This document shows positions 1 to 64,000 of a stretch of 64,000 bases of DNA, one piece after another. Within the stretch, counting starts at the first letter, position 1; every line of letters begins with the position of its first letter. The notes beneath the pieces were generated by a model, which saw nothing but the letters and a program-made list of their open reading frames with translations, did no database searches and was not told the origin of the DNA. The translations under genes were made by a program, and so were the position numbers. This DNA is from Paenibacillus sp. G2S3 (GTDB lineage Bacteria > Bacillota > Bacilli > Paenibacillales > Paenibacillaceae): assembly GCF_030123105.1 (NCBI RefSeq), contig NZ_CP126095.1, forward strand, positions 3,286,001 through 3,350,000, written 5' to 3'.

Positions 1-1
1 T

Positions 2-157
2 GTAATCGCCCACAGGCTTAGTACGATCCAGGACGCCGATCGTATACTCGTGATTCAGGGTGGAGGAATTGCCGAGCAAGGAAGTCATGAGGAGCTGCTT
101 GCAATGCAAGGCGCCTATTACGAGTTATATAATACCCAGTTCAAACGAGCGATTTAA
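2..157 (+). CDS. ABC transporter ATP-binding protein, C-terminal end (partial)
   Basis: Only the last 51 codons are in the window. The translation starts at the switch (H-loop) motif AHRLST and continues with [17 protein letters not shown] and a short helix ending in FKRAI, which is the usual end of an exporter-type ABC ATPase (often fused to its membrane domain). The H-loop histidine contacts the ATP gamma-phosphate. Substrate and domain organisation cannot be told from this tail. A strong terminator follows at 181-209, so it is the last gene of its unit. Confidence 0.9.
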
Positions 158-180
158 AGAAACGTTCATATTGCTGGTGA

Positions 181-209
181 AAAACACTGACTTGGATCAG
201 TGTTTTTTT
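181..209 (+). terminator. Rho-independent terminator of the ABC transporter gene
   Basis: A 10-bp stem (AAAACACTGA paired with TCAGTGTTTT) with a 6-base loop runs into a row of T. It lies 24 bases after the ABC transporter stop codon. A hairpin with the same core stem (ACACTGA/TCAGTGT) recurs at 14377-14412. Confidence 0.85.
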
Positions 210-299
210 GTTAGAGAGGTGATCACAGACCATCGAATTGACCGCCGAAACGCGACATTGTATGCTACTACAAGATAATGTAAACAAGGAAGTGATTAT

Positions 300-2831
300 G
301 TGAGCCATTCCAGCTATGAGCAGCTTGAGACCGAAGGCAAACTACCGTTTGATGTTTCTTTACATAGCGTCAACTTTGTGCCGAATCACTGGCATATGAG
401 TGTGGAGCTGATTTTTGTGCTGTCTGGTAATCTAGAGGTTTCGACCGGAAACCGTCAATATAGGCTTAAAGAAGGGGATATGCTACTCATTAACCAGTGT
501 TACGTGCATGAAGTTATCGGTTTAGATCAGAATATCATCGCTACCTTTCAAATCCCTACAACCTATCTTAAGCAGCACATCCACAATGTGGAGAAGATTA
601 GTTTTGAATGTTATTCTGCTGAAGTTGACCCTGAGAAGCAAAACGGCTTAGATAACATGCGTCAGCTCATGGCTGAAATGGTACAGCTGAAGTATAAAGG
701 TGGAGAAGCCTATGAGCTGGAGATGGAAGCGCGTATGCTTGGGTTATTCTCTATTTTGGTCAAACAGTTCAAGCTGCCAAATTCCGGCGAAGCGATGAAT
801 ATAAAATATATGGAACGAATGATGAGCATCATCACTTATATAGATGAACATTATAAAGACCCGGTGTCACTGCAGACAATCGCAGAACGAGAGTATTTGT
901 CGGTGCCGTATTTGTCCAAATTTTTTAGCGAGAACATTGGGGTCAACTTCCAGACTTACTTAACCAGCATTCGTTTAAAAAATACAGTAGAAGCCCTTTT
1001 AAGAGATCAAGAGCATTCGCTTGCCGAGCTGGCACTTGAGCAAGGCTTTCCAAACGCGAAATCTTTTTACGCTGCATTCAAAAGCCGATATCATATTACA
1101 CCACATGAGTACCGCAAAAAATACCGGCCTCAAACTCATGCGAAACAGGAAGGTTCTGCTTCCGGCTACTTAGCATTTAATCAAGCCAGCGCACTGGGCA
1201 TTATTCGACAATTCCTCCGGCGCAGTCAGTCGCACCAGCTTGAACCCGTGCATGCGGTTGTTCAGCTGTCTGCGAGCATTTCTTTAGACAGGATTCAGCG
1301 GCAAATCCAGCATAGCTGGAAAAATATCATTACGATTAGTAAAGCAAATGAAGGACTTCAAAGTGATGTACAAGCTCATTTGAAATATGTACAAGAGCGG
1401 TGTCCGTTTCGTTATTTACGTTTTCATGGAATTTTTGATGATTCAATGATGGTGTACCGGGAGGATCACGAAGGGCAGGTACATTATAATTTTCGCTTTG
1501 TAGATCAGTTGTTTGATTTTCTGTTATCGATCGGCTTGAAGCCTTTTATAGAACTTGGGTTTATGCCTTTTGATCTCGCAGCAGATAGCAGTAAACATGT
1601 GTTTTATGAACAGAGTTATGTGAGTCCGCCTAAATCCATGGACCGCTGGTGTGAATTGGTAGATCGCTTTATTCGTCATTGTCTCAATCGGTATGGTCTT
1701 GAAGAGGTGGAAAGCTGGAGGTTTGAATTCTGGAATGAACCGGAATATGGATTGTTCTGGCCAGCGACAGAAGAAGCGTACAACGAAATGTATGCCCGAA
1801 CGTTTGATACCCTCAAAGCCATCTCTCTGAACCTTCAGATTGGCGCTCCTGGTAGAATTATTACTCTGAACTCCAATGCGTTTTGTGAACAGTTCTTCGC
1901 TTTCTGCAAAGAACGGGGTTGTCTTCCAGATTTTATCCCGTTACATTTTTATCCGCATGAGGACATGGATGATCTGCTTATTAAAAATGGGGAGCATAAA
2001 GAAGTATTAAGTGAAAAAGAGATATCACCCCTGACGGTAGAGGGGTTCAACAAAGTGTCCCCAAACCCCGATTATTTGAAGGAATCGCTGGAGCGTGAAA
2101 TCGGGCTGCTCGCTGAGGTGGGACTTAACGGACAAGAGCTATATTTAACCGAATGGAATTCAACAGCATTTCATCGTGAACTGACCAATGACACATTATA
2201 TAAAGCTGCATATATCGTAAAAAATATCATCGAAAATCTCGACCGCATCAGTGGATTTGGTTACTGGGTCCTAAGTGACAATATCGAAGAAACAGCAGCA
2301 TCATCCCGGATTTTTCATGGTGGGCTTGGTCTTATGGCTCAGTATGGAATTCCCAAAGCGGCTATGCATGCCTATGAAATGCTCGCTAAGCTGGGGAATC
2401 AGCTAGTAGCACACGAAGAGGGTTATATCGTGACGGCTGGAAGAGGGGGTTATCAGATTTTGGCTTATAATTACTGTCATTTTGATGATCTATACGCACT
2501 TGGTGATACTTCATTCATTACACCTACTAGCCGTTATAGTGGCTTCAAGAACGAGAGGCTTCTCAAAATTGAGCTAACATTAACTGGATTATCATCTGGC
2601 AGGTATAAGCAAGTAACCCATACGATCAGCAGGGCACATGGCAGCAGCTTTGACAAGTGGGTAGAGATGGGGGCTCCAACCGTTCTGACTGCAGAGGACA
2701 CAGCATATCTGAAAGCTGCCTCTCTTCCAGGTAGACAGATTCAGCTTCTTGAAGTAGGTGAAGAGCTTTCTGTTGTCATTAGAATGGAACCTCATAGCGT
2801 AGAGCTCATTGAGCTGACTCCATTGTTTTGA
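300..2831 (+). CDS. AraC-family regulator fused to a GH39-like (beta-xylosidase fold) domain
   Basis: The 843-residue protein has an N-terminal cupin sensor (about residues 20-100, with the HWH pair typical of AraC sugar sensors), two AraC helix-turn-helix motifs (about 175-275, ending PHEYRKKYRP), and a C-terminal glycoside hydrolase family 39 TIM barrel plus beta-domain (about 312-843). Both expected GH39 carboxylates are visible: E480 in WNEPE (acid/base) and E618 in LTEWN (nucleophile). There is no signal peptide, so it is cytoplasmic. I infer that the barrel senses or processes a xyloside-like ligand and tunes the MFS-GH3 pair downstream. The start is GTG at 300; the overlapping ATG at 298 runs straight into TGA. 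AAGGA lies 9 bases upstream of the GTG. Confidence 0.9.
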   Translation: MSHSSYEQLETEGKLPFDVSLHSVNFVPNHWHMSVELIFVLSGNLEVSTGNRQYRLKEGDMLLINQCYVHEVIGLDQNIIATFQIPTTYLKQHIHNVEKISFECYSAEVDPEKQNGLDNMRQLMAEMVQLKYKGGEAYELEMEARMLGLFSILVKQFKLPNSGEAMNIKYMERMMSIITYIDEHYKDPVSLQTIAEREYLSVPYLSKFFSENIGVNFQTYLTSIRLKNTVEALLRDQEHSLAELALEQGFPNAKSFYAAFKSRYHITPHEYRKKYRPQTHAKQEGSASGYLAFNQASALGIIRQFLRRSQSHQLEPVHAVVQLSASISLDRIQRQIQHSWKNIITISKANEGLQSDVQAHLKYVQERCPFRYLRFHGIFDDSMMVYREDHEGQVHYNFRFVDQLFDFLLSIGLKPFIELGFMPFDLAADSSKHVFYEQSYVSPPKSMDRWCELVDRFIRHCLNRYGLEEVESWRFEFWNEPEYGLFWPATEEAYNEMYARTFDTLKAISLNLQIGAPGRIITLNSNAFCEQFFAFCKERGCLPDFIPLHFYPHEDMDDLLIKNGEHKEVLSEKEISPLTVEGFNKVSPNPDYLKESLEREIGLLAEVGLNGQELYLTEWNSTAFHRELTNDTLYKAAYIVKNIIENLDRISGFGYWVLSDNIEETAASSRIFHGGLGLMAQYGIPKAAMHAYEMLAKLGNQLVAHEEGYIVTAGRGGYQILAYNYCHFDDLYALGDTSFITPTSRYSGFKNERLLKIELTLTGLSSGRYKQVTHTISRAHGSSFDKWVEMGAPTVLTAEDTAYLKAASLPGRQIQLLEVGEELSVVIRMEPHSVELIELTPLF

Positions 2832-2873
2832 GAAAATGAGTCATTTTTTAAGCTTCATCTTGATGAATAATAT

Positions 2874-2886
2874 TGAAACGCTTTCA
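2874..2886. promoter_or_regulatory. Operator-like palindrome (cre/LacI-type half-sites)
   Basis: TGAAACGCTTTCA is a near-palindrome centred on CGC and resembles LacI-family or cre operators, though one base short of the cre consensus. It sits between the regulator gene and its terminator, upstream of the MFS transporter. Function is inferred from sequence and position only. Confidence 0.35.
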
Positions 2887-2921
2887 TTTAGATTAAAAAT
2901 GAACCTAAAAGTGTGTAATTG

Positions 2922-2951
2922 ACCACCTCTCCTCCAAGAGGTGGTTTATTT
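2922..2951 (+). terminator. Rho-independent terminator after the AraC-GH39 gene
   Basis: ACCACCTCT pairs with AGAGGTGGT across a 6-base loop and is followed by TTATTTT. It separates the regulator from the MFS-GH3 operon, which therefore needs its own promoter in the short gap that follows. Confidence 0.8.
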
Positions 2952-2962
2952 TATAATCAAAT

Positions 2963-2976
2963 TGTAAACGGTTTCT
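2963..2976 (+). promoter_or_regulatory. cre-like catabolite repression site
   Basis: TGTAAACGGTTTCT matches the cre consensus TGWAANCGNTNWCA at 13 of 14 positions (last base differs). It lies 23 bases before the MFS start codon, after the terminator, where CcpA binding would block expression of the MFS-GH3 operon. Binding is inferred. Confidence 0.5.
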
Positions 2977-2998
2977 AAAAGGACGAGGAGGAATTACA

Positions 2999-4312
2999 AT
3001 GACTGGAGCATCGACTAAAGGGCAGGTTCACACCCCTTTTCGTAGATTGACCTTTGGTATTCTGCTTGGTTACGGCATGATGATGCTGGCACTGATGACA
3101 CCTGCCACCTTGCTGCTGACCTTTAAAATGATTGAAGTAGATCCGAATGGATATACCTCTTCCTATGGACTGGTTGCAGGAATAGGCGCATTCTTTGCTC
3201 TTATCGGAAATCCGATTGGCGGTGCACTCAGTGACCGAACCCATCTTTCGTTCGGACGGCGGCGCACGTGGATTATCCTAGGTCCACTAGCTGGCTGTGC
3301 TGCACTGGTATGTACTGGTTTCGCCAAGGAGCCTTGGCAGATCATGATTAGCTGGGCAGTCGCACAATTTTTCTTCAATGTAGGGATGGCAGCCTATACA
3401 GCGCTCATTCCAGACCAAGTACCTCAGGAGAAACAAGGGACAATCTCGGGATTAATCGGTCTCACTATTCCAATCGCTATGACGGTAGGGATGATCATGA
3501 TGACAGTGATGACCTCAGTTTCTTCAGAAATTAAGTGGCTTTTGCTAGGTGTAATCGGCATCATAGGTCCACTTCTCAGTACGTTGATTATTAAAGAAGG
3601 TAAAGTAGAACTTGTTCCCAAGACACATAATCAAATATCGCTGGGCAAGAAGCTGAGTACGATTTTTCCTAGTCCACGTAAATTCCCGGAATTCTCTTGG
3701 GCTTTCGTATCCAAGTTCCTGATCATGATGGGATATTGTAGCACTTTATACCTCACAGTCATGCTGGTAAACCGGATGGGACTTACGGAAGAGCTGGCCA
3801 CCGCCAAGGTTGCTACGATTAATATCGTTATGCTAGTGGGTGTTGCAATTACAAGTATCTTCGGTGGGGTGTTGTCAGATAAATTTGGTAAGCAAAAACC
3901 ATTCCTGATTGTTTCAGGGTTCATCATTGCTATTGGGGTTCTGTTGTTTGCCTTTGTGCCAAGTTATCCGGCCTACATTGCCGGAGCTGCAGTGATCGGA
4001 TTGGGCTTTGGCTGCTTCTCAGCCGTAGATATGGCACTCGTTGCACGCATTCTTCCAAGTAAAGAGGATTCAGCCAAAGACTTCGGGATTATGAACGTAG
4101 CTAATGCCTTGCCACAGTCCATTGTTCCAGCAATCGCTCCTGTGCTGTTAGGCATCGGTAGCTGGACCTTCTTTTACATCTTCCTTGCCTTCTGCACTAT
4201 ACTCGGTATGCTGGCAGTGAAGCCACTTCCAGAAGTGGGAACAGAGAAAAGAGCTCAAACTGCTGAATTAACAGCAGTCGAAGCGCAATCACAAAAAGCC
4301 AATTTGGTCTAA
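2999..4312 (+). CDS. MFS transporter, probably sugar/glycoside uptake
   Basis: The 437-residue protein is a 12-helix major facilitator. The signature loop [17 protein letters not shown] (about residues 79-95) between helices 2 and 3 and a second copy [12 protein letters not shown] (about 287-298) between helices 8 and 9 are clear. An SD of GAGGAGGA lies 6 bases before the ATG. The GH3 gene starts 37 bases after its stop, so the two are an operon. Because that GH3 enzyme has no signal peptide, I infer import of a short glycoside that GH3 cleaves inside the cell. The substrate is not evident. Confidence 0.85.
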
Positions 4313-4349
4313 GTAAAAAACAAACAAGAAAACAGTGGAGGGAAACCAT

Positions 4350-6623
4350 ATGAATCAGAGAGAGACTATCAACACTAAAAGCCTTCATACCATTTCTTAC
4401 GTAAGCAATAAGGGCGGTCCAACTTTGGGTTATTCCCCTGAATCTGGAGTGCAGATTCTCGAGCAGGACGGACTGTTCTTCAAAGATCTGAATCGTAATG
4501 GCAAGCTGGATAAATATGAGGACTGGCGATTGACGCCACAAGAGCGGGCTGAAGATTTGGCTTCACAGATGAGTATTGAACAAATTGCTGGACTCATGCT
4601 GTATAGTCGTCATCAATCCATCCCAGCACTTAGTAGCAGCTGGTTCTCAGGAACGTATAACGGTAAATCCTATGAGGAGAGCGGAGCTAAGCCATGGGAG
4701 CTTACCGATGAACAGCTGGCATTTCTGGCACAGGACCATCTGAGACATATTCTGGTGACCACCGTGGAGAGTCCAGAAATAGCTGCTCTGTGGAACAATC
4801 AGGTGCAGGCATTTGCAGAAGGAACCGGCCTAGGGATTCCAGCCAACAACAGCTCCGACCCACGTCATGGCTCAGATTCTAGCTCAGAGTTTAATGCTGG
4901 AGCTGGTGGGCAAATCTCCATGTGGCCGGAGACGCTGGGCCTTGCGGCAACCTTCGATCCGAAGATCACCTATCGGTTCGGGCAAGTTGCCTCACGTGAG
5001 TATCGTGCACTTGGTCTAGGGACGGCGCTATCGCCGCAAATCGATATTGCTACAGATCCACGATGGTTTCGCTTTAACGGCACTTTTGGCGAGGATTCGA
5101 AGTTGTCTGCTGACATGGCAAAGGCTTATGTCGACGGCTTCCAGAACTCGGAAGATGACCGGCAGATTAACGAAGGCTGGGGATATGACAGTGTGAACGC
5201 TATGGTAAAACACTGGCCTGGTGGGGGTTCCGGGGAAGGCGGAAGGGATGCACATTATGCTTGCGGCAAGTATGCTGTCTATCCGGGCGGTAACTTTGAT
5301 GAACATCTTATTCCTTTTACAGAAGGAGCTTTCAAGCTGGATGGCCCAACCAAGCAGGCTTCAGCGGTCATGCCATACTACACAATTTCTACAGATCAAG
5401 ATCAAGTGAACGGGGAGAATGTCGGAAACTCTTATAATTCATATCTTATTACCAACCTGCTTCGGGGAAAATACGGTTACGAAGGTGTTGTGTGCACGGA
5501 TTGGCTTATTACAGCCGACGAATCCAATAGTAAGGATTCCTTTCTCAGTGGTAAGCCTTGGGGAGTAGAAGGGCTGTCCGTCGCAGAACGTCATTACAAG
5601 CTCTTGATGGCAGGCGTTGACCAATTCGGCGGCAATAATGAGATGGAGCCAGTCCTTGAAGCATACCGAATGGGAGTAGCTGAGCATGGAGAGGTGTGGA
5701 TGCGGAATCGTTTCGAACGGTCAGCTGTTCGACTTCTGCTTAATATTTTTCGCCTGGGTCTCTTCGAGAACCCCTACTTAAAGCCTGAGGAGAGCACGCA
5801 GATTGTTGGGAATCCGGAGTTTATGCAATCAGGCTATGAAGCACAGCTGAAGTCTATCGTGCTGCTAAAGAATAAAAACAATGTATTACCGCTGGCGGCT
5901 AAACAAACCGTATATATTCCGAAGCGTTATACTCCAGCAGGAAAGGACTGGTTCGGTAATCCAACACCAGAAAAAACGGAATATCCGGTAAACCTGGATG
6001 TTGTGTCTAAATATTATCAAGTGACAGATCAGCCGGAAGAGGCAGACTTTGCTCTTGTCTTCATTAGCAGTCCCAAATCAGGAGTAGGCTTTAGCCAGGA
6101 AGATTCGGATCAAGGCGGCAACGGCTATGTACCAATAAGTTTGCAGTACAGACCGTACACTGCGGAACATGCTCGTGAGCAGAGCTTAGCCGGAGATGCA
6201 CGTGATACCGATGTACTTAACCGCTCTTATAAAGGGAAAACCGTTGTTACGCATAATGAGAGCGATCTGGATAGAATTCTGGAAGCTCGTAAGCTGATGA
6301 AAGACAAGCCAGTCATTGTGTCGATGCTGCTCTCTAACCCTTCGGTTGTTGCCGAATTTGAGGAAGAGGCAGATGCCATTCTTGTTAACTTTGGGCTGCA
6401 GGATCAAGCACTTATGGAAGTGCTAACAGGTGCCGAGGAACCTTCCGGGTTGCTCCCCGTACAAATGCCATCAGGCATGCAAACGGTAGAAGAGCAGCTG
6501 GAAGATGTGGCGCATGACATGGAATGTCACGTAGATTCAGAAGGGCATGTATATGATTTTGCTTTTGGGATGAATTGGAATGGTGTTATAGAGGATGAAA
6601 GAACGAAAAACTACCGGAAATAA
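4350..6623 (+). CDS. Glycoside hydrolase family 3 enzyme (beta-glucosidase/xylosidase type), cytoplasmic
   Basis: The 757-residue protein has the GH3 barrel followed by the alpha/beta sandwich. The substrate-binding VKHWPGG motif and the nucleophile region VVCTDW (D384) are visible; the C-terminal domain shows VLLKNKNNVLPL and the PSGLLPVQMP motif. No signal peptide is present. The ATG at 4350 is preferred over an in-frame GTG at 4335 because GTGGAGGG just upstream is its ribosome site. Near the N terminus, DLNRNGKLDKYED fits an EF-hand calcium loop ahead of the barrel. It is the second gene of the MFS operon and is closed by the terminator at 6653. GH3 covers several beta-exoglycosidase activities, so the exact substrate is open. 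Confidence 0.88.
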   Translation: MNQRETINTKSLHTISYVSNKGGPTLGYSPESGVQILEQDGLFFKDLNRNGKLDKYEDWRLTPQERAEDLASQMSIEQIAGLMLYSRHQSIPALSSSWFSGTYNGKSYEESGAKPWELTDEQLAFLAQDHLRHILVTTVESPEIAALWNNQVQAFAEGTGLGIPANNSSDPRHGSDSSSEFNAGAGGQISMWPETLGLAATFDPKITYRFGQVASREYRALGLGTALSPQIDIATDPRWFRFNGTFGEDSKLSADMAKAYVDGFQNSEDDRQINEGWGYDSVNAMVKHWPGGGSGEGGRDAHYACGKYAVYPGGNFDEHLIPFTEGAFKLDGPTKQASAVMPYYTISTDQDQVNGENVGNSYNSYLITNLLRGKYGYEGVVCTDWLITADESNSKDSFLSGKPWGVEGLSVAERHYKLLMAGVDQFGGNNEMEPVLEAYRMGVAEHGEVWMRNRFERSAVRLLLNIFRLGLFENPYLKPEESTQIVGNPEFMQSGYEAQLKSIVLLKNKNNVLPLAAKQTVYIPKRYTPAGKDWFGNPTPEKTEYPVNLDVVSKYYQVTDQPEEADFALVFISSPKSGVGFSQEDSDQGGNGYVPISLQYRPYTAEHAREQSLAGDARDTDVLNRSYKGKTVVTHNESDLDRILEARKLMKDKPVIVSMLLSNPSVVAEFEEEADAILVNFGLQDQALMEVLTGAEEPSGLLPVQMPSGMQTVEEQLEDVAHDMECHVDSEGHVYDFAFGMNWNGVIEDERTKNYRK

Positions 6624-6652
6624 GAACCGCTCTGGTGATAAATAATAGCAAG

Positions 6653-6690
6653 GCACCGCCTGAAAAATCCTTCAGGCGGTGCTTTTTGTT
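6653..6690 (+). terminator. Rho-independent terminator of the MFS-GH3 operon
   Basis: GCACCGCCTGA pairs with TCAGGCGGTGC around a short loop and is followed by TTTTTG. It lies 30 bases after the GH3 stop codon. Confidence 0.9.
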
Positions 6691-6845
6691 TCACTTCAAC
6701 GTTGCTTAAGCCCGAGAGAAAGTACGAATGTCCGGATACTCCCCCCTAGAAGTCCGGTTAACACTCGCTGGAAGGATTTATGATTAAATAGCCTGAATAG
6801 CAGGCCCGATACTTCGGATGATTGATAATGAATGGAGGCAAACAA

Positions 6846-9557
6846 ATGTTAAGAAAGCCGCGAATTAACAAGTATGTGTCTTATGTTCTAGTACTGACTT
6901 TGCTGCTGCTACAATTTCCATTAGGCACACCCGCATCAGCGGCGGCACAAATCTATGAAGCGGAGGCGGCGGTGCTTTCGGGGGGAGCTGTCACAGCTGC
7001 TGACCATACCGGGTATACCGGATCTGGCTTTGTAGCTGGGTATACCGATGCCAATAAAGGTAATGCTTCAACCCGATTTTCTGTAAGCGTTTCCTCTGCG
7101 GGAAGTTACACGGCAGTATTAAGATACGCTAACGGTTCAGGTGTAACCCAGACCTTAAGCCTGTACATTAACGGGATCAAACTTAAGCAAATTTCCCTTC
7201 CGGCGACTTCGGATTGGAACACATGGGCTACTGTAACGGAAACGGTAGCCCTAAACGCAGGAAGCAATACCATCGCTTATACGTTTGATGCAGCGGACTC
7301 TGGCAACGTAAACCTTGATAACGTGGCTCTGGATACCGTCCTCGGCGCAAACTTGGCGCTGAATAAAAGCGTAACCGCTAACAATGTATACGCTGGATTT
7401 CCCGCTGCGAATGCTGTAGATGGCAATGCATCAACTTATTATGAAGGTGCTGCTAATAGCTATCCCAATACAATGACCGTAGATCTTGGAGCTGCGCAGA
7501 GTGTTGGAAAGGTTGTGCTGAAGCTCCCTGCTTCCTGGGGAGCGAGAACCCAGACTCTGTCCGTACTGGGGAGTAGCAATAATACGACTTACACGACACT
7601 CGTGTCTTCGCAATCCTATTCTTTTAACCCGGCTTCGAATAACACAGTGACCATTCCCTTCACTACGGCATCTGCAAGATATGTACGCATCAGCTATACG
7701 GCCAATACTGGCGCTACAGCAGGGCAAACGGCAGAATTCGAAGTGTATGGATCAGGTTCGGTCACACCGACAGCTACACCAGCACCAACGGTAACTCCAA
7801 CACCGGCGCCATCGGCTACGGTAGCGCCAACAGCTACACCGACTGTGACTCCAACGCCAACCCCACCTGTAGGAACTTATGGAGCATCCATGCCCTATGA
7901 GACCTATGAAGCGGAGAATGCTGTGTTTTCAGGAACCATTATCGGCATGTCCACCAAACCTGGAGAGCTTGCCTCTGAAGCTTCAGGCCGAAAGGCTGTC
8001 AAGCTAACGGCTGCAGGACAATATGTGCAGATTACGCTGGCCAAACCAGCCCAGGGGATCACACTCAGATACTCGATTCCGGACAATGCGGCCGGTACCG
8101 GGATCGATTCTGCGATCAGCATGTATATCGGAGGAACCTTGTATAAAGATATTAATTTGAGCTCCAAATACAGCTGGAACTATGGGGAATGGGGCACGGA
8201 AGGCGGGGAAATCCACTGGTCCAACAATCCGAATGCTGCCTCCACTACCCCGCATCATATGTATGATGAAGTATCTGTTGCGTTAGATAAGCAGTACCCT
8301 GCGGGCACCGTGATTAAACTGCAGAGAAACGCTTCCAACTTGAACTTCAGCTCTACAGCGAACGTAACGGTTGACCTACTGGAGGCTGAAGCGATTCCTG
8401 CGGCATTAACGATGCCGTCCGGTTATGTATCTATTGCAAATTATGGGGCGGTCGCCAATGACGGCCAAGATGATACGACGGCCATCAATAACGCCATCAA
8501 CGCGGTGAAGAATTCCGGCGCCACTTACAAGGGAGTATGGATTCCGGTCGGCACCTTTACTTTGAACAGCGGCAACAGAGGGGCTGGTTGGGATGGAAGC
8601 GGCACAAGACTGTATCTGGATAGCGGGGTATCCGTTAAAGGCGCGGGTGTATGGCACTCCACATTGTCCGGAAATTATGCGGGATTCTATTTAAGAAGCG
8701 GTAATGTTACCCTCTCAGATTTCAAGATCAGCGCCAATGATCTGATCCGTGATGATTATAACGGCATAACCGCGGTGGAAGGGAACGGAACGAACTCTAC
8801 TCTGAACAACCTGTGGATTGAACATGCCAAGGTGGGATTCTGGCTGACAAACCAGACCAATACAGCAGTTATCTCCAATTCCCGGGTTAGAAATGTCTGG
8901 GCGGACGGTATCAATCTACACTATGGCACCTCCAACACCACGGTTACCAACAACTCCATACGAAACAGTGGAGACGATGGGATGGCGATGTGGTCGGACA
9001 CTCATCTGGATACAAATAACACATTCAGCTACAATACCGTGCAGATTCCTACACTTGCCAATAATATCGCAATTTACGGCGGCAAAGACAACAAGGTCAT
9101 CGGCAACCTGCTGACTGATACAGTGCGCACCGGCGCGGGAATTTCCTTTGGCACAAACTTCAATCCCCCGTCAATGACAGGGACCTTGACGATTCAGAAC
9201 AATCTGCTGCAAAGAACTGGCTCCGCGCACCGAGATTACGGCTATCAGATTGGCGCCATTTGGGCCTACTGGCTGAACAATAGCGGCAAAGCCCAGAACC
9301 TCACTGTTACGGTATCGGGCAATACACTGCAAGACAGTACTTATTCAGGTATCTTCATCGAACAACCTGCGCCGGGTATAGCGGTGAACTTTAACTCTAA
9401 TACGATTCTGAATTCCGGCACTTACGGTGTTTATATTAATGGCTCTGCCACTGGCACGTCGACTTTTAATGGCAATACGGTGAACGGGGCGCCTTCCGGT
9501 AAATTCCTCAATGAGTCAACCAGCTTTACGGTTTCCGGTACGGGGAACAACTGGTAA
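6846..9557 (+). CDS. Secreted GH87-type alpha-1,3-glucanase (mutanase-like) with CBM and F5/8C modules
   Basis: The 903-residue protein has a signal peptide (hydrophobic core, cleavage near ASA-A at about 33), a CBM6/35-like domain (about 36-165), an F5/8C discoidin domain (about 168-300), a Pro/Thr linker (about 303-340), a second CBM-like region (about 350-515) and a right-handed beta-helix (about 520-903). In the helix, WADG (D687) and GDDG (D710, D711) give an Asp triad with 23-residue spacing, as in GH87 and related clan GH-N folds. GH87 enzymes hydrolyse alpha-1,3-glucan in fungal walls or dental-type mutan. The ATG at 6846 has GGAGG 7 bases upstream; the upstream TTG and ATG lack this. 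A terminator follows at 9599. Mycodextranase-type specificity cannot be excluded. Confidence 0.82.
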   Translation: MLRKPRINKYVSYVLVLTLLLLQFPLGTPASAAAQIYEAEAAVLSGGAVTAADHTGYTGSGFVAGYTDANKGNASTRFSVSVSSAGSYTAVLRYANGSGVTQTLSLYINGIKLKQISLPATSDWNTWATVTETVALNAGSNTIAYTFDAADSGNVNLDNVALDTVLGANLALNKSVTANNVYAGFPAANAVDGNASTYYEGAANSYPNTMTVDLGAAQSVGKVVLKLPASWGARTQTLSVLGSSNNTTYTTLVSSQSYSFNPASNNTVTIPFTTASARYVRISYTANTGATAGQTAEFEVYGSGSVTPTATPAPTVTPTPAPSATVAPTATPTVTPTPTPPVGTYGASMPYETYEAENAVFSGTIIGMSTKPGELASEASGRKAVKLTAAGQYVQITLAKPAQGITLRYSIPDNAAGTGIDSAISMYIGGTLYKDINLSSKYSWNYGEWGTEGGEIHWSNNPNAASTTPHHMYDEVSVALDKQYPAGTVIKLQRNASNLNFSSTANVTVDLLEAEAIPAALTMPSGYVSIANYGAVANDGQDDTTAINNAINAVKNSGATYKGVWIPVGTFTLNSGNRGAGWDGSGTRLYLDSGVSVKGAGVWHSTLSGNYAGFYLRSGNVTLSDFKISANDLIRDDYNGITAVEGNGTNSTLNNLWIEHAKVGFWLTNQTNTAVISNSRVRNVWADGINLHYGTSNTTVTNNSIRNSGDDGMAMWSDTHLDTNNTFSYNTVQIPTLANNIAIYGGKDNKVIGNLLTDTVRTGAGISFGTNFNPPSMTGTLTIQNNLLQRTGSAHRDYGYQIGAIWAYWLNNSGKAQNLTVTVSGNTLQDSTYSGIFIEQPAPGIAVNFNSNTILNSGTYGVYINGSATGTSTFNGNTVNGAPSGKFLNESTSFTVSGTGNNW

Positions 9558-9598
9558 ACGGAAATCCGCGGATTAGAAATCAATAGGATGTAATGAAA

Positions 9599-9624
9599 GG
9601 GCTGCCTCCTAGCAGCCCTTTTTC
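9599..9624. terminator. Bidirectional terminator between GH87 and GT61 genes
   Basis: GGGCTGC pairs with GCAGCCC across a 6-base loop. T runs follow on the plus strand and a shorter one (TTTCATT) on the minus strand, so it can serve the converging genes on both sides. Confidence 0.8.
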
Positions 9625-9687
9625 GTGTGCGGGTTGCCGGACTTGCAGCACGGCGGTTTTCCTTTTTAAATTAATTAAGGGATATTG

Positions 9688-10824
9688 CTAAGTGTCCAAG
9701 CCTGCTAAATGCAGTGTCTGCTTCAGGCGCTGTATATCTACATAGACATCCTCAAGTCCCGGAAAACGAATAGCAGGATCTGGAATGCCTTGCCCGTACA
9801 CCATATAATATTCGAGTTCATTATGGTTGCTGATCATCCAATAGGTTGGAACAACATGCTGAGCATGGAAAATTTCAATGACCTGTGTTCCACGCTGACA
9901 AAAAGCTAAATTGGCGAGTCCAGCACCATGTGGTCCAACGATCACCTTTGCAGAGGCGAATAGTTGGATTTGCTGGCCAACTGTCCAGTCCTCAAGACAA
10001 ATCGGCACGATGTTAAATTTCTCAAGGGAGCATATAACATCTTCATCATTGACAATCCGCCTTGAACTTGCTTTTTTGCGTGAGATATAAATGCGTTCTG
10101 GAGTGACGTGTGATTCATCTCTATGAGGTAACAAAAATTTACGCAGCGTATCCGTCGCCCAAGGAGGATAGTGGGAATTCATCATCAAAGAAGGAACAAG
10201 CAGCTGATTGGCCTCAACATAGGCTTCTGGATTTGTCCGGATTACTGAAGATTCTGATATGCCGAGCATAGCCCAGGTTTGTGCCACAAATGGTCCGTAT
10301 GGATTTGGATTCATGATGATAGAGGTATAAGGAATTCCACTCGTTTTGAGCATCGCCAGCCTAGGGAGTACATCATACATCCAGTGGAAATAGTTATGAC
10401 TTCCGCAAAAAGTCAACACAGCCACGGTTCCTTCTAAATGTTGAAGTTTCGGGTCATTCCATTGCTGGAATACAGGATGCTCATCTGCTTCTAGCATTCT
10501 ATTTTGCAGCGCGTCATATTCTTGAGACAGATCAAAGATCAGCTTTCCCTCGGGAGTTAGAACAGCACCAGCTTCTCCCCATACCCTTCCACTCGAGATG
10601 GTCGCTACGTATCCGCCAAACGGTTGTAAAGAATAAGGTGTTAATGCAGAATGAATACTCGATTCAATGCTTTTTGGAGCAATGAAATCGGCCGCCCGAC
10701 CGAAATCAAACGGAATAACCTGTCCAGCTTCATGGATAGTTCCTTTTTGTCTCCATTCTGTTTCAAGTTCCAAGATGCTCTGGTAATATCCAGAGGGCGT
10801 TCCCCCGTTCACAGAAAAACTCAT
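9688..10824 (-). CDS. GT61-like glycosyltransferase (DUF563)
   Basis: The 378-residue protein shows the GT61/DUF563 hallmarks: CGSHNYFHWMYDVLPRL in the middle and VGPHGAGLANLAFC near the C terminus. No signal peptide or membrane helix is evident, so it should act in the cytoplasm on a nucleotide-sugar donor. GT61 enzymes add sugars such as xylose, arabinose or GlcNAc to glycans; the acceptor is unknown. The start ATG at 10824 has AGAGGTG just upstream, better than the ATG/TTG options further up. It lies 111 bases downstream of an AraC regulator on the same strand and may be cotranscribed. It is unusual among degradative genes. Confidence 0.75.
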   Translation of the reverse strand: MSFSVNGGTPSGYYQSILELETEWRQKGTIHEAGQVIPFDFGRAADFIAPKSIESSIHSALTPYSLQPFGGYVATISSGRVWGEAGAVLTPEGKLIFDLSQEYDALQNRMLEADEHPVFQQWNDPKLQHLEGTVAVLTFCGSHNYFHWMYDVLPRLAMLKTSGIPYTSIIMNPNPYGPFVAQTWAMLGISESSVIRTNPEAYVEANQLLVPSLMMNSHYPPWATDTLRKFLLPHRDESHVTPERIYISRKKASSRRIVNDEDVICSLEKFNIVPICLEDWTVGQQIQLFASAKVIVGPHGAGLANLAFCQRGTQVIEIFHAQHVVPTYWMISNHNELEYYMVYGQGIPDPAIRFPGLEDVYVDIQRLKQTLHLAGLDT

Positions 10825-10935
10825 CGTTTCACCTCTTTTGACCAAGTAGAACTCCAGAAACATCATTAAGCTATTCTATGGAACAAAGAACTTAAGGACA
10901 CAATTACTTCTGAAAAGGGCGAGTGAACAGTTATT

Positions 10936-11799
10936 TTATGATTTTTTCCGATAAGCTTTTGGAGACATACCGTAGGTTTTGGTAAATTGTCGTGTGAAAT
11001 AATTGCTATCGCTAAACCCGCTTTCATGTGAGATCTGGGTAATACTGTAGTCAGAATGCTTCAACAAGCCGCAAGCCCGCTCCAGTCGCAATCGATGGAG
11101 ATAGGAGATAGGAGTCGTCTGATAGTAGGAGCGAAAGATCCGGTTTAAGTGTCTAACAGATATCCCTGAGTATGCGGCGATTCGATCCAGCGACAACGCT
11201 TCAAGATAATGGTCTTCCATAAAAGAAAGTGCGTTCGCCAAATGTATTAGATGATTATCCTGGCTCCCTTTATCCTGTTTTTCATAATGCCTTGATAAAT
11301 AGACAACCAGTTCCATAAACCGTGAGATGAGCAAAGTCTGATATCCCTGAAGCTTGTGGCTATATTCTTCAATCATACCGGCAATAAGGGCAGTAACGTA
11401 CTCCAGCATGGGAATTGGCAAGCTTAGTTTACTTGTGTAGGCGTGTTTGTGACGATACAACGGTTCCAATACAAACAGGGCCTGAAAGCCGTTCGAAGTC
11501 CGCAGATCCGATCCAGCCGTCGACAGCATTTCAGGCTTGTACATAATATTGCAGATCTTAAAATCCTGAGGATCTTTAAAAGCATGCGGGGTAGAACCGT
11601 TAATCACAAAGACATTCCCCTTCTTGATGAATGATTCTTCGGTATTCACAATATGAGTAGCAGTCCCACTCAAGACAATTACGAGTTCAGAAAAGTCCAC
11701 ATGTCTATGAAGGTCAGTATCATTGTCGTGAAAGCCGTATTGAATAAAGAATGGGAATTTCTGATCCGATGTAAACCAATTCAAATAAAATTCGCTCAA
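10936..11799 (-). CDS. AraC-family transcriptional regulator
   Basis: The protein has an N-terminal cupin sensor (with LHRHVDFSELVIVLSG) and a C-terminal pair of helix-turn-helix motifs ending YGMSPKAYRKKS, the standard layout of sugar-responsive AraC activators. I chose the TTG at 11799 (287 residues) because GGAGGG lies 7 bases upstream of it; the in-frame ATG at 11820 has no comparable SD. It is divergent from the GH43 gene at 11939, so that gene is its likely target, together with the GT61 gene downstream. The inducer is probably a xylan- or arabinan-derived sugar, by inference. Confidence 0.85.
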   Translation of the reverse strand: MSEFYLNWFTSDQKFPFFIQYGFHDNDTDLHRHVDFSELVIVLSGTATHIVNTEESFIKKGNVFVINGSTPHAFKDPQDFKICNIMYKPEMLSTAGSDLRTSNGFQALFVLEPLYRHKHAYTSKLSLPIPMLEYVTALIAGMIEEYSHKLQGYQTLLISRFMELVVYLSRHYEKQDKGSQDNHLIHLANALSFMEDHYLEALSLDRIAAYSGISVRHLNRIFRSYYQTTPISYLHRLRLERACGLLKHSDYSITQISHESGFSDSNYFTRQFTKTYGMSPKAYRKKS

Positions 11800-11867
11800 T
11801 TCGTCACCCTCCAAAAGCATCTCTAGATGAATGTCTATATCATGCTATTTTACGACCGAATAATCAA

Positions 11868-11896
11868 GGTTTATCGTTTAGCTAGTGGAGTATAAT
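11868..11896 (+). promoter_or_regulatory. Candidate promoter of the GH43 gene (-10 TATAAT, weak -35)
   Basis: A perfect TATAAT (11891-11896) lies 42 bases before the GH43 start. About 17 bases upstream only GGTTTA is found, a poor -35. A good -10 with a poor -35 is common at activator-dependent promoters and fits the divergent AraC gene. Confidence 0.45.
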
Positions 11897-11938
11897 CCAT
11901 GACATACATGTAATTGTTCAACAAAAGGAGAATGCTTC

Positions 11939-13435
11939 ATGAAATATAACAATCCGATATTACCAGGTTTTTATCCAGATCCAAGCATTTGTAGAGTAGG
12001 CGAGGAATATTTTTTGGTAAATAGTTCATTTGCTTACTCTCCGGGTATACCCATTTGGCATAGTAAAGATTTAGTTCATTGGAAGCAGCTTGGATATTGC
12101 TTGACGCGCGATTCCCAGCTTCAATTTGACAAATCGGTCGTATCTGGTGGGGTGTGGGCACCAACCATTCGTCATTATAACGGTCGATTCTACATGGTGA
12201 CGACAAATCAGGATAGTGGTGGACACTTCTACGTTTGGACGGATGACCCAGCAAGTGAGTGGTCGGATCCTATTTATGTGGATCAGGAAGGGATTGATCC
12301 ATCCTTATTTTTTGACGATGGCAAAGTGTATTTTACAAGCACTGGCACAAAGCATGGGATGGGAATCTACCAATGTGAGATTGATATTGAGACGGGTCAC
12401 AAGTTGAGCGATTCTCGCTTGATTTGGACAGGCAGTGGCGGTAAATTTCCTGAAGGACCACATCTATATAAAGTAAACGGCTACTATTATTTAATGTGTG
12501 CAGAAGGCGGGACAGAATATGGACACATGGAGACCATAGCAAGAAGTAAATCACCCTATGGACCTTATGAGTCCTCATCGCGCAATCCCATTTTGACTCA
12601 TCGGAGCTCAGATTACCCTATTCAAGCTACTGGTCATGGCGATTTAGTTGAAGCGCAGGATGGCAGCTGGTGGGCGGTATTTTTGGGGATTCGACCGGTA
12701 GGATATCCATACCGACATCATCTGGGCAGAGAGACATTCCTAGCGCCAGTTCAGTGGAGTGAGGATGGATGGCCGATGATTGGAGATCAGGGAGTTGTCG
12801 GATTAGAAATGGAAGCTGACACACCACCACCAGTGCTATGGGAAGACGAGCCTGAGACCGATGATTTTAATCCATCTGATTTAAGAATGAGCTGGAATTT
12901 TATTCGCAATGCTAAAAAAGTCGATTGGTCTTTACAGGAGCGAGCAGGATGGCTAGCATTACGTGGAGCGGATGTGAGATTAAACGAAAAGGAAACGCCA
13001 GCGTTTATTGGCTGTAGGCAGCGGCACTTCGATTGTGAAATCACCACCAAAATGGAGTTTAATCCTCTAGAAGGTGACGAAGCGGGTCTTGTTGTTTTTA
13101 TGGATCAGCAGTATCACTACGCAATTGGGCTTACCCATGTAGAAGGCGAAAATGTGATCACGCTGCGAAGACAGGTGGGTAGCATAAGTGATGTGAAATA
13201 TTCTTCTCCATTTGAAGGCACAGTCGTAGAATTGAAGATTCAGGCATTACCTGAGAAATATTTGTTCTCTTATCGAGGTGTGGATCAGACATGGCATTCA
13301 CTAGGAGAAGCCGAGACACATTTGATCTCTACAGAAGTCGCAGGTGGATTTACCGGCGTGTTCTTTGGGATGTATAATTACTCTGCCAATCGAACGACCG
13401 CTTATTATGATTGGTTTCGCTATCAAAAGGAATAA
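11939..13435 (+). CDS. GH43 beta-xylosidase / alpha-L-arabinofuranosidase, cytoplasmic
   Basis: The 498-residue protein has the five-bladed GH43 propeller (about 1-290) and a C-terminal beta-sandwich (about 310-498) as in the XynB-like subfamilies. The catalytic set is visible: base D14 in FYPDPS, pKa modulator D120 in GIDPS, and acid E172 in FPEGPH. There is no signal peptide, so it should hydrolyse imported xylo- or arabino-oligosaccharides. AAAGGAGA precedes the ATG. It is transcribed divergently from an AraC regulator and closed by a terminator at 13461. Confidence 0.9.
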   Translation: MKYNNPILPGFYPDPSICRVGEEYFLVNSSFAYSPGIPIWHSKDLVHWKQLGYCLTRDSQLQFDKSVVSGGVWAPTIRHYNGRFYMVTTNQDSGGHFYVWTDDPASEWSDPIYVDQEGIDPSLFFDDGKVYFTSTGTKHGMGIYQCEIDIETGHKLSDSRLIWTGSGGKFPEGPHLYKVNGYYYLMCAEGGTEYGHMETIARSKSPYGPYESSSRNPILTHRSSDYPIQATGHGDLVEAQDGSWWAVFLGIRPVGYPYRHHLGRETFLAPVQWSEDGWPMIGDQGVVGLEMEADTPPPVLWEDEPETDDFNPSDLRMSWNFIRNAKKVDWSLQERAGWLALRGADVRLNEKETPAFIGCRQRHFDCEITTKMEFNPLEGDEAGLVVFMDQQYHYAIGLTHVEGENVITLRRQVGSISDVKYSSPFEGTVVELKIQALPEKYLFSYRGVDQTWHSLGEAETHLISTEVAGGFTGVFFGMYNYSANRTTAYYDWFRYQKE

Positions 13436-13460
13436 CAATCCAAAAATATGTTGAATTAAG

Positions 13461-13505
13461 AAATGGCGGTGCTCAGGAGGTTATCCCTGCACCGCCATTT
13501 TTATA
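13461..13505. terminator. Terminator between GH43 and the ricin-type lectin gene
   Basis: AAATGGCGGTGC pairs with GCACCGCCATTT over a 16-base loop. A T tract follows on the plus strand, and the opposite side gives TTTCTTAATT for the convergent lectin gene, so it may work both ways. Confidence 0.85.
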
Positions 13506-13517
13506 TTCGGCAATAGC

Positions 13518-14060
13518 TTAATTTTTCCGTATATATTCTATATGCCAGTGCTGATTGTGACCGCCGTTATCACTCCATTGAATGGCCTGCGCACCGTCGG
13601 TTTTATCTTGTCCCGATATATCCAAAAACTTGCCACTGGCTCGGTTTTTAATTTTATACGAGTTTTGTTCACCAGTTGGAATAAGCTCCCACTGTTGGTT
13701 CCACCCGTTATTGCTCGGCCATTGAATAACACTGGCCCCATCGGAAGAAGATGCTCCGTTGACATCCAATAAATCTCCGCTAGCTATGTTTCTGAAATTA
13801 AAATATCCGGTCTCTACAGTTTCGAGATACCATTTTTGATAATCTGCTCCTTGATCGATGTATTGTACGATAAGCGCACCGTCCGCTTTTGAATCCGCTC
13901 CGCTGACTGACAGCACTTTATTGCTGTGTTCATTGATAATTCTCAGCGGAATTGGCACTCCAGCGTGCGTCGTTGAAGGTAGGGCGAGTGACGATGCAGA
14001 TACAACTAACACAAGTGCCAAAAACGTTTTCAAACCGTACCGAATAAGAGATCTTTTCAT
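13518..14060 (-). CDS. Small secreted ricin-type (beta-trefoil) lectin
   Basis: The 180-residue protein has a signal peptide (cleavage near THA-G at about 33) and then a single ricin B beta-trefoil covering the rest. The Q-x-W motifs QKW, QQW and QHW mark the three subdomains, each with a DGA turn. No catalytic domain or wall anchor is present, so it is a free secreted carbohydrate-binding protein, most likely for galactose-type sugars. Its SSDGASVIQW and WNQQW elements are close to those of the ricin modules in the 4315-residue enzyme (33252-46199). The ATG at 14060 has GAAGGAG 9 bases upstream; an upstream in-frame TTG overlaps that SD and is unlikely. Confidence 0.85.
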   Translation of the reverse strand: MKRSLIRYGLKTFLALVLVVSASSLALPSTTHAGVPIPLRIINEHSNKVLSVSGADSKADGALIVQYIDQGADYQKWYLETVETGYFNFRNIASGDLLDVNGASSSDGASVIQWPSNNGWNQQWELIPTGEQNSYKIKNRASGKFLDISGQDKTDGAQAIQWSDNGGHNQHWHIEYIRKN

Positions 14061-14184
14061 GAAAATACACTCCTTCTTCAATTTAATTTAATTTCTTAAC
14101 TTGCGGCCTGTCCAATTTAAAAACAAGCTTTATGTATTCAAATTAATCACCCCCTAAATCAGTAAATGTATTGCATGACATTTG

Positions 14185-14208
14185 ATAGAATCTGAAAAAG
14201 GATTCTAT
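14185..14208. repeat. Perfect inverted repeat upstream of the lectin gene
   Basis: ATAGAATC and GATTCTAT flank an 8-base spacer. It lies about 125 bases upstream of the lectin start and could be a regulator site or a small hairpin. No T tract follows. Confidence 0.4.
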
Positions 14209-14376
14209 GTTCAAAAGTAAAAAGATAAAATATAAATAAATATTGGATCATTTGCTAAGAATATACTTTAATTTCAAATAATGAGTCAATATGAATTTTT
14301 TCGCTATTTATATAAAAATAATACTGTCAGCAGCTTTAAAAGAGCACATTAAAAACCAAAAAACACTCACCAGCCT

Positions 14377-14412
14377 GCAAAAACACACTGATCTAAATCA
14401 GTGTGTTTTTGC
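14377..14412. terminator. Orphan strong hairpin, terminator-like
   Basis: GCAAAAACACACTGAT pairs with ATCAGTGTGTTTTTGC around a 4-base loop, a 16-bp perfect stem with a T run on both strands inside the stem. No gene reads into it. It shares its core with the terminator at 181-209. It could be left from a lost gene, or act as a leader hairpin for the gene at 14532. Confidence 0.6.
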
Positions 14413-14531
14413 GGGGTTTCATGATAATTCACTTCTATGTTCAATGCTAAAGGAAATATCTTCTTGTCTACTTTTCGAGAGAATATTGGTAAAGTAAGGG
14501 GATATCAATAAATAAGAGGTGATGAGTTGTC

Positions 14532-15425
14532 ATGAGTAAGAAATACTGCTTGTTCTGTGATGAGATCGTCTCCACTACACAGGATGGCGATTACGATAAA
14601 TATTTAGGCTGTAATTGTTCACCCGACGGGTTCTATAACTTATTGAAAGACAGCTATGAGCCCATTAATTCACTCCCGCATCAAAAGAAACGCGACATGT
14701 TTCATATTGCATCAGCTTATATACGAGAGCAGACAGATCGCGGCGAGAAGGTCAGTCTATCGGCAGACGATTTAGAGTCCGTTGTAATTTCTCCGAAAAT
14801 TCCTGTAACGATTGAAGATAAAGGAAACCGGTTACTGCAATACTTGTACAGACATTCTGAAGCCCCGGGAGAATCTGTTGTTATTCAACCACTGTCTAGT
14901 AGTTATAACCTGACGTATTCGCCCAACCTGCAAGAGCTGGTATATATCATCGATAAGCTGGTTAACGAGCAGTTTATTATCCGGGAAGGCATGACCTTTA
15001 AGCTAACAGACGAGGGATGGAAAGAAGCTGCCGCAATCGCAGGCGGTAAAAAATTAAAACCTTGTATTATTCTAATGTCGGAGGCGGAGGATTTGCACAC
15101 AGAGTGGGTGGACAAGCTGCTTCCTAAAATCGAGCAGTTTGGTTATGTGCCACGTTTGCTAAGGCATACGACAACGCAAAATCGAGAACCGTATTCCTTG
15201 GAGCTTATAGAGGAGAGTAATCTGATTATCGCTGATTTAACCGGCCAATCCCCTGAAGTGTATTTTACTGCAGGATATGCGCTCGGTTTGAACATTCCAG
15301 TGATTTGGACTGTGAACAGCAGCGATGCTAATAACCTTTTCGTACAAGTGAAAAATATCCGTCCGATCGTTTGGGATACAGCTGAAGAGCTGGCTGTTTT
15401 ACTCCAGCAGAAGTTGAGTTCATAA
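14532..15425 (+). CDS. Zinc-finger / winged-helix / nucleoside deoxyribosyltransferase-like protein, function unknown
   Basis: I do not recognise this 297-residue protein as a named family. An N-terminal Cys cluster (C6xxC9 and C27xC29) looks like a small zinc site. A middle segment (about 90-170) resembles a winged helix. The C-terminal part (about 175-297) resembles the nucleoside 2-deoxyribosyltransferase-like fold, with SNLIIADLTGQSPEVYF followed by TAGYALGLNIPVI. In active NDT enzymes a Glu normally precedes the Gly (the YELG-type motif); here it is Thr-Ala, so catalysis is doubtful and nucleotide sensing is possible. The ATG has AAGAGGTGAT about 8 bases upstream. It is monocistronic, with a terminator at 15463. 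Confidence 0.7.
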   Translation: MSKKYCLFCDEIVSTTQDGDYDKYLGCNCSPDGFYNLLKDSYEPINSLPHQKKRDMFHIASAYIREQTDRGEKVSLSADDLESVVISPKIPVTIEDKGNRLLQYLYRHSEAPGESVVIQPLSSSYNLTYSPNLQELVYIIDKLVNEQFIIREGMTFKLTDEGWKEAAAIAGGKKLKPCIILMSEAEDLHTEWVDKLLPKIEQFGYVPRLLRHTTTQNREPYSLELIEESNLIIADLTGQSPEVYFTAGYALGLNIPVIWTVNSSDANNLFVQVKNIRPIVWDTAEELAVLLQQKLSS

Positions 15426-15462
15426 AGTTCATGTCATATTTAAAAATAAACATTCCACGAAG

Positions 15463-15496
15463 AAGAAGCCGCGAATTTCGCGGCTTCTTTCTTTTC
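15463..15496 (+). terminator. Rho-independent terminator of the NDT-like gene
   Basis: AAGAAGCCGCGA pairs perfectly with TCGCGGCTTCTT around a 3-base loop, followed by TCTTTTC. It lies about 40 bases after the stop codon. Confidence 0.88.
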
Positions 15497-15527
15497 AATA
15501 TAAAGTTAATGTCTCAACTCATGGCTA

Positions 15528-15749
15528 TTACGAAATCTTTTTTCTTTTATGGAGAACTGAACCGAACCCTAAAAATAGGAAAGCAATAATACTGCAGAAT
15601 AAAAATAAATAGCTAAGCGGAATTAAGAAAAAGGCTGGCTCATGCAAGATTCCATCGGGTCCTACGCTTGAACCCACCATACGTGAGATCATTAAACTGA
15701 TGATGCTTAATAATAAGGGCGAAGCAGCTAATAAATACTTTTTTTTCAT
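15528..15749 (-). CDS. Small membrane protein, DUF3955-like
   Basis: The 73-residue protein has two membrane helices (about 5-22 and 40-65) joined by the loop VGPDGILHEPAFFLIP, and ends in a basic tail HKRKK. The DGILHEPAFFLIP pattern fits the small DUF3955 membrane family, whose role is unknown. I chose the ATG at 15749 because AAAGGAGA lies about 8 bases upstream; the longer frame up to 15848 lacks this and begins with an implausible segment. It stands alone. Confidence 0.65.
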   Translation of the reverse strand: MKKKYLLAASPLLLSIISLMISRMVGSSVGPDGILHEPAFFLIPLSYLFLFCSIIAFLFLGFGSVLHKRKKIS

Positions 15750-16140
15750 ATGACATTCTCCTTTACTTGATAACCACATAATACACAAGTTGAACTTGCA
15801 AATCAACATTAATTTATTGTAAATCGATATATCATTATTGTAACTCAAATAAGTTCACTTGTGCTTTAGATTTGAAATGAAAATGAGGACTTGACCATAA
15901 TTGCTAGTGAGGACTATTATTTGGTTTAAACAAATTCAAGAAAGTGTTAATGCTTTATTTGTACAGATGGTCGCTCCAAGTCGGATAGGTTGAATAGTAA
16001 CAGATAAATAGAAAACGGTTACATCCAATGCTTCGATAGTATGAAAGGAACGGCGTTCTGATCATTGGCATGGCTTTTTAAATTTGTTCAATTCAGTGTA
16101 TGAACTTAATAACAGGTTGAACAGCTGCAAGGGGGCAGGT
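15750..16140. other. Intergenic promoter region of the YesN-YesM unit
   Basis: This 391-base gap separates the small membrane protein (minus) from the two-component genes (plus). It holds a cre-like site at 16010-16023 and no credible gene. An in-frame extension of the regulator to 16084 lacks a ribosome site. Confidence 0.6.
16010..16023 (+). promoter_or_regulatory. cre-like site upstream of the YesN-YesM genes
   Basis: AGAAAACGGTTACA matches the cre consensus at 13 of 14 positions (first base differs). It lies 118 bases before the response regulator start, suggesting catabolite repression of the sensing system. Binding is inferred. Confidence 0.45.
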
Positions 16141-17700
16141 ATGAAGCCAATATTTAAAATTATGATTGTGGATGACGAGATGCTGGTTAGACAGGGAATT
16201 AAACATCTTTTGAATTGGGAACAAGAAGGGTATCGAATCGTCGGTGAGGCCTCTAACGGTGTTGAAGCACTGAGTATGATGGATGAGCTGAATCCTCATA
16301 TTATTATTACGGATATCGTAATGCCAATAATGGGCGGGGAGAAGCTAGTCAAGATCGTTAAGGAGAAGTACCCACAGATTGAAGTAATCGTCTTAAGCAG
16401 CTTCAGTGAATACGATTATGTCCGTTCCACATTTCAGAGTGGCGTAGCAGATTATATCCTGAAGCCGAAGCTGGAAGCCGATTACCTGTTGTCCATCCTA
16501 AATAAAACTACAGCTAAAATGGCAGGGATGAAGATGACCGATCCAGGGACCGATCCAGAGGAAAAGCAGCTTTTGTTCGCGATCGAGAAGCTTATGACGG
16601 GATATGAGTCAGTGCTAGAACCTGCTTTGCTTCATTCCAAGTTTCCACACGCACAATTCGCATTTTTCGGAGCAGATATGAAGCATATTAAAGATTCTGG
16701 TGATAAGTTAGCATTCGCAAATGAAATCGAAGGAGGAATTCAAAAGTTCGCTTTGGACGATGTTGTGTTTATTCGGCTAAAGTTTGTTAACGACTCGGTC
16801 ATTTATTTACTTAACGTTAATCCGGAACAATGGGACGAGCTTGTGATTGAACTCCGTTATCTGATCTCTGAAATAGAACATCGTATGAGAGAAGCGCATT
16901 TTATTATTAGTCAGAGCTTCGCGGACTTTGAGAGACTTGGTGAGATTTATCGAGATAATTACTTGAAGCTTACACGATACAGTTTCTACTTGCCGGAACG
17001 AAGTCTGATTGAGAATGATCATTTGCCGGGTCTTCCGGGAGCTTATCAGGAAATTGACATGGGAGAATTAATGGATCAGTTGAGACGTAAGCAATTCCAG
17101 AAGGCATTTACAGAGTTTCTCGAATATGTCCATCTGCGTTCAATGGATTATCGCATTGATATTTTCGAATTCAAATCGCTATTGGGGAACTTTATATTTA
17201 ACGTAGCGACCACGCTTGGAAAAATGAAGTGTGAGATCGGAGGTCTGGAGGAGACCAAATATGACTACTTCCGAAAAATAGATGAAGCGATGTATGCAAG
17301 TGATGCTATTGCAGTTACCGAAGCATTCATTAGAGAAGTTGAGCGCACTATTGGTGAGACGAATTCATCGGTTAACCCCAATATGACAAAACTACTCGAA
17401 TATATTCAGAATCATTTTGCAGATCCGATTACACTGACAGGAGTAGCTAGACAGTTCCATTTCAATGCTTCTTATTTATCGAGCTATTTTACTGCCCATA
17501 ATGGCGAAGGCTTTAGTGAGCATCTGAACAAAGTCCGTTTGGAAAAAGCTATGGAATTGCTCGAGACAACGGAAAAATCAATTTCCGATATTAGCGCAAG
17601 CGTGGGATATTCAGATCAGAGTTATTTCACCAAGGTATTTAAAAAGCAGACTGGCATTTCTCCGAGCAGGTATCGGAGACAGGATGTAGAGCAGCCATGA
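16141..17700 (+). CDS. YesN-type response regulator with AraC output domain
   Basis: The 519-residue protein has a receiver domain at 1-125 (acidic pocket D11/D12, phospho-acceptor D58 in IITDIVMP, conserved K108 in ILKPK), a long middle region, and two AraC helix-turn-helix motifs at about 415-515 ending GISPSRYRRQ. This architecture controls sugar ABC importers in Paenibacillus and Bacillus. The ATG at 16141 has AAGGGGG just upstream and places the receiver at the very N terminus. It overlaps the kinase gene by 4 bases (ATGA), so the two are translationally coupled. Likely target: the importer and enzyme genes that follow. Confidence 0.93.
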   Translation: MKPIFKIMIVDDEMLVRQGIKHLLNWEQEGYRIVGEASNGVEALSMMDELNPHIIITDIVMPIMGGEKLVKIVKEKYPQIEVIVLSSFSEYDYVRSTFQSGVADYILKPKLEADYLLSILNKTTAKMAGMKMTDPGTDPEEKQLLFAIEKLMTGYESVLEPALLHSKFPHAQFAFFGADMKHIKDSGDKLAFANEIEGGIQKFALDDVVFIRLKFVNDSVIYLLNVNPEQWDELVIELRYLISEIEHRMREAHFIISQSFADFERLGEIYRDNYLKLTRYSFYLPERSLIENDHLPGLPGAYQEIDMGELMDQLRRKQFQKAFTEFLEYVHLRSMDYRIDIFEFKSLLGNFIFNVATTLGKMKCEIGGLEETKYDYFRKIDEAMYASDAIAVTEAFIREVERTIGETNSSVNPNMTKLLEYIQNHFADPITLTGVARQFHFNASYLSSYFTAHNGEGFSEHLNKVRLEKAMELLETTEKSISDISASVGYSDQSYFTKVFKKQTGISPSRYRRQDVEQP

Positions 17701-19475
17701 TTGGAAATACCATAAATAAGTTTAGACAGCAGGGTTTATTTCTCAAGCTGTTTCTCGTGACCCTCATTAGTATTGTAACCGTATCACTCCTGACGCTGGC
17801 TATTACGATCAGTATGTCGGAGAAATTATTTTTACAGACCTTTAGCATAACTAATGGAAAATTACTGAACCAGATGAAAACAAACCTGGAATCTTATAAC
17901 AACATTATTGCTACTGGCGCAACTATGATGGCTCAGAATGAAGCTATCCGAAACTATTTATCAAGCGGAGAGACGGATGCAGTAAATCTTGCGATCAAAA
18001 CATATCACATGACAGAGGGCATGCGCGCAATCCGCTCTAACCTCAGCGCCGTTGATGTTGGAATCATGATCGTTGGCGTGAATGGCAGGAGTTATTCAAC
18101 AGATCCTTGGTATTGGGCTATTTCCGCAGATGAACTTATGGCTCACCCAATTACGAAGGAGACCATTAACCATCCTGATCAAATCCTGTATCAGCTCGAT
18201 CTAAGAGATAATAAAGCGAATGTGAAAGAGCCAATGCTGGTGGCATCCAAAGCTTTATTTGATCATTCGACCGGAAGAATCTATGGCACCATGTACGTAG
18301 CCATTCGTGATCGAGATTTCAAGCCCTTTTACGCTAACTTTACGAGTGAAGGCAATGATGTAGTATTGCTGAATCAGAAGGGATTAATTGTATCCAGCAG
18401 TAAGACAGAGATGATTGGGCTCCTCGATAAGCAACTGCTTCAAGCAGTAGAGGGTGGAGGTAAAGACGGCGAGTCTACCTATGTGATGGGGAATGAGCGA
18501 ATTGTTTTTACAGAATACTTACCTGAATTTGATTTTTATTTGGTGAACCTGATCGATAAGAACGCTGTGATCGGACAGATGGTGAATGTCAAAGCGGTGA
18601 CATTGACAATAATGGCTATCGTGGCAATTTCGCTCATTATTGTTTTTTTAATTACCCGAAAAATGACAAAATCCTTACGTGTACTGGTTAAACAGATGTC
18701 GAGTATTCCTACAGGCGAGTTCGATAATCATGTAGATGTCACCAATAGTAGCTATGAAGTTAAGGAGTTAGGTAACGCCTTCAATTTCATGCTTGATTCC
18801 CTACATGATTATGTTGATAAGCTGATGGAGACCCAGAAGCAACAGCGTAATGCGGAGCTGGCGGCACTCCAAATGCAGATCAACCCACATTTTTTATATA
18901 ATACGCTAGCTTCTATCAAATTTCTGGTGCAGCAAGGCAACAAGGAAAAAGCAGCTGGAACGATAAATTCACTAATCTCACTCCTGCAAAATACAGTAAG
19001 CGATGTTCATTCTACCATTCCTGTTAGTCAGGAATTGGAGTCGCTGAAGCATTATGTGTATATCAATCACGTGAGGTACGGTGAGAAGATACGTGTAAAT
19101 TACTTTGTGGAGCCTGAGAGCTTGGATTATCATATGCCGAAGCTAATTCTACAACCTTTTATAGAAAACGCGTTCTTTCATGCATTCAACCTTAAAGATG
19201 AGGGAAGAATTCTGATCATGATTGCCGTGCAGGAAGATCAACTTGTATGTGAAGTAGTAGATAACGGTGATGGAATGGATCTTGATCCGAATTTGCTGGA
19301 AGAGGAGCAGCTACCAGCTTCGAAGCACAAACGCCAACTGTTCTCCGGGATCGGTATACGGAATGTGGATGATAGAATTAAATTGTTATACGGTGAGAGA
19401 TACGGGATTAATATTACAAGCAAACGGAATGAAGGTACAAAAATCGTTATTACGCTTCCATTGTTAAAAAACTAA
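17697..19475 (+). CDS. YesM-type sensor histidine kinase
   Basis: The 592-residue protein has two membrane helices (about 15-40 and 297-320) flanking an extracellular dCache-like sensor (about 45-290), a HAMP linker (about 322-375), the His_kinase box QINPHFLYN with H398, and a C-terminal ATPase domain with N, G1 (VVDNGDGMD) and G2 (GIGIRNVDDR) boxes. It is the partner of the YesN regulator whose gene it overlaps. It probably senses a wall-external oligosaccharide directly or through the lipoprotein encoded next. The leader hairpin at 19592 separates it from the importer genes. Confidence 0.93.
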   Translation: MIGNTINKFRQQGLFLKLFLVTLISIVTVSLLTLAITISMSEKLFLQTFSITNGKLLNQMKTNLESYNNIIATGATMMAQNEAIRNYLSSGETDAVNLAIKTYHMTEGMRAIRSNLSAVDVGIMIVGVNGRSYSTDPWYWAISADELMAHPITKETINHPDQILYQLDLRDNKANVKEPMLVASKALFDHSTGRIYGTMYVAIRDRDFKPFYANFTSEGNDVVLLNQKGLIVSSSKTEMIGLLDKQLLQAVEGGGKDGESTYVMGNERIVFTEYLPEFDFYLVNLIDKNAVIGQMVNVKAVTLTIMAIVAISLIIVFLITRKMTKSLRVLVKQMSSIPTGEFDNHVDVTNSSYEVKELGNAFNFMLDSLHDYVDKLMETQKQQRNAELAALQMQINPHFLYNTLASIKFLVQQGNKEKAAGTINSLISLLQNTVSDVHSTIPVSQELESLKHYVYINHVRYGEKIRVNYFVEPESLDYHMPKLILQPFIENAFFHAFNLKDEGRILIMIAVQEDQLVCEVVDNGDGMDLDPNLLEEEQLPASKHKRQLFSGIGIRNVDDRIKLLYGERYGINITSKRNEGTKIVITLPLLKN

Positions 19476-19591
19476 AAATTTTACATGAATCTAAAAATAG
19501 TACCAGAGTCGAAATGAGAATCAAAATAGGACCCAATAATATCACCAAAGCTAACAAAGATACTGCCAAAGAAAACGAATACAAAATGATA

Positions 19592-19637
19592 AGATGGAGG
19601 CGTAGCAGAGAAAACGCTTCCATCTTTATTATTTTTT
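19592..19637 (+). terminator. Terminator hairpin in the leader of the sugar-binding lipoprotein gene
   Basis: AGATGGAGGCGT pairs with ACGCTTCCATCT (12 bp, one G-T pair) across a 10-base loop and is followed by TTATTATTTTTT. The lipoprotein SD starts only 9 bases later, leaving no room for a promoter, so transcripts of the importer must pass through this hairpin. It may act as an attenuator or set kinase-to-importer ratio. Confidence 0.8.
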
Positions 19638-19660
19638 AGACTATCAAGGGGGTTTACGTA

Positions 19661-20971
19661 GTGAAAAAATTATTATCCGTAATGCTAGCTAGTGTGGTTC
19701 TACTGTCGGCATGTTCCACAGGTGGAACGAAAAATGAAACGAGCAATTCTGGTAACTCTGGAGCTGAAGGTAGTACCAAGACAAAAGAGATCACAGTTTG
19801 GGCTTGGGACCCGGCTTTTAACATTGCCGCTATGAATGTTGCCAAAGATGCTTATGCGAAAGTTAATCCGGACGTAACGGTTAACGTCGTTGAGAACGCG
19901 CAAGCTGATATCGTTCAAAAGCTGAATACGGGGCTAAACTCTGGTTCCACAAAGGGTCTGCCTAACATTGTATTGATCGAAGATTATCGTGCACAGAGCT
20001 TCTTACAAGCGTATCCGGATTCCTTTTATGAATTGACGGATGTTGTAAAGGCTGCTGACTTTGCGGATTATAAGATTGGCCCTACCAGTGTTGACGGCAA
20101 GCAATACGGTGTTCCGTTTGACTCTGGCGTAACTGGAATGTATGTACGGACAGATTATCTCGAGCAAGCAGGCTACAGCCTGGATGCATTACAGGATATC
20201 GACTGGAAGCAATATGTCGAGATCGGTAAAGCTGTAAAAGAGAAAACCGGCAAAAGCATGCTAACACTTGATCCAAACGATCTTGGACTTATCCGAGTGA
20301 TGATCCAATCGGCGGGCGCATGGTATACGGGAGATGATGGTCAGACTCCGACCATAGAAGGCAACCCTGCTTTGAAAGAGGCACTTGTAATGTACAAAGA
20401 AATGATGGATTCCGGTATCGTAAAAGTAATTTCAGACTGGAGCCAGTTTGTAGGTGCATTCAATGGTGGTGAAGTGGCTAGTGTACCTACAGGTAACTGG
20501 ATTACACCTTCGATTAAAGCCGAAGCTTCCCAATCTGGTAAATGGGCAGTAGCTCCACTACCTAAGTTAGGAGCAACAGAAGGCTCTGTTCACGCATCCA
20601 ACCTTGGAGGTAGTTCCTGGTACGTTATGAATGTAGATGGTAAAGAAGCAGCAGCGGAGTTCCTATCTAAGACTTTTGCCTCTGATGCGGAACTATATCA
20701 AACGTTGAATACAAAAGTTGGTGTTATCGGCACCTTGAAAGCTGCGGCGAGCGGTGAAGCTTACTCAGCTGCGGATGAATTTTTCAAAGGTCAAAAGGTT
20801 GTATCAGACTTTGCAGCATGGACCGAGCAAATTCCTAACGTCAACTATGGCATGAACACTTACGCAATTGAGGATATTATGGTTGTAGCGGTGCAATCAT
20901 ATCTAGGCGGTAAAGATGTAGATACTGTTCTGAAAGATGCGCAGAAGCAAGCGGATACTCAAATTCGATAA
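19661..20971 (+). CDS. Sugar ABC transporter substrate-binding lipoprotein
   Basis: The 436-residue protein is a family 1 extracellular solute-binding protein. A lipoprotein signal with lipobox LLSAC (C18) is followed by a Ser/Gly/Thr-rich tether and then the binding domain beginning ITVWAWDPAF. It captures an oligosaccharide outside the membrane for the two permeases that follow. The start is GTG at 19661 with AAGGGGGT upstream. The linked beta-galactosidase and galactan-degrading enzymes suggest a galactose-containing ligand, by inference. No ATPase gene is present; a shared MsmX-type ATPase encoded elsewhere would be needed. Confidence 0.9.
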   Translation: MKKLLSVMLASVVLLSACSTGGTKNETSNSGNSGAEGSTKTKEITVWAWDPAFNIAAMNVAKDAYAKVNPDVTVNVVENAQADIVQKLNTGLNSGSTKGLPNIVLIEDYRAQSFLQAYPDSFYELTDVVKAADFADYKIGPTSVDGKQYGVPFDSGVTGMYVRTDYLEQAGYSLDALQDIDWKQYVEIGKAVKEKTGKSMLTLDPNDLGLIRVMIQSAGAWYTGDDGQTPTIEGNPALKEALVMYKEMMDSGIVKVISDWSQFVGAFNGGEVASVPTGNWITPSIKAEASQSGKWAVAPLPKLGATEGSVHASNLGGSSWYVMNVDGKEAAAEFLSKTFASDAELYQTLNTKVGVIGTLKAAASGEAYSAADEFFKGQKVVSDFAAWTEQIPNVNYGMNTYAIEDIMVVAVQSYLGGKDVDTVLKDAQKQADTQIR

Positions 20972-20994
20972 TCGCACTTAGGTAAACAACCGAT

Positions 20995-21053
20995 GCCCTT
21001 GCTCCTTCTTCTCCTGTAAATTGGATTTCTACAGAAGGATGGGTAGCAGGGGC
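20995..21053 (+). other. Intercistronic hairpin between lipoprotein and permease genes
   Basis: GCCCTTGCT pairs with AGCAGGGGC (one G-T pair), and an inner stem (CTGTA/TACAG with CCTT/AAGG) extends it. It sits 24 bases after the lipoprotein stop and only a short weak T stretch follows. Such structures often raise the level of the binding protein over its permeases by protecting the upstream mRNA. Confidence 0.5.
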
Positions 21054-21081
21054 TTTCATCTCTAATATATAAGACAGAAGG

Positions 21082-22011
21082 GTGCGGAGTGGAGTGGAAA
21101 CTGTAAAGACAGGGCTAAGCCCGCAAAAACAAAAGAGTTCTAAAGGGTCACGGCAGATCCATCTGACGGGTTGGTTATTCATCCTAGTGCCGGTCATCAT
21201 GATCACTATTTTCTATTTTTATCCAATGATCCAAGCGTTAATTCTATCCTTTAAGACGGGTAGAGGAAGCAATCTTCATTTTACCGGATTTGATAACTAT
21301 ATTCGACTGTTTAGCGATACCACGTTCCTTACAGCCGTCAAAAACACATTTATTTACTTAATTATTCAGGTCCCCGTCATGCTGGTGCTGGCACTCTTTA
21401 TCGCTGTGCTGCTTAATGACGAAAGACTGAAATTCAAAGGTTTTTTCAGAACGGCCATATTTCTGCCGACGGTAACTTCACTTGTAGCGTACTCCGTTGT
21501 TTTCAAGTATATGTTTGGTGCCGAAGGTATCATCAATAAATCTCTAATGAATCTCCATCTAATCAGCGATCCAATTCAATGGATTACTGACCCCTTTTGG
21601 GCCAAAGTTACAATCATCATTGCCATCACCTGGCGCTTTACTGGCTATAATATGATTTTCTATTTATCATCCCTGCAAAATGTAGACAAATCTATTTATG
21701 AAGCAGCTCACATTGATGGCGCAAGTGCATTTACTCAATTTTTCAAAATTACAATTCCTCTATTAAAACCGATTATTTTGTTTACGACGATAACATCAAC
21801 CATTGGAACCCTTCAGTTGTTTGATGAGGTGGTTAACATCACGAAAGGTGGACCCGGCAATGCAACCATGTCGATTTCCCAATATATTTATAACCTTTCT
21901 TTTGAATACACACCTGACTTTGGATACGCCGCAACCGTCTCCTACTCGATTGTTGTAATGGTACTCATTCTGACGCTAATTCAGAACAAAGTAGGAGGAG
22001 ACAAGAGATAA
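21082..22011 (+). CDS. Sugar ABC transporter permease (LacF/UgpA type)
   Basis: The protein of up to 309 residues has six membrane helices and the ATPase-contact EAA loop EAAHIDGASAFTQFFKITIP (about 211-230). The start is uncertain: GTG at 21082 gives the longest form; GTG at 21094 has GGAG just upstream, though close. The stop overlaps the next start by one base (TAATG). It forms the first half of the membrane channel with the next permease. Confidence 0.9.
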   Translation: MRSGVETVKTGLSPQKQKSSKGSRQIHLTGWLFILVPVIMITIFYFYPMIQALILSFKTGRGSNLHFTGFDNYIRLFSDTTFLTAVKNTFIYLIIQVPVMLVLALFIAVLLNDERLKFKGFFRTAIFLPTVTSLVAYSVVFKYMFGAEGIINKSLMNLHLISDPIQWITDPFWAKVTIIIAITWRFTGYNMIFYLSSLQNVDKSIYEAAHIDGASAFTQFFKITIPLLKPIILFTTITSTIGTLQLFDEVVNITKGGPGNATMSISQYIYNLSFEYTPDFGYAATVSYSIVVMVLILTLIQNKVGGDKR

Positions 22012-22832
22012 TGAAAACTAAACGCATGTTTACTTACCTGTTTCTAATCATCGCTGCGCTGATCTCTATCTTTCCATTTATCTGGATGGTGATTAGTGCC
22101 ACGAATCAGTCGGTTGATGTAACTAAAGGGACATTACTACCGGGTGCGCATCTCTTTAAAAATATTGACAATCTGTTCAGTTCCGTGGATATGTGGCAAG
22201 CCCTTTGGAACTCCGCAAAAATCTCAGTGGTGACTACTGTGCTTTCATTGCTGGTAGCATCGGCGGCTGGATATGGTTTTGAAATGTACCGCAGCCGGAG
22301 TAAAGATATCGTATTTAATATTTTGCTAGCTTCAATGATGATTCCGTTTGCGGCGATCATGGTACCTCTATTTCAAATGTTCGCCAAAGTATCAAGCGTT
22401 GTCCCATTTCTTGGCATTGATACAGCAGCAGCAGTTATTCTGCCAACATTTACAACAGCTTTCCTAATTTTCTTTTTCCGTCAAAACACAAAAATGTTTC
22501 CTAAGGAAATGATGGAGGCTGGTCGCATCGATGGTCTTTCAGAATTTGGTTTATTCTTCCGCATCTATATGCCGACGATGAAATCAACTTACGCTGCCGC
22601 CGCAATTATCACCTTTCTAAACAGCTGGAACAACTACTTATGGCCATTGATTGTATTGCAATCCACAGAAAATATGACCGTGCCACTTCTAATCTCGAAT
22701 CTTGGATCGGGTTATGCGCCTGACTATGGTCTGATTATGTCCGCGATTGTAATTACGACACTGCCGACTGCTCTTGTATTCTTCATGATGCAAAAACAAT
22801 TTGTGGCTGGGATGACGGGTTCAGTTAAATAA
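22011..22832 (+). CDS. Sugar ABC transporter permease (LacG/UgpE type)
   Basis: The 273-residue protein has six membrane helices and the EAA loop EAGRIDGLSEFGLFFRIYMP (about 172-191). GTAGGAGGAG upstream of the ATG is a strong ribosome site lying within the preceding gene. It pairs with the LacF-like permease. The beta-galactosidase gene starts 39 bases after its stop in the same unit. Confidence 0.92.
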   Translation: MKTKRMFTYLFLIIAALISIFPFIWMVISATNQSVDVTKGTLLPGAHLFKNIDNLFSSVDMWQALWNSAKISVVTTVLSLLVASAAGYGFEMYRSRSKDIVFNILLASMMIPFAAIMVPLFQMFAKVSSVVPFLGIDTAAAVILPTFTTAFLIFFFRQNTKMFPKEMMEAGRIDGLSEFGLFFRIYMPTMKSTYAAAAIITFLNSWNNYLWPLIVLQSTENMTVPLLISNLGSGYAPDYGLIMSAIVITTLPTALVFFMMQKQFVAGMTGSVK

Positions 22833-22871
22833 AGTAAGCAATCATTTTAAGAAAAGAAGGAGGAAAAATAG

Positions 22872-25940
<3,069 letters not shown>

Positions 25941-25955
25941 TTTAAGACGGACAAC

Positions 25956-25986
25956 GGTTGCCTCGATTGTAAGGTTGAGGCAACCG
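25956..25986 (+). terminator. Weak hairpin after the beta-galactosidase gene
   Basis: CGGTTGCCTC pairs with GAGGCAACCG over an 11-12-base loop. No T tract follows (AATCCTATTTG), so termination is probably partial, or the hairpin mainly stabilises the upstream message. Confidence 0.5.
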
Positions 25987-26028
25987 AATCCTATTTGTGA
26001 ATGATGGAATTGTTGTTAAATAAATATT

Positions 26029-26066
26029 TGTAATCGTTTACATTTTATGGAGGAGGTGCTTAAAAT
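26029..26066 (+). promoter_or_regulatory. Promoter of the giant-enzyme genes with perfect overlapping cre
   Basis: TGTAATCGTTTACA (26029-26042) matches the cre consensus at all 14 positions. Its last six bases, TTTACA, also serve as a -35 element, 18 bases before TAAAAT (26061-26066). CcpA bound here would block RNA polymerase. This places the surface enzymes under carbon catabolite repression, separately from the importer operon. The promoter call is by eye. Confidence 0.65.
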
Positions 26067-26152
26067 CTAGAAATTATACGTTTGTAATGTTGATCGGAAG
26101 AGAGTAAAGAAGTGGTTTCAATGATTATTTTTATGAGAAGGGGGTAATCTGG

Positions 26153-29100
26153 ATGATTACTACAGTTAAACGAAGGTTATTTATTTCTTTTCTTTCTATT
26201 TCTTTGATTGTACCTATGTTTTTGGGTCTACCAGGTCAGAAAGTAAGTGCAGCGAATACTACGATTAAATTAGATCCGAACCATATGCAGCAATCTTGGG
26301 AAGGATGGGGAACCTCTCTTGCCTGGTTCGGTAATATAACTGGCGGTTGGAACGATAAAGTCAAAAGTGCAATGGCTGATGCTCTATATTCTCCAGATGG
26401 ATTGAACTTTAATATTGCTAGATATAATATAGGCGGCGGAGAGAATCCTGCTTACAATACGATGCGCCAAGGAGGGGAAGTACCTGGATTCTCGCCATCA
26501 CCTGGAGTATTCGATTGGACGCAAGATGCTAATCAGCGCTGGTGGCTGGAGGCAGCTAAAGCTAGAGGCGCCAATATTCTAGAAGCGTTCTCAAATTCTG
26601 CGCCGTATTATATGACGGTCAGTGGAAGTACGACTGGTCACTGGGAGTCGTGGAAAGACAATTTAAAACCGGATGAGTACGAAAATTTCGCTAACTATTT
26701 GACAGAAGTGGTTAAGCATTTTAAAGAAGAATGGAACATCGATTTCAATTATCTTTCACCAGTAAATGAACCTAGTACGGATTACTGGGGATTTAGTGGG
26801 GGACAGGAAGGTTCTCACTGGGATGTTGGTTCACAGATGAAGATCATTAATACAACACGGGCCAAATTGGATGCAGCGGGACTAAATTCGGTAGAAATTG
26901 CTGCTATGGATGAATCTATTCTGGACACCTTTGTTAGTAACTGGAATTCTTATGATGAGACAACTAAAGCTAACATAGGTAAAATGAATACCCACTCTTA
27001 CGGTGGGTCAAAGCGGGCTGAGATCAGAGATGCGGCCAAAGAAGCTGGGAAGACGTTATGGATGTCTGAAGTAGACTTAGGTCCTTCTGGGATTGCGCAT
27101 GATCACGATGATTTCGAGCCAGCACTAGCATTGGCAGAAAGAATTATGACAGACATTACTTGGTTAGAGCCTAAAGCTTGGGTTACTTGGCAAGCGTTTG
27201 AAAGCGAGAAGAACATGCAGAAGGATAAGGAGAACATGAACTGGGGTCTCCTTCACGCGGATTTCGACACGCAAGAATGGTGGTATACGAAGAAGTATTA
27301 CGCCATGCAGCAATTTAGCAAATTTATTCCTCAGGGCGCAAGCTTCATTGGGGATAACGATGATAACACTTTAGCTGCTTATGATCCTACAACTAATAAA
27401 ATTCATATTGTATATAGAAATCCTAATGTAACCAGTCAAAATATATCTTTAGATTTGTCCCAGTTTGATACAGTTACTGGGGATGCAACACCTTATGTTT
27501 CTTCCGCGACTGAGAATGTCGTACAGAAGGGCAAAATTCCTGTTCTGGATAAAACGTTGCAAGCGACGGTTGGAGCGAAGTCCATTACAACCTTCGTAAT
27601 TGATGGAGCTTCCTTTACAAGCAACTCACTTATTCCTCAGAGTGATATGACGGTAACAGCAAGTAGCGCTCAATCTGGTGAAGAAGCAGAAAGAACACTG
27701 GACGGTAATAACTGGACGAATTGGCACACTTCATGGGAACCTTATGATGCGGGGCCGCATTCGATTACCTATGACCTTGGAGCCCACTATGATGATGTCA
27801 ACAAGCTCAGCTATTTGCCACGGCAAGATAAAGATTGGAACGGAATCATAACGAAGTTTACCATCGAAGTCAGCTCGGATGGCAAGGTGTTCACACCGGT
27901 TGCACAAGGAACCTGGAAGAACGACAGATCTGAAAAAACCGCAACATTCTCTTCGCATGCTGCGAGATATGTACGGTTAAAGATCGACGAAGCGAATGAT
28001 TCAGGAACACAGTATGCATCGGCCGCCGAGATAAATATCATGAGAAAGTCTAATTTCACGGTAGATTCGACTTATCTCAGTAATGCAATTTCTAGAGCAG
28101 AGGACTATATTACTGCTAACAACGGGAATTCGAACGTATCGTATTTGCAAGATTTGGTAAATGAAGCCAAAGTAATACAAGCAAACACTTTAGCAACACA
28201 GGAAGATATCACACAAATTATCAATAAGCTGAACGTTGAATATAGCGTTCTAGACCAAGGACTTATCCCACAAAGCCAAATGACCGCAACGTCTGACAAT
28301 TCCGCTTCTGAAGATGGACCGGGAAAAACAATTGATGGAGATAGCGGAACCAAATGGCATACAGCGTATAACAACGAATATTCAACACTTCCGCATCACA
28401 TTACTTTAAATCTCGGCAAAGCATATAACGGGATCTATATGTTGAAATATTTGCCGCGACAAGATGTGGACTGGAATGGTGTGATCACCAAGTTCGAGGT
28501 TTCCGTTAGTACCAACGGTACTGACTTTACCAAAGTTGCAGAAGGAACATGGGCTGCAGACAAAACGGAAAAAACAGCAACCTTTAATGCAAAGGGCGCT
28601 GAATATGTAAGATTTACTGCACTTGAATCGAGAAGTGATGCAGGCAAACAATATGCTTCAGCTGCAGAGATAAATATTCTAAACAAGTCTGGTTATAAAG
28701 TGGATTTCACCAACCTAGACAGCGCAATTCAAGCTGCAGAGAAATTCAAAACAGATTCTGCGAAAGATTCGTCTTACTTCAAGAATTTGGACGCGTTCCT
28801 TAGTCAAGCAGGTACTTTGGTGAAGAGCGCATCAGCGACGCAAGAAGAAATCGTAAAAATGGCAGGCCGTATTTTAGCTGAAATAACCAATATTCAAAAC
28901 AGTGATCCGAATATTAAAGGAATCAGCCTCTTCTATGCACCTGAGGCCTATAGCTCTAATCCATCCAGTCTCATGCTGGACAACAACACTTCTACCTTCT
29001 ACGAAACTAACTGGGATAAGAACGGACGGAAATACAAATCTGGTGATTATATCGTTATAGATCTGGGAGAGAGCGTTCCTGACATTGGAAAGGTGCTTGT

Positions 29101-32100
29101 TACACCAAGACAAGACAAGGCGAATGGCCGCATCAAACAATTCAAAATCTATTACAGCGATGTGAACCTGGAAAAATCACCTTCTGACGGTACGCAAGCT
29201 TATTTGGACGAGAATTTCAAATTAGCAGCAAATGGCTCTTTTAGTGACAATAGCACGAGTGTACAATCCGCGACGTTCAAATCCGTTAAAGCTCGGTATG
29301 TCGCAATTCAGGCTATTACCACTGGCGGTGACGGTAACACACTCAGCACAGCAGAAATTGCAGTTAGTCAGAAACAAACAGCGACTTTTGATACAAGTAA
29401 ACTACAAACAGCAATCGATCAATTGCGTACTTTGTCATACATTAGTCCGAAAGTGGATGCTGCGATAGAAAAGCAAATCACAACGATCGGTAATCTTGTT
29501 GATTTAACCGAAGAAAGTATTTCGTATTACACGAATCATTTAAATGATTTATACAACCTCTATTTAACTGTAAATAACAAGAGCTCCATTAAGAGCGGTG
29601 AAGTATGGTTAGATACGGAAGGCGTGCCGATTCAAGCACATGGCGGAGGTATTCTGTATAACGAGAAGAACAAAACGTATTACTGGTACGGTGAAGACAA
29701 GACGGAAGGTTATCTTCCTACTGGAGTTCACGCATATTCGTCCAAAGATTTGTACAATTGGCAAAATGAAGGCATCGTATTGCCCGTCTTCAATAACCCT
29801 CAACTTGGCGAAGATGTAGTGCCGGCTGGAAACGACCTGCCATTATATCTGGATGAAAATTCTGAAACGTACAAGAATAGCGGGGTTCCATACGATCCTG
29901 ATAGAAAAGTAATAATTACAAGTAAAGATGAAGACTACACGGGTAACATGAAATCACCGAACAATACACTCAGTAAACACAATTCACCGGATCGTATCGA
30001 AGAGCTTAATAAGCTGTATGCGAATTATACGAATGAAGAGAAGCAAAAGATGTATAAGGATTTCAACTGGGATAAAGTTGTCGAGCGTCCTAAAGTTGTC
30101 TACAACAAGAAGAACGACACTTATGTAATGTGGTGGCATCAGGATGGACCGATAGCAGGCGAATATTGGACTGCAGAAGGCGGTGTAGCAGTCAGCGATT
30201 CGCCGACTGGACCATTCAAATATCTCGGCACATCCCGATTGCCAAATGTAGGTGATAAAGATGGCAATGATGGAATGCTCCGTGATATGACCTTGTATGT
30301 CGATGACGATGGCAATGAAGCGACGGATGACAAAGCCTACTTGGTTTATTCTTCCGAAGAAAATGTAACGACCGTGATCATGATGTTGAATGATGATTAC
30401 ACAGGTCCAGCTCAGAATGTTAAGGGTCAAACCTTAGACGGCATTCACTATAAGAGAGTATTTAGCTACAAGAGAGAAGCACCAGCGATTTTCAAGCAAG
30501 ACGGAGCCTATTATATGATTTCGTCCGGCTTGTCCGGTTGGAATCCTAACCGCGCCGAATACCACGTCTCCACTCAAGGAATGTTTGGACCATGGGAATT
30601 TAAAGGCGATCCTATGGTTAACGACTATGAAGGAACCACCTTTAGAAGCCAAAGCACATTTGTTCTACCTTATCGGGATGGTAATGGCACTCTCGTACCG
30701 AATAAATTTATCTTTATGGCCGATCGTTGGTACCCGAATAATTTGAGTGATTCCAGATATGTTTGGCTTCCGATTGAACTCGATAACGAGAACCGTCGAA
30801 TAGCGGTAAGTTGGCATGACGAGTGGGATACTTCTCTATTCAAGACTGGTACGACTATTAACTTCAATAGCAATGGAGGAAGTTCGATTTCTTCCTTGTA
30901 TGGGGTTGAAGTCGGTACAAAAATTACTGCGCCTACAGAACCGACTCGGGCAGGATTTACATTTGTGAATTGGTATAAAGACGAAGCATTGACTACGCTA
31001 TGGGATTTCTCTCTTGATACGGTTCCAGCAAATGATATTACACTCTATGCGAAGTGGGAGCCTATAGCTGCACCGGTAATTACAAATATCATGCCAGTGA
31101 ACGTAGCTACGTTGATCGGGACCCCACCTGTATTGCCTTCGGTTGTAACAGCTGTATACAGTGATGGAACAACCCAAATCAAATCAGTAGTATGGGACGC
31201 GATAGATCCTTCACTATATGCTGAAGCAGGCAGCTTTAGCGTAAATGGAGCGGTTGATGGTGCTTCTATTCCAGCTGTTGCGAATGTAATCGTAAGTGAG
31301 GATGTTTATAGAGCACAACTTGCAGCGCGTATCGCAGATGCTCAAGCCATTTATGATTTAGCAGTGGAAGGAATGGACGTCGGTCAGTATCCGATAGGAG
31401 CGAAACAGAAATTATTGGATTCGATCACGGAAGCACAGCAAGTGCTTGACAATGATTCAGCTACCCAGACGGAGTTAGAACAAGCAACAATGGATATAAA
31501 TTCAGCACTTCAAGTATTCGAGGCCTCCAAGAATCAACATGTAAAAGTACAATCCATCTCGATAACGAGCGCATCGTCGTCCATTGAAGTGAAGAAAGGA
31601 GCTTTGCAGTTACAAGCGGAAGTCCAACCGGCTAATGCTACGAACAAAACCGTTACGTGGGCGGTCTATGAAGCGGATGGAATAACTGTAGCGGATAAAG
31701 CGATCATTAATACAAATGGTTTGTTGACGGCTGCGAAGAACGGCATTGTGAAAGTCGTTGCTACATCCGTTGATAACACCACAGTTTACGGGATAAAAGA
31801 GATTACGATAAGCGGTCAAAACGACAGCCCAGAGCCTACTTCAAGCCCAGGAACAAATCCTGAAACAAATCCAGGCAACCCAACGACACCAACGAGTCCT
31901 ACACCTACGACCCCTCCTACAAAAGAAGATCCGCATCGCTATGTTCCAACAGGAAAAGAACTAAAAAATGAAACAGTACAGAATGGATTAACGAGCCTTT
32001 CGATAAACATTGATCGGGAAGGTTTAGAGAAGAAGCTAGAAGCACTTTACAAAACAAAGGAAAGTCCTACTCTTGACATCGAGATTTCAGGAGCGAATGC

Positions 32101-33166
32101 ATGGAATGCAGTACATCTGCCGCTTGATGTTTTGTACAACAGCATGAAAGCGAATAAGGAAACGATCATAACTCTAAGAAGCCATTTAGGAAGTTATGAA
32201 CTTCCGCTTTCTATTCTGAATCGTGAAGAGTTTGAAAAGGCCGCTAAAGTTGAGGGTGCAACCTTAATCATTCGAATCGATAATGTGACATCAGAGCAAG
32301 ATAAGAAGTTTGAACAATCCAAGTTAGAACAAGGGTTGAAGCGGGCAAGTGACATCGTCACATTCAAAGTCATTCTTAAATCGAAGGATAAAGAAGAGGA
32401 AATTCAAAACTTTGGGAATTCCTTTGTGACACGCGTGATGTATTTGGATGCTGCCATTCAAGATCCTTCGACTGCGACCGCTGTTATATTCGATCCAGCT
32501 ACAGGTCAAATGCGCTTCGTGCCATCGGTGTTCACAGTGAAGAACGGCAAGACTGAAGTCACAATATTCGGTCAAGCAAATGGCCTATACGCAATCGTAC
32601 AGAACAAGAAAACATTCGATGACATGATTGGACATTGGGCGCAAAAGGATGTTGAGACCTTAGCCTCTAAACTGATCATTAACGGAATGACGGATCAGAC
32701 ATTTGCTCCAGCGAGCCAAGTCACACGTGCTCAATTCGCGGCATTACTGGTCAGAGCGCTGGGGTTATCGACAGAGTCATTATCGAATGTATTTGCAGAT
32801 GTTAGTGCCACTGCGTGGTATGCGCAGGACGTGAACACAGCTGCGCAACTTGGTTTGGTTCAAGGTACAGGCGAAGGGAAATTCAGCCCGGATACAATGA
32901 TTACAAGAGAGCAAATGATCGTCATGATCATGAAAGCTGTTCATCTCGTTCAAGGTGATCTTGGTACGGAAGCTCAAATAAGCACTCCTTTTGCCGATCA
33001 AGACCGTATCTCTGATTATGCAAGTCATGCGGTAACAGAAGCAGCAAGCAAAGGATTAATCAAAGGAAAAACAGAAACAACTTTTGCTCCTCAAGATGCA
33101 GCTACACGTGCTGAAGCAGCGGTGATGATCAAACAAGTGTTACAATACTTGAAGTTTATGAACTAG
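26153..33166 (+). CDS. SLH-anchored giant enzyme: GH30 galactanase-like + GH43 exo-beta-1,3-galactanase-like
   Basis: The 2337-residue secreted protein shows, in order: signal peptide (cut near VSA-A, about 33); GH30 barrel (about 35-480) with acid/base E206 in PVNEP and nucleophile E306 in WMSEVD; three F5/8C domains (about 490-632, 702-846, 920-1076) with helical spacers; a GH43 propeller (about 1144-1565) whose first blade carries QAHGGGILY in place of the usual PDP motif, as in exo-beta-1,3-galactanases; an Flg_new repeat (about 1568-1638); a Big_4-like Ig domain; FIVAR (about 1718-1793); Big_2 (about 1797-1889); a Pro/Thr linker; a conserved module of about 220 residues; and three SLH repeats (about 2152-2337). 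GH30 subfamily 5 and GH43 subfamily 24 both attack type II arabinogalactan. SLH repeats tie it to the cell wall. Confidence 0.88.
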   Translation: MITTVKRRLFISFLSISLIVPMFLGLPGQKVSAANTTIKLDPNHMQQSWEGWGTSLAWFGNITGGWNDKVKSAMADALYSPDGLNFNIARYNIGGGENPAYNTMRQGGEVPGFSPSPGVFDWTQDANQRWWLEAAKARGANILEAFSNSAPYYMTVSGSTTGHWESWKDNLKPDEYENFANYLTEVVKHFKEEWNIDFNYLSPVNEPSTDYWGFSGGQEGSHWDVGSQMKIINTTRAKLDAAGLNSVEIAAMDESILDTFVSNWNSYDETTKANIGKMNTHSYGGSKRAEIRDAAKEAGKTLWMSEVDLGPSGIAHDHDDFEPALALAERIMTDITWLEPKAWVTWQAFESEKNMQKDKENMNWGLLHADFDTQEWWYTKKYYAMQQFSKFIPQGASFIGDNDDNTLAAYDPTTNKIHIVYRNPNVTSQNISLDLSQFDTVTGDATPYVSSATENVVQKGKIPVLDKTLQATVGAKSITTFVIDGASFTSNSLIPQSDMTVTASSAQSGEEAERTLDGNNWTNWHTSWEPYDAGPHSITYDLGAHYDDVNKLSYLPRQDKDWNGIITKFTIEVSSDGKVFTPVAQGTWKNDRSEKTATFSSHAARYVRLKIDEANDSGTQYASAAEINIMRKSNFTVDSTYLSNAISRAEDYITANNGNSNVSYLQDLVNEAKVIQANTLATQEDITQIINKLNVEYSVLDQGLIPQSQMTATSDNSASEDGPGKTIDGDSGTKWHTAYNNEYSTLPHHITLNLGKAYNGIYMLKYLPRQDVDWNGVITKFEVSVSTNGTDFTKVAEGTWAADKTEKTATFNAKGAEYVRFTALESRSDAGKQYASAAEINILNKSGYKVDFTNLDSAIQAAEKFKTDSAKDSSYFKNLDAFLSQAGTLVKSASATQEEIVKMAGRILAEITNIQNSDPNIKGISLFYAPEAYSSNPSSLMLDNNTSTFYETNWDKNGRKYKSGDYIVIDLGESVPDIGKVLVTPRQDKANGRIKQFKIYYSDVNLEKSPSDGTQAYLDENFKLAANGSFSDNSTSVQSATFKSVKARYVAIQAITTGGDGNTLSTAEIAVSQKQTATFDTSKLQTAIDQLRTLSYISPKVDAAIEKQITTIGNLVDLTEESISYYTNHLNDLYNLYLTVNNKSSIKSGEVWLDTEGVPIQAHGGGILYNEKNKTYYWYGEDKTEGYLPTGVHAYSSKDLYNWQNEGIVLPVFNNPQLGEDVVPAGNDLPLYLDENSETYKNSGVPYDPDRKVIITSKDEDYTGNMKSPNNTLSKHNSPDRIEELNKLYANYTNEEKQKMYKDFNWDKVVERPKVVYNKKNDTYVMWWHQDGPIAGEYWTAEGGVAVSDSPTGPFKYLGTSRLPNVGDKDGNDGMLRDMTLYVDDDGNEATDDKAYLVYSSEENVTTVIMMLNDDYTGPAQNVKGQTLDGIHYKRVFSYKREAPAIFKQDGAYYMISSGLSGWNPNRAEYHVSTQGMFGPWEFKGDPMVNDYEGTTFRSQSTFVLPYRDGNGTLVPNKFIFMADRWYPNNLSDSRYVWLPIELDNENRRIAVSWHDEWDTSLFKTGTTINFNSNGGSSISSLYGVEVGTKITAPTEPTRAGFTFVNWYKDEALTTLWDFSLDTVPANDITLYAKWEPIAAPVITNIMPVNVATLIGTPPVLPSVVTAVYSDGTTQIKSVVWDAIDPSLYAEAGSFSVNGAVDGASIPAVANVIVSEDVYRAQLAARIADAQAIYDLAVEGMDVGQYPIGAKQKLLDSITEAQQVLDNDSATQTELEQATMDINSALQVFEASKNQHVKVQSISITSASSSIEVKKGALQLQAEVQPANATNKTVTWAVYEADGITVADKAIINTNGLLTAAKNGIVKVVATSVDNTTVYGIKEITISGQNDSPEPTSSPGTNPETNPGNPTTPTSPTPTTPPTKEDPHRYVPTGKELKNETVQNGLTSLSINIDREGLEKKLEALYKTKESPTLDIEISGANAWNAVHLPLDVLYNSMKANKETIITLRSHLGSYELPLSILNREEFEKAAKVEGATLIIRIDNVTSEQDKKFEQSKLEQGLKRASDIVTFKVILKSKDKEEEIQNFGNSFVTRVMYLDAAIQDPSTATAVIFDPATGQMRFVPSVFTVKNGKTEVTIFGQANGLYAIVQNKKTFDDMIGHWAQKDVETLASKLIINGMTDQTFAPASQVTRAQFAALLVRALGLSTESLSNVFADVSATAWYAQDVNTAAQLGLVQGTGEGKFSPDTMITREQMIVMIMKAVHLVQGDLGTEAQISTPFADQDRISDYASHAVTEAASKGLIKGKTETTFAPQDAATRAEAAVMIKQVLQYLKFMN
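32201..33166 (+). repeat. Direct repeat copy 1: shared pre-SLH and SLH coding region
   Basis: This stretch aligns without gaps to 45234-46199, exactly 13,033 bases away. The core (about 32461-32750) differs at only about ten positions, while flanking parts are more diverged. It encodes the end of the pre-SLH module and the three SLH repeats. Confidence 0.85.
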
Positions 33167-33183
33167 ATAAAAAGTCAAAAAAA

Positions 33184-33219
33184 TTGTGCTCGGCTCACTG
33201 AAATGTGAACCGAGCACAA
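33184..33219. other. Intercistronic hairpin between the two giant genes
   Basis: TTGTGCTCGG pairs with CCGAGCACAA, extended by CTCAC/GTGAA-type inner pairs. On the plus strand no T tract follows; on the minus strand TTTTTTTGAC does. It is thus a poor terminator for the giant genes but a good one for antisense transcripts. The next start codon is 33 bases further on. Confidence 0.65.
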
Positions 33220-33251
33220 TGATTATCAACTAGTTATATAAGGAGGAGTGA

Positions 33252-36200
33252 ATGATCTTGTTCAAAATCAAATCTTTAGCTAAACGTTTGACAGTGAGTG
33301 CTTTATCATTGAGCTTAATTATTCAGCATCCTATATCTGTCCCCATAGCTAAAGCAGAACCTGTAAGCGCAATCACTGGGATGTCCGATGCTCCGGAACA
33401 TAAATTATCTCTATGGTACCGACAACCGGCGATAAGTTGGGAAACAGATGCGCTTCCAATTGGCAATGGTCTTATGGGTGGAATGGTCTTTGGTGGCGTC
33501 GAGCAAGAACGCATTCAATTAAATGAAAAAACGTTGTGGTCAGGCGGCCCAGGTTCTTCTTTTGTATACACTTGGCCTTCCACGGATGAACCAACGACTT
33601 CTAACCCGTATACATTCGGTAATCGTGAGGATGGTGCAGATCATTTAGAGAATGTCCGAGCTAAACTCCGCGAGGGGGATATCCAAGGTGCTCATAAAGA
33701 AGCAAATGACAATCTTACAGGCTTGAATGAAGGATTAGGAAGTTATCAAACGTTTGGAGACTTGTACCTAGACTTTGAGAAGTCATCGGGCAAAACAGAG
33801 AATTATCGCCGGGAGCTTGATCTTGAAGACGCGATATCTCGAGTTAAATACACGCTGGAGGGAGTAGAGTATACACGAGAATATTTTATTAGCTACCCAG
33901 ATAAAGTAATGGTTACGCGTCTGACAGCCAATCAGCCGGGCAAGCTCTCCCTGGATGTACGTCCGACGAGTGCTCAGGGAGGAGTCGTTACGGCGAGCGG
34001 TAACAACATTAATATTAGGGGTAATGTAGTTGACAACAATATGCTATATGAAGGGAATTTCCGTGTTCTCCATCAAGGTGGGAGTATAACGACAGGTAAT
34101 GGAAAGATCCATGCAGCGAATGTAGATTCGCTAACCATTCTTACGTCATTAGGCACCAACTATGCTAATAGCTATCCTAATTATAGAGGTACTGATCCGC
34201 ATAATGAGGAAGTGGCGATATTGGATGCCGCTGAGAGTAAATCTTACGAAACACTACTTGAGAACCATAAGAAAGATTATAAGTCTTTGTTTGATCGCGT
34301 GAAATTAGATTTGGCCGAGTCCAAGCCTACGATTCCGACAAACGAGCTCTTAGCCACCTATGCAGGCGCGAAAAGTAAAGCGCTTGAGGTTTTATTTTAT
34401 CAATATGGCCGATATTTATTGATTTCATCTTCTCGTGCCGGATCACTACCGGCCAACCTACAAGGCGTGTGGAATAATTCTAATAGAGCACCTTGGAGCA
34501 GCGATCATCACTTTAATATCAATATTCAAATGAACTATTGGCCAGCGATGGTAACGAATCTCCAAGAGACGATGACACCCCTGATCGATTACATAGATTC
34601 ACTGCGTACTCCAGGGCGTATTTCTTCCGAAAAATACTATGGCATTACTAATGCATGGTCAATTGGAGTGGCGAACAATCCATTCGGATATACTGCGCCG
34701 GGATGGGATTTTGATTGGGGCTGGTCACCAGCATCCAATGCTTTTATCTCGAATAACATTTGGGAGAGTTATAAATTTTCCGGAGATATCGATCTACTAA
34801 AGTCACGTGTTTATCCAATTCTAAAGGAAACAGCACAATTTTGGACTAAGTTTTTAGTAGAAGACTCAGATGGAACTTTGGTATCAACACCTTGTTATTC
34901 TCCAGAACAAGGTACGATCAGTGCAGGATGTGCGTATGACCAGCAGCTTGTACAAGATTTATTTACTAATTATTTGGAGGCAAGTACAACATTAGGTGTC
35001 GATTCCGAATTTCGTGAGGAAGTCCAGAGTAAATTAAATCGGGTGTCTCCAATCAAAATCGGAAAGTACGGTCAAATTCAAGAATGGAAAGAGGACATCG
35101 ACGATCCGAATAACAAACATCGCCATTTGTCCCAACTAGTTGCCTTGTATCCAGGCAAGCAAATTAACAAAAATACACCTGAACTTATGGAAGCTGCCAA
35201 AGTATCATTGCAGCATCGCGGAGACGAGGGTACAGGGTGGAGTAAAGCTAACAAAATTAACATGTGGGCTCGTGCGCAAGACGGTACACATGCACATACG
35301 ATTCTAGAAGGCCAGCTTACTGGAAGTACACTAAATAACTTGTTCGATACACATCCGCCATTCCAAATCGATGGCAACTTCGGTGCTACGTCCGGTATGT
35401 CTGAAATGCTGCTACAAAGTCATTTGGATAATATCGACATTTTGCCAGCGCTCCCTGCTTCATGGCCCAAAGGAAGTTATTCTGGCTTGGTTGCCCGCGG
35501 GGGATTTGAGGTCAGTGTGAATTGGAACAATGCTAGAGCTACAAACATCAGTGTGAAATCTAATAAAGGCAATCGTGCAGTTGTTACTTATCCAAGCATA
35601 GCTGGAGCAATTGTCATGGATCAAGCTGGACAAAGTGTAAAGTATTCGGTAGACAATAACAATCAGATTTCCTTCGACACACAAGTTGGAGGCGTTTACA
35701 CGATTGGTTCGATTCCTCTACAAGATGGACAACTTTACAAAATGACAATGAAAAACAGCGGTCATTTGTTGGACATTGAAGGGGCATCGGAGGAAGAGCA
35801 AGCAGCCGTTGTTCAAATGCCCGAAGTTTCGTTAGTAAGCAGTCAACAGTGGTATATAGAAGGAGCAAGTGATGGCTTCTATAAAATCACCAATAACACA
35901 AGCAAAAAAGTGATTGCTGTTCTAGATTCATCAAAGGACGATGGTGCGAAACTCGTACAGCAAACTTATACTTCAGACAACTCTTATAATGATGAATGGC
36001 TACTCGTAGACAAAGGAAATGGTTATTATCAGTTAGTTAATCGCGGTAGCGATAAAGCCCTTACGGCTTCAAATAACAGCATAGACGCTGGGGCACAGTT
36101 AATCCAATCTTCAATAACAGATTCAAATGAGCAATTATTGAAGATTGATCCTGTGAGAGATCTGTTTGATCAGCAAACGTTCAATCTAACCCTTCAGCAC

Positions 36201-39200
36201 AGCAATTTTCGTATGGACGTGAACGAAGATTCAAAAGCAGATGGGGCTGCAATTATACAATGGTCTGCAGGCTCAGGGTGGAATCAACAATGGATGTTTA
36301 TGAAGACCAAACCAGGTTTTTACAAAATCATCTCGATGAGCAGTTCAAAAGTGTTGGCTGTAGAGAATGCGTCAACAGCGGATGGTGCAGGAATTATTCA
36401 AACTACATACACCGATGATGCGACCTACAATGATGAATGGTCCGTCGTAGATGTAGGTGATGGCCACTATCAATTGAAAAATCGGGCTAGTGGAAAAGTG
36501 ATTGAAATACCCGATAACAGTTTATCAAGCGGCGAACAATTCGTACAAAACAAAGCTGGTACCGGTAGTAACCAGAAGTTTGAATTCTCGTTAGATAGAA
36601 CCGTAAACGACAATGCAACCGGATCAGGAAGTGATCAGTTTGTATACAGTTCAGGTTGGGACTATAGCTCTTCCGAAGCTGGGGCATTCAGTCGTGACAA
36701 CCACTATTCTAACAAATCGGGTTCATACTCGTTTTTGCGTTTTACTGGCTCAAAGGTGCAATTGTATGGAGCTAAAAACGATAATCAGGGGATTGTTGCA
36801 TTTTCCATCGACGATGGTCCTGAACAATTGGTTGATACTTATGCCTCTTCGCGTTTAGATCAACAACTACTTTTTGAAAGCTCGGAGATGTTGAATCAGG
36901 AGCATGTGCTCAAAATCCGGGTGACAGATCAGAAGAATGCCAATGCAAATAACACCTTTATTTCAGTTGACCGTGCGGATATTCAGTCCCGTGTAGTTAA
37001 GGGCGTAGATAAAGCTGAGGATTATTATAAACAGACGAAAGAAACAATTAACGGAGTTAACTATAGTGTAATTACCCTGAATTATAAAGGTGAAGACGCT
37101 GGGGAGGCTGTGAGAGCAGCAATTGAGGCTGCCAAGAAGGTGCAAAAGCCTGTTATTCTAGACTTTCCGACAGAAACCTATCACTTTAAAGCATCAACCG
37201 CGAAACAAGTGCAATATTTCATTTCAAATACATCGACTATTCAACAGACACCAAGCAGCACTCGAAAAGTAGGCCTATTATTCAAAGATATCGAGGATCT
37301 TACCATTCGAGGAAATGGCTCAACCTTGTTGTTCCATGGCGTGATGACGCCCATCGTATTTGACCATGCGACCAATATCAAGGTGAACGGAATAAACATT
37401 GATTTTAACCGTCCTGTAGTATCGGAGATGACCGTTACTGAAGTGGGCAATAACTACATGAAAGCGAGCATACATCCGGACTCATGGTACTCTATTCAAA
37501 ATAATCAATTAGTATGGTTTGGAGAAGAGAATTGGACAGAGAACGGAACTCAAAATGTACGAGTTGTGCAAGAATATAATCCCGTTACAAAACAAACCTG
37601 GAGAGTGGATAATCCACTGGACGGGTCAACAAGCGCGAAGGATCTTGGTAAACGTGAGGTGCAATTCAGTTTTTCTAAAAAACCAAATGTGACGGTAGGA
37701 AATACGTTTCAGTTAAGGGATACAGCTAGAAGAGAACAAGGTGCATTGATTTATCGAAGCAAAGATATTGCGTGGTCGGATGTCAATTTCTATGCTGCTC
37801 CAGGGCTAGGGATTGTCAGCCAATACAGCGAAAATGTAACGCTCGATAAGTTGAGCTTTGCACCTAAGGCAGGCAGTGGACGGACGAACGCATCGATGGC
37901 GGACTTCCTACAAGTTTCAGGAAGCAAGGGCGAAATTCAGGTGTCGAATTCCTATTTTGCCGGAGCACAAGATGACGCGATTAACATTCATGGCACACAT
38001 CTGCAAATTGTACAGATTCCGGCATCGAATCAGGTAAAAGTCCAATTTATGCATCCTGAGAGCTGGGGATTTGATGCATTTGCAGTCGGGGATAGGATTG
38101 AATATATTAACAAATCAACTCTGCTTTCTAAGGAAAGTGCAGTGGTCACTGGCGTGACACGTTTAAATGATACTCAGATTGTTCTTACCTTAGATAAAGC
38201 GGTACCTTCATCGGTAACTGCAAATGAGTATGTGGTGGAAAATGTCACCTGGACGCCGAATGTTACCATTACGAATTCAACATTTGAAACGATTCCAACC
38301 AGAGGCATCCTCGTGACAACGCTTGGTGCTGTTCGTATCGAGAATAACACATTTAATGGCATGCAAATGAGCGCGATCCTGATCACTGATGATGCGAACA
38401 GTTGGTACGAATCTGGAATGGTGAAGGATGTCTTGATCCGCAACAATACGTTTAATAATAACGGGAATGCGGTGATTAGTGTTGAACCGAGCACTTCTCT
38501 GACAAATCCGGATAAGACCGTGCACAGTCATATCGTGATTGATGGCAACCAATTTAATAAGACGGACGGTAACTCTGAGATTTATGCTAAGAGTGTAGAT
38601 GGATTTACGTTTACGAACAATACCGCAAATCAAGGTGGTTTTGCGCTTTCATTTGATGCATCTAAAGCTGTAACCATTGCAGGGAACAGCTTCGCACAAA
38701 GCGATGTTGACAAGAAAATTAACTTTAATCGCATGATCGTGGGCACAGACTCCGTTGAAGCAAGTCAAGGATTTGTTGTCACGAGAACGAATGACTATAC
38801 ACCTACAGTTTCGGATCCAAATGAGATTCCGCAAAGTGAAATGACTGCGACATCAACCAGCAATCACAGCGGAAACGAAGCAAGCAATGTCATTGATGGT
38901 GAACCTTCAACTTATTGGCATTCAGAATGGGATCCTATGGCGGAATTACCGCAGTCGATCACCCTAGATCTTGGAAAGCCGAGAATGGTATCTAAACTAA
39001 AATATTTGCCAAGACAAAATGGGTCACAGAACGGAAATATTACTTCATATGAATTATCAACAAGTTTGGACGGAACAACATTTTCACGGTTTACAAGCGG
39101 AAATTGGAGTGATGACAGCAATGAGAAAATGGCAACATTCGCTCCGGTTACAAGCAGATACCTGAAACTTACCGTTACTGCAGGTCATGGGGGATATGCA

Positions 39201-42200
39201 TCTGTGGCAGAGCTCCATGTTAGCAAAGATGCTAGTGACGTCCGGTATCAGGAGTTGGTTGAGCTTATAACGAATGCGCAAGGCAAGCATGATAGCGCAG
39301 TTGAAGGAAGTAGCATAGGGCATTATCCAGCTGGTTCGAAACAAACGTTACAGACGGCTATTAATTCAGCAAAGCAAGCAATCAACACTAGTTCGATTAC
39401 ATCGCAGCAGTTACAGAAGGCTTTTGATGTCTTGAATACTGCGCTAAAAACCTTTGAATCGCTCAAAATCAATGATTCAAATGGCAAATCTATCACGATC
39501 ACAAGCACAACAAATCGCATTAACGTTAAAGGCGGAAGTCTTCCATTAGGGGTAGTTGTACTCCCGGTTGATCAACCAGTCACATGGAGTGTCTTTGAAG
39601 TGGATGGCACTGCAACAGATAAAGCGATTATCAATCAATCTGGTGTATTGACGGCTGCGAAGGATGGAAATGTAAAAGTCATTGCAACGGCAACGAGAGA
39701 TTCTTCTCTCTTCGGTGAAAAAGTCATTGTCATCACTGGTCAAAATGATGAGAACCCATCAACTGATCCGACGAATCGAGAGGAATTAAATTTCAACACA
39801 GGTTGGTTATTCAAACGTGAGGATGTTAGCGGCGCCCAATCGGCAAGTTTTGATGATAGTGCCTGGGAGGGCGTCAATCTACCTCATAGTGTGCGTCTGG
39901 AGCCGAAGATCAGCGGCGGCGCTAATCAAAGCTATCAAGGCTTTGCAACGTATCGAAGACATTTCACGCTCGACAATTCTTACAGCGGTAAGAAGTTGTT
40001 TATAGAATTCGAAGGTGCGATGATCAACGCTGAAGTGTGGATAAACGGCAATTATCTAGGAGTTCATCACGGAGGATACACCCCTTTTACATTCGACATC
40101 ACGAAATATGTTCTATTGGAGGGGGCAACGAATGTCATCACAGTCAAGCTTGATAACAGAGATGACCCACAAACGCCGCCAGGAAAACCGCAGAGCGGTT
40201 TGGACTTTGAGTATTTCGGTGGACTTTACCGAGATGTTAAACTGCATGTCATGGATAACTTGCACGTCACTGATGCAATATACGCAAATAAGGTGGCGGA
40301 CGGCGGTATCTTTGTTACCTACCCAGAGGTAAGTAAAGAAGAAGCGACAGTGCAAGTGAAGACAAATATCATCAATGAAAACGCGAGTGCTAAGAACACA
40401 AGCGTAAAAACTACGATTGTAGACAGTAACAATCAGGTGGTTGCTACAATGGTGAGTGATCCACAGAAAATAGTCGCGGGAAGCGACTATACATTTGTCC
40501 AATCGACGACGATAACTAAACCACAGCTTTGGCATCCTGACCATCCAAATCTGTATACGGTTTATACAGCTGTGAATGACGGGACTGCGTATGTAGATAG
40601 CTACAAGACCCGTATCGGGATTCGGCACATTCAATTTACACCTGATCAAGGCTTTCTGATTAATGGTGAAAAATTAATGCTAAATGGCGCGAATCGGCAC
40701 CAAGAGTTTTTGTATGTGGGCAATGCAATGCCAAATTCTGGACAGTATCGTGACGCTAAGCAGCTTCGAGAAGGTGGCTTCAATAACGTGCGCACAGGTC
40801 ATTATCCGCAGGATCCAGCGTTCCTCGATGCGGCGGACGAACTTGGATTGACCGTCATCTCCCCAACGCCAGGCTGGCAGTTCTTCGGGGATTCTGTCTT
40901 CCAAGAGCGTTCCTATCAAGCCATTCGAGATATGGTACGCCGTGATCGAAACCATCCGAGTATTATTATGTGGGAATCTAGCTTGAATGAAACGACCTAC
41001 TCGCTGGAGTATGCACAAAATGCTCATAAAGCTACCCACGAGGAATATCCGGGAGATCAGACTTATACGTCTGCAGAATACGGATTCTTTGGAAAAGAAG
41101 TTTATGATGTGAACTACAAAGAATTAGATACAGCATTCAAACCACTCTTTACTAGGGAATGGGGAGACGATTGGTCGGAAAGCGCGACAAGTCCTACAGG
41201 GTATCGTTCGGTTCGTAAAGTGGGAGAAACCGACATGATCAACTCCATCATCATGCGTCAAAAGGCGCTAAATGGTGACGGATACTTTGACTGGGCGGGC
41301 CTCAATGCCAATCCACGCATAGCCGGACATTCGGTTTGGAGCTTTAATGATTACAACCGGGGTATGGATTCTGACCCGGCCTATTCAGGCCTTGTGGATC
41401 TGGATCGTTATCCGAAATTTAATTATTATTTCTTCCAAAGCCAGCGTAATCCTGGTGTGAAGCTAAGTGACGTCGACTCTGGACCGATGGTTTATATAGC
41501 TAATTATTGGACGCCATCTTCGTCAAGAAATGTCACAGTCGCGAGCAATACGGAACAAGTCCAACTTTATTTGAACGATACACTCATCGCTACCCAAAGT
41601 CCTGACAGTGGATTTAAGAATGTAACCCACCCAACCTTTACATTCAACAATGTGTCTTGGGCGGCGGGAACATTGCGGGCTGACGGATTGATTGACGGTG
41701 AGGTCGCGGCATCACATACTGTGAAAACGCCGGGACAGCCGCATCATTTGGCAGTAGAGTACGATACGAAGCGTAAGGAACTCGTTGCAGACGGTTCCGA
41801 CCTGGTGATGGCTTATATTACGGTACGGGATGCTGACAACAACATCGTTCCGACGAATCATATTTCGGTATCCTTAAACTTGAGCGGTCCAGGCGGACTT
41901 ATCGGTAATGGTGTAACACGAACTTTTGCCAATCCGGTTGCAGTAGAAGGTGGCGTCGCAGCCGCGCTCGTGAAATCTTCACTTGTGGAGGGCACTTTGA
42001 AATTATCGGCTTCAGCGAGTGGATTGCTCTCGGGAAGCGCTGAAATCACCACTGTTGCAAGTCAAAGCGTATTCGTTCCTGGTGGAAGTGATGGAGGAGA
42101 CCATTGGTTTGAAGGTGAGAATGTTGCTTTGAATAAACCTGTAACAACAAGTAGCGCGCAAAGCGGTAATCCAGGAACGAATGGTAATGATGGAAACGAG

Positions 42201-45200
42201 ACTACTGGATGGGTAGCTACAAACAGCAACTCAGATCAATGGTGGGAAGCTGATCTAGGTGAAGTCTATAACATTACGGGATCTGAAATCGTTTGGGCGA
42301 GTAGTAGCACCTACAATCAGTATAAAATTGATGTATCCGAAGATCAGGCGAACTGGACGAATATTTTGGATAAAACCCAAAACACGACGACAACGACGCG
42401 GCAAAGGGAGAAGTTGGTTGCTAACGCACGGTATGTACGCGTAACGTTAACGGGTGTACAAAACGGTCAGGCTAGTTTCAATGAGTTAAAAGTGTTTGGA
42501 GTAGCACCGTTTCAAAATCAGGCGACGCAGCACCCAGAGTTGGTGAATGTCGCGTTGAATAAGTCCGTCAGTGCAAGCAGTTTGGTAACTGGCAACGAAG
42601 CTTCCAATGCAAACGACGGAATTAATGCCACATGGTGGGAGGCTAGTAGCAATGCACCTGGATGGTGGCAGGTGGACTTGGGTGCTTCCTACAATCTGAC
42701 AGGCAGCAAAATCCTTTGGGGAAGGGATAACATCTATTACTCCTATAGAATAGAGGTTTCCTCCAACGGTAAAGAATGGTCGCAAGTGGCGGGCCGCTCG
42801 GCTTCTGGTCAAGATATGAAGCCAGACAACTACATGGCAACTGGTGTTAGATATGTACGAGTATTCGTAGATTCTCTTGCAGGAGGCAGTGGTACGGAGA
42901 AGCCAGCGATCAAAGAAATTCAAGTCTACAGCGATCCTAAGAACATTGCGCTTAATAAACCTGCTACCGCAGACAGCTCGCAAAGAAATAACCCTATCTC
43001 GGCAGGGAACGATGGAAATGAAACAACTCGTTGGAGCGCAGACGACGGTAATGTTGGACACTGGTACAAGGTTGACCTTGGGGCGATTTATGACTTATCG
43101 GGTACCCGCGTGAAATGGGAAATGGACAATAAGAATTATGGATATCGAATTGAGGTTTCAGACGATGATGTGAACTGGGCGTCAGTAGCACAAAAGTCAA
43201 GTTCACAGCAAGTGCAGTTCGACTATTTCAATACACACGCAAGATATGTACGAATCCATGTGACGGAGATGTCCGATGGTTGGGCGAGTTTCTGGGAATT
43301 TGAAGTATTTGGCGCGGTTCCGGTTGATACATCGCTGATCCCACAATCGCAAATGACAGCTACAGCAACGAGTGAAGAGACAAGCGGCGAGATTAATGAC
43401 GCTTCGCAAGCCATCGACGGTAATCCGTCGACAATCTGGCACACGAAGTGGGATTTGTCCAATCCACTTCCACAGTCGATCACCCTTAATCTTGGGAATA
43501 CACATGTCATTTCGACATTAAAGTATTTGCCAAGGCAAAATGGGGCACAAAACGGAAATATTACTTCTTATGAGATATTAACAAGTTTGGATGGAGTCAA
43601 CTTTACACCGGCTACAAGCGGAAGCTGGGATAATGACAGCACTGAGAAAGTCGCAGAATTCACTCCGGTCGCTAGTAGATACCTGAGACTTACTGCTATC
43701 GAAGGCCATGGTGGATTGGCTTCAGCGGCAGAGATTAACATCATGAAGAATGAGATGGATGAGGACTATCAAGCTCTTGAAGCTCTCATTACAAGTGTGC
43801 AAAGCAAGCACGATAGTGCTATAGAAGGGAATGAAAATGGTCAATATCCAGAAGGTTCAAAACAAACATTGCAAAAAGCCATTGATCAAGCGAAAAAAGT
43901 ACGCGATAGCTTATCAGTTACGCAGCAGCAATTGCAGCAAGCAGCGAATGACTTAACTGCTGCATTGAAAGTGATGGAGGAGAGTATTAACAATCATGAG
44001 ATGGTTCAATCGATCATGATTACAAGTGAATCATCAGTGATTACGACTAAGAACGGAACTCTCCAATTAGGCGCTGCCGTACTGCCTACCAATGCTAATA
44101 AGTCGGTAACATGGGCTGTGTATGAAGTAGATGGCACAACAGCAACGGACAAAGCGACCATTGATCTATCCGGTTTGCTGACGGCTGTGAAAGATGGAAC
44201 CGTGAAGGTGGTTGCCACAGCAACGGATGGCTCAGGTGTTCATGATGAAATGGATATTAGCATTAGTGGTCAAACGGACATTATCGATCCAGGCACTGAT
44301 CCAGTGCATGTTGGAAAGATACACATCACAAGCTCAGGAAATGTGTCCACGATTACAGCTAAGAATGGAACATTGCAACTAGGCGCTACGGTACTACCTG
44401 CTAATGCTACGAATAAGTCGGTAACATGGGCTGTATACGGAGTAGATGGCATAACAGCAACGGATATCGCAACCATTGATGTATCTGGTTTGCTCACGGC
44501 TGTGAAAGATGGAACTGTGAAAGTGGTAGCTACAGCTGTGGATGGTTCTGGTGTCCAAGGAGACATGGTTATTACCATAAGTGGTCAAACGGACATTATC
44601 GACCCGGGCACTGAAACAGTGTATGTTGGAACGATTGACATCACAAGCGCGGGTAATGTGTCGACGATTACTGTTAAGAACGGCAGCCTCCAATTAAGCG
44701 CAATCGTGCTACCTGAAAATGCTACGAATAAGTCCGTTACATGGTCTTTATTCGAAGCAGATGGTCGAACAGCTACGGATAAAGCGACCATTGATGTTCA
44801 CGGTTTGTTAACGGCTGTGAAGGATGGCATCGTAAAAGTGGTTGTGACTGCAAATGACGGCTCCGCAGTTGTTGGAGAAAAATCCATAACCATTACCGGG
44901 CAAAGCAATCAATCTGGTAATGAAAATGGCAATGGAAACACAACTACGCCGCAAGTCAAAGAAGATCCGAATCGCTATGTACTGAAAGAAACAGAACTTC
45001 GGATCTTAACTCAAGACGGTCAGACGTCGGTGAAGGCGGTCATTGATAGCAAGCGATTGGCACAGAAATTAGCTGATCTCATGGCAGCTAAGGATCGTTC
45101 AGTTCTCCATTTTGAAATTCCAGGAGAGCATGACTTGAACGCTGTAGAGTTCCCTCTTCCAATTCTGTACAACAGTATGAAAGGAAGTAGCGAAACCATC

Positions 45201-46199
45201 TTCACCTTACGAAGTCATTGGGGTTCTTATGAACTTCCGCTTTCCATTCTGAATCGTGAAGAGTTTGAAAAGGCCGCAAAAGTAGAGGGTGCAACCTTAA
45301 TCATTCGAATGGATAATGCGACTTCACAGCACGAACAGAAGTTTGAACAATCCATAGTAGATAAAGGAATGAAGCGAGTAAGTGACATCATCACCTTCAA
45401 AGTCATTCTTAAAACAAATGATAAAGAGGAAGAGATTCAAAGTTTCGGAAATTCATTTGTGACACGCGTCATATATATGGATGGTGCCATTCAAGATCCT
45501 TCGACTGCGACCGCTGTTATATTCGATCCAGCTACGGGTCAAATGCGCTTCGTGCCATCGGTGTTCACAGTGAAGAACGGCAAGACTGAAGTCACAATAT
45601 TTGGTCAAGCAAATGGCATATACGCAATCGTTCAGAACAAGAAAACATTTGATGACATGATTGGACATTGGGCGCAAAAGGATGTTGAGACCTTAGCCTC
45701 TAAACTGATCATTAACGGAATGACGGATCGGACGTTTGCTCCAGCAAGCCAGGTCACACGTGCTCAATTTACGGCACTTCTGGTAAGAGCGCTGGGGTTA
45801 TCGACGGAGTCATTATTGAATGTATTTGCAGATGTTAGTGCCACTGCGTGGTATGCGCAGGATGTGAACACAGCAGCGAAGTTAGGCTTGGTTCAAGGCG
45901 TAGGTGAGAAGAGATTCAGCCCGGATACAATAATTACAAGAGAGCAAATGATCGTCATGATCATGAAAGCTGTTCATCTCGTTCAAGGTGAACAGAGCAC
46001 AGAAGCGCAAGTACGTGCTCCATTTGCTGATCAGAACCTGATCTCAGATTATGCTAGCCAAGCGGTAACAGAAGCAGCAAGTAAAGGATTAATCGAAGGT
46101 AAAACAGAAATAACTTTTGCTCCGCAAGATGCAGCAACACGCGCTGAAGCAGCGGTGATAATCAAACATGTTCTGCAATACTTGAAGTTCATCAATTAA
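33252..46199 (+). CDS. SLH-anchored 4315-residue triple enzyme: GH95 + GH110 + GH2
   Basis: Order of parts: signal peptide (about 1-36); GH95 alpha-L-fucosidase (about 49-817) with N422/N424 in [11 protein letters not shown]552 in SPEQG and D707 in QIDGNFG; two ricin domains (about 823-970, 973-1116); a beta-sandwich of unknown family (about 1123-1245); GH110 beta-helix (about 1263-1847) with D1551 in MADF and D1574/D1575 in [10 protein letters not shown]5/8C (about 1858-1995); FIVAR; Big_2; GH2 (about 2177-2830) with E2580 in SSLNE and E2636 in TREWG, plus an Ig-like tail; four F5/8C domains (about 2957-3500); FIVAR; three Big_2 (about 3584-3883); pre-SLH module; three SLH repeats (about 4130-4315). 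GH95 cuts alpha-1,2-fucose, GH110 alpha-1,3-galactose, this GH2 type probably beta-galactose. AGGAGG lies 5 bases before the ATG. All expected catalytic residues are kept. Confidence 0.88.
44000..44900 (+). repeat. Three tandem Big_2 coding repeats, period about 315 bp
   Basis: Three units encode bacterial Ig-like (Big_2) domains, each with [15 protein letters not shown] and [17 protein letters not shown] strands. The joint GGTCAAACGGACATTATCGA recurs at 44268 and 44583, 315 bases apart. High similarity of the first two joints points to recent tandem duplication. Confidence 0.85.
45234..46199 (+). repeat. Direct repeat copy 2: shared pre-SLH and SLH coding region
   Basis: Partner of 32201-33166 at a constant offset of 13,033 bases with no indel. 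It encodes the C-terminal anchoring region of the 4315-residue enzyme. Recombination between copies would delete the triple enzyme and leave the first giant intact. Confidence 0.85.
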
Positions 46200-46213
46200 A
46201 TAACATTAAACAG

Positions 46214-46251
46214 ACTCGGTTCAAACGGATAGGTTTGAGCCGAGTTTTTTT
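46214..46251 (+). terminator. Rho-independent terminator of the giant-enzyme unit
   Basis: ACTCGGTTCAAAC pairs with GTTTGAGCCGAGT (one G-T pair) across a 6-base loop, followed by a run of T. It lies 14 bases after the stop codon. Confidence 0.92.
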
Positions 46252-46274
46252 GTGCCGTTTGAGCCTGTCCGTAC

Positions 46275-47528
46275 TCAGTTAGTTAATGGTATCGAAAGAA
46301 TGAATTCAGTTCCTTCTCCTGATTTACTTCGTACAGTTACATCACCGTTCATCGAACGGATTAATTGATAAGAAAGTGTAAGACCCAATCCGGTACCTTT
46401 GCTTTTAGTTGAAAAATAAATGCTTCCCAGTCGCTGTATTTGTTCGTTGCTCATTCCAATCCCATTATCAATTATTATTATTTTTGCGAAATGGGATTGA
46501 CGCTCGATACGGATGCTTACATTACCTGTTGCCATAACAGAGCAAGCTTCTATCGCGTTTTTTATAAAATTAATGAATAGTTGTTTGATTTCAGTAGGGT
46601 TTGCAGATACATATAGTTTATCCTCCGAGTGTTGCATCTCCAAAGTAACGTTATTCATATTGGCGTACGGAGTAATGATATCTACGATGGAGTAGATTTG
46701 CTGTACAAGTTCCATTTTCTCTACCATTGAATGATTGGGTTTAGCTATCGATAGATATTCAGAAAGAATAACTTCTGTTCGATTGATCTCTTCAAGGCAA
46801 ATTTCAATATATTTCTGACTCTTTTCTCTTGTGATTGAATCATCCTTCATTAATTTCAGAAATCCCATAACGGCTGTAAGTGGATTACGAACTTCATGGG
46901 CTAGAGAGGCTGCGACATGGGCAATCGTTTCCGATTTTTCACTTTGAAGATACCTTAGATACAATTCCTTATCAGAAACTGCTTTATTAAACAGGGAAAT
47001 TAATATCCAAATTCCGAGGAAATTTTGAACTGGCATAACGAGGATGTTGAACTTTAAATGCTGTATCGTATATTGATATTCCGTTGCAAGCATAGTAGCT
47101 ATAGGAATGATGGAAAAGCTTATCCCTGCAATGAAGGTAATAAGTTTTCGGTATTGGGAACGATGACGATATAGGATGGATAAGAGGGCAGATAAGGTAA
47201 AGGTGATGGAGAGAATAATAATCGCTGAATATAGCCCTTGTCCTCCTAAAAGCAGACGGTAGGTTAAAAACTCAACAAGAAGAAACACTCCAGTAGTTAT
47301 GCCGCCATAAACCATTCCGAAAAACATAATTACGTAACGAATATCGAAGATGATTCCATTTTGGACACTAGCAGGGAAGGTCATCGACATAAACAGACAA
47401 ATCATACAGGTAATCGTGATAAATTGTTTTGAATAGTTTTCGGCTTTGTCACGATAGTAAACGGTATAAAGCACAAAAGGGGTTAGGGCAAACAATAATT
47501 GCAGCAAAATATCCTTTACAAACAGCAT
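46275..47528 (-). CDS. KinB-like orphan sensor histidine kinase
   Basis: The 417-residue protein has an N-terminal block of about six membrane helices (5TM-type sensor, about 1-185), then the phospho-acceptor box AASLAHEVRNPLTAVMGF with H211 and an ATPase domain with N (NFIKNAIEAC), G1 (IIDNGIGM) and G2 (KGTGLGL) boxes. This layout resembles sporulation kinase KinB and related Bacillales kinases. GGGAGG precedes the ATG. No response regulator lies nearby, as expected for phosphorelay kinases. Link to sporulation is by family resemblance only. Confidence 0.85.
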   Translation of the reverse strand: MLFVKDILLQLLFALTPFVLYTVYYRDKAENYSKQFITITCMICLFMSMTFPASVQNGIIFDIRYVIMFFGMVYGGITTGVFLLVEFLTYRLLLGGQGLYSAIIILSITFTLSALLSILYRHRSQYRKLITFIAGISFSIIPIATMLATEYQYTIQHLKFNILVMPVQNFLGIWILISLFNKAVSDKELYLRYLQSEKSETIAHVAASLAHEVRNPLTAVMGFLKLMKDDSITREKSQKYIEICLEEINRTEVILSEYLSIAKPNHSMVEKMELVQQIYSIVDIITPYANMNNVTLEMQHSEDKLYVSANPTEIKQLFINFIKNAIEACSVMATGNVSIRIERQSHFAKIIIIDNGIGMSNEQIQRLGSIYFSTKSKGTGLGLTLSYQLIRSMNGDVTVRSKSGEGTEFILSIPLTN

Positions 47529-47621
47529 ATTAGCCCTCCCACCAGTTTAAAAAGAATTTGATATATTGTTATTCGTTGTAAGTATGAATTCCTCCTCCTG
47601 AAGATGGATAGGGTGGATCTT

Positions 47622-48170
47622 TTACGTTAGGTTACTTTCTAATAAAATTTCCAATTGTGCTTCCATAACATGAGGTGGATAAGGCATTTCGTTAGTAAAC
47701 CACCATTCTACGATCCCTACATACGCTGGTGCAATAAACTGCAGAATAACGTCTTCGTATAATCCACGCTTCTTTCCCTCTGCCATATCCCATTCATTCT
47801 TGATATCCTCGATGACAAACTCAAGAAACCGGCTCCGAAAGAAGGGGGCTCCTTTACTAGATAACATGGCAGAAAAGAATAAAAAATTTGCCTCAAAGTA
47901 TTCGAACCAGGTCAATTTTCTATGTGCAGCACTAATTTCCGAATCAGATTCACAGGATTCTCGAAGTTCTTGGATATGTTCCTCGATTAGCTTATCTAAA
48001 AGATCATATTTATCTTGATAATGAAGATAGATCGTTCTGCGGCTAACATCAGCTCGGTCCGAAATATCCTTTAGTGTGATGTGATCGAAACTTTTATCAG
48101 ACATCAGTTCAATCATTGCTTTTTTTATTGCTGCTTGTGATTTAAGAATTCTTCTATCAACCTTTGCCAA
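47622..48170 (-). CDS. TetR-family transcriptional regulator
   Basis: The 182-residue protein has a TetR N-terminal helix-turn-helix (about 8-55, ITLKDISDRADVSRRTIYLHY) and a helical ligand domain with a C-terminal TetR_C-type segment. The start is TTG at 48170, supported by GGTGAT about 5 bases upstream. It is divergent from an MFS exporter, so it is probably its drug- or metabolite-responsive repressor. Confidence 0.85.
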   Translation of the reverse strand: MAKVDRRILKSQAAIKKAMIELMSDKSFDHITLKDISDRADVSRRTIYLHYQDKYDLLDKLIEEHIQELRESCESDSEISAAHRKLTWFEYFEANFLFFSAMLSSKGAPFFRSRFLEFVIEDIKNEWDMAEGKKRGLYEDVILQFIAPAYVGIVEWWFTNEMPYPPHVMEAQLEILLESNLT

Positions 48171-48224
48171 GTAGAATCACCAAACTTTCCTTCAGATAAT
48201 AAACAGATCCAAGCAACGTGTGAA

Positions 48225-48243
48225 TTAATATACGGATTATTAA
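48225..48243. promoter_or_regulatory. Candidate TetR operator between regulator and MFS gene
   Basis: TTAATA and TATTAA form an inverted repeat with a 7-base spacer in the divergent promoter region. It is AT-rich and short, so chance is possible. Confidence 0.3.
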
Positions 48244-48355
48244 CATTTGATCATTGAAGTAATTCGAGCATTCTTTAATAATACACATTAGAGCAATAAT
48301 ACATCAATGTTTACTTTCGGGTGTAAAACAAATTTTCAATACTGAAGGAGTTCAT

Positions 48356-49525
48356 ATGGCAAAACAAAATCAATTGTATTTATTTATCCTAATCATAGGA
48401 GTCTTCGGCATTCTGACAACTGAAATGGGGATAATTGGGATATTACCGCTAATCGCCGAGAACTATCATGTCACGGTCTCCAAAGCAGGGCTGTTAGTTA
48501 GTCTCTTTGCACTTGCTGTTTCTATCGCTGGTCCCACGATGCCTTTGTTATTCTCAGGTCTAAATCGTAAAAAAGTTATGTTACTTGTACTCGGTATTTT
48601 TATACTTGGCAATATCATTTCCATGTTCACATCAAACTTTACTGTGTTGCTCATTGCCCGAGTGCTGCCAGCCTTTTTTCATCCAGTGTATTGTTCATTG
48701 GCTTTGACAGTAGCTGCTACATCGGTCAGTAAGGAAGAGGCTCCAAAGGCTGTTTCTAAAGTAATGTTAGGCGTGACAGGAGGGATGGTCCTTGGCGTAC
48801 CGATCACTAACTATATTGCTAGCGAAAGCACGGTAGAGATGGCGATGTTATTCTTTGCTATCGTAAACGCACTGGCATTCATAGCTACGCTACTATTCGT
48901 ACCTTCTATGCCGGTTAAGGAAAGGCTTTCTTACGGATCTCAATTAAGTGTATTAAAAAAGCCAATCGCTTGGCTTGCTATTGTTGCAGTCGTATTTATA
49001 GGGTCAGCAAGTGCAAGTGTTAATAGTTACATTGCGGAGTATCTTGAGTCCGTAACACATATTTCGGGTAAAACATTAAGCTTGGTGTTATTACTATATG
49101 GTTTGGCAAGCTTGGTTGGAAACATTGCAGGAGGAAGGTTACTCTCAAAAAATGCAATAAAAACTGTAATATTATTCCCTTTTATATTGGGTATCCTTTA
49201 TCTCTTATCATTCTTAACGGGTGCTTTCACAGGACCTATGATCATAACAGTTTTATTATGGGGTTTATTCTATGCAATAGGAAACTTGATCAGTCAACAT
49301 TGGATAACATCTGCGGTTCCAGAGGCTCCTGATTTTGCTAATGGATTGTTTCTATCTTGCGGTAATTTAGGGATAACCATCGGTACAGCTATAGGTGGAA
49401 TGTTCATATCTGGTATGGGTACACAATATATCGTTTTAAGTGGAGTGTTATTTTTGGTATTGAGTTTATTCCCGATTCTTCTGAGGATCTACTTTTTTAG
49501 TACGGCAAAACAACAGTTAATGTAG
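48356..49525 (+). CDS. MFS efflux transporter (AraJ/DHA1 type)
   Basis: The 389-residue protein has 12 membrane helices. The opening TTEMGIIGILPLIAENYHV and the helix 4 region IARVLPAFFHPVYCSLAL are typical of AraJ-like DHA1 exporters for drugs or sugars. The divergent TetR gene suggests inducible efflux. TGAAGGAG precedes the ATG. A strong terminator follows. Confidence 0.88.
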   Translation: MAKQNQLYLFILIIGVFGILTTEMGIIGILPLIAENYHVTVSKAGLLVSLFALAVSIAGPTMPLLFSGLNRKKVMLLVLGIFILGNIISMFTSNFTVLLIARVLPAFFHPVYCSLALTVAATSVSKEEAPKAVSKVMLGVTGGMVLGVPITNYIASESTVEMAMLFFAIVNALAFIATLLFVPSMPVKERLSYGSQLSVLKKPIAWLAIVAVVFIGSASASVNSYIAEYLESVTHISGKTLSLVLLLYGLASLVGNIAGGRLLSKNAIKTVILFPFILGILYLLSFLTGAFTGPMIITVLLWGLFYAIGNLISQHWITSAVPEAPDFANGLFLSCGNLGITIGTAIGGMFISGMGTQYIVLSGVLFLVLSLFPILLRIYFFSTAKQQLM

Positions 49526-49531
49526 TCATAT

Positions 49532-49581
49532 AAAAGAGAAAAACGCATCGAGTGGTTAGACCCGAAGCGTTTTTCTCTTTT
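49532..49581. terminator. Bidirectional terminator between MFS and gerC
   Basis: AAAAGAGAAAAACGC pairs with GCGTTTTTCTCTTTT; both strands show A/T-rich flanks suitable for termination. It serves the MFS gene and the convergent germination operon. Confidence 0.85.
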
Positions 49582-49627
49582 ATTAATCATCTGCACGCAG
49601 TTCGCAAATGAATTAAATCTTATTCAT

Positions 49628-50767
49628 TTACTCAATCTTAGAGATACCACCACTGGTCAAATTCACCTTGATATCTATCTTGTCAATGCTGCTTGAATCG
49701 AGTGGTAACATTCCCTTAACATTCAATTTGTTCCACTCCTTTGAAAGCTGGCGATAGAATATGCCTGAGAGTCCATATACATCGGCATTTATTTCTAACC
49801 CGTTCAAATAAGTCTCCCTAATCTGATCATTAATTACTTTTATCGCTTTCAGTTCAAGATCATTTCGACTAAGGTTTGCGCTCAACTCTGGAAGAGTGCC
49901 CTTCATAGACACTTTTATATCGAAGACAGGTTTGCCTTGCTTCATTTTAGGATGAATAGAGGATTTGATTTTGTTCATGACGATCAAAGCAAGTACGGTT
50001 GTTTCATCTTTGATAATTAGAGGTGTTCTTTGCGTCTTTTTTTCCAACCATCGAACCCCTAAAATCTCTTTAGTCTTCAGGCAGCCACGAAATTTCTCAT
50101 TTTGCAGAAAGCAGATCCCCGACATGCTAATGTTAGGGGAGGATTCCTTATTACTGGTCCAGTCTGGTGCAATTTCAAGGAAAGGCAATTGAACCGTTTC
50201 GGCTTTCTCTCTCCATTCCCATATAAACTTGTAGAGATACAACGGAGCGATAACCGAGCTCTGTTCATAGGTTCGCATAGGACTGTTAAGCTGCGAGTAA
50301 ATCACTGATAGATCGGCGATCGACGAGGTATTCAGCACTTTATCCATAGGTTCGTTGGTTGCCATGGTCCAAACGGTATAACGAAATTCATAATATCGAT
50401 CCCAAACATCCAATACTTGATTGACAATATTGCCCTTCTTTAGCGCTGCTTCACTAAATACGATCGTTTTCACATTACTCCAGATAATTCTTTGTGGACT
50501 AGTGGCATATATATTAAATATTGCCGAATCAAACGAATCTCCTTCTGCTTTCCCGATGAAGGTTTTTTGTTCTTGGCTTTGCCCCGCCTCTTTCTTTGCA
50601 ATGCCACTAAAGTTAACCATTTGGATATAAACAACGACTTTGTTATCTACATAATCGACTCCTATAGTGTTCACATAGATCATATGCTCAATTTCCTTTG
50701 ATCCCCAACATCCAGTAAGCAGCATGGAGAGCAGAGTGGTAACAAGCATGCATCGGATCAATTTCAT
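49628..50767 (-). CDS. gerC: Spore germination lipoprotein GerC (Ger(x)C family)
   Basis: The 379-residue protein has a lipoprotein signal with lipobox LLTGC (C20) followed by WGSKEIEH, the family's start of the mature protein, and the Ger(x)C domains to the end. It is the lipoprotein subunit of a nutrient germinant receptor in the inner spore membrane. The ATG at 50767 lies 2 bases beyond the gerA stop; an upstream TTG (50773) would overlap it. It is the last gene of a gerB-gerA-gerC unit. Confidence 0.92.
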   Translation of the reverse strand: MKLIRCMLVTTLLSMLLTGCWGSKEIEHMIYVNTIGVDYVDNKVVVYIQMVNFSGIAKKEAGQSQEQKTFIGKAEGDSFDSAIFNIYATSPQRIIWSNVKTIVFSEAALKKGNIVNQVLDVWDRYYEFRYTVWTMATNEPMDKVLNTSSIADLSVIYSQLNSPMRTYEQSSVIAPLYLYKFIWEWREKAETVQLPFLEIAPDWTSNKESSPNISMSGICFLQNEKFRGCLKTKEILGVRWLEKKTQRTPLIIKDETTVLALIVMNKIKSSIHPKMKQGKPVFDIKVSMKGTLPELSANLSRNDLELKAIKVINDQIRETYLNGLEINADVYGLSGIFYRQLSKEWNKLNVKGMLPLDSSSIDKIDIKVNLTSGGISKIE

Positions 50768-50769
50768 GA

Positions 50770-52215
50770 TCAATCTCGTCCTTTATTTCCCGTATTGTCC
50801 GTGAACTTTCCCTTCCCCCACGGCATTCTGAAAATAACCTTATAAAATTCCTTCCAGTGAGGCGGGGATAGAGGGGAAAGATAGTAGGTGCCGAAAGAAC
50901 GCAAATTGACCATAAAGAGGACCAGTGCAAGCAGACAGGTCATCGTACCAAACAACCCCAGAAACCCACTAATCAAGAGTATCGTAATTCGAAGCAAGCT
51001 AACGACGCTAACTAATGATTGGTTCACCAATGTAAAGGTAGCCAATACTGAAATGGCTATAACCACAATCGTACCCGGACCTGCAATACCGGCACTAATG
51101 GCTGCCTGACCGATGATTAAACCTCCAACTACTGATAAGGTCTGACCGTAAGCAGTAGGTAATCTCATACCTGCTTCTCGAAAAATCTCAAATAAAATAA
51201 GCATCACAATCGCCTCCAAGGGAGCCGGAAGAGGCACGCCTTGTCTCGAATTCACTAACGTTGCAAGAAGTGTAAAGGGAATTTGATCTTGATGAAACGT
51301 AGTAAGTGCGATCCAAAAGCCCGGCAAAAACAGGGAAAGCATCACCCCTACGACTCTCAATAACCTAGTAAAAGCAACAAAAATATTTACCATATGTGCA
51401 TCTTCCGAAGTATTCAACAAAAAGCTAAAGCTCACTGGTGCCATAATTACTGTGGGTGAACCATTCGTTAATAGCACAAATTTGCCATGAAGCAATGCAT
51501 TCGCAGCATAATCAGGTCTGCCCGTATATGCGAATAATGGAAAAAACGAAAATCCAGTCAGACTTTCTTCGAGCTGGGTACTACTCACCAATCCCTGGAT
51601 TTGAACGCTGTTTAGTTTTGACTTGATTTCATTTAGTACATGAGGCTTAATCGTCTCTTTGAGATATAAAAGATGAACTTCAGTCGCGGTTTGGATTCCA
51701 ATACTGAATTGTTCAACAGCCAATAATTCGGTCTTGAGTCTTTTTCGAATAAGGGCAATATTGGTAAATGATTCTTCCGTAAAGCCATCTTTAGGCCCTC
51801 TTGTGGACACTTCTGTATTGGGTTCCTCAGGTTGTCGTTTAGGTGGATCAGCCAATTTCACAACATAGTATTGATTCGATGGCGTAAAAAGAAGGAACAG
51901 ATCACCATTCAGAACCGTACTTATCATTGAAGCTTTAATCTCTTTTGATGGAAGGGAGGTCATGTGAAACGGAATTTTTTGCTCAAGATCAAGTTCAGGA
52001 GATGTGAGGATGGATTCCGGAATCTTTTTTAGTTCGGGTATGATGGATTCTTCCACTTTGATTTCATCGCACAACCCCTGGCAATAAACCAGTTGAACGG
52101 CATTTTCCGAGTCAGACAAAGAGATAGTCAGTCTCTTAATGTCTGAACTTGAACCAAATACTCGTGTGAACACATCCTCGAACGTATTAGATTCCTTTTG
52201 CTCAGGCTCTTTCAT
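50770..52215 (-). CDS. gerA: Spore germination receptor subunit GerA
   Basis: The 481-residue protein has the soluble N-terminal region (about 1-260) and a C-terminal membrane region with several helices (for example GVMLSLFLPGFWIALTTF and the EIFREAGMRLP motif) typical of GerAA/GerKA. The ATG at 52215 overlaps the gerB stop by 4 bases (ATGA), with AAAGGGGA upstream, so translation is coupled. It forms the receptor with GerB and GerC. Confidence 0.92.
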   Translation of the reverse strand: MKEPEQKESNTFEDVFTRVFGSSSDIKRLTISLSDSENAVQLVYCQGLCDEIKVEESIIPELKKIPESILTSPELDLEQKIPFHMTSLPSKEIKASMISTVLNGDLFLLFTPSNQYYVVKLADPPKRQPEEPNTEVSTRGPKDGFTEESFTNIALIRKRLKTELLAVEQFSIGIQTATEVHLLYLKETIKPHVLNEIKSKLNSVQIQGLVSSTQLEESLTGFSFFPLFAYTGRPDYAANALLHGKFVLLTNGSPTVIMAPVSFSFLLNTSEDAHMVNIFVAFTRLLRVVGVMLSLFLPGFWIALTTFHQDQIPFTLLATLVNSRQGVPLPAPLEAIVMLILFEIFREAGMRLPTAYGQTLSVVGGLIIGQAAISAGIAGPGTIVVIAISVLATFTLVNQSLVSVVSLLRITILLISGFLGLFGTMTCLLALVLFMVNLRSFGTYYLSPLSPPHWKEFYKVIFRMPWGKGKFTDNTGNKGRD

Positions 52216-53306
52216 GATGTTACTTTCCCCTTTCGTTGAGCCAAGCTGATCAGCCCTGCAATAATTACAGAAAAAGCGAGTACCCCCCATAAAGAAAAGG
52301 GAAGTACATAGTGAGCTAACATACTCAGAAAAAATTGATCACTAAATGGTATGGCTGTAAACATTACAATAGCTAAAGAAATGCTTCCAAGAACCCACAT
52401 TTTCACTTTTTTACTTTGAATTTGGAGTATATCGAGAATAAGAAACATGGTTAGGGAAATTCTCAGAAAAGCACCACTAAACCATTGATAAACGCTAAAA
52501 AAGTCTAGATGCTCAATGTATCGTCCAATTGTCAGTAATCTCCATTCTTCATATGCGGGAAATCTGAGTTTATTAGCCTCATCCGGACCAAATTCAACAA
52601 TTGCACCTATAACAGGTCCCATGGTTAGTCCTAAGATAATCAGGATCATGATCATAAACGATAGATATGACAATCGTGATTTGATGTGGTGTTGCATAAA
52701 GAAAAGCATGATGAGCTCAACAAAACCTGCTCCTACGTACACTGACCCGTTCCAAACGGGCTGCATACCGTGCTCAAGAATTGGCCTTAACAAGGAATAA
52801 TCTTTATGCGTTGTGTTTGAGATCATTATAAAAAAACCCAATATAACAACAAATGGCAACAAAATACTAGCGGTATTAGCAAGAGAATGAATACCTAAAT
52901 AAGCATTTATTACAGAAATCAAAAGCAATATGAAAGTAAGGACCAGTATAGGCGTCTCTGGAGAGAAGGTCAGATGCACCCAGTAGACAGTGTCCCTAGT
53001 AGTAAGCGTGCATAAGGCAAGTAAATATACACATGCGATTACTGCAAGAATACGACTCACGATAGGAGGGTAAGCTTTTGCCAGCCAAGCGAAAAGATGC
53101 TGCTTTTTGATTTTGGTAGTACTAATGTGCAGGATAAAGATCCAGACTAGCGCACATGCCCCAGCAAGCAGTACTGAAATCCATGCGTCACGTTTTGCCG
53201 CATCCAATAAGATAGGTATGATAATGACATGATTTAGAAGGCCTGTACTCAGCATAATAATCATGATGGATTGAATAAACGTAATATTTGTTTTGATTTT
53301 CCTCAT
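52212..53306 (-). CDS. gerB: Spore germination permease subunit GerB
   Basis: The 364-residue protein has ten hydrophobic segments of the APC-type germination permease family, which holds the germinant-binding site. It is the first gene of the operon; the usual order is A-B-C. AGGAGG directly abuts the ATG at 53306 with no spacer, which is unusual and may lower translation or mean that a non-ATG start a few codons later is used. Confidence 0.9.
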   Translation of the reverse strand: MRKIKTNITFIQSIMIIMLSTGLLNHVIIIPILLDAAKRDAWISVLLAGACALVWIFILHISTTKIKKQHLFAWLAKAYPPIVSRILAVIACVYLLALCTLTTRDTVYWVHLTFSPETPILVLTFILLLISVINAYLGIHSLANTASILLPFVVILGFFIMISNTTHKDYSLLRPILEHGMQPVWNGSVYVGAGFVELIMLFFMQHHIKSRLSYLSFMIMILIILGLTMGPVIGAIVEFGPDEANKLRFPAYEEWRLLTIGRYIEHLDFFSVYQWFSGAFLRISLTMFLILDILQIQSKKVKMWVLGSISLAIVMFTAIPFSDQFFLSMLAHYVLPFSLWGVLAFSVIIAGLISLAQRKGKVTS

Positions 53307-53338
53307 CCTCCTAAATAAACCGAACCCACCGTCTACCT

Positions 53339-53369
53339 TATAATGCCATTCTTGGAGAAGATTTATTCT
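53339..53369 (-). promoter_or_regulatory. Candidate forespore (sigma-G-like) promoter of gerBAC
   Basis: On the minus strand, AGAATA lies 18 bases before CATTATA, close to the sigma-F/G pattern (TGHATA, CATNNTA). It ends 33 bases upstream of the gerB start, right for a transcription start. Germination receptors are known to be sigma-G controlled. Called by eye. Confidence 0.45.
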
Positions 53370-53389
53370 AGAGAATTGAGTAGGGGGAA

Positions 53390-53423
53390 AACGTAAAGAG
53401 CCGTGCGGATGTCCGCACGGCTC
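53390..53423 (-). terminator. Terminator of the second importer operon
   Basis: GAGCCGTGCGGA pairs with TCCGCACGGCTC over a tiny loop; on the minus strand it is followed by TTTACGTTTTCCC. It lies just after the lipoprotein stop at 53433. Confidence 0.85.
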
Positions 53424-53432
53424 AGAGTGTTT

Positions 53433-55184
53433 TTATTTACTACTCCATAAGGCAACACGATCCTGCACGTATTTGGTGTAACCTTTCTCCATTTTTTCTA
53501 CGCCGGCTTTCTCCAAAGCTGCCAAGTAGTCATCCCAAATTTTATCGAAATCTGCTGGTTTGGCAAGAATGGCTTCCGGAATACGTTTCCATGTAATATC
53601 TCTCATTTTGTTGCCTAGAATGGTGACCTCATCTTCACCTGGAATCGCGATATTCCATGCTGCACCATAGGCTTTTTCAGTGAATTCTTCTTCTTTCGGG
53701 AATAGATCCTTCCAAGTGGTTGCCTTGTAGGCTGCTAGAGTTTCTTTCTCGACATCGCTATACCCGAGTACAAGCTGTTCCGGGAAGTTTTTAGTGTAAT
53801 AATTACCACTAGCATCCTTAGCGCCGTCTCCGTAATGAACCATCATATTCCAGTAGAAGCCGATTCCTGTTTCCTTGGTGAAGGCTGTATTGTCATTGTT
53901 GATGCGTTCTTGTACATCTGCTGGAACGACCCGTTTGCCGTTCTCCACCACATAATGCTTACCTTCAATTCCCCAGTTGTTCAAGATTTGTCCTTCGTCA
54001 GAAGCGAGGAAATCCAGGAACTTAATTGTACGAATTGGGTCCGGATTTGTGCTGGAAATCGAGATGCCATAACCGCCCATGAAGCCGGTAGGCCAGAAGC
54101 TAGTTTCCTTGTATTCTTTCGTTAATGTTACCGGATAATGACCATAAGTTTGATCGAACTTTCCTGCCGTCTTTAACGCCTGCTGAGCATCATTGTAGTC
54201 CCAATCCTGGTCAATCAGGCCTAGAACCCGTCCAGTTGCTACTTTAGCTTTGTATTGGTCATACTTTTGCACAAAGCTCTCTTTATCGAGCAATCCGATG
54301 TCATTCATATGATTCAGCCAGCGGAAATACTCTTTCTCCTCCGGACGACGGAAGTGGTAAATTGCCTCATGGGTCTCTTGATCAACATAATATTCTCCAT
54401 CATCCGAACCACCTGTCGTAGCAACAGCAGGGTTAGTGACAGAAATGTACATATGCCAATCATCCGCGTTCAGGGAGACTCCAATGTTCTTATTGCCGTT
54501 TTCATCAGTTGGATGTTTCTCAAGATAGGCTTTAATTACATTCTCATAATCGGTGACTGTTCTGATTTCAGGGTATCCGGCTTCCTTCAAGACACGATGT
54601 TGAAGCTCAAAACCGCCGCCAGCCACAAATTTCTTTTCATCAACTGCGGCCCAGGTCGGAATGGCATAAATCGATTGGTCATCATTCGTATATTTTGCCC
54701 GAGCAAGGTTGTCGCCGAGTACACGTTTAATATTAGGAGCATACTTGTCGATTAATTCAGTTAGATCGATGACTGCTCCAGCGTCTACAAGTTTACCGAT
54801 ATCCGCTTTGGCGGAGATGATATCCGGATAATCACCACCTGCAGCGATCAAGGCGATTTTTTGTTGTGGATCACCTACCGCAAATTCCGCATCGAGTGTG
54901 ACGCCTGTTTTCTCTGTAATCACTTTGCTGATGTCGTCTTTCATATTGTTCCAGTTCGGATTTGGATCTTCTGCGAAGAAGGAGAGTGTCAACGGGCTTA
55001 AATCTTCGGCTTGTGCAGTTGCTTCCGCGGTAGCCTCTGCAGTGGCACTAACTTCATTAGTAGATTTAGATTTTTCGTTGTTATCTGCTGTTTTGTTGCT
55101 TGATCCGCTACAACCTGCCAGCACACTGATTAGTAAAGTAAAGACCATCAACATCACATGTGATTTTACTGACTTTCTTGTCAT
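53433..55184 (-). CDS. Sugar ABC transporter substrate-binding lipoprotein (LplA type)
   Basis: The 583-residue protein is a large family 1 solute-binding protein of the LplA/YtcQ kind. Its lipobox VLAGC (C25) is followed by a charged tether containing the short repeat ATAEATAEATAQAE. The binding domain starts near residue 65. It belongs with the two permeases upstream on the same strand. The ligand is not evident; family members bind complex oligosaccharides. AGGGAGGG precedes the ATG. Confidence 0.9.
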   Translation of the reverse strand: MTRKSVKSHVMLMVFTLLISVLAGCSGSSNKTADNNEKSKSTNEVSATAEATAEATAQAEDLSPLTLSFFAEDPNPNWNNMKDDISKVITEKTGVTLDAEFAVGDPQQKIALIAAGGDYPDIISAKADIGKLVDAGAVIDLTELIDKYAPNIKRVLGDNLARAKYTNDDQSIYAIPTWAAVDEKKFVAGGGFELQHRVLKEAGYPEIRTVTDYENVIKAYLEKHPTDENGNKNIGVSLNADDWHMYISVTNPAVATTGGSDDGEYYVDQETHEAIYHFRRPEEKEYFRWLNHMNDIGLLDKESFVQKYDQYKAKVATGRVLGLIDQDWDYNDAQQALKTAGKFDQTYGHYPVTLTKEYKETSFWPTGFMGGYGISISSTNPDPIRTIKFLDFLASDEGQILNNWGIEGKHYVVENGKRVVPADVQERINNDNTAFTKETGIGFYWNMMVHYGDGAKDASGNYYTKNFPEQLVLGYSDVEKETLAAYKATTWKDLFPKEEEFTEKAYGAAWNIAIPGEDEVTILGNKMRDITWKRIPEAILAKPADFDKIWDDYLAALEKAGVEKMEKGYTKYVQDRVALWSSK

Positions 55185-55261
55185 GAATAGAAACCCTCCC
55201 TTTTTCTGGTCAAAAAAATGTATTGTGTATACAGGCTAAGCCTGCTGATACCATAAGCGTA

Positions 55262-56164
55262 CTAGCTCTTTACTGAACCCAAAGTCATCCCTTTAACAAA
55301 GTAGCGCTGCAAAAATGGATAGACGATAAGAATAGGCACTGTGACTACGATCGTGATTGCCATTTTGACTGATTCCGGAGAAATTTGTGCCATAACCTCC
55401 GTCATATTGCGACCTCGGAAATTGTCCGCATTAGTTGTCGTACTCTGTATGACCTTCATTAGCTCGAACTGTAGGGTAGTCAACGCATCCTTGGAACCAT
55501 TGTAGAGATAAGTATCCAGCCATGAATTCCATTGGCCAACGGCTAAGAAGAGAGCGATGGTGGCTAGCGCAGGTTTGGTCAGCGGAAGAATAACCCGCCA
55601 ATAAATTGTGAAGTCATTAGCCCCGTCCAGCTTAGCGGATTCCTGCAGCGCATAGGGCAAGCCATCGATAAAGGAACGGATGACAAATACATTAAATGCG
55701 CTGACGAGACCAGGGAGAACATACACACTAAAGGTTCCTATCATATGAAGATCTTTGATTAAGATGTAGCCAGGGATGAGACCACCCGAGACATACATTG
55801 TAAGCGCGAGAAATGTAGAGACGAACTTTCGGGCTTGGAAGTCTACCCGACTCAGAGTGAAAGCTAACATGGAGGCACTGACCAACCCAAGAATCGTGCC
55901 TACCACCGTACGCAAGATCGAGATTTTGAGTCCGGTCATCAGACCAGAATAGGCAAAGATCGTCTCATAGTTCTTAAAAGTGAAGACGCGAGGATATATC
56001 GTAATTCCACCCTTAATGCTGTCTGTGGAGTCGTTAAAGGAAATTGCCAACACATTCAGAAAAGGGTATAGCGTAACTATGGTCACTACAGTGATCGCAA
56101 TGTAGACTACCAGATCGAAGATGCGGTCCGACCATGACACGGTGGCCAGTTTTTTACTTAGCAT
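55262..56164 (-). CDS. Sugar ABC transporter permease (LplC/YtcP type)
   Basis: The 300-residue protein has six membrane helices and the EAA-like loop ESAKLDGANDFTIYWRVILP. TAGGAGG precedes the ATG, which lies 9 bases after the stop of the partner permease, so the two are coupled. It ends MTLGSVKS, the family's usual C terminus. Confidence 0.92.
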   Translation of the reverse strand: MLSKKLATVSWSDRIFDLVVYIAITVVTIVTLYPFLNVLAISFNDSTDSIKGGITIYPRVFTFKNYETIFAYSGLMTGLKISILRTVVGTILGLVSASMLAFTLSRVDFQARKFVSTFLALTMYVSGGLIPGYILIKDLHMIGTFSVYVLPGLVSAFNVFVIRSFIDGLPYALQESAKLDGANDFTIYWRVILPLTKPALATIALFLAVGQWNSWLDTYLYNGSKDALTTLQFELMKVIQSTTTNADNFRGRNMTEVMAQISPESVKMAITIVVTVPILIVYPFLQRYFVKGMTLGSVKS

Positions 56165-56173
56165 AAGGGCCTC

Positions 56174-57130
56174 CTATATGATGCTTTCCTTTGTTATTTT
56201 TTTGAATATCCCGTTGGCGACAAACAGCAGAATCACACTCACCACAGAATTGAAGATATTAATGGCCGTACCGAAGGAGAATCGACCCATGCCCAGACCA
56301 TAGTTGAGCGCATACAGATCCAGTGTCTGAGAGTAATCGCGCACCAGGTTGTTGCCGAGCAGGAACTGCTTCTCAAACCCAATACTAATTAAATGCCCGA
56401 TGGAAATGATGAGCAGAATAATGATCGTTGTCTGGATACCTGGAAGTGTAATGTTTCGCACTTGCTGCAAGCGACTTGCACCATCTACCCGCGCTGCTTC
56501 ATAAAGCTCTGGTCCAATGCCTGAGATGGCTGCAAGATAAATGATGGTGTTCCACCCGGTTTCCTTCCAAACATCCGAAGCCGTGACGATTCCCCAGAAT
56601 AAATGACCTTTAGCCATAAATTGAATAGGTTCACTGATTAGATGAAGACCCAGCAGCAGGTCGTTTACCGCACCGTTATCGGTAGAGAGCATTTTGGTAA
56701 TAATCCCGGCAGCTACCACCCAAGATACAAAGTGGGGGAGATAGGAGACTGTCTGCACAAACCGTTTTAGAAACTGCAGCCGCAACTCGTTCAGAAGGAT
56801 GGCAAATAGGATGGGAATGATGAATCCGGCCAATAGGCCCATGATGCTCATAGCGAGCGTATTGCGAAGTGCATTGAAGAATTGATCATCCTGAATAAGC
56901 TCTCTGAAGTACTGCAAGCCGACCCATTTCTGCTCGAAAAAGGATTTCCCGGGCTTGTATTTCTGAAATGCCATCGTCCATCCCCATAAAGGCAAATAAT
57001 TGAATACAAATGCCCAGAGCACAAATGGAAAGGCCATCATATAGAGGTATTTTTGCTGTAAGAAAGTTGGCCAAAAGCGTGAGGTTGACTTCTTCGGCTC
57101 CGGCTGAGCTTTTGAGGTAATCGCTTTCAT
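56174..57130 (-). CDS. Sugar ABC transporter permease (LplB type)
   Basis: The 318-residue protein has six membrane helices, the typical N-terminal PLWGWTMAFQKYKPGKSF region, and the EAA loop EAARVDGASRLQQVRNITLP. GAAGGAGG precedes the ATG. It is the first transporter gene after the response regulator, with a 126-base gap that probably holds a promoter. No ATPase gene is present. Confidence 0.92.
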   Translation of the reverse strand: MKAITSKAQPEPKKSTSRFWPTFLQQKYLYMMAFPFVLWAFVFNYLPLWGWTMAFQKYKPGKSFFEQKWVGLQYFRELIQDDQFFNALRNTLAMSIMGLLAGFIIPILFAILLNELRLQFLKRFVQTVSYLPHFVSWVVAAGIITKMLSTDNGAVNDLLLGLHLISEPIQFMAKGHLFWGIVTASDVWKETGWNTIIYLAAISGIGPELYEAARVDGASRLQQVRNITLPGIQTTIIILLIISIGHLISIGFEKQFLLGNNLVRDYSQTLDLYALNYGLGMGRFSFGTAINIFNSVVSVILLFVANGIFKKITKESII

Positions 57131-57256
57131 TTATGTCCCTCCTTCGATATGCCATAATCATAATCTAATGAAAGTGAAGGAAACACCCGAATATTTTATA
57201 TAAAAAACAGGGGGGAATCCGTCATTTTCGTAAGCGTTCTCTGAAAAAATGTGAAA

Positions 57257-58816
57257 TTAAATCAAGTTCTTTCTGCGGTAGTCGGAGGGAGAGACGCCTT
57301 CAAGCTTCTTGAATTTTTCACGGAAATAATCAACATCGTTGAAGCCAACTTCGTTTGCGGCCTGATGGATTTTGTAGCCTTGAATTAATAGTTCCTTGGC
57401 CTTTTCCATGCGGACTTTATCCAGATAACTGTTAAAGGAATACCCCGTGCTGTTCTTAAAAAGCTTCCCCAGATAAGCGCTACTGTAACTGAATACATCC
57501 GCAAGCGTGTCAAGCTTAAGATTCTCATTATAATGTCGATGGATGAGGTCCAGCATCCGTTTTAGGAAGACCTCCATATCGTCCCGGGCAATACCTTTTG
57601 CATAATACTCCAGAAGAGTGGCGGTATACCGCTGCAATTGAGGCAGAGAAGTATGTTTATAGATTTGTTCAATTTGCTCATCCATGTCGCTGTGAAAAGG
57701 ACTCAGCTCCTTATATTGAAGAGAGAGTTTGTTTAGTAGATGAGAAACGATACGCACGTAACGCGATTTCATGGCCATCTCGGAATAATCGGCGGTAATC
57801 ATAAGTTCTCCAGTTTCTTGAATCAGGGTGAAGAGTAACGCACTACTGCCGGTATCCATACAAAAAAACATCCGTTCCACAACGGACTCCAGCCTGTGCT
57901 CTATTTCCTCTGGACTAACTGTCAGCCCTTTCTTTATTTTCATGGAATCCGGTCCAATCATCCCTGGTTCGTCGTAGAAGAAATGCTCCTTCATCCTTGT
58001 CAGCGCCGATAGATGGGAGACTGAGATATCCTCCAGAGTGTTCACCAGATCACCTGCGGTGATGATACATTCAAGTCCATGTTCAAATACTACTTCCTGT
58101 ATATTCTGGACCATTAATTTACGTACAAGTTCTTTCTGAAATGAGGGCTGCAGCAAAACTCCCAAATAAGAATCTAGCAAGAATACTATGCCCCAGCCAT
58201 GTTCTTCAAAGCTATTTGTAAGTCTTGTCTTTATGACCGTTGAAGGTCCGTGGTCTGAATTGTCCTGCAGTAGCAGCCGAATTAGGACCACCTGATAGGA
58301 ATCCCAAAGGAGTCCTGCTTCGTGTATGGTTACCTCCATTATTGGTAGAGTCTGCATGCTTCGGTCCATTAGCAAGGATTGAACCAGCATTTCCCGGCTC
58401 CATTCCTTAACTGCGGCCTGTTTCTTATGATGGGCAATACGCGTATGCAGCTCAATGGACAGATTTTCTAAGTATAACCGCAATTCATCTTCATCCACCG
58501 GCTTGAGCAGATAGTTATCAATACCAAAAGTTATCGCACGCTTGGCATAGCTGAAATCAGCATAACCACTGAGGATAATGATATGCATTTCCAGATCGAG
58601 TGCTCTCAGCTCTTCAACAAGCTCTAGACCATCTCTACCGGGCATGCGGATATCTACGATCATTAAATCAGGGGAGTAAAGTTCATATTTATGCTTTGCC
58701 TCTAAGGCGTTCGCCGCTGAATCAACTACCTGATATCCTAGACTCTCCCAGTCTAGCAGAGCAACAAGTCCTTCACGGATCGCCAGCTCATCATCGACAA
58801 TCAACACGCTATACAT
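57257..58816 (-). CDS. YesN-type response regulator with AraC output domain
   Basis: The 519-residue protein has a receiver domain (D8/D9, phospho-acceptor D55 in IVDIRMPG, conserved Lys in YLLKPVDEDE), a middle region and a C-terminal AraC pair ending VSPSDYRRKN. I chose the ATG at 58816 with AAGGAG 9 bases upstream; an in-frame GTG at 58825 overlaps that SD. It overlaps the end of the kinase gene by 8 bases. It probably activates the LplABC-type importer downstream. Confidence 0.92.
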   Translation of the reverse strand: MYSVLIVDDELAIREGLVALLDWESLGYQVVDSAANALEAKHKYELYSPDLMIVDIRMPGRDGLELVEELRALDLEMHIIILSGYADFSYAKRAITFGIDNYLLKPVDEDELRLYLENLSIELHTRIAHHKKQAAVKEWSREMLVQSLLMDRSMQTLPIMEVTIHEAGLLWDSYQVVLIRLLLQDNSDHGPSTVIKTRLTNSFEEHGWGIVFLLDSYLGVLLQPSFQKELVRKLMVQNIQEVVFEHGLECIITAGDLVNTLEDISVSHLSALTRMKEHFFYDEPGMIGPDSMKIKKGLTVSPEEIEHRLESVVERMFFCMDTGSSALLFTLIQETGELMITADYSEMAMKSRYVRIVSHLLNKLSLQYKELSPFHSDMDEQIEQIYKHTSLPQLQRYTATLLEYYAKGIARDDMEVFLKRMLDLIHRHYNENLKLDTLADVFSYSSAYLGKLFKNSTGYSFNSYLDKVRMEKAKELLIQGYKIHQAANEVGFNDVDYFREKFKKLEGVSPSDYRRKNLI

Positions 58817-60596
58817 ATGAATCACTCCTTAATGGAATTGCAAAGCTGATTTGCGTTCCAAATCCGATTTGACTTGTTAAGGTTAGCCCAAATTGCGGGC
58901 CGTAGGTCAGCTGGAGCCGTAAATGAATATTGCGCATTCCAATATTATTAGTTTCATAGTCATCATTGTTCTCCAGCATTTGCCTAATTTCTTGTATTCG
59001 CTCTTTTGAGATACCGGTTCCATTGTCAGATACCTGAACCTTTAGATAATGGTCTTCTAAGCGGATTTCTACACGGACCATGCCGCCTTCTATTCGATTC
59101 TCCAGTCCGTGGATAACACAATTCTCTACCAGAGGTTGAATAATCAAAGGAGGAATTTGAAAAGGATTCGCCTTTGGGTCCACATGAAGCTCATACGTGA
59201 GTCTGTCATCATAGCGGAATTTTTGGATGACTAGATAACAGCTTACGGTTTCAAGCTCACTTTGCAGACTGATCATCCCATTGCCAACCTCAAGGTTTTT
59301 ACGCATCATTTTTCCTAGTAGTCGAACGACTTGAGAAATATCCGCTTGTCCCCTAACAAGGGCTTTCATTCGGATTGATTCCAGGGCGTTGAAGAGAAAG
59401 TGGGGATTGATCTGGCTGGCCATCATCTTGAATTTGATTTCATTTTGCTTAAGCTGAATCGCATTTTTTTGTCGATTGGATTCTTGAACCTCACTCATTA
59501 GTTCATTAATGTTCCGTACCATATGATTGAATTGTCTGGCGAGCTGACCGATTTCATCCTTACCGTCAATAACAAGCGTGGCCCCTAAATTACCTGAAGC
59601 GACCTTAGAAATATGCTTGCTAAGATGGAGTATCCTTCCAGTGAGTAGTCGCGAGACATAATAAATTAAGAGAATAGCCATAAACAATGCCGAAAGAACT
59701 ACAATTGAAGCAACGAAAATAATTCGGTTGGGCTCATCGACAATGCTTGCAACTGAAAATATAGAGATGATACGCAGGCTGTTCAAGCTTCCACCTGGCT
59801 GCCAGTGATCGATCACCATTTTGAAAGGTTTACCGTCAATGGTTACATCGTGGGGACCTTGCCCTGTAGCAGATAAGGTTGTGAGGTCAATGTTCGTCAG
59901 TGATTTATCTTGTGTATCTACACGATTGGAGGCGACAATATTGTCGTTCTCATCCATAATAAGCGTTTCAAAGGATTCCTGATTAAGGATAGCATTGAGC
60001 TTATTCGTATTCACATTCACAACTAGTACCCCTGTGGTTCTCTCTTTTAAAAAATTGACCTTTCGGATTAGACTTAGATAATAACGTCCATTACGGTTGT
60101 CCCGAATATAATTCCAGCACACCAGCCCCTTTTGTGTGAGCGCAGTTTGGTACCATTGCTCCTGCGTAACATTCTCACTCGTCTGTAGAAACTCCCAGTT
60201 GTCTAGAATCGTTGGATTATCAATATACAAGCGGATGCTGGAAACTTCGTTGTACAGTCGGACAAAATCACGGAAATCAGGATAATTCCAGTAAGCTTCC
60301 ACAACATCATAGACAGACTCATAACGATGATTGGCAACCTCTTCAAGTCGGCTGTCATTTGATAGGCGGTAAGCGATGTCGATCGGAACGTTAAGCATTT
60401 CGCCAGTCCGTTTCTTCACCCGATCCACGTTGGCGGTAATCTGCTCCAGCGCATTAGCCATTGCCATATTCCGTAGTTCATTAGTGAGGAACAGCCCTAC
60501 AATTAAGACTGGAATCAGAACAACACAGCCAAATGACAGAAACAACTTCGTTCTGAGTTTAAGATTATTCATTAGGGTGATGATGCGAGCATACAC
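58809..60596 (-). CDS. YesM-type sensor histidine kinase
   Basis: The 595-residue protein has two membrane helices (about 18-38 and 292-315) around an extracellular Cache-like sensor, a HAMP region, the box QINPHFLFNALESIRM and an ATPase domain with VSDNGTGI and NIGMRNIHLRL. The start is GTG at 60596 with GGAGGTGG 9 bases upstream. It is first in a unit with YesN and precedes the importer. A perfect cre match lies 28 bases upstream. Confidence 0.92.
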   Translation of the reverse strand: MYARIITLMNNLKLRTKLFLSFGCVVLIPVLIVGLFLTNELRNMAMANALEQITANVDRVKKRTGEMLNVPIDIAYRLSNDSRLEEVANHRYESVYDVVEAYWNYPDFRDFVRLYNEVSSIRLYIDNPTILDNWEFLQTSENVTQEQWYQTALTQKGLVCWNYIRDNRNGRYYLSLIRKVNFLKERTTGVLVVNVNTNKLNAILNQESFETLIMDENDNIVASNRVDTQDKSLTNIDLTTLSATGQGPHDVTIDGKPFKMVIDHWQPGGSLNSLRIISIFSVASIVDEPNRIIFVASIVVLSALFMAILLIYYVSRLLTGRILHLSKHISKVASGNLGATLVIDGKDEIGQLARQFNHMVRNINELMSEVQESNRQKNAIQLKQNEIKFKMMASQINPHFLFNALESIRMKALVRGQADISQVVRLLGKMMRKNLEVGNGMISLQSELETVSCYLVIQKFRYDDRLTYELHVDPKANPFQIPPLIIQPLVENCVIHGLENRIEGGMVRVEIRLEDHYLKVQVSDNGTGISKERIQEIRQMLENNDDYETNNIGMRNIHLRLQLTYGPQFGLTLTSQIGFGTQISFAIPLRSDSYV

Positions 60597-60623
60597 GAAT
60601 AAGGGCCACCTCCAGTAATGGAA

Positions 60624-60637
60624 TGTTAACGCTTACA
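60624..60637 (-). promoter_or_regulatory. Perfect cre match upstream of the second YesM-YesN unit
   Basis: On the minus strand TGTAAGCGTTAACA matches the cre consensus at all 14 positions. It is 28 bases from the kinase start, overlapping the expected promoter, so CcpA repression is likely. Confidence 0.6.
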
Positions 60638-60890
60638 TAAAAGTATATCGTTAAACGAACTTCCATTATATGTGATCATTTAGGGATTTATTGTCTTCTA
60701 TTATGGAGTTTTGGGAAGGGGGGATTTTAAATAAAAATCTACTATTGAGTAAGCCTTACGCTTCGCTCATTCATAGAAGGAATTGTTCGAGATTTTGATA
60801 AGTGGAAATGGAATGAAGCGGGAAGGGGAAGAAGTTTTGTCTTTTAAGCCAAGACTCCATTTCGTAGACAATGATAAAAAGATCTAGCCA

Positions 60891-60935
60891 ATAAGCAGCT
60901 TCCGGTACTCTACCGAAAGCTGCTTATTTATTTTC
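60891..60935 (+). terminator. Orphan Rho-independent terminator
   Basis: ATAAGCAGCTTCCGGTA pairs with TACCGAAAGCTGCTTAT (one mismatch) around a 3-base loop, followed by TTATTTTCG. No intact plus-strand gene precedes it; a short open stretch ending at 60887 may be the remains of one, or it may end a small RNA. Confidence 0.75.
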
Positions 60936-61026
60936 GTTTATTTCCAACTACAAAAGATCTAAACTTTTCACGATATAAGCTTTAGTTTATGCATATGAAA
61001 AAATTAAGACAATGATAGAATCTAAT

Positions 61027-61040
61027 TGTTTCCGCTTACA
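61027..61040 (-). promoter_or_regulatory. cre-like site upstream of the CBM remnant
   Basis: On the minus strand TGTAAGCGGAAACA matches the cre consensus at 13 of 14 positions. It lies about 95 bases before the remnant's ATG, where a catabolite-repressed enzyme gene would carry it. Confidence 0.45.
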
Positions 61041-61133
61041 TTATTAAATATGGAATAAAAAAGAGGTTATTCAAACAGGTTGCACAGCATCTTAGTAAGA
61101 CTAGTTGCAGTATAACCAAGAGGAGGAAAGCAA

Positions 61134-61277
61134 ATGAAACACTTCGGAGGAAGCAGTCCCGCCGTTTATACGCTAAACAATGTCATTCATGGAACCGGAA
61201 ATCAAGAGATCCAGCTCGTGGTAACAGCCGATAACGGAACATGGGATGCATACCTTGATTATCTGGAAATCCAGTGA
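61134..61277 (+). pseudogene. 47-codon remnant of a secreted enzyme's carbohydrate-binding module
   Basis: The frame encodes a 47-residue peptide ending VVTADNGTWDAYLDYLEIQ, which resembles the last strands of a CBM6/35-type module. An intact ribosome site (AAGAGGAGGAAAG) and an upstream cre-like site remain, but no signal peptide or catalytic domain. I infer an internal deletion that joined the first codons to the end of the gene. A functional small peptide is less likely. Confidence 0.6.
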
Positions 61278-61330
61278 AAATCCTCAATACGAAGAAATAG
61301 AGTCTGACCGCTTAATTTAGAGGGGAAATC

Positions 61331-61367
61331 AAAAAGCAACCCGCCAGCCATGACTGGTGGGTTGCTT
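61331..61367 (-). terminator. Rho-independent terminator of araR
   Basis: On the minus strand AGCAACCCACCAG pairs with CTGGCGGGTTGCT (one G-T pair) and is followed by TTTTTGATTTCC, 14 bases after the araR stop. Confidence 0.88.
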
Positions 61368-61380
61368 GACTTGTTACAAC

Positions 61381-62463
61381 CTATCTCTCAACTACAGTCT
61401 CACCTTCAATTAACATAGGCTGATAATAAGTGTTGTTGGGCAGGTCTTTTTTTCCTTGTAATTTCTTAATGACCCAATCCGCTGCATCTCGTCCCATGGT
61501 TTCTTGTGGGTGTGTTAAGGTGGTTAGTTTGATATTCGCATTTTTGGCGATATAGGAATTGTCTTGTCCAATAATCGATAATTCCTCCGGAATAGTGATA
61601 TCCAGCTGCCTGCAGGCATGGACCACTTCCAATCCGACCTCGTCGTTATAACAAACAATAGCAGTGAGCGTATCTCTATTTTTATTCAGAAAATCCTTCA
61701 AATCATTTGAAAGCGTCTGTTTTGTCTCCGTGTTGAATGAAAAAATCTGCTCAGGATAAAATCGTAATTTGGATTCTCCGAGCGCTTTAATATACCCTTT
61801 CATCCGATACTTTCCTTGTAAATCATCCATTTTTGCAATAAGCCCTATTTGGGTATGCCCTTTGGTGATCAATTCTTTTGTTGCCAAATAGCTGGACTGC
61901 ACGTCATCAAGACAAAGGTAAGGCAGTTCTATTTCTTCATAAAAGGCATTAATCATAATGATCGGAATATCCTGTTCCTTAAACGACAGGTAGTAAGCAA
62001 TATTAGGGTTATATAGATTGCTTTTCGTCGGTTCAATAATTAAACCATCTACACCGTAGGACAACATCATTTCCAGGGCCTTTTTTTCTTGAGCAACATC
62101 GTTATTGGTACTAGCCAATAGTAGAGAGTAATTATCCTCATTTAGTCGACTCTCGATGCCACGGATAATCGAAGGAAAGATATAGTCGGAAATGTAGGTC
62201 GTGATTACACCGATCGTCTTCTTATGGGAACTCCCGCCGGCCTTCGAACGATATTGGTTGCTGACATAAGTACCAGACCCTTTTTCGCTGCGCAGGAAAC
62301 CTTCGTTGGAAAGTTCTAAAATAGCTTTTCGAACAGTCTGCCGGCTAACTTCGTACATGGACTGTAAGGCAGATTCAGTAGGAATTTGTTCACCAACATT
62401 GTAATCTCCCGAAAGGATTTTGCTTTTTATATCATCTAAAATCACTTGATACTTTGGTTTCAT
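61381..62463 (-). CDS. araR: Arabinose repressor AraR (GntR helix-turn-helix + LacI-type sensor)
   Basis: The 360-residue protein joins a GntR winged helix (about 1-72, QIPTESALQSMYEVSRQTVRKAI) to a LacI/periplasmic-binding-like sensor (about 82-360), the characteristic AraR chimera; B. subtilis AraR is of similar length. It represses arabinose genes until L-arabinose binds. Three AraR-type boxes lie in the 262-base gap to the divergent kinase gene, one of them next to its own promoter, indicating autoregulation. GAAAGAGGAATTAC precedes the ATG. Confidence 0.93.
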   Translation of the reverse strand: MKPKYQVILDDIKSKILSGDYNVGEQIPTESALQSMYEVSRQTVRKAILELSNEGFLRSEKGSGTYVSNQYRSKAGGSSHKKTIGVITTYISDYIFPSIIRGIESRLNEDNYSLLLASTNNDVAQEKKALEMMLSYGVDGLIIEPTKSNLYNPNIAYYLSFKEQDIPIIMINAFYEEIELPYLCLDDVQSSYLATKELITKGHTQIGLIAKMDDLQGKYRMKGYIKALGESKLRFYPEQIFSFNTETKQTLSNDLKDFLNKNRDTLTAIVCYNDEVGLEVVHACRQLDITIPEELSIIGQDNSYIAKNANIKLTTLTHPQETMGRDAADWVIKKLQGKKDLPNNTYYQPMLIEGETVVER

Positions 62464-62513
62464 GTAATTCCTCTTTCCATACTTGTTCGCTAAGTTATTC
62501 GTATATTCGGTAA

Positions 62514-62529
62514 ATTTGTATGTACAAAT
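62514..62529. promoter_or_regulatory. AraR box 1 (araR-proximal)
   Basis: ATTTGTATGTACAAAT differs from the known AraR box ATTTGTACGTACAAAT at one position. It abuts a minus-strand TATAAT (62528-62533), placing it on the araR promoter for autorepression. Confidence 0.85.
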
Positions 62530-62598
62530 TATAGCATGACAACGAAAAAAATAGAAAGGGGCTCTTTTTTTATAGGGTCAAACCATTATTATATCCAT

Positions 62599-62614
62599 AT
62601 TTGTATGTATATAT
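62599..62614. promoter_or_regulatory. AraR box 2 (weak)
   Basis: ATTTGTATGTATATAT keeps the left half of the AraR box but the right half is degenerate. It lies 30 bases (about three helical turns) from box 3, so cooperative binding could rescue it. Confidence 0.6.
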
Positions 62615-62624
62615 AACTATTCAA

Positions 62625-62654
62625 TTGACAAATGTACGTACAAAAAATTATACT
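62625..62654 (+). promoter_or_regulatory. Promoter of the FGGY kinase gene with AraR box 3 in the spacer
   Basis: TTGACA and TATACT are separated by 18 bases. The spacer contains AAATGTACGTACAAAA, a near-consensus AraR box with the perfect core TGTACGTACA (62633-62642). Repressor here would cover the promoter directly. Confidence 0.85.
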
Positions 62655-62725
62655 ATAGCTGTCAATTAAGAAAGCAAATTATTATCATGACCTTTTAAAA
62701 AAGCGCTCTCAGAGAGGTGACAAAC

Positions 62726-64000
62726 GTGATATCGAATCGACTAAGCATCGAACAAGCGATTAATAAGGGAGAAACCTCGCTTGGTATTGAATTTGGGTCT
62801 ACACGTATCAAAGTTGTACTTATTAATCATAGCTTTCAAACGATCGCTTCTGGAAGTTACGAATGGGAAAATCAGTTGAAGGACGGTTTTTGGACGTACA
62901 ACTTGGAAGATATTATCAAAGGTCTGCAAGACGCCTATCGCGAGATGAAGGAAGAAGTTGCACAAAATTACGGAATCACCCTTCAAGCGGTTGGTTCCAT
63001 CGGATTTTCTGCAATGATGCATGGATACATGGCTTTCGACGGGCACAATGAGCTGCTTGTTCCATTCCGGACTTGGCGTAATGCAACAACGGGTGCGGCT
63101 GCTAAAGCATTGACCGATCTGTTTGGGTTTAATATTCCAGAACGCTGGAGCATTGCTCATCTTTATCAGGCAATTTTAAATGAAGAAGAACATGTGCCAC
63201 AAATTCGTTATGTTACGACGTTAGCAGGATATATTCATTGGCTATTGACTGGAAATAAAGCACTTGGTGTTGGGGATGCATCTGGTATGTTCCCAATTGA
63301 TGAAACGACACGAAATTATAACGTATCCATGATACAGCAGTTTGATGAGCTTGTTACAAGCAAAGGTTATCCGTGGAAGACCAGTGATCTACTTCCTAAG
63401 GTGTATATTGCAGGAGAGCAAGCAGGTGTTTTATGCGAAGCGGGAGCTAAAATTTTGGATCCATCGCTGCATTTACAATCGGGTATACCTCTTAGTCCTC
63501 CAGAAGGGGATGCAGGAACCGGGATGGTTGCTACGAATAGCGTGAGAAAACGCACCGGGAATGTCTCCGTAGGAACCTCTGTTTTTGCCATGATTGTATT
63601 AGAAAAAGAACTTTCAAAAGTTTATCCAGAAATCGATATGGTTACTACTCCGAACGGAAGTCCGGTGGGCATGGTTCATGCGAATAACTGTTCAAGTGAC
63701 CTCAACGCTTGGCTCGGCTTATTCCGCGAGTTCTATGAAGCCATGGGACACAAAGTGGATGCTAATAAATTGTACAGTGTATTGCTAAATACAGCACTGG
63801 AAGCAGATCCTGATGCCGGTGGATTACTCAGCTATGGTTATCTCTCAGGAGAGAATATTACCGGGCTTGATGAAGGACGTCCACTATTCGTCCGCTCGCC
63901 GGAGAGCAAATTCAATCTGTCTAACTTCATGCGTACGCATCTGTTCAGCGCCTTTGGTGCTTTGAAAATTGGAATGGACATTTTGACGAAGGAAGAGAAT
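62726..64000 (+). CDS. FGGY carbohydrate kinase, probable L-ribulokinase (3' end outside window)
   Basis: The 425 codons present remain open to the window edge. The N-terminal FGGY domain begins [14 protein letters not shown] (phosphate-1 loop) and shows [12 protein letters not shown] and FRTWRN, and the second domain carries [12 protein letters not shown]. The start is GTG at 62726 with AGAGAGGTGAC upstream. AraR boxes on its promoter and the divergent araR gene suggest it phosphorylates L-ribulose in arabinose breakdown. It looks unlike classic AraB and closer to the xylulokinase-like ribulokinases of some Firmicutes, so another pentulose is possible. Confidence 0.85.

What the first reader, a model, noticed from the sequence alone, without database searches (positions are those of the whole stretch)
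33252..46199. One surface-anchored chain carrying GH95, GH110 and GH2: a possible blood-group-B-type glycan dismantler
Seen: three complete catalytic domains in one 4315-residue frame with the expected catalytic residues of each family. Known: GH95 includes alpha-1,2-fucosidases, GH110 are alpha-1,3-galactosidases first described on blood group B, and GH2 includes beta-galactosidases. Inference: the trio matches exactly the three bonds of Gal-alpha-1,3-(Fuc-alpha-1,2)-Gal-beta, so one wall-bound molecule could strip it in sequence. Plant or algal glycans with the same linkages are alternatives. I do not know of a described enzyme with this trio.
Basis: partly seen in the sequence, partly recalled or inferred. 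Interest (0 to 1): 0.92.

Follow-up and report, generated by a model that had tools for sequence, protein, structure and literature searches.

The report
Wall-anchored three-enzyme fucose-galactose glycan stripper
A Paenibacillus-type bacterium encodes one giant surface protein with three sugar-cutting enzyme domains that match the three outer bonds of a blood-group-B-like sugar tip, but its neighbouring genes suggest the tip sits on a galactose-rich polysaccharide, and a relative seems to hold the same enzymes together by plug-and-socket domains instead of in one chain.

Summary
ORF 33252-46199 (4315 aa) has complete GH95, GH110 and GH2 domains with family catalytic residues, lectin/CBM modules and three SLH anchors. 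Of 13 FucOB pocket/catalytic residues mapped to the GH95, 11 are identical, including every critical one. The GH110's nearest solved relative is the blood-group-B-specific AgaBb. The GH2 is only family-typed. Chains of 4327, 4336 and 4084 aa exist in three other genomes, under purifying selection.

The blood-group reading is partly supported. The linkage logic is good, but the preceding gene carries endo-beta-1,6- and exo-beta-1,3-galactanase-like domains, found in the same locus in all five other genomes with a GH95-GH110 locus. I favour a beta-1,3/1,6-galactan carrying B-type caps over animal blood-group glycans; the genome does hold a separate GH101/GH20/GH84/GH95 mucin-type locus.

New: in P. 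plantarum the chain is split (GH95 | GH110-GH2); both parts and two partner enzymes end in dockerins, beside a cohesin-SLH anchor. One activity set, apparently two co-display modes. No activity or binding was tested.

The parts
33252..46199 (+). 4315-aa trifunctional chain GH95 - RicinB - CBM-like - GH110 - CBM32 - GH2 - CBM32 x4 - FIVAR/Big2 - SLH x3
   Evidence: homologues of 4327, 4336 and 4084 aa
33252..33359 (+). probable signal peptide (residues 1-36), read by eye
   Evidence: sequence; no signal-peptide predictor was run
33240..33246 (+). AAGGAGG ribosome-binding-like site before ATG 33252
33411..35705 (+). GH95 (residues 54-818), alpha-1,2-L-fucosidase-like; W415 H420 N422 N424 W489 E552 H625 W663 H701 D707
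35739..36581 (+). RicinB-type beta-trefoil region (residues about 830-1110)
   Evidence: four RicinB_lectin_2 stretches
36582..37073 (+). module without a Pfam hit (residues 1111-1274), CBM35/CBM6-like in a low-confidence model; also found in neighbouring proteins of related loci
   Evidence: recurrence
37074..38687 (+). GH110 (residues 1275-1812), AgaBb-like alpha-1,3-galactosidase; D1551, D1574, D1575
38847..39215 (+). CBM32 (F5/8 type C), residues 1866-1988
39783..42044 (+). GH2 (residues 2178-2931), beta-galactosidase-like; acid/base E2580, nucleophile E2636 by motif
42177..43751 (+). further CBM32 / NedA-like domains (residues about 2976-3500; four of the five CBM32 stretches of the chain)
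   Evidence: 5 stretches in all; only the best of each family is placed exactly
43752..44891 (+). FIVAR and Big_2 spacer region
44892..45635 (+). conserved region before SLH (residues 3881-4128), no Pfam family; 62-65% identical to a region of the cohesin-SLH anchors of P. plantarum and P. alba
45645..46181 (+). three SLH repeats (wall anchor)
46214..46252 (+). stem-loop and T-run after the stop, intrinsic-terminator-like, read by eye
26153..33166 (+). preceding gene, 2337 aa: GH30 endo-beta-1,6-galactanase-like (33-446) + CBM32s + exo-beta-1,3-galactanase-like (GH43-type) domain (about 1139-1565) + SLH
   Evidence: in the same locus in G120, G007, G211, P. alba, P. plantarum
22872..25940 (+). 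LacZ-type GH2 beta-galactosidase, 1022 aa (NF052611, 1511 bits, cut-off 999)
19661..22832 (+). ABC sugar transporter: solute-binding protein and two permeases
16084..19475 (+). two-component system: AraC-type response regulator and Cache/HAMP histidine kinase

Best explanation
The protein is a secreted, S-layer-anchored enzyme that removes B-type tips, Gal-alpha-1,3-[Fuc-alpha-1,2]-Gal-beta or a close analogue, from a galactose-rich glycan, at the wall of a Paenibacillales bacterium. Inferred order: GH110 removes the alpha-1,3-Gal first, GH95 then removes the exposed alpha-1,2-Fuc, and GH2 removes the terminal beta-Gal. The preceding GH30-GH43 protein would cut the beta-1,6 and beta-1,3 galactan core, the ABC transporter would import the products, LacZ would finish inside, and the two-component system would sense them. 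Shown by computation: domains, residues, anchors, conservation, neighbourhood. Inferred: activities, order, substrate, operon. The carrier I favour is a type-II-arabinogalactan-like beta-1,3/1,6-galactan with fucose and alpha-galactose caps. Co-display of these activities seems to be what is kept: relatives reach it by covalent fusion plus SLH, or by dockerin-bearing separate enzymes beside a cohesin-SLH anchor.
For: Family and residue evidence. PMC10063614 passages list the FucOB residues and say FucOB very poorly hydrolyses the fucose in branched A or B antigens, which puts GH110 first. PMC7232152 passages say the B. bifidum GH110 acts on blood group antigen B. Galactanase-like neighbour: in the same locus in G120, G007, G211, P. 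alba and P. plantarum. The 7 genomes with a GH110 of at least 78% identity are all among the 14 of 392 order genomes with the neighbour's GH43-type domain at 70% identity or more. Related loci add GH29 and GH42. GH95 lies within 1.5 kb of 11 of 23 standalone GH110 places. dN/dS is 0.045-0.278 in the 33 domain comparisons (dS is near or beyond saturation for P. alba). Split chain with dockerins plus cohesin-SLH anchor in P. plantarum.
Against: Nothing was assayed. I saw no arabinofuranosidase, glucuronidase or rhamnosidase among the family-scanned genes of the shared core, as a complete arabinogalactan locus would have (not every ORF of the related loci was scanned); a GH43 at 11939-13435 is separate. 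The GH2 substrate is open. T443 and S444, which touch the galactose in FucOB, are V473 and A474 here. G211 has a different GH95 (34% identical) with the GH110 but no GH2; G215 has the GH110 with no GH95, GH2-trio, LacZ or GH30 marker in the 55 kb examined, its GH30-GH43 protein being on another contig. GH95 is not found within 1.5 kb of 12 of 23 standalone GH110 places, nor of the 5 sister-clade places. PDB GH110 entries 9beu and 9bev are lambda-carrageenan complexes, so GH110 is not blood-group-only. The chain has no NPCBM hit, while AgaBb has a CBM51 that binds B antigen (PMC11858185 passage). The genomes counted are related, so counts are not independent.
Confidence: 0.5

Rival explanations
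1. The substrate is animal glycan: mucin O-glycans or glycoproteins bearing real blood-group-B tips (from animals, or residues in soil).
For: GH110 nearest to AgaBb. GH95 has the critical FucOB residues. The same genome has a separate locus with GH101, GH20, GH31, GH95 and GH84 proteins, each with cohesin and dockerin, and a cohesin-SLH anchor, so animal-type O-glycans are plausibly eaten by this organism.
Against: That mucin-type locus is about 1.16 Mb away from the chain. The chain's own run of genes has beta-1,6- and beta-1,3-galactanase-like domains, and no hexosaminidase, sialidase or GH101 was found by Pfam in window genes 16084-46199. Named relatives are P. plantarum and P. alba, which I recall as soil/plant isolates.
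Confidence: 0.2
2. The substrate is a plant arabinogalactan-protein side chain in which the branched residue is L-arabinofuranose, not galactose: alpha-Gal (or beta-L-Arap) 1,3 and alpha-Fuc 1,2 on Araf. The three enzymes then act on different branches, not one trisaccharide.
For: GH30 and GH43-type galactanase-like neighbour. FucOB's galactose-contacting T443 and S444 are not kept. Such caps on AGPs are recalled, not checked.
Against: No arabinofuranosidase seen in the scanned core. AgaBb-like GH110 favours Gal acceptors by relatedness.
Confidence: 0.2
3. The substrate is another beta-1,3/1,6-galactan, for example snail galactogen with L-galactose tips or a fungal fucogalactan; GH95 then acts on L-Gal or Fuc.
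For: The core enzymes identified address galactose and fucose. GH95 also includes 4ufc, which I recall as an alpha-L-galactosidase.
Against: H420 matches FucOB, whereas 4ufc, 2rdy and 7kmq have Thr there. The polysaccharide structures are recalled only.
Confidence: 0.08

Closest known systems
Bifidobacterium bifidum AgaBb (GH110), AfcA (GH95) and BbgIII (GH2), cell-surface enzymes for mucin/HMO glycans (PMC7232152, passages; the name AgaBb and a PMC11858185 passage)
   Same: Same three families; the GH110 of the window is 38-39% identical to AgaBb in the VIA alignments
   Different: There three separate enzymes in a gut symbiont, AgaBb with a CBM51; here one chain with SLH anchor, after a galactanase-like gene
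FucOB, GH95 alpha-1,2-fucosidase of Akkermansia muciniphila (PMC10063614, passages)
   Same: 11 of 13 pocket and catalytic residues mapped are identical
   Different: FucOB has a three-domain architecture with a GH95 only; T443 and S444 differ here
Cohesin-dockerin enzyme assemblies: C. perfringens pairwise type and the Limousia mucinolysome (PMC12997984, passages)
   Same: P. plantarum enzymes of this locus carry dockerins beside a cohesin-SLH anchor
   Different: The window chain has neither module; its co-display is covalent. The locus is galactan-type, not mucin-type
Surface-expressed multi-modular Paenibacillus chitinase ChiW (PMC5132251, search listing and start of abstract only)
   Same: Paenibacillus cell-surface enzyme with more than one catalytic domain
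   Different: ChiW has two catalytic domains for chitin; here three different families

Membership tests
GH95 | Complete N, catalytic and C domains of the family | tested here: met
   PF14498, PF22124 (profile 1-408/408), PF21307
GH95 | Catalytic N, N, E, D and the fucose-pocket residues reported as critical in FucOB | tested here: met
   W378, H383, N385, N387, E541, H613, W655, H693, D699 and also R612 and W453 identical; T443 and S444 differ
GH95 | alpha-1,2-L-fucosidase activity | not testable with these tools
   no assay
GH110 | GLAA-B barrel II in a beta-helix domain | tested here: met
   PF23764 62.3 bits, cut-off 28; 9 PDB sequences matched, titled GH110 or alpha-1,3-galactosidase
GH110 | Catalytic Asp pair | tested here: met
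   D1574 aligns, through L055, with the Asp that is Asn in 7jwf, titled D344N
GH110 | AgaBb-type requirement for the fucose branch | not tested
   closest to AgaBb by sequence; residues that read the fucose were not available (no AgaBb structure paper among the 10 of 71 papers listed)
GH2 | Sugar-binding, immunoglobulin-like and TIM-barrel domains with two catalytic Glu | tested here: met
   PF02837, PF00703, PF02836 (positions 5-144 of 302 only), PF18565; E2580 and E2636 by motif
GH2 beta-galactosidase | Equivalog assignment to a characterised beta-galactosidase | tested here: inconclusive
   best NCBIfam GalA 368 bits, below its cut-off of 900; the best-scoring PDB names are beta-galactosidases
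SLH-anchored surface protein | SLH repeats | tested here: met
   three SLH
Cohesin-dockerin (cellulosome-type) complex, window chain | Cohesin or dockerin module in the chain | tested here: not met
   the 7 cohesin and 6 dockerin matches of the genome lie at 2.136-2.164 Mb, none in the chain
Cohesin-dockerin (cellulosome-type) complex, P. plantarum locus | Dockerin enzymes and a cohesin anchor in one locus | tested here: met
   4 of 4 enzymes with a dockerin over the cut-off in the genome search, though two were under it in the whole-protein scan; cohesin-SLH 602 aa. Binding not tested
Cohesin-dockerin (cellulosome-type) complex, P. plantarum locus | Cohesin also inside the enzymes themselves (C. 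perfringens pairwise type) | tested here: inconclusive
   the genome search lists cohesin in three of the four enzymes; the scans list none in those scanned, nor does a single-sequence comparison, which also misses known ones

The most novel reading that the evidence does not exclude
The chain is the covalent counterpart of a mini-cellulosome for a non-animal glycan: it takes apart blood-group-B-type tips carried on a beta-1,3/1,6-galactan, so B-like epitopes would be a regular soil or plant polysaccharide feature, and related bacteria switch between fusing these enzymes in one SLH chain and holding them by cohesin-dockerin.
Probability: 0.3. Interest if true: 0.75.

Novelty: new variant of a known kind. 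Interest (0 to 1): 0.58.

Why it matters
A single wall-bound molecule with alpha-1,3-galactosidase-, alpha-1,2-fucosidase- and beta-galactosidase-type domains is a ready reagent for testing ordered cleavage by fused enzymes, and a source of AgaBb-like and FucOB-like domains from Paenibacillus-type bacteria. The split, dockerin-bearing version in P. plantarum gives a natural comparison of covalent and cohesin-dockerin co-display of the same activities. If the substrate is a galactan, it points to B-type structures outside animals.

Tried and rejected
Rejected: chance ORF or pseudogene (dN/dS and catalytic residues). Rejected: the architecture as unique to this genome. Rejected: the window chain as itself part of a cohesin-dockerin complex. 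Considered: GH110 in long proteins elsewhere in the phylum. Of 398 phylum genomes, 3 matched at E<=1e-30: the own genome, one of the same family, and G786, which has three GH110-like proteins of 2281, 2301 and at least 2888 aa (the last runs off the fetched stretch; PF23764 is below its cut-off in all three), with no GH95 or GH2 hit.

Led nowhere: the CBM-like module model (pLDDT 55.8) and the GH110 model (pLDDT 59.8) are weak; from them I use only fold-level resemblance and entry titles. The paper search for AgaBb held 71 papers; of the 10 listed only PMC11858185 (two passages read) concerned the enzyme. Cohesins inside the P. plantarum and P. alba enzymes: listed by the genome search but not by the whole-protein scans nor by phmmer with three anchor cohesins, which also missed a Pfam-called cohesin, so I leave it open. 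Searches in print that answered: Paenibacillus+cohesin+dockerin (46 papers, 10 listed), GH110+GH95 (31 papers, 25 listed), AgaBb, GH110+arabinogalactan (9 papers, all listed). No title or abstract start listed describes a GH95-GH110-GH2 chain. I read listings, and passages of PMC11557425, PMC12997984, PMC10063614, PMC7232152 and PMC11858185 only, so absence from print is not shown.
Full report
WHAT IS THERE. The frame 33252-46199 is open for 4315 residues. Pfam gives, in order: GH95 N, catalytic and C domains; RicinB beta-trefoils; GH110 (GLAA-B barrel II); CBM32; FIVAR; GH2; further CBM32-type domains; Big_2 repeats; three SLH. A module at 1111-1274 has no Pfam hit. A weak model (pLDDT 55.8) resembles CBM35/CBM6 domains, among them that of the exo-beta-1,3-galactanase Pc1,3Gal43A; I treat this as a hint only. 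The gene is the last of a run of same-strand genes: two-component system, ABC transporter, LacZ-type GH2, a 2337-aa SLH protein, then this chain. A stem-loop with a T-run follows the stop. That the run is one operon is inferred.

GH95. From the alignment printed, FucOB residues named in PMC10063614 (passages) were mapped in scripts. W378, H383, N385, N387, W453, E541, R612, H613, W655, H693 and D699 are identical in the window; T443 and S444, near-dispensable in FucOB and touching the galactose, are V473 and A474. So 11 of 13 mapped residues agree, with every one reported as critical; the two exceptions leave the acceptor site open. H383 is informative: 2rdy, 4ufc and 7kmq have Thr at that column, while the window has His420 like FucOB. 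That 4ufc is an alpha-L-galactosidase is recalled. Against over-reading: 7kmq, with Thr, is as I recall active on fucose, so this column alone does not decide specificity.

GH2. Domain content and two Glu motifs are as expected, with the TIM-barrel profile matched only at positions 5-144 of 302.

RELATIVES. Full chains of 4327 aa (G120), 4336 aa (G007) and 4084 aa (P. alba LMG 31323) are 89.7, 84.8 and 76.4% identical to the window chain (Pfam domains of G007 and P. alba, G120 by blastp markers). dN/dS by domain is 0.045-0.278 in the 33 comparisons; dS is 0.94-2.69 for P. alba, so those ratios are rough. In P. plantarum LMG 31461 the chain is split into adjacent GH95 (1437 aa) and GH110-GH2 (3034 aa) genes. 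In G211 a 2703-aa chain has a different GH95 (34% identical) with an 83% identical GH110 and no GH2 marker. In G215 the GH110 stands in a 1061-aa protein with RicinB, the CBM-like module and CBM32, with no other locus enzyme marker in 55 kb. In one search, 78 of 392 order genomes had a GH110 match at E<=1e-60; 7 of these (own genome included) carry this clade at 78% identity or more. I take G208 and G261 in that call as P. alba and P. plantarum from identical contig numbers and places.

CONTEXT. The preceding 2337-aa protein matches a secreted endo-beta-1,6-galactanase (24td, E 8.3e-55) at 33-446 and, at about 1139-1565 in pieces, 6eug (named 'Beta-glucanase', E 5.6e-61 over three stretches), galactan 1,3-beta-galactosidase 7bys (E 6.9e-39) and exo-beta-1,3-galactanase 5flw (E 5.9e-25). 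Pfam calls the GH30 part but no GH43 there; GH43 is my label from the PDB relatives. This protein lies in the same locus in G120, G007, G211, P. alba and P. plantarum, 5 of 5 other genomes with a GH95-GH110 locus: directly next to the chain in G120 and G007, and with one to three genes between in the others. Its GH43-type domain at 70% identity or more is in 14 of 392 order genomes, and the 7 GH110-clade genomes are all among them; in G215 it is on another contig. These genomes are related, so I give no probability. P. alba and G211 loci add GH29 and GH42, and P. plantarum GH29. I saw no enzyme for arabinose, glucuronic acid or rhamnose among the core genes scanned, which argues for a galactose-fucose glycan rather than a fully decorated arabinogalactan; several ORFs of the related loci were not scanned, and a GH38 lies further on in P. 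plantarum.

PAIRING. Standalone GH110 genes (mostly 570-625 aa, two broken or partial) have a GH95 within 1.5 kb at 11 of 23 places examined, and 0 of 5 sister-clade GH110 places do (36 loci examined, 7 of them chain clade, two loci being pieces of one gene). In the window's own genome such a pair sits at 4.986-4.990 Mb beside ABC-transporter-like genes. That GH95 has Thr at the His420 column.

TWO WAYS TO HOLD THE ENZYMES. In P. plantarum the GH30-GH43, GH29, GH95 and GH110-GH2 proteins each end in a dockerin (30.7, 31.8, 28.0 and 26.0 bits in the genome search, cut-off 22.9; alignment). In the whole-protein scan the GH95 and GH110-GH2 dockerins were under the cut-off (22.7 and 19.5), so these two are weaker. 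A 602-aa protein between the first two genes is cohesin + a region 62% identical to the window chain's pre-SLH region + SLH. P. alba has such an anchor and two dockerin enzymes and, beside them, the fused SLH chain. The window chain has neither module. Whether the enzymes themselves also carry cohesins is unclear: one search lists them, searches do not. I read the dockerin and anchor pattern as selection for co-display by either route; binding is not shown.

ANIMAL GLYCANS NOT EXCLUDED. At 2.136-2.164 Mb the same genome has a cohesin-SLH anchor and GH101, GH20, GH31, GH95 and GH84 (NAGidase) proteins, each with cohesin and dockerin by Pfam. GH101 is named endo-alpha-N-acetylgalactosaminidase in Pfam; that it acts on mucin-type O-glycans is recalled. 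PMC12997984 (passages) describes such complexes for mucin in gut bacteria and does not mention Paenibacillus.

VERDICT. Observation confirmed; interpretation partly supported. It is a new variant of a known kind: a multi-catalytic SLH-anchored glycosidase with an unusual trio, likely aimed at B-type tips on a galactan.

Noticed in passing
G000 C1 2136212-2163963 (L114, L115), outside the window: Mucin-type cohesin-dockerin locus in the same genome: a 337-aa cohesin-SLH anchor, and GH101, GH20, GH31, GH95 and GH84 proteins each with cohesin and dockerin, plus a 239-aa protein with cohesin and dockerin matches and transporter-like genes between (by eye).
   Followed up: partly
L066:6451-8259 and L070:13265-15064: Cohesin + conserved region + SLH anchor proteins of about 600 aa in P. 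plantarum and P. alba, next to dockerin-bearing galactanase-like and fucosidase genes.
   Followed up: partly
window 25955-25986 and 33183-33220: Stem-loops of 14 and 16 pairs between the last three genes of the run (terminator-like sites overall were no more than in shuffles); possible mRNA processing or stabilising elements.
   Followed up: no
window 300-2831: AraC-type regulator domains fused to a GH39 domain in one 843-aa frame.
   Followed up: no
L089/L090, G211 C1 4900295-4908406 (minus strand): Chain with the GH110 and lectin parts kept but a different GH95 (34% identical) and no GH2 marker: module exchange.
   Followed up: partly
G786 (L101, L102, L103): Three GH110-like proteins of 2281, 2301 and at least 2888 aa with NPCBM and cadherin-like modules in a distant member of the phylum.
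   Followed up: partly
L046 (G112 C28 12467-13417): GH110 remnant with two in-frame stops.
   Followed up: no
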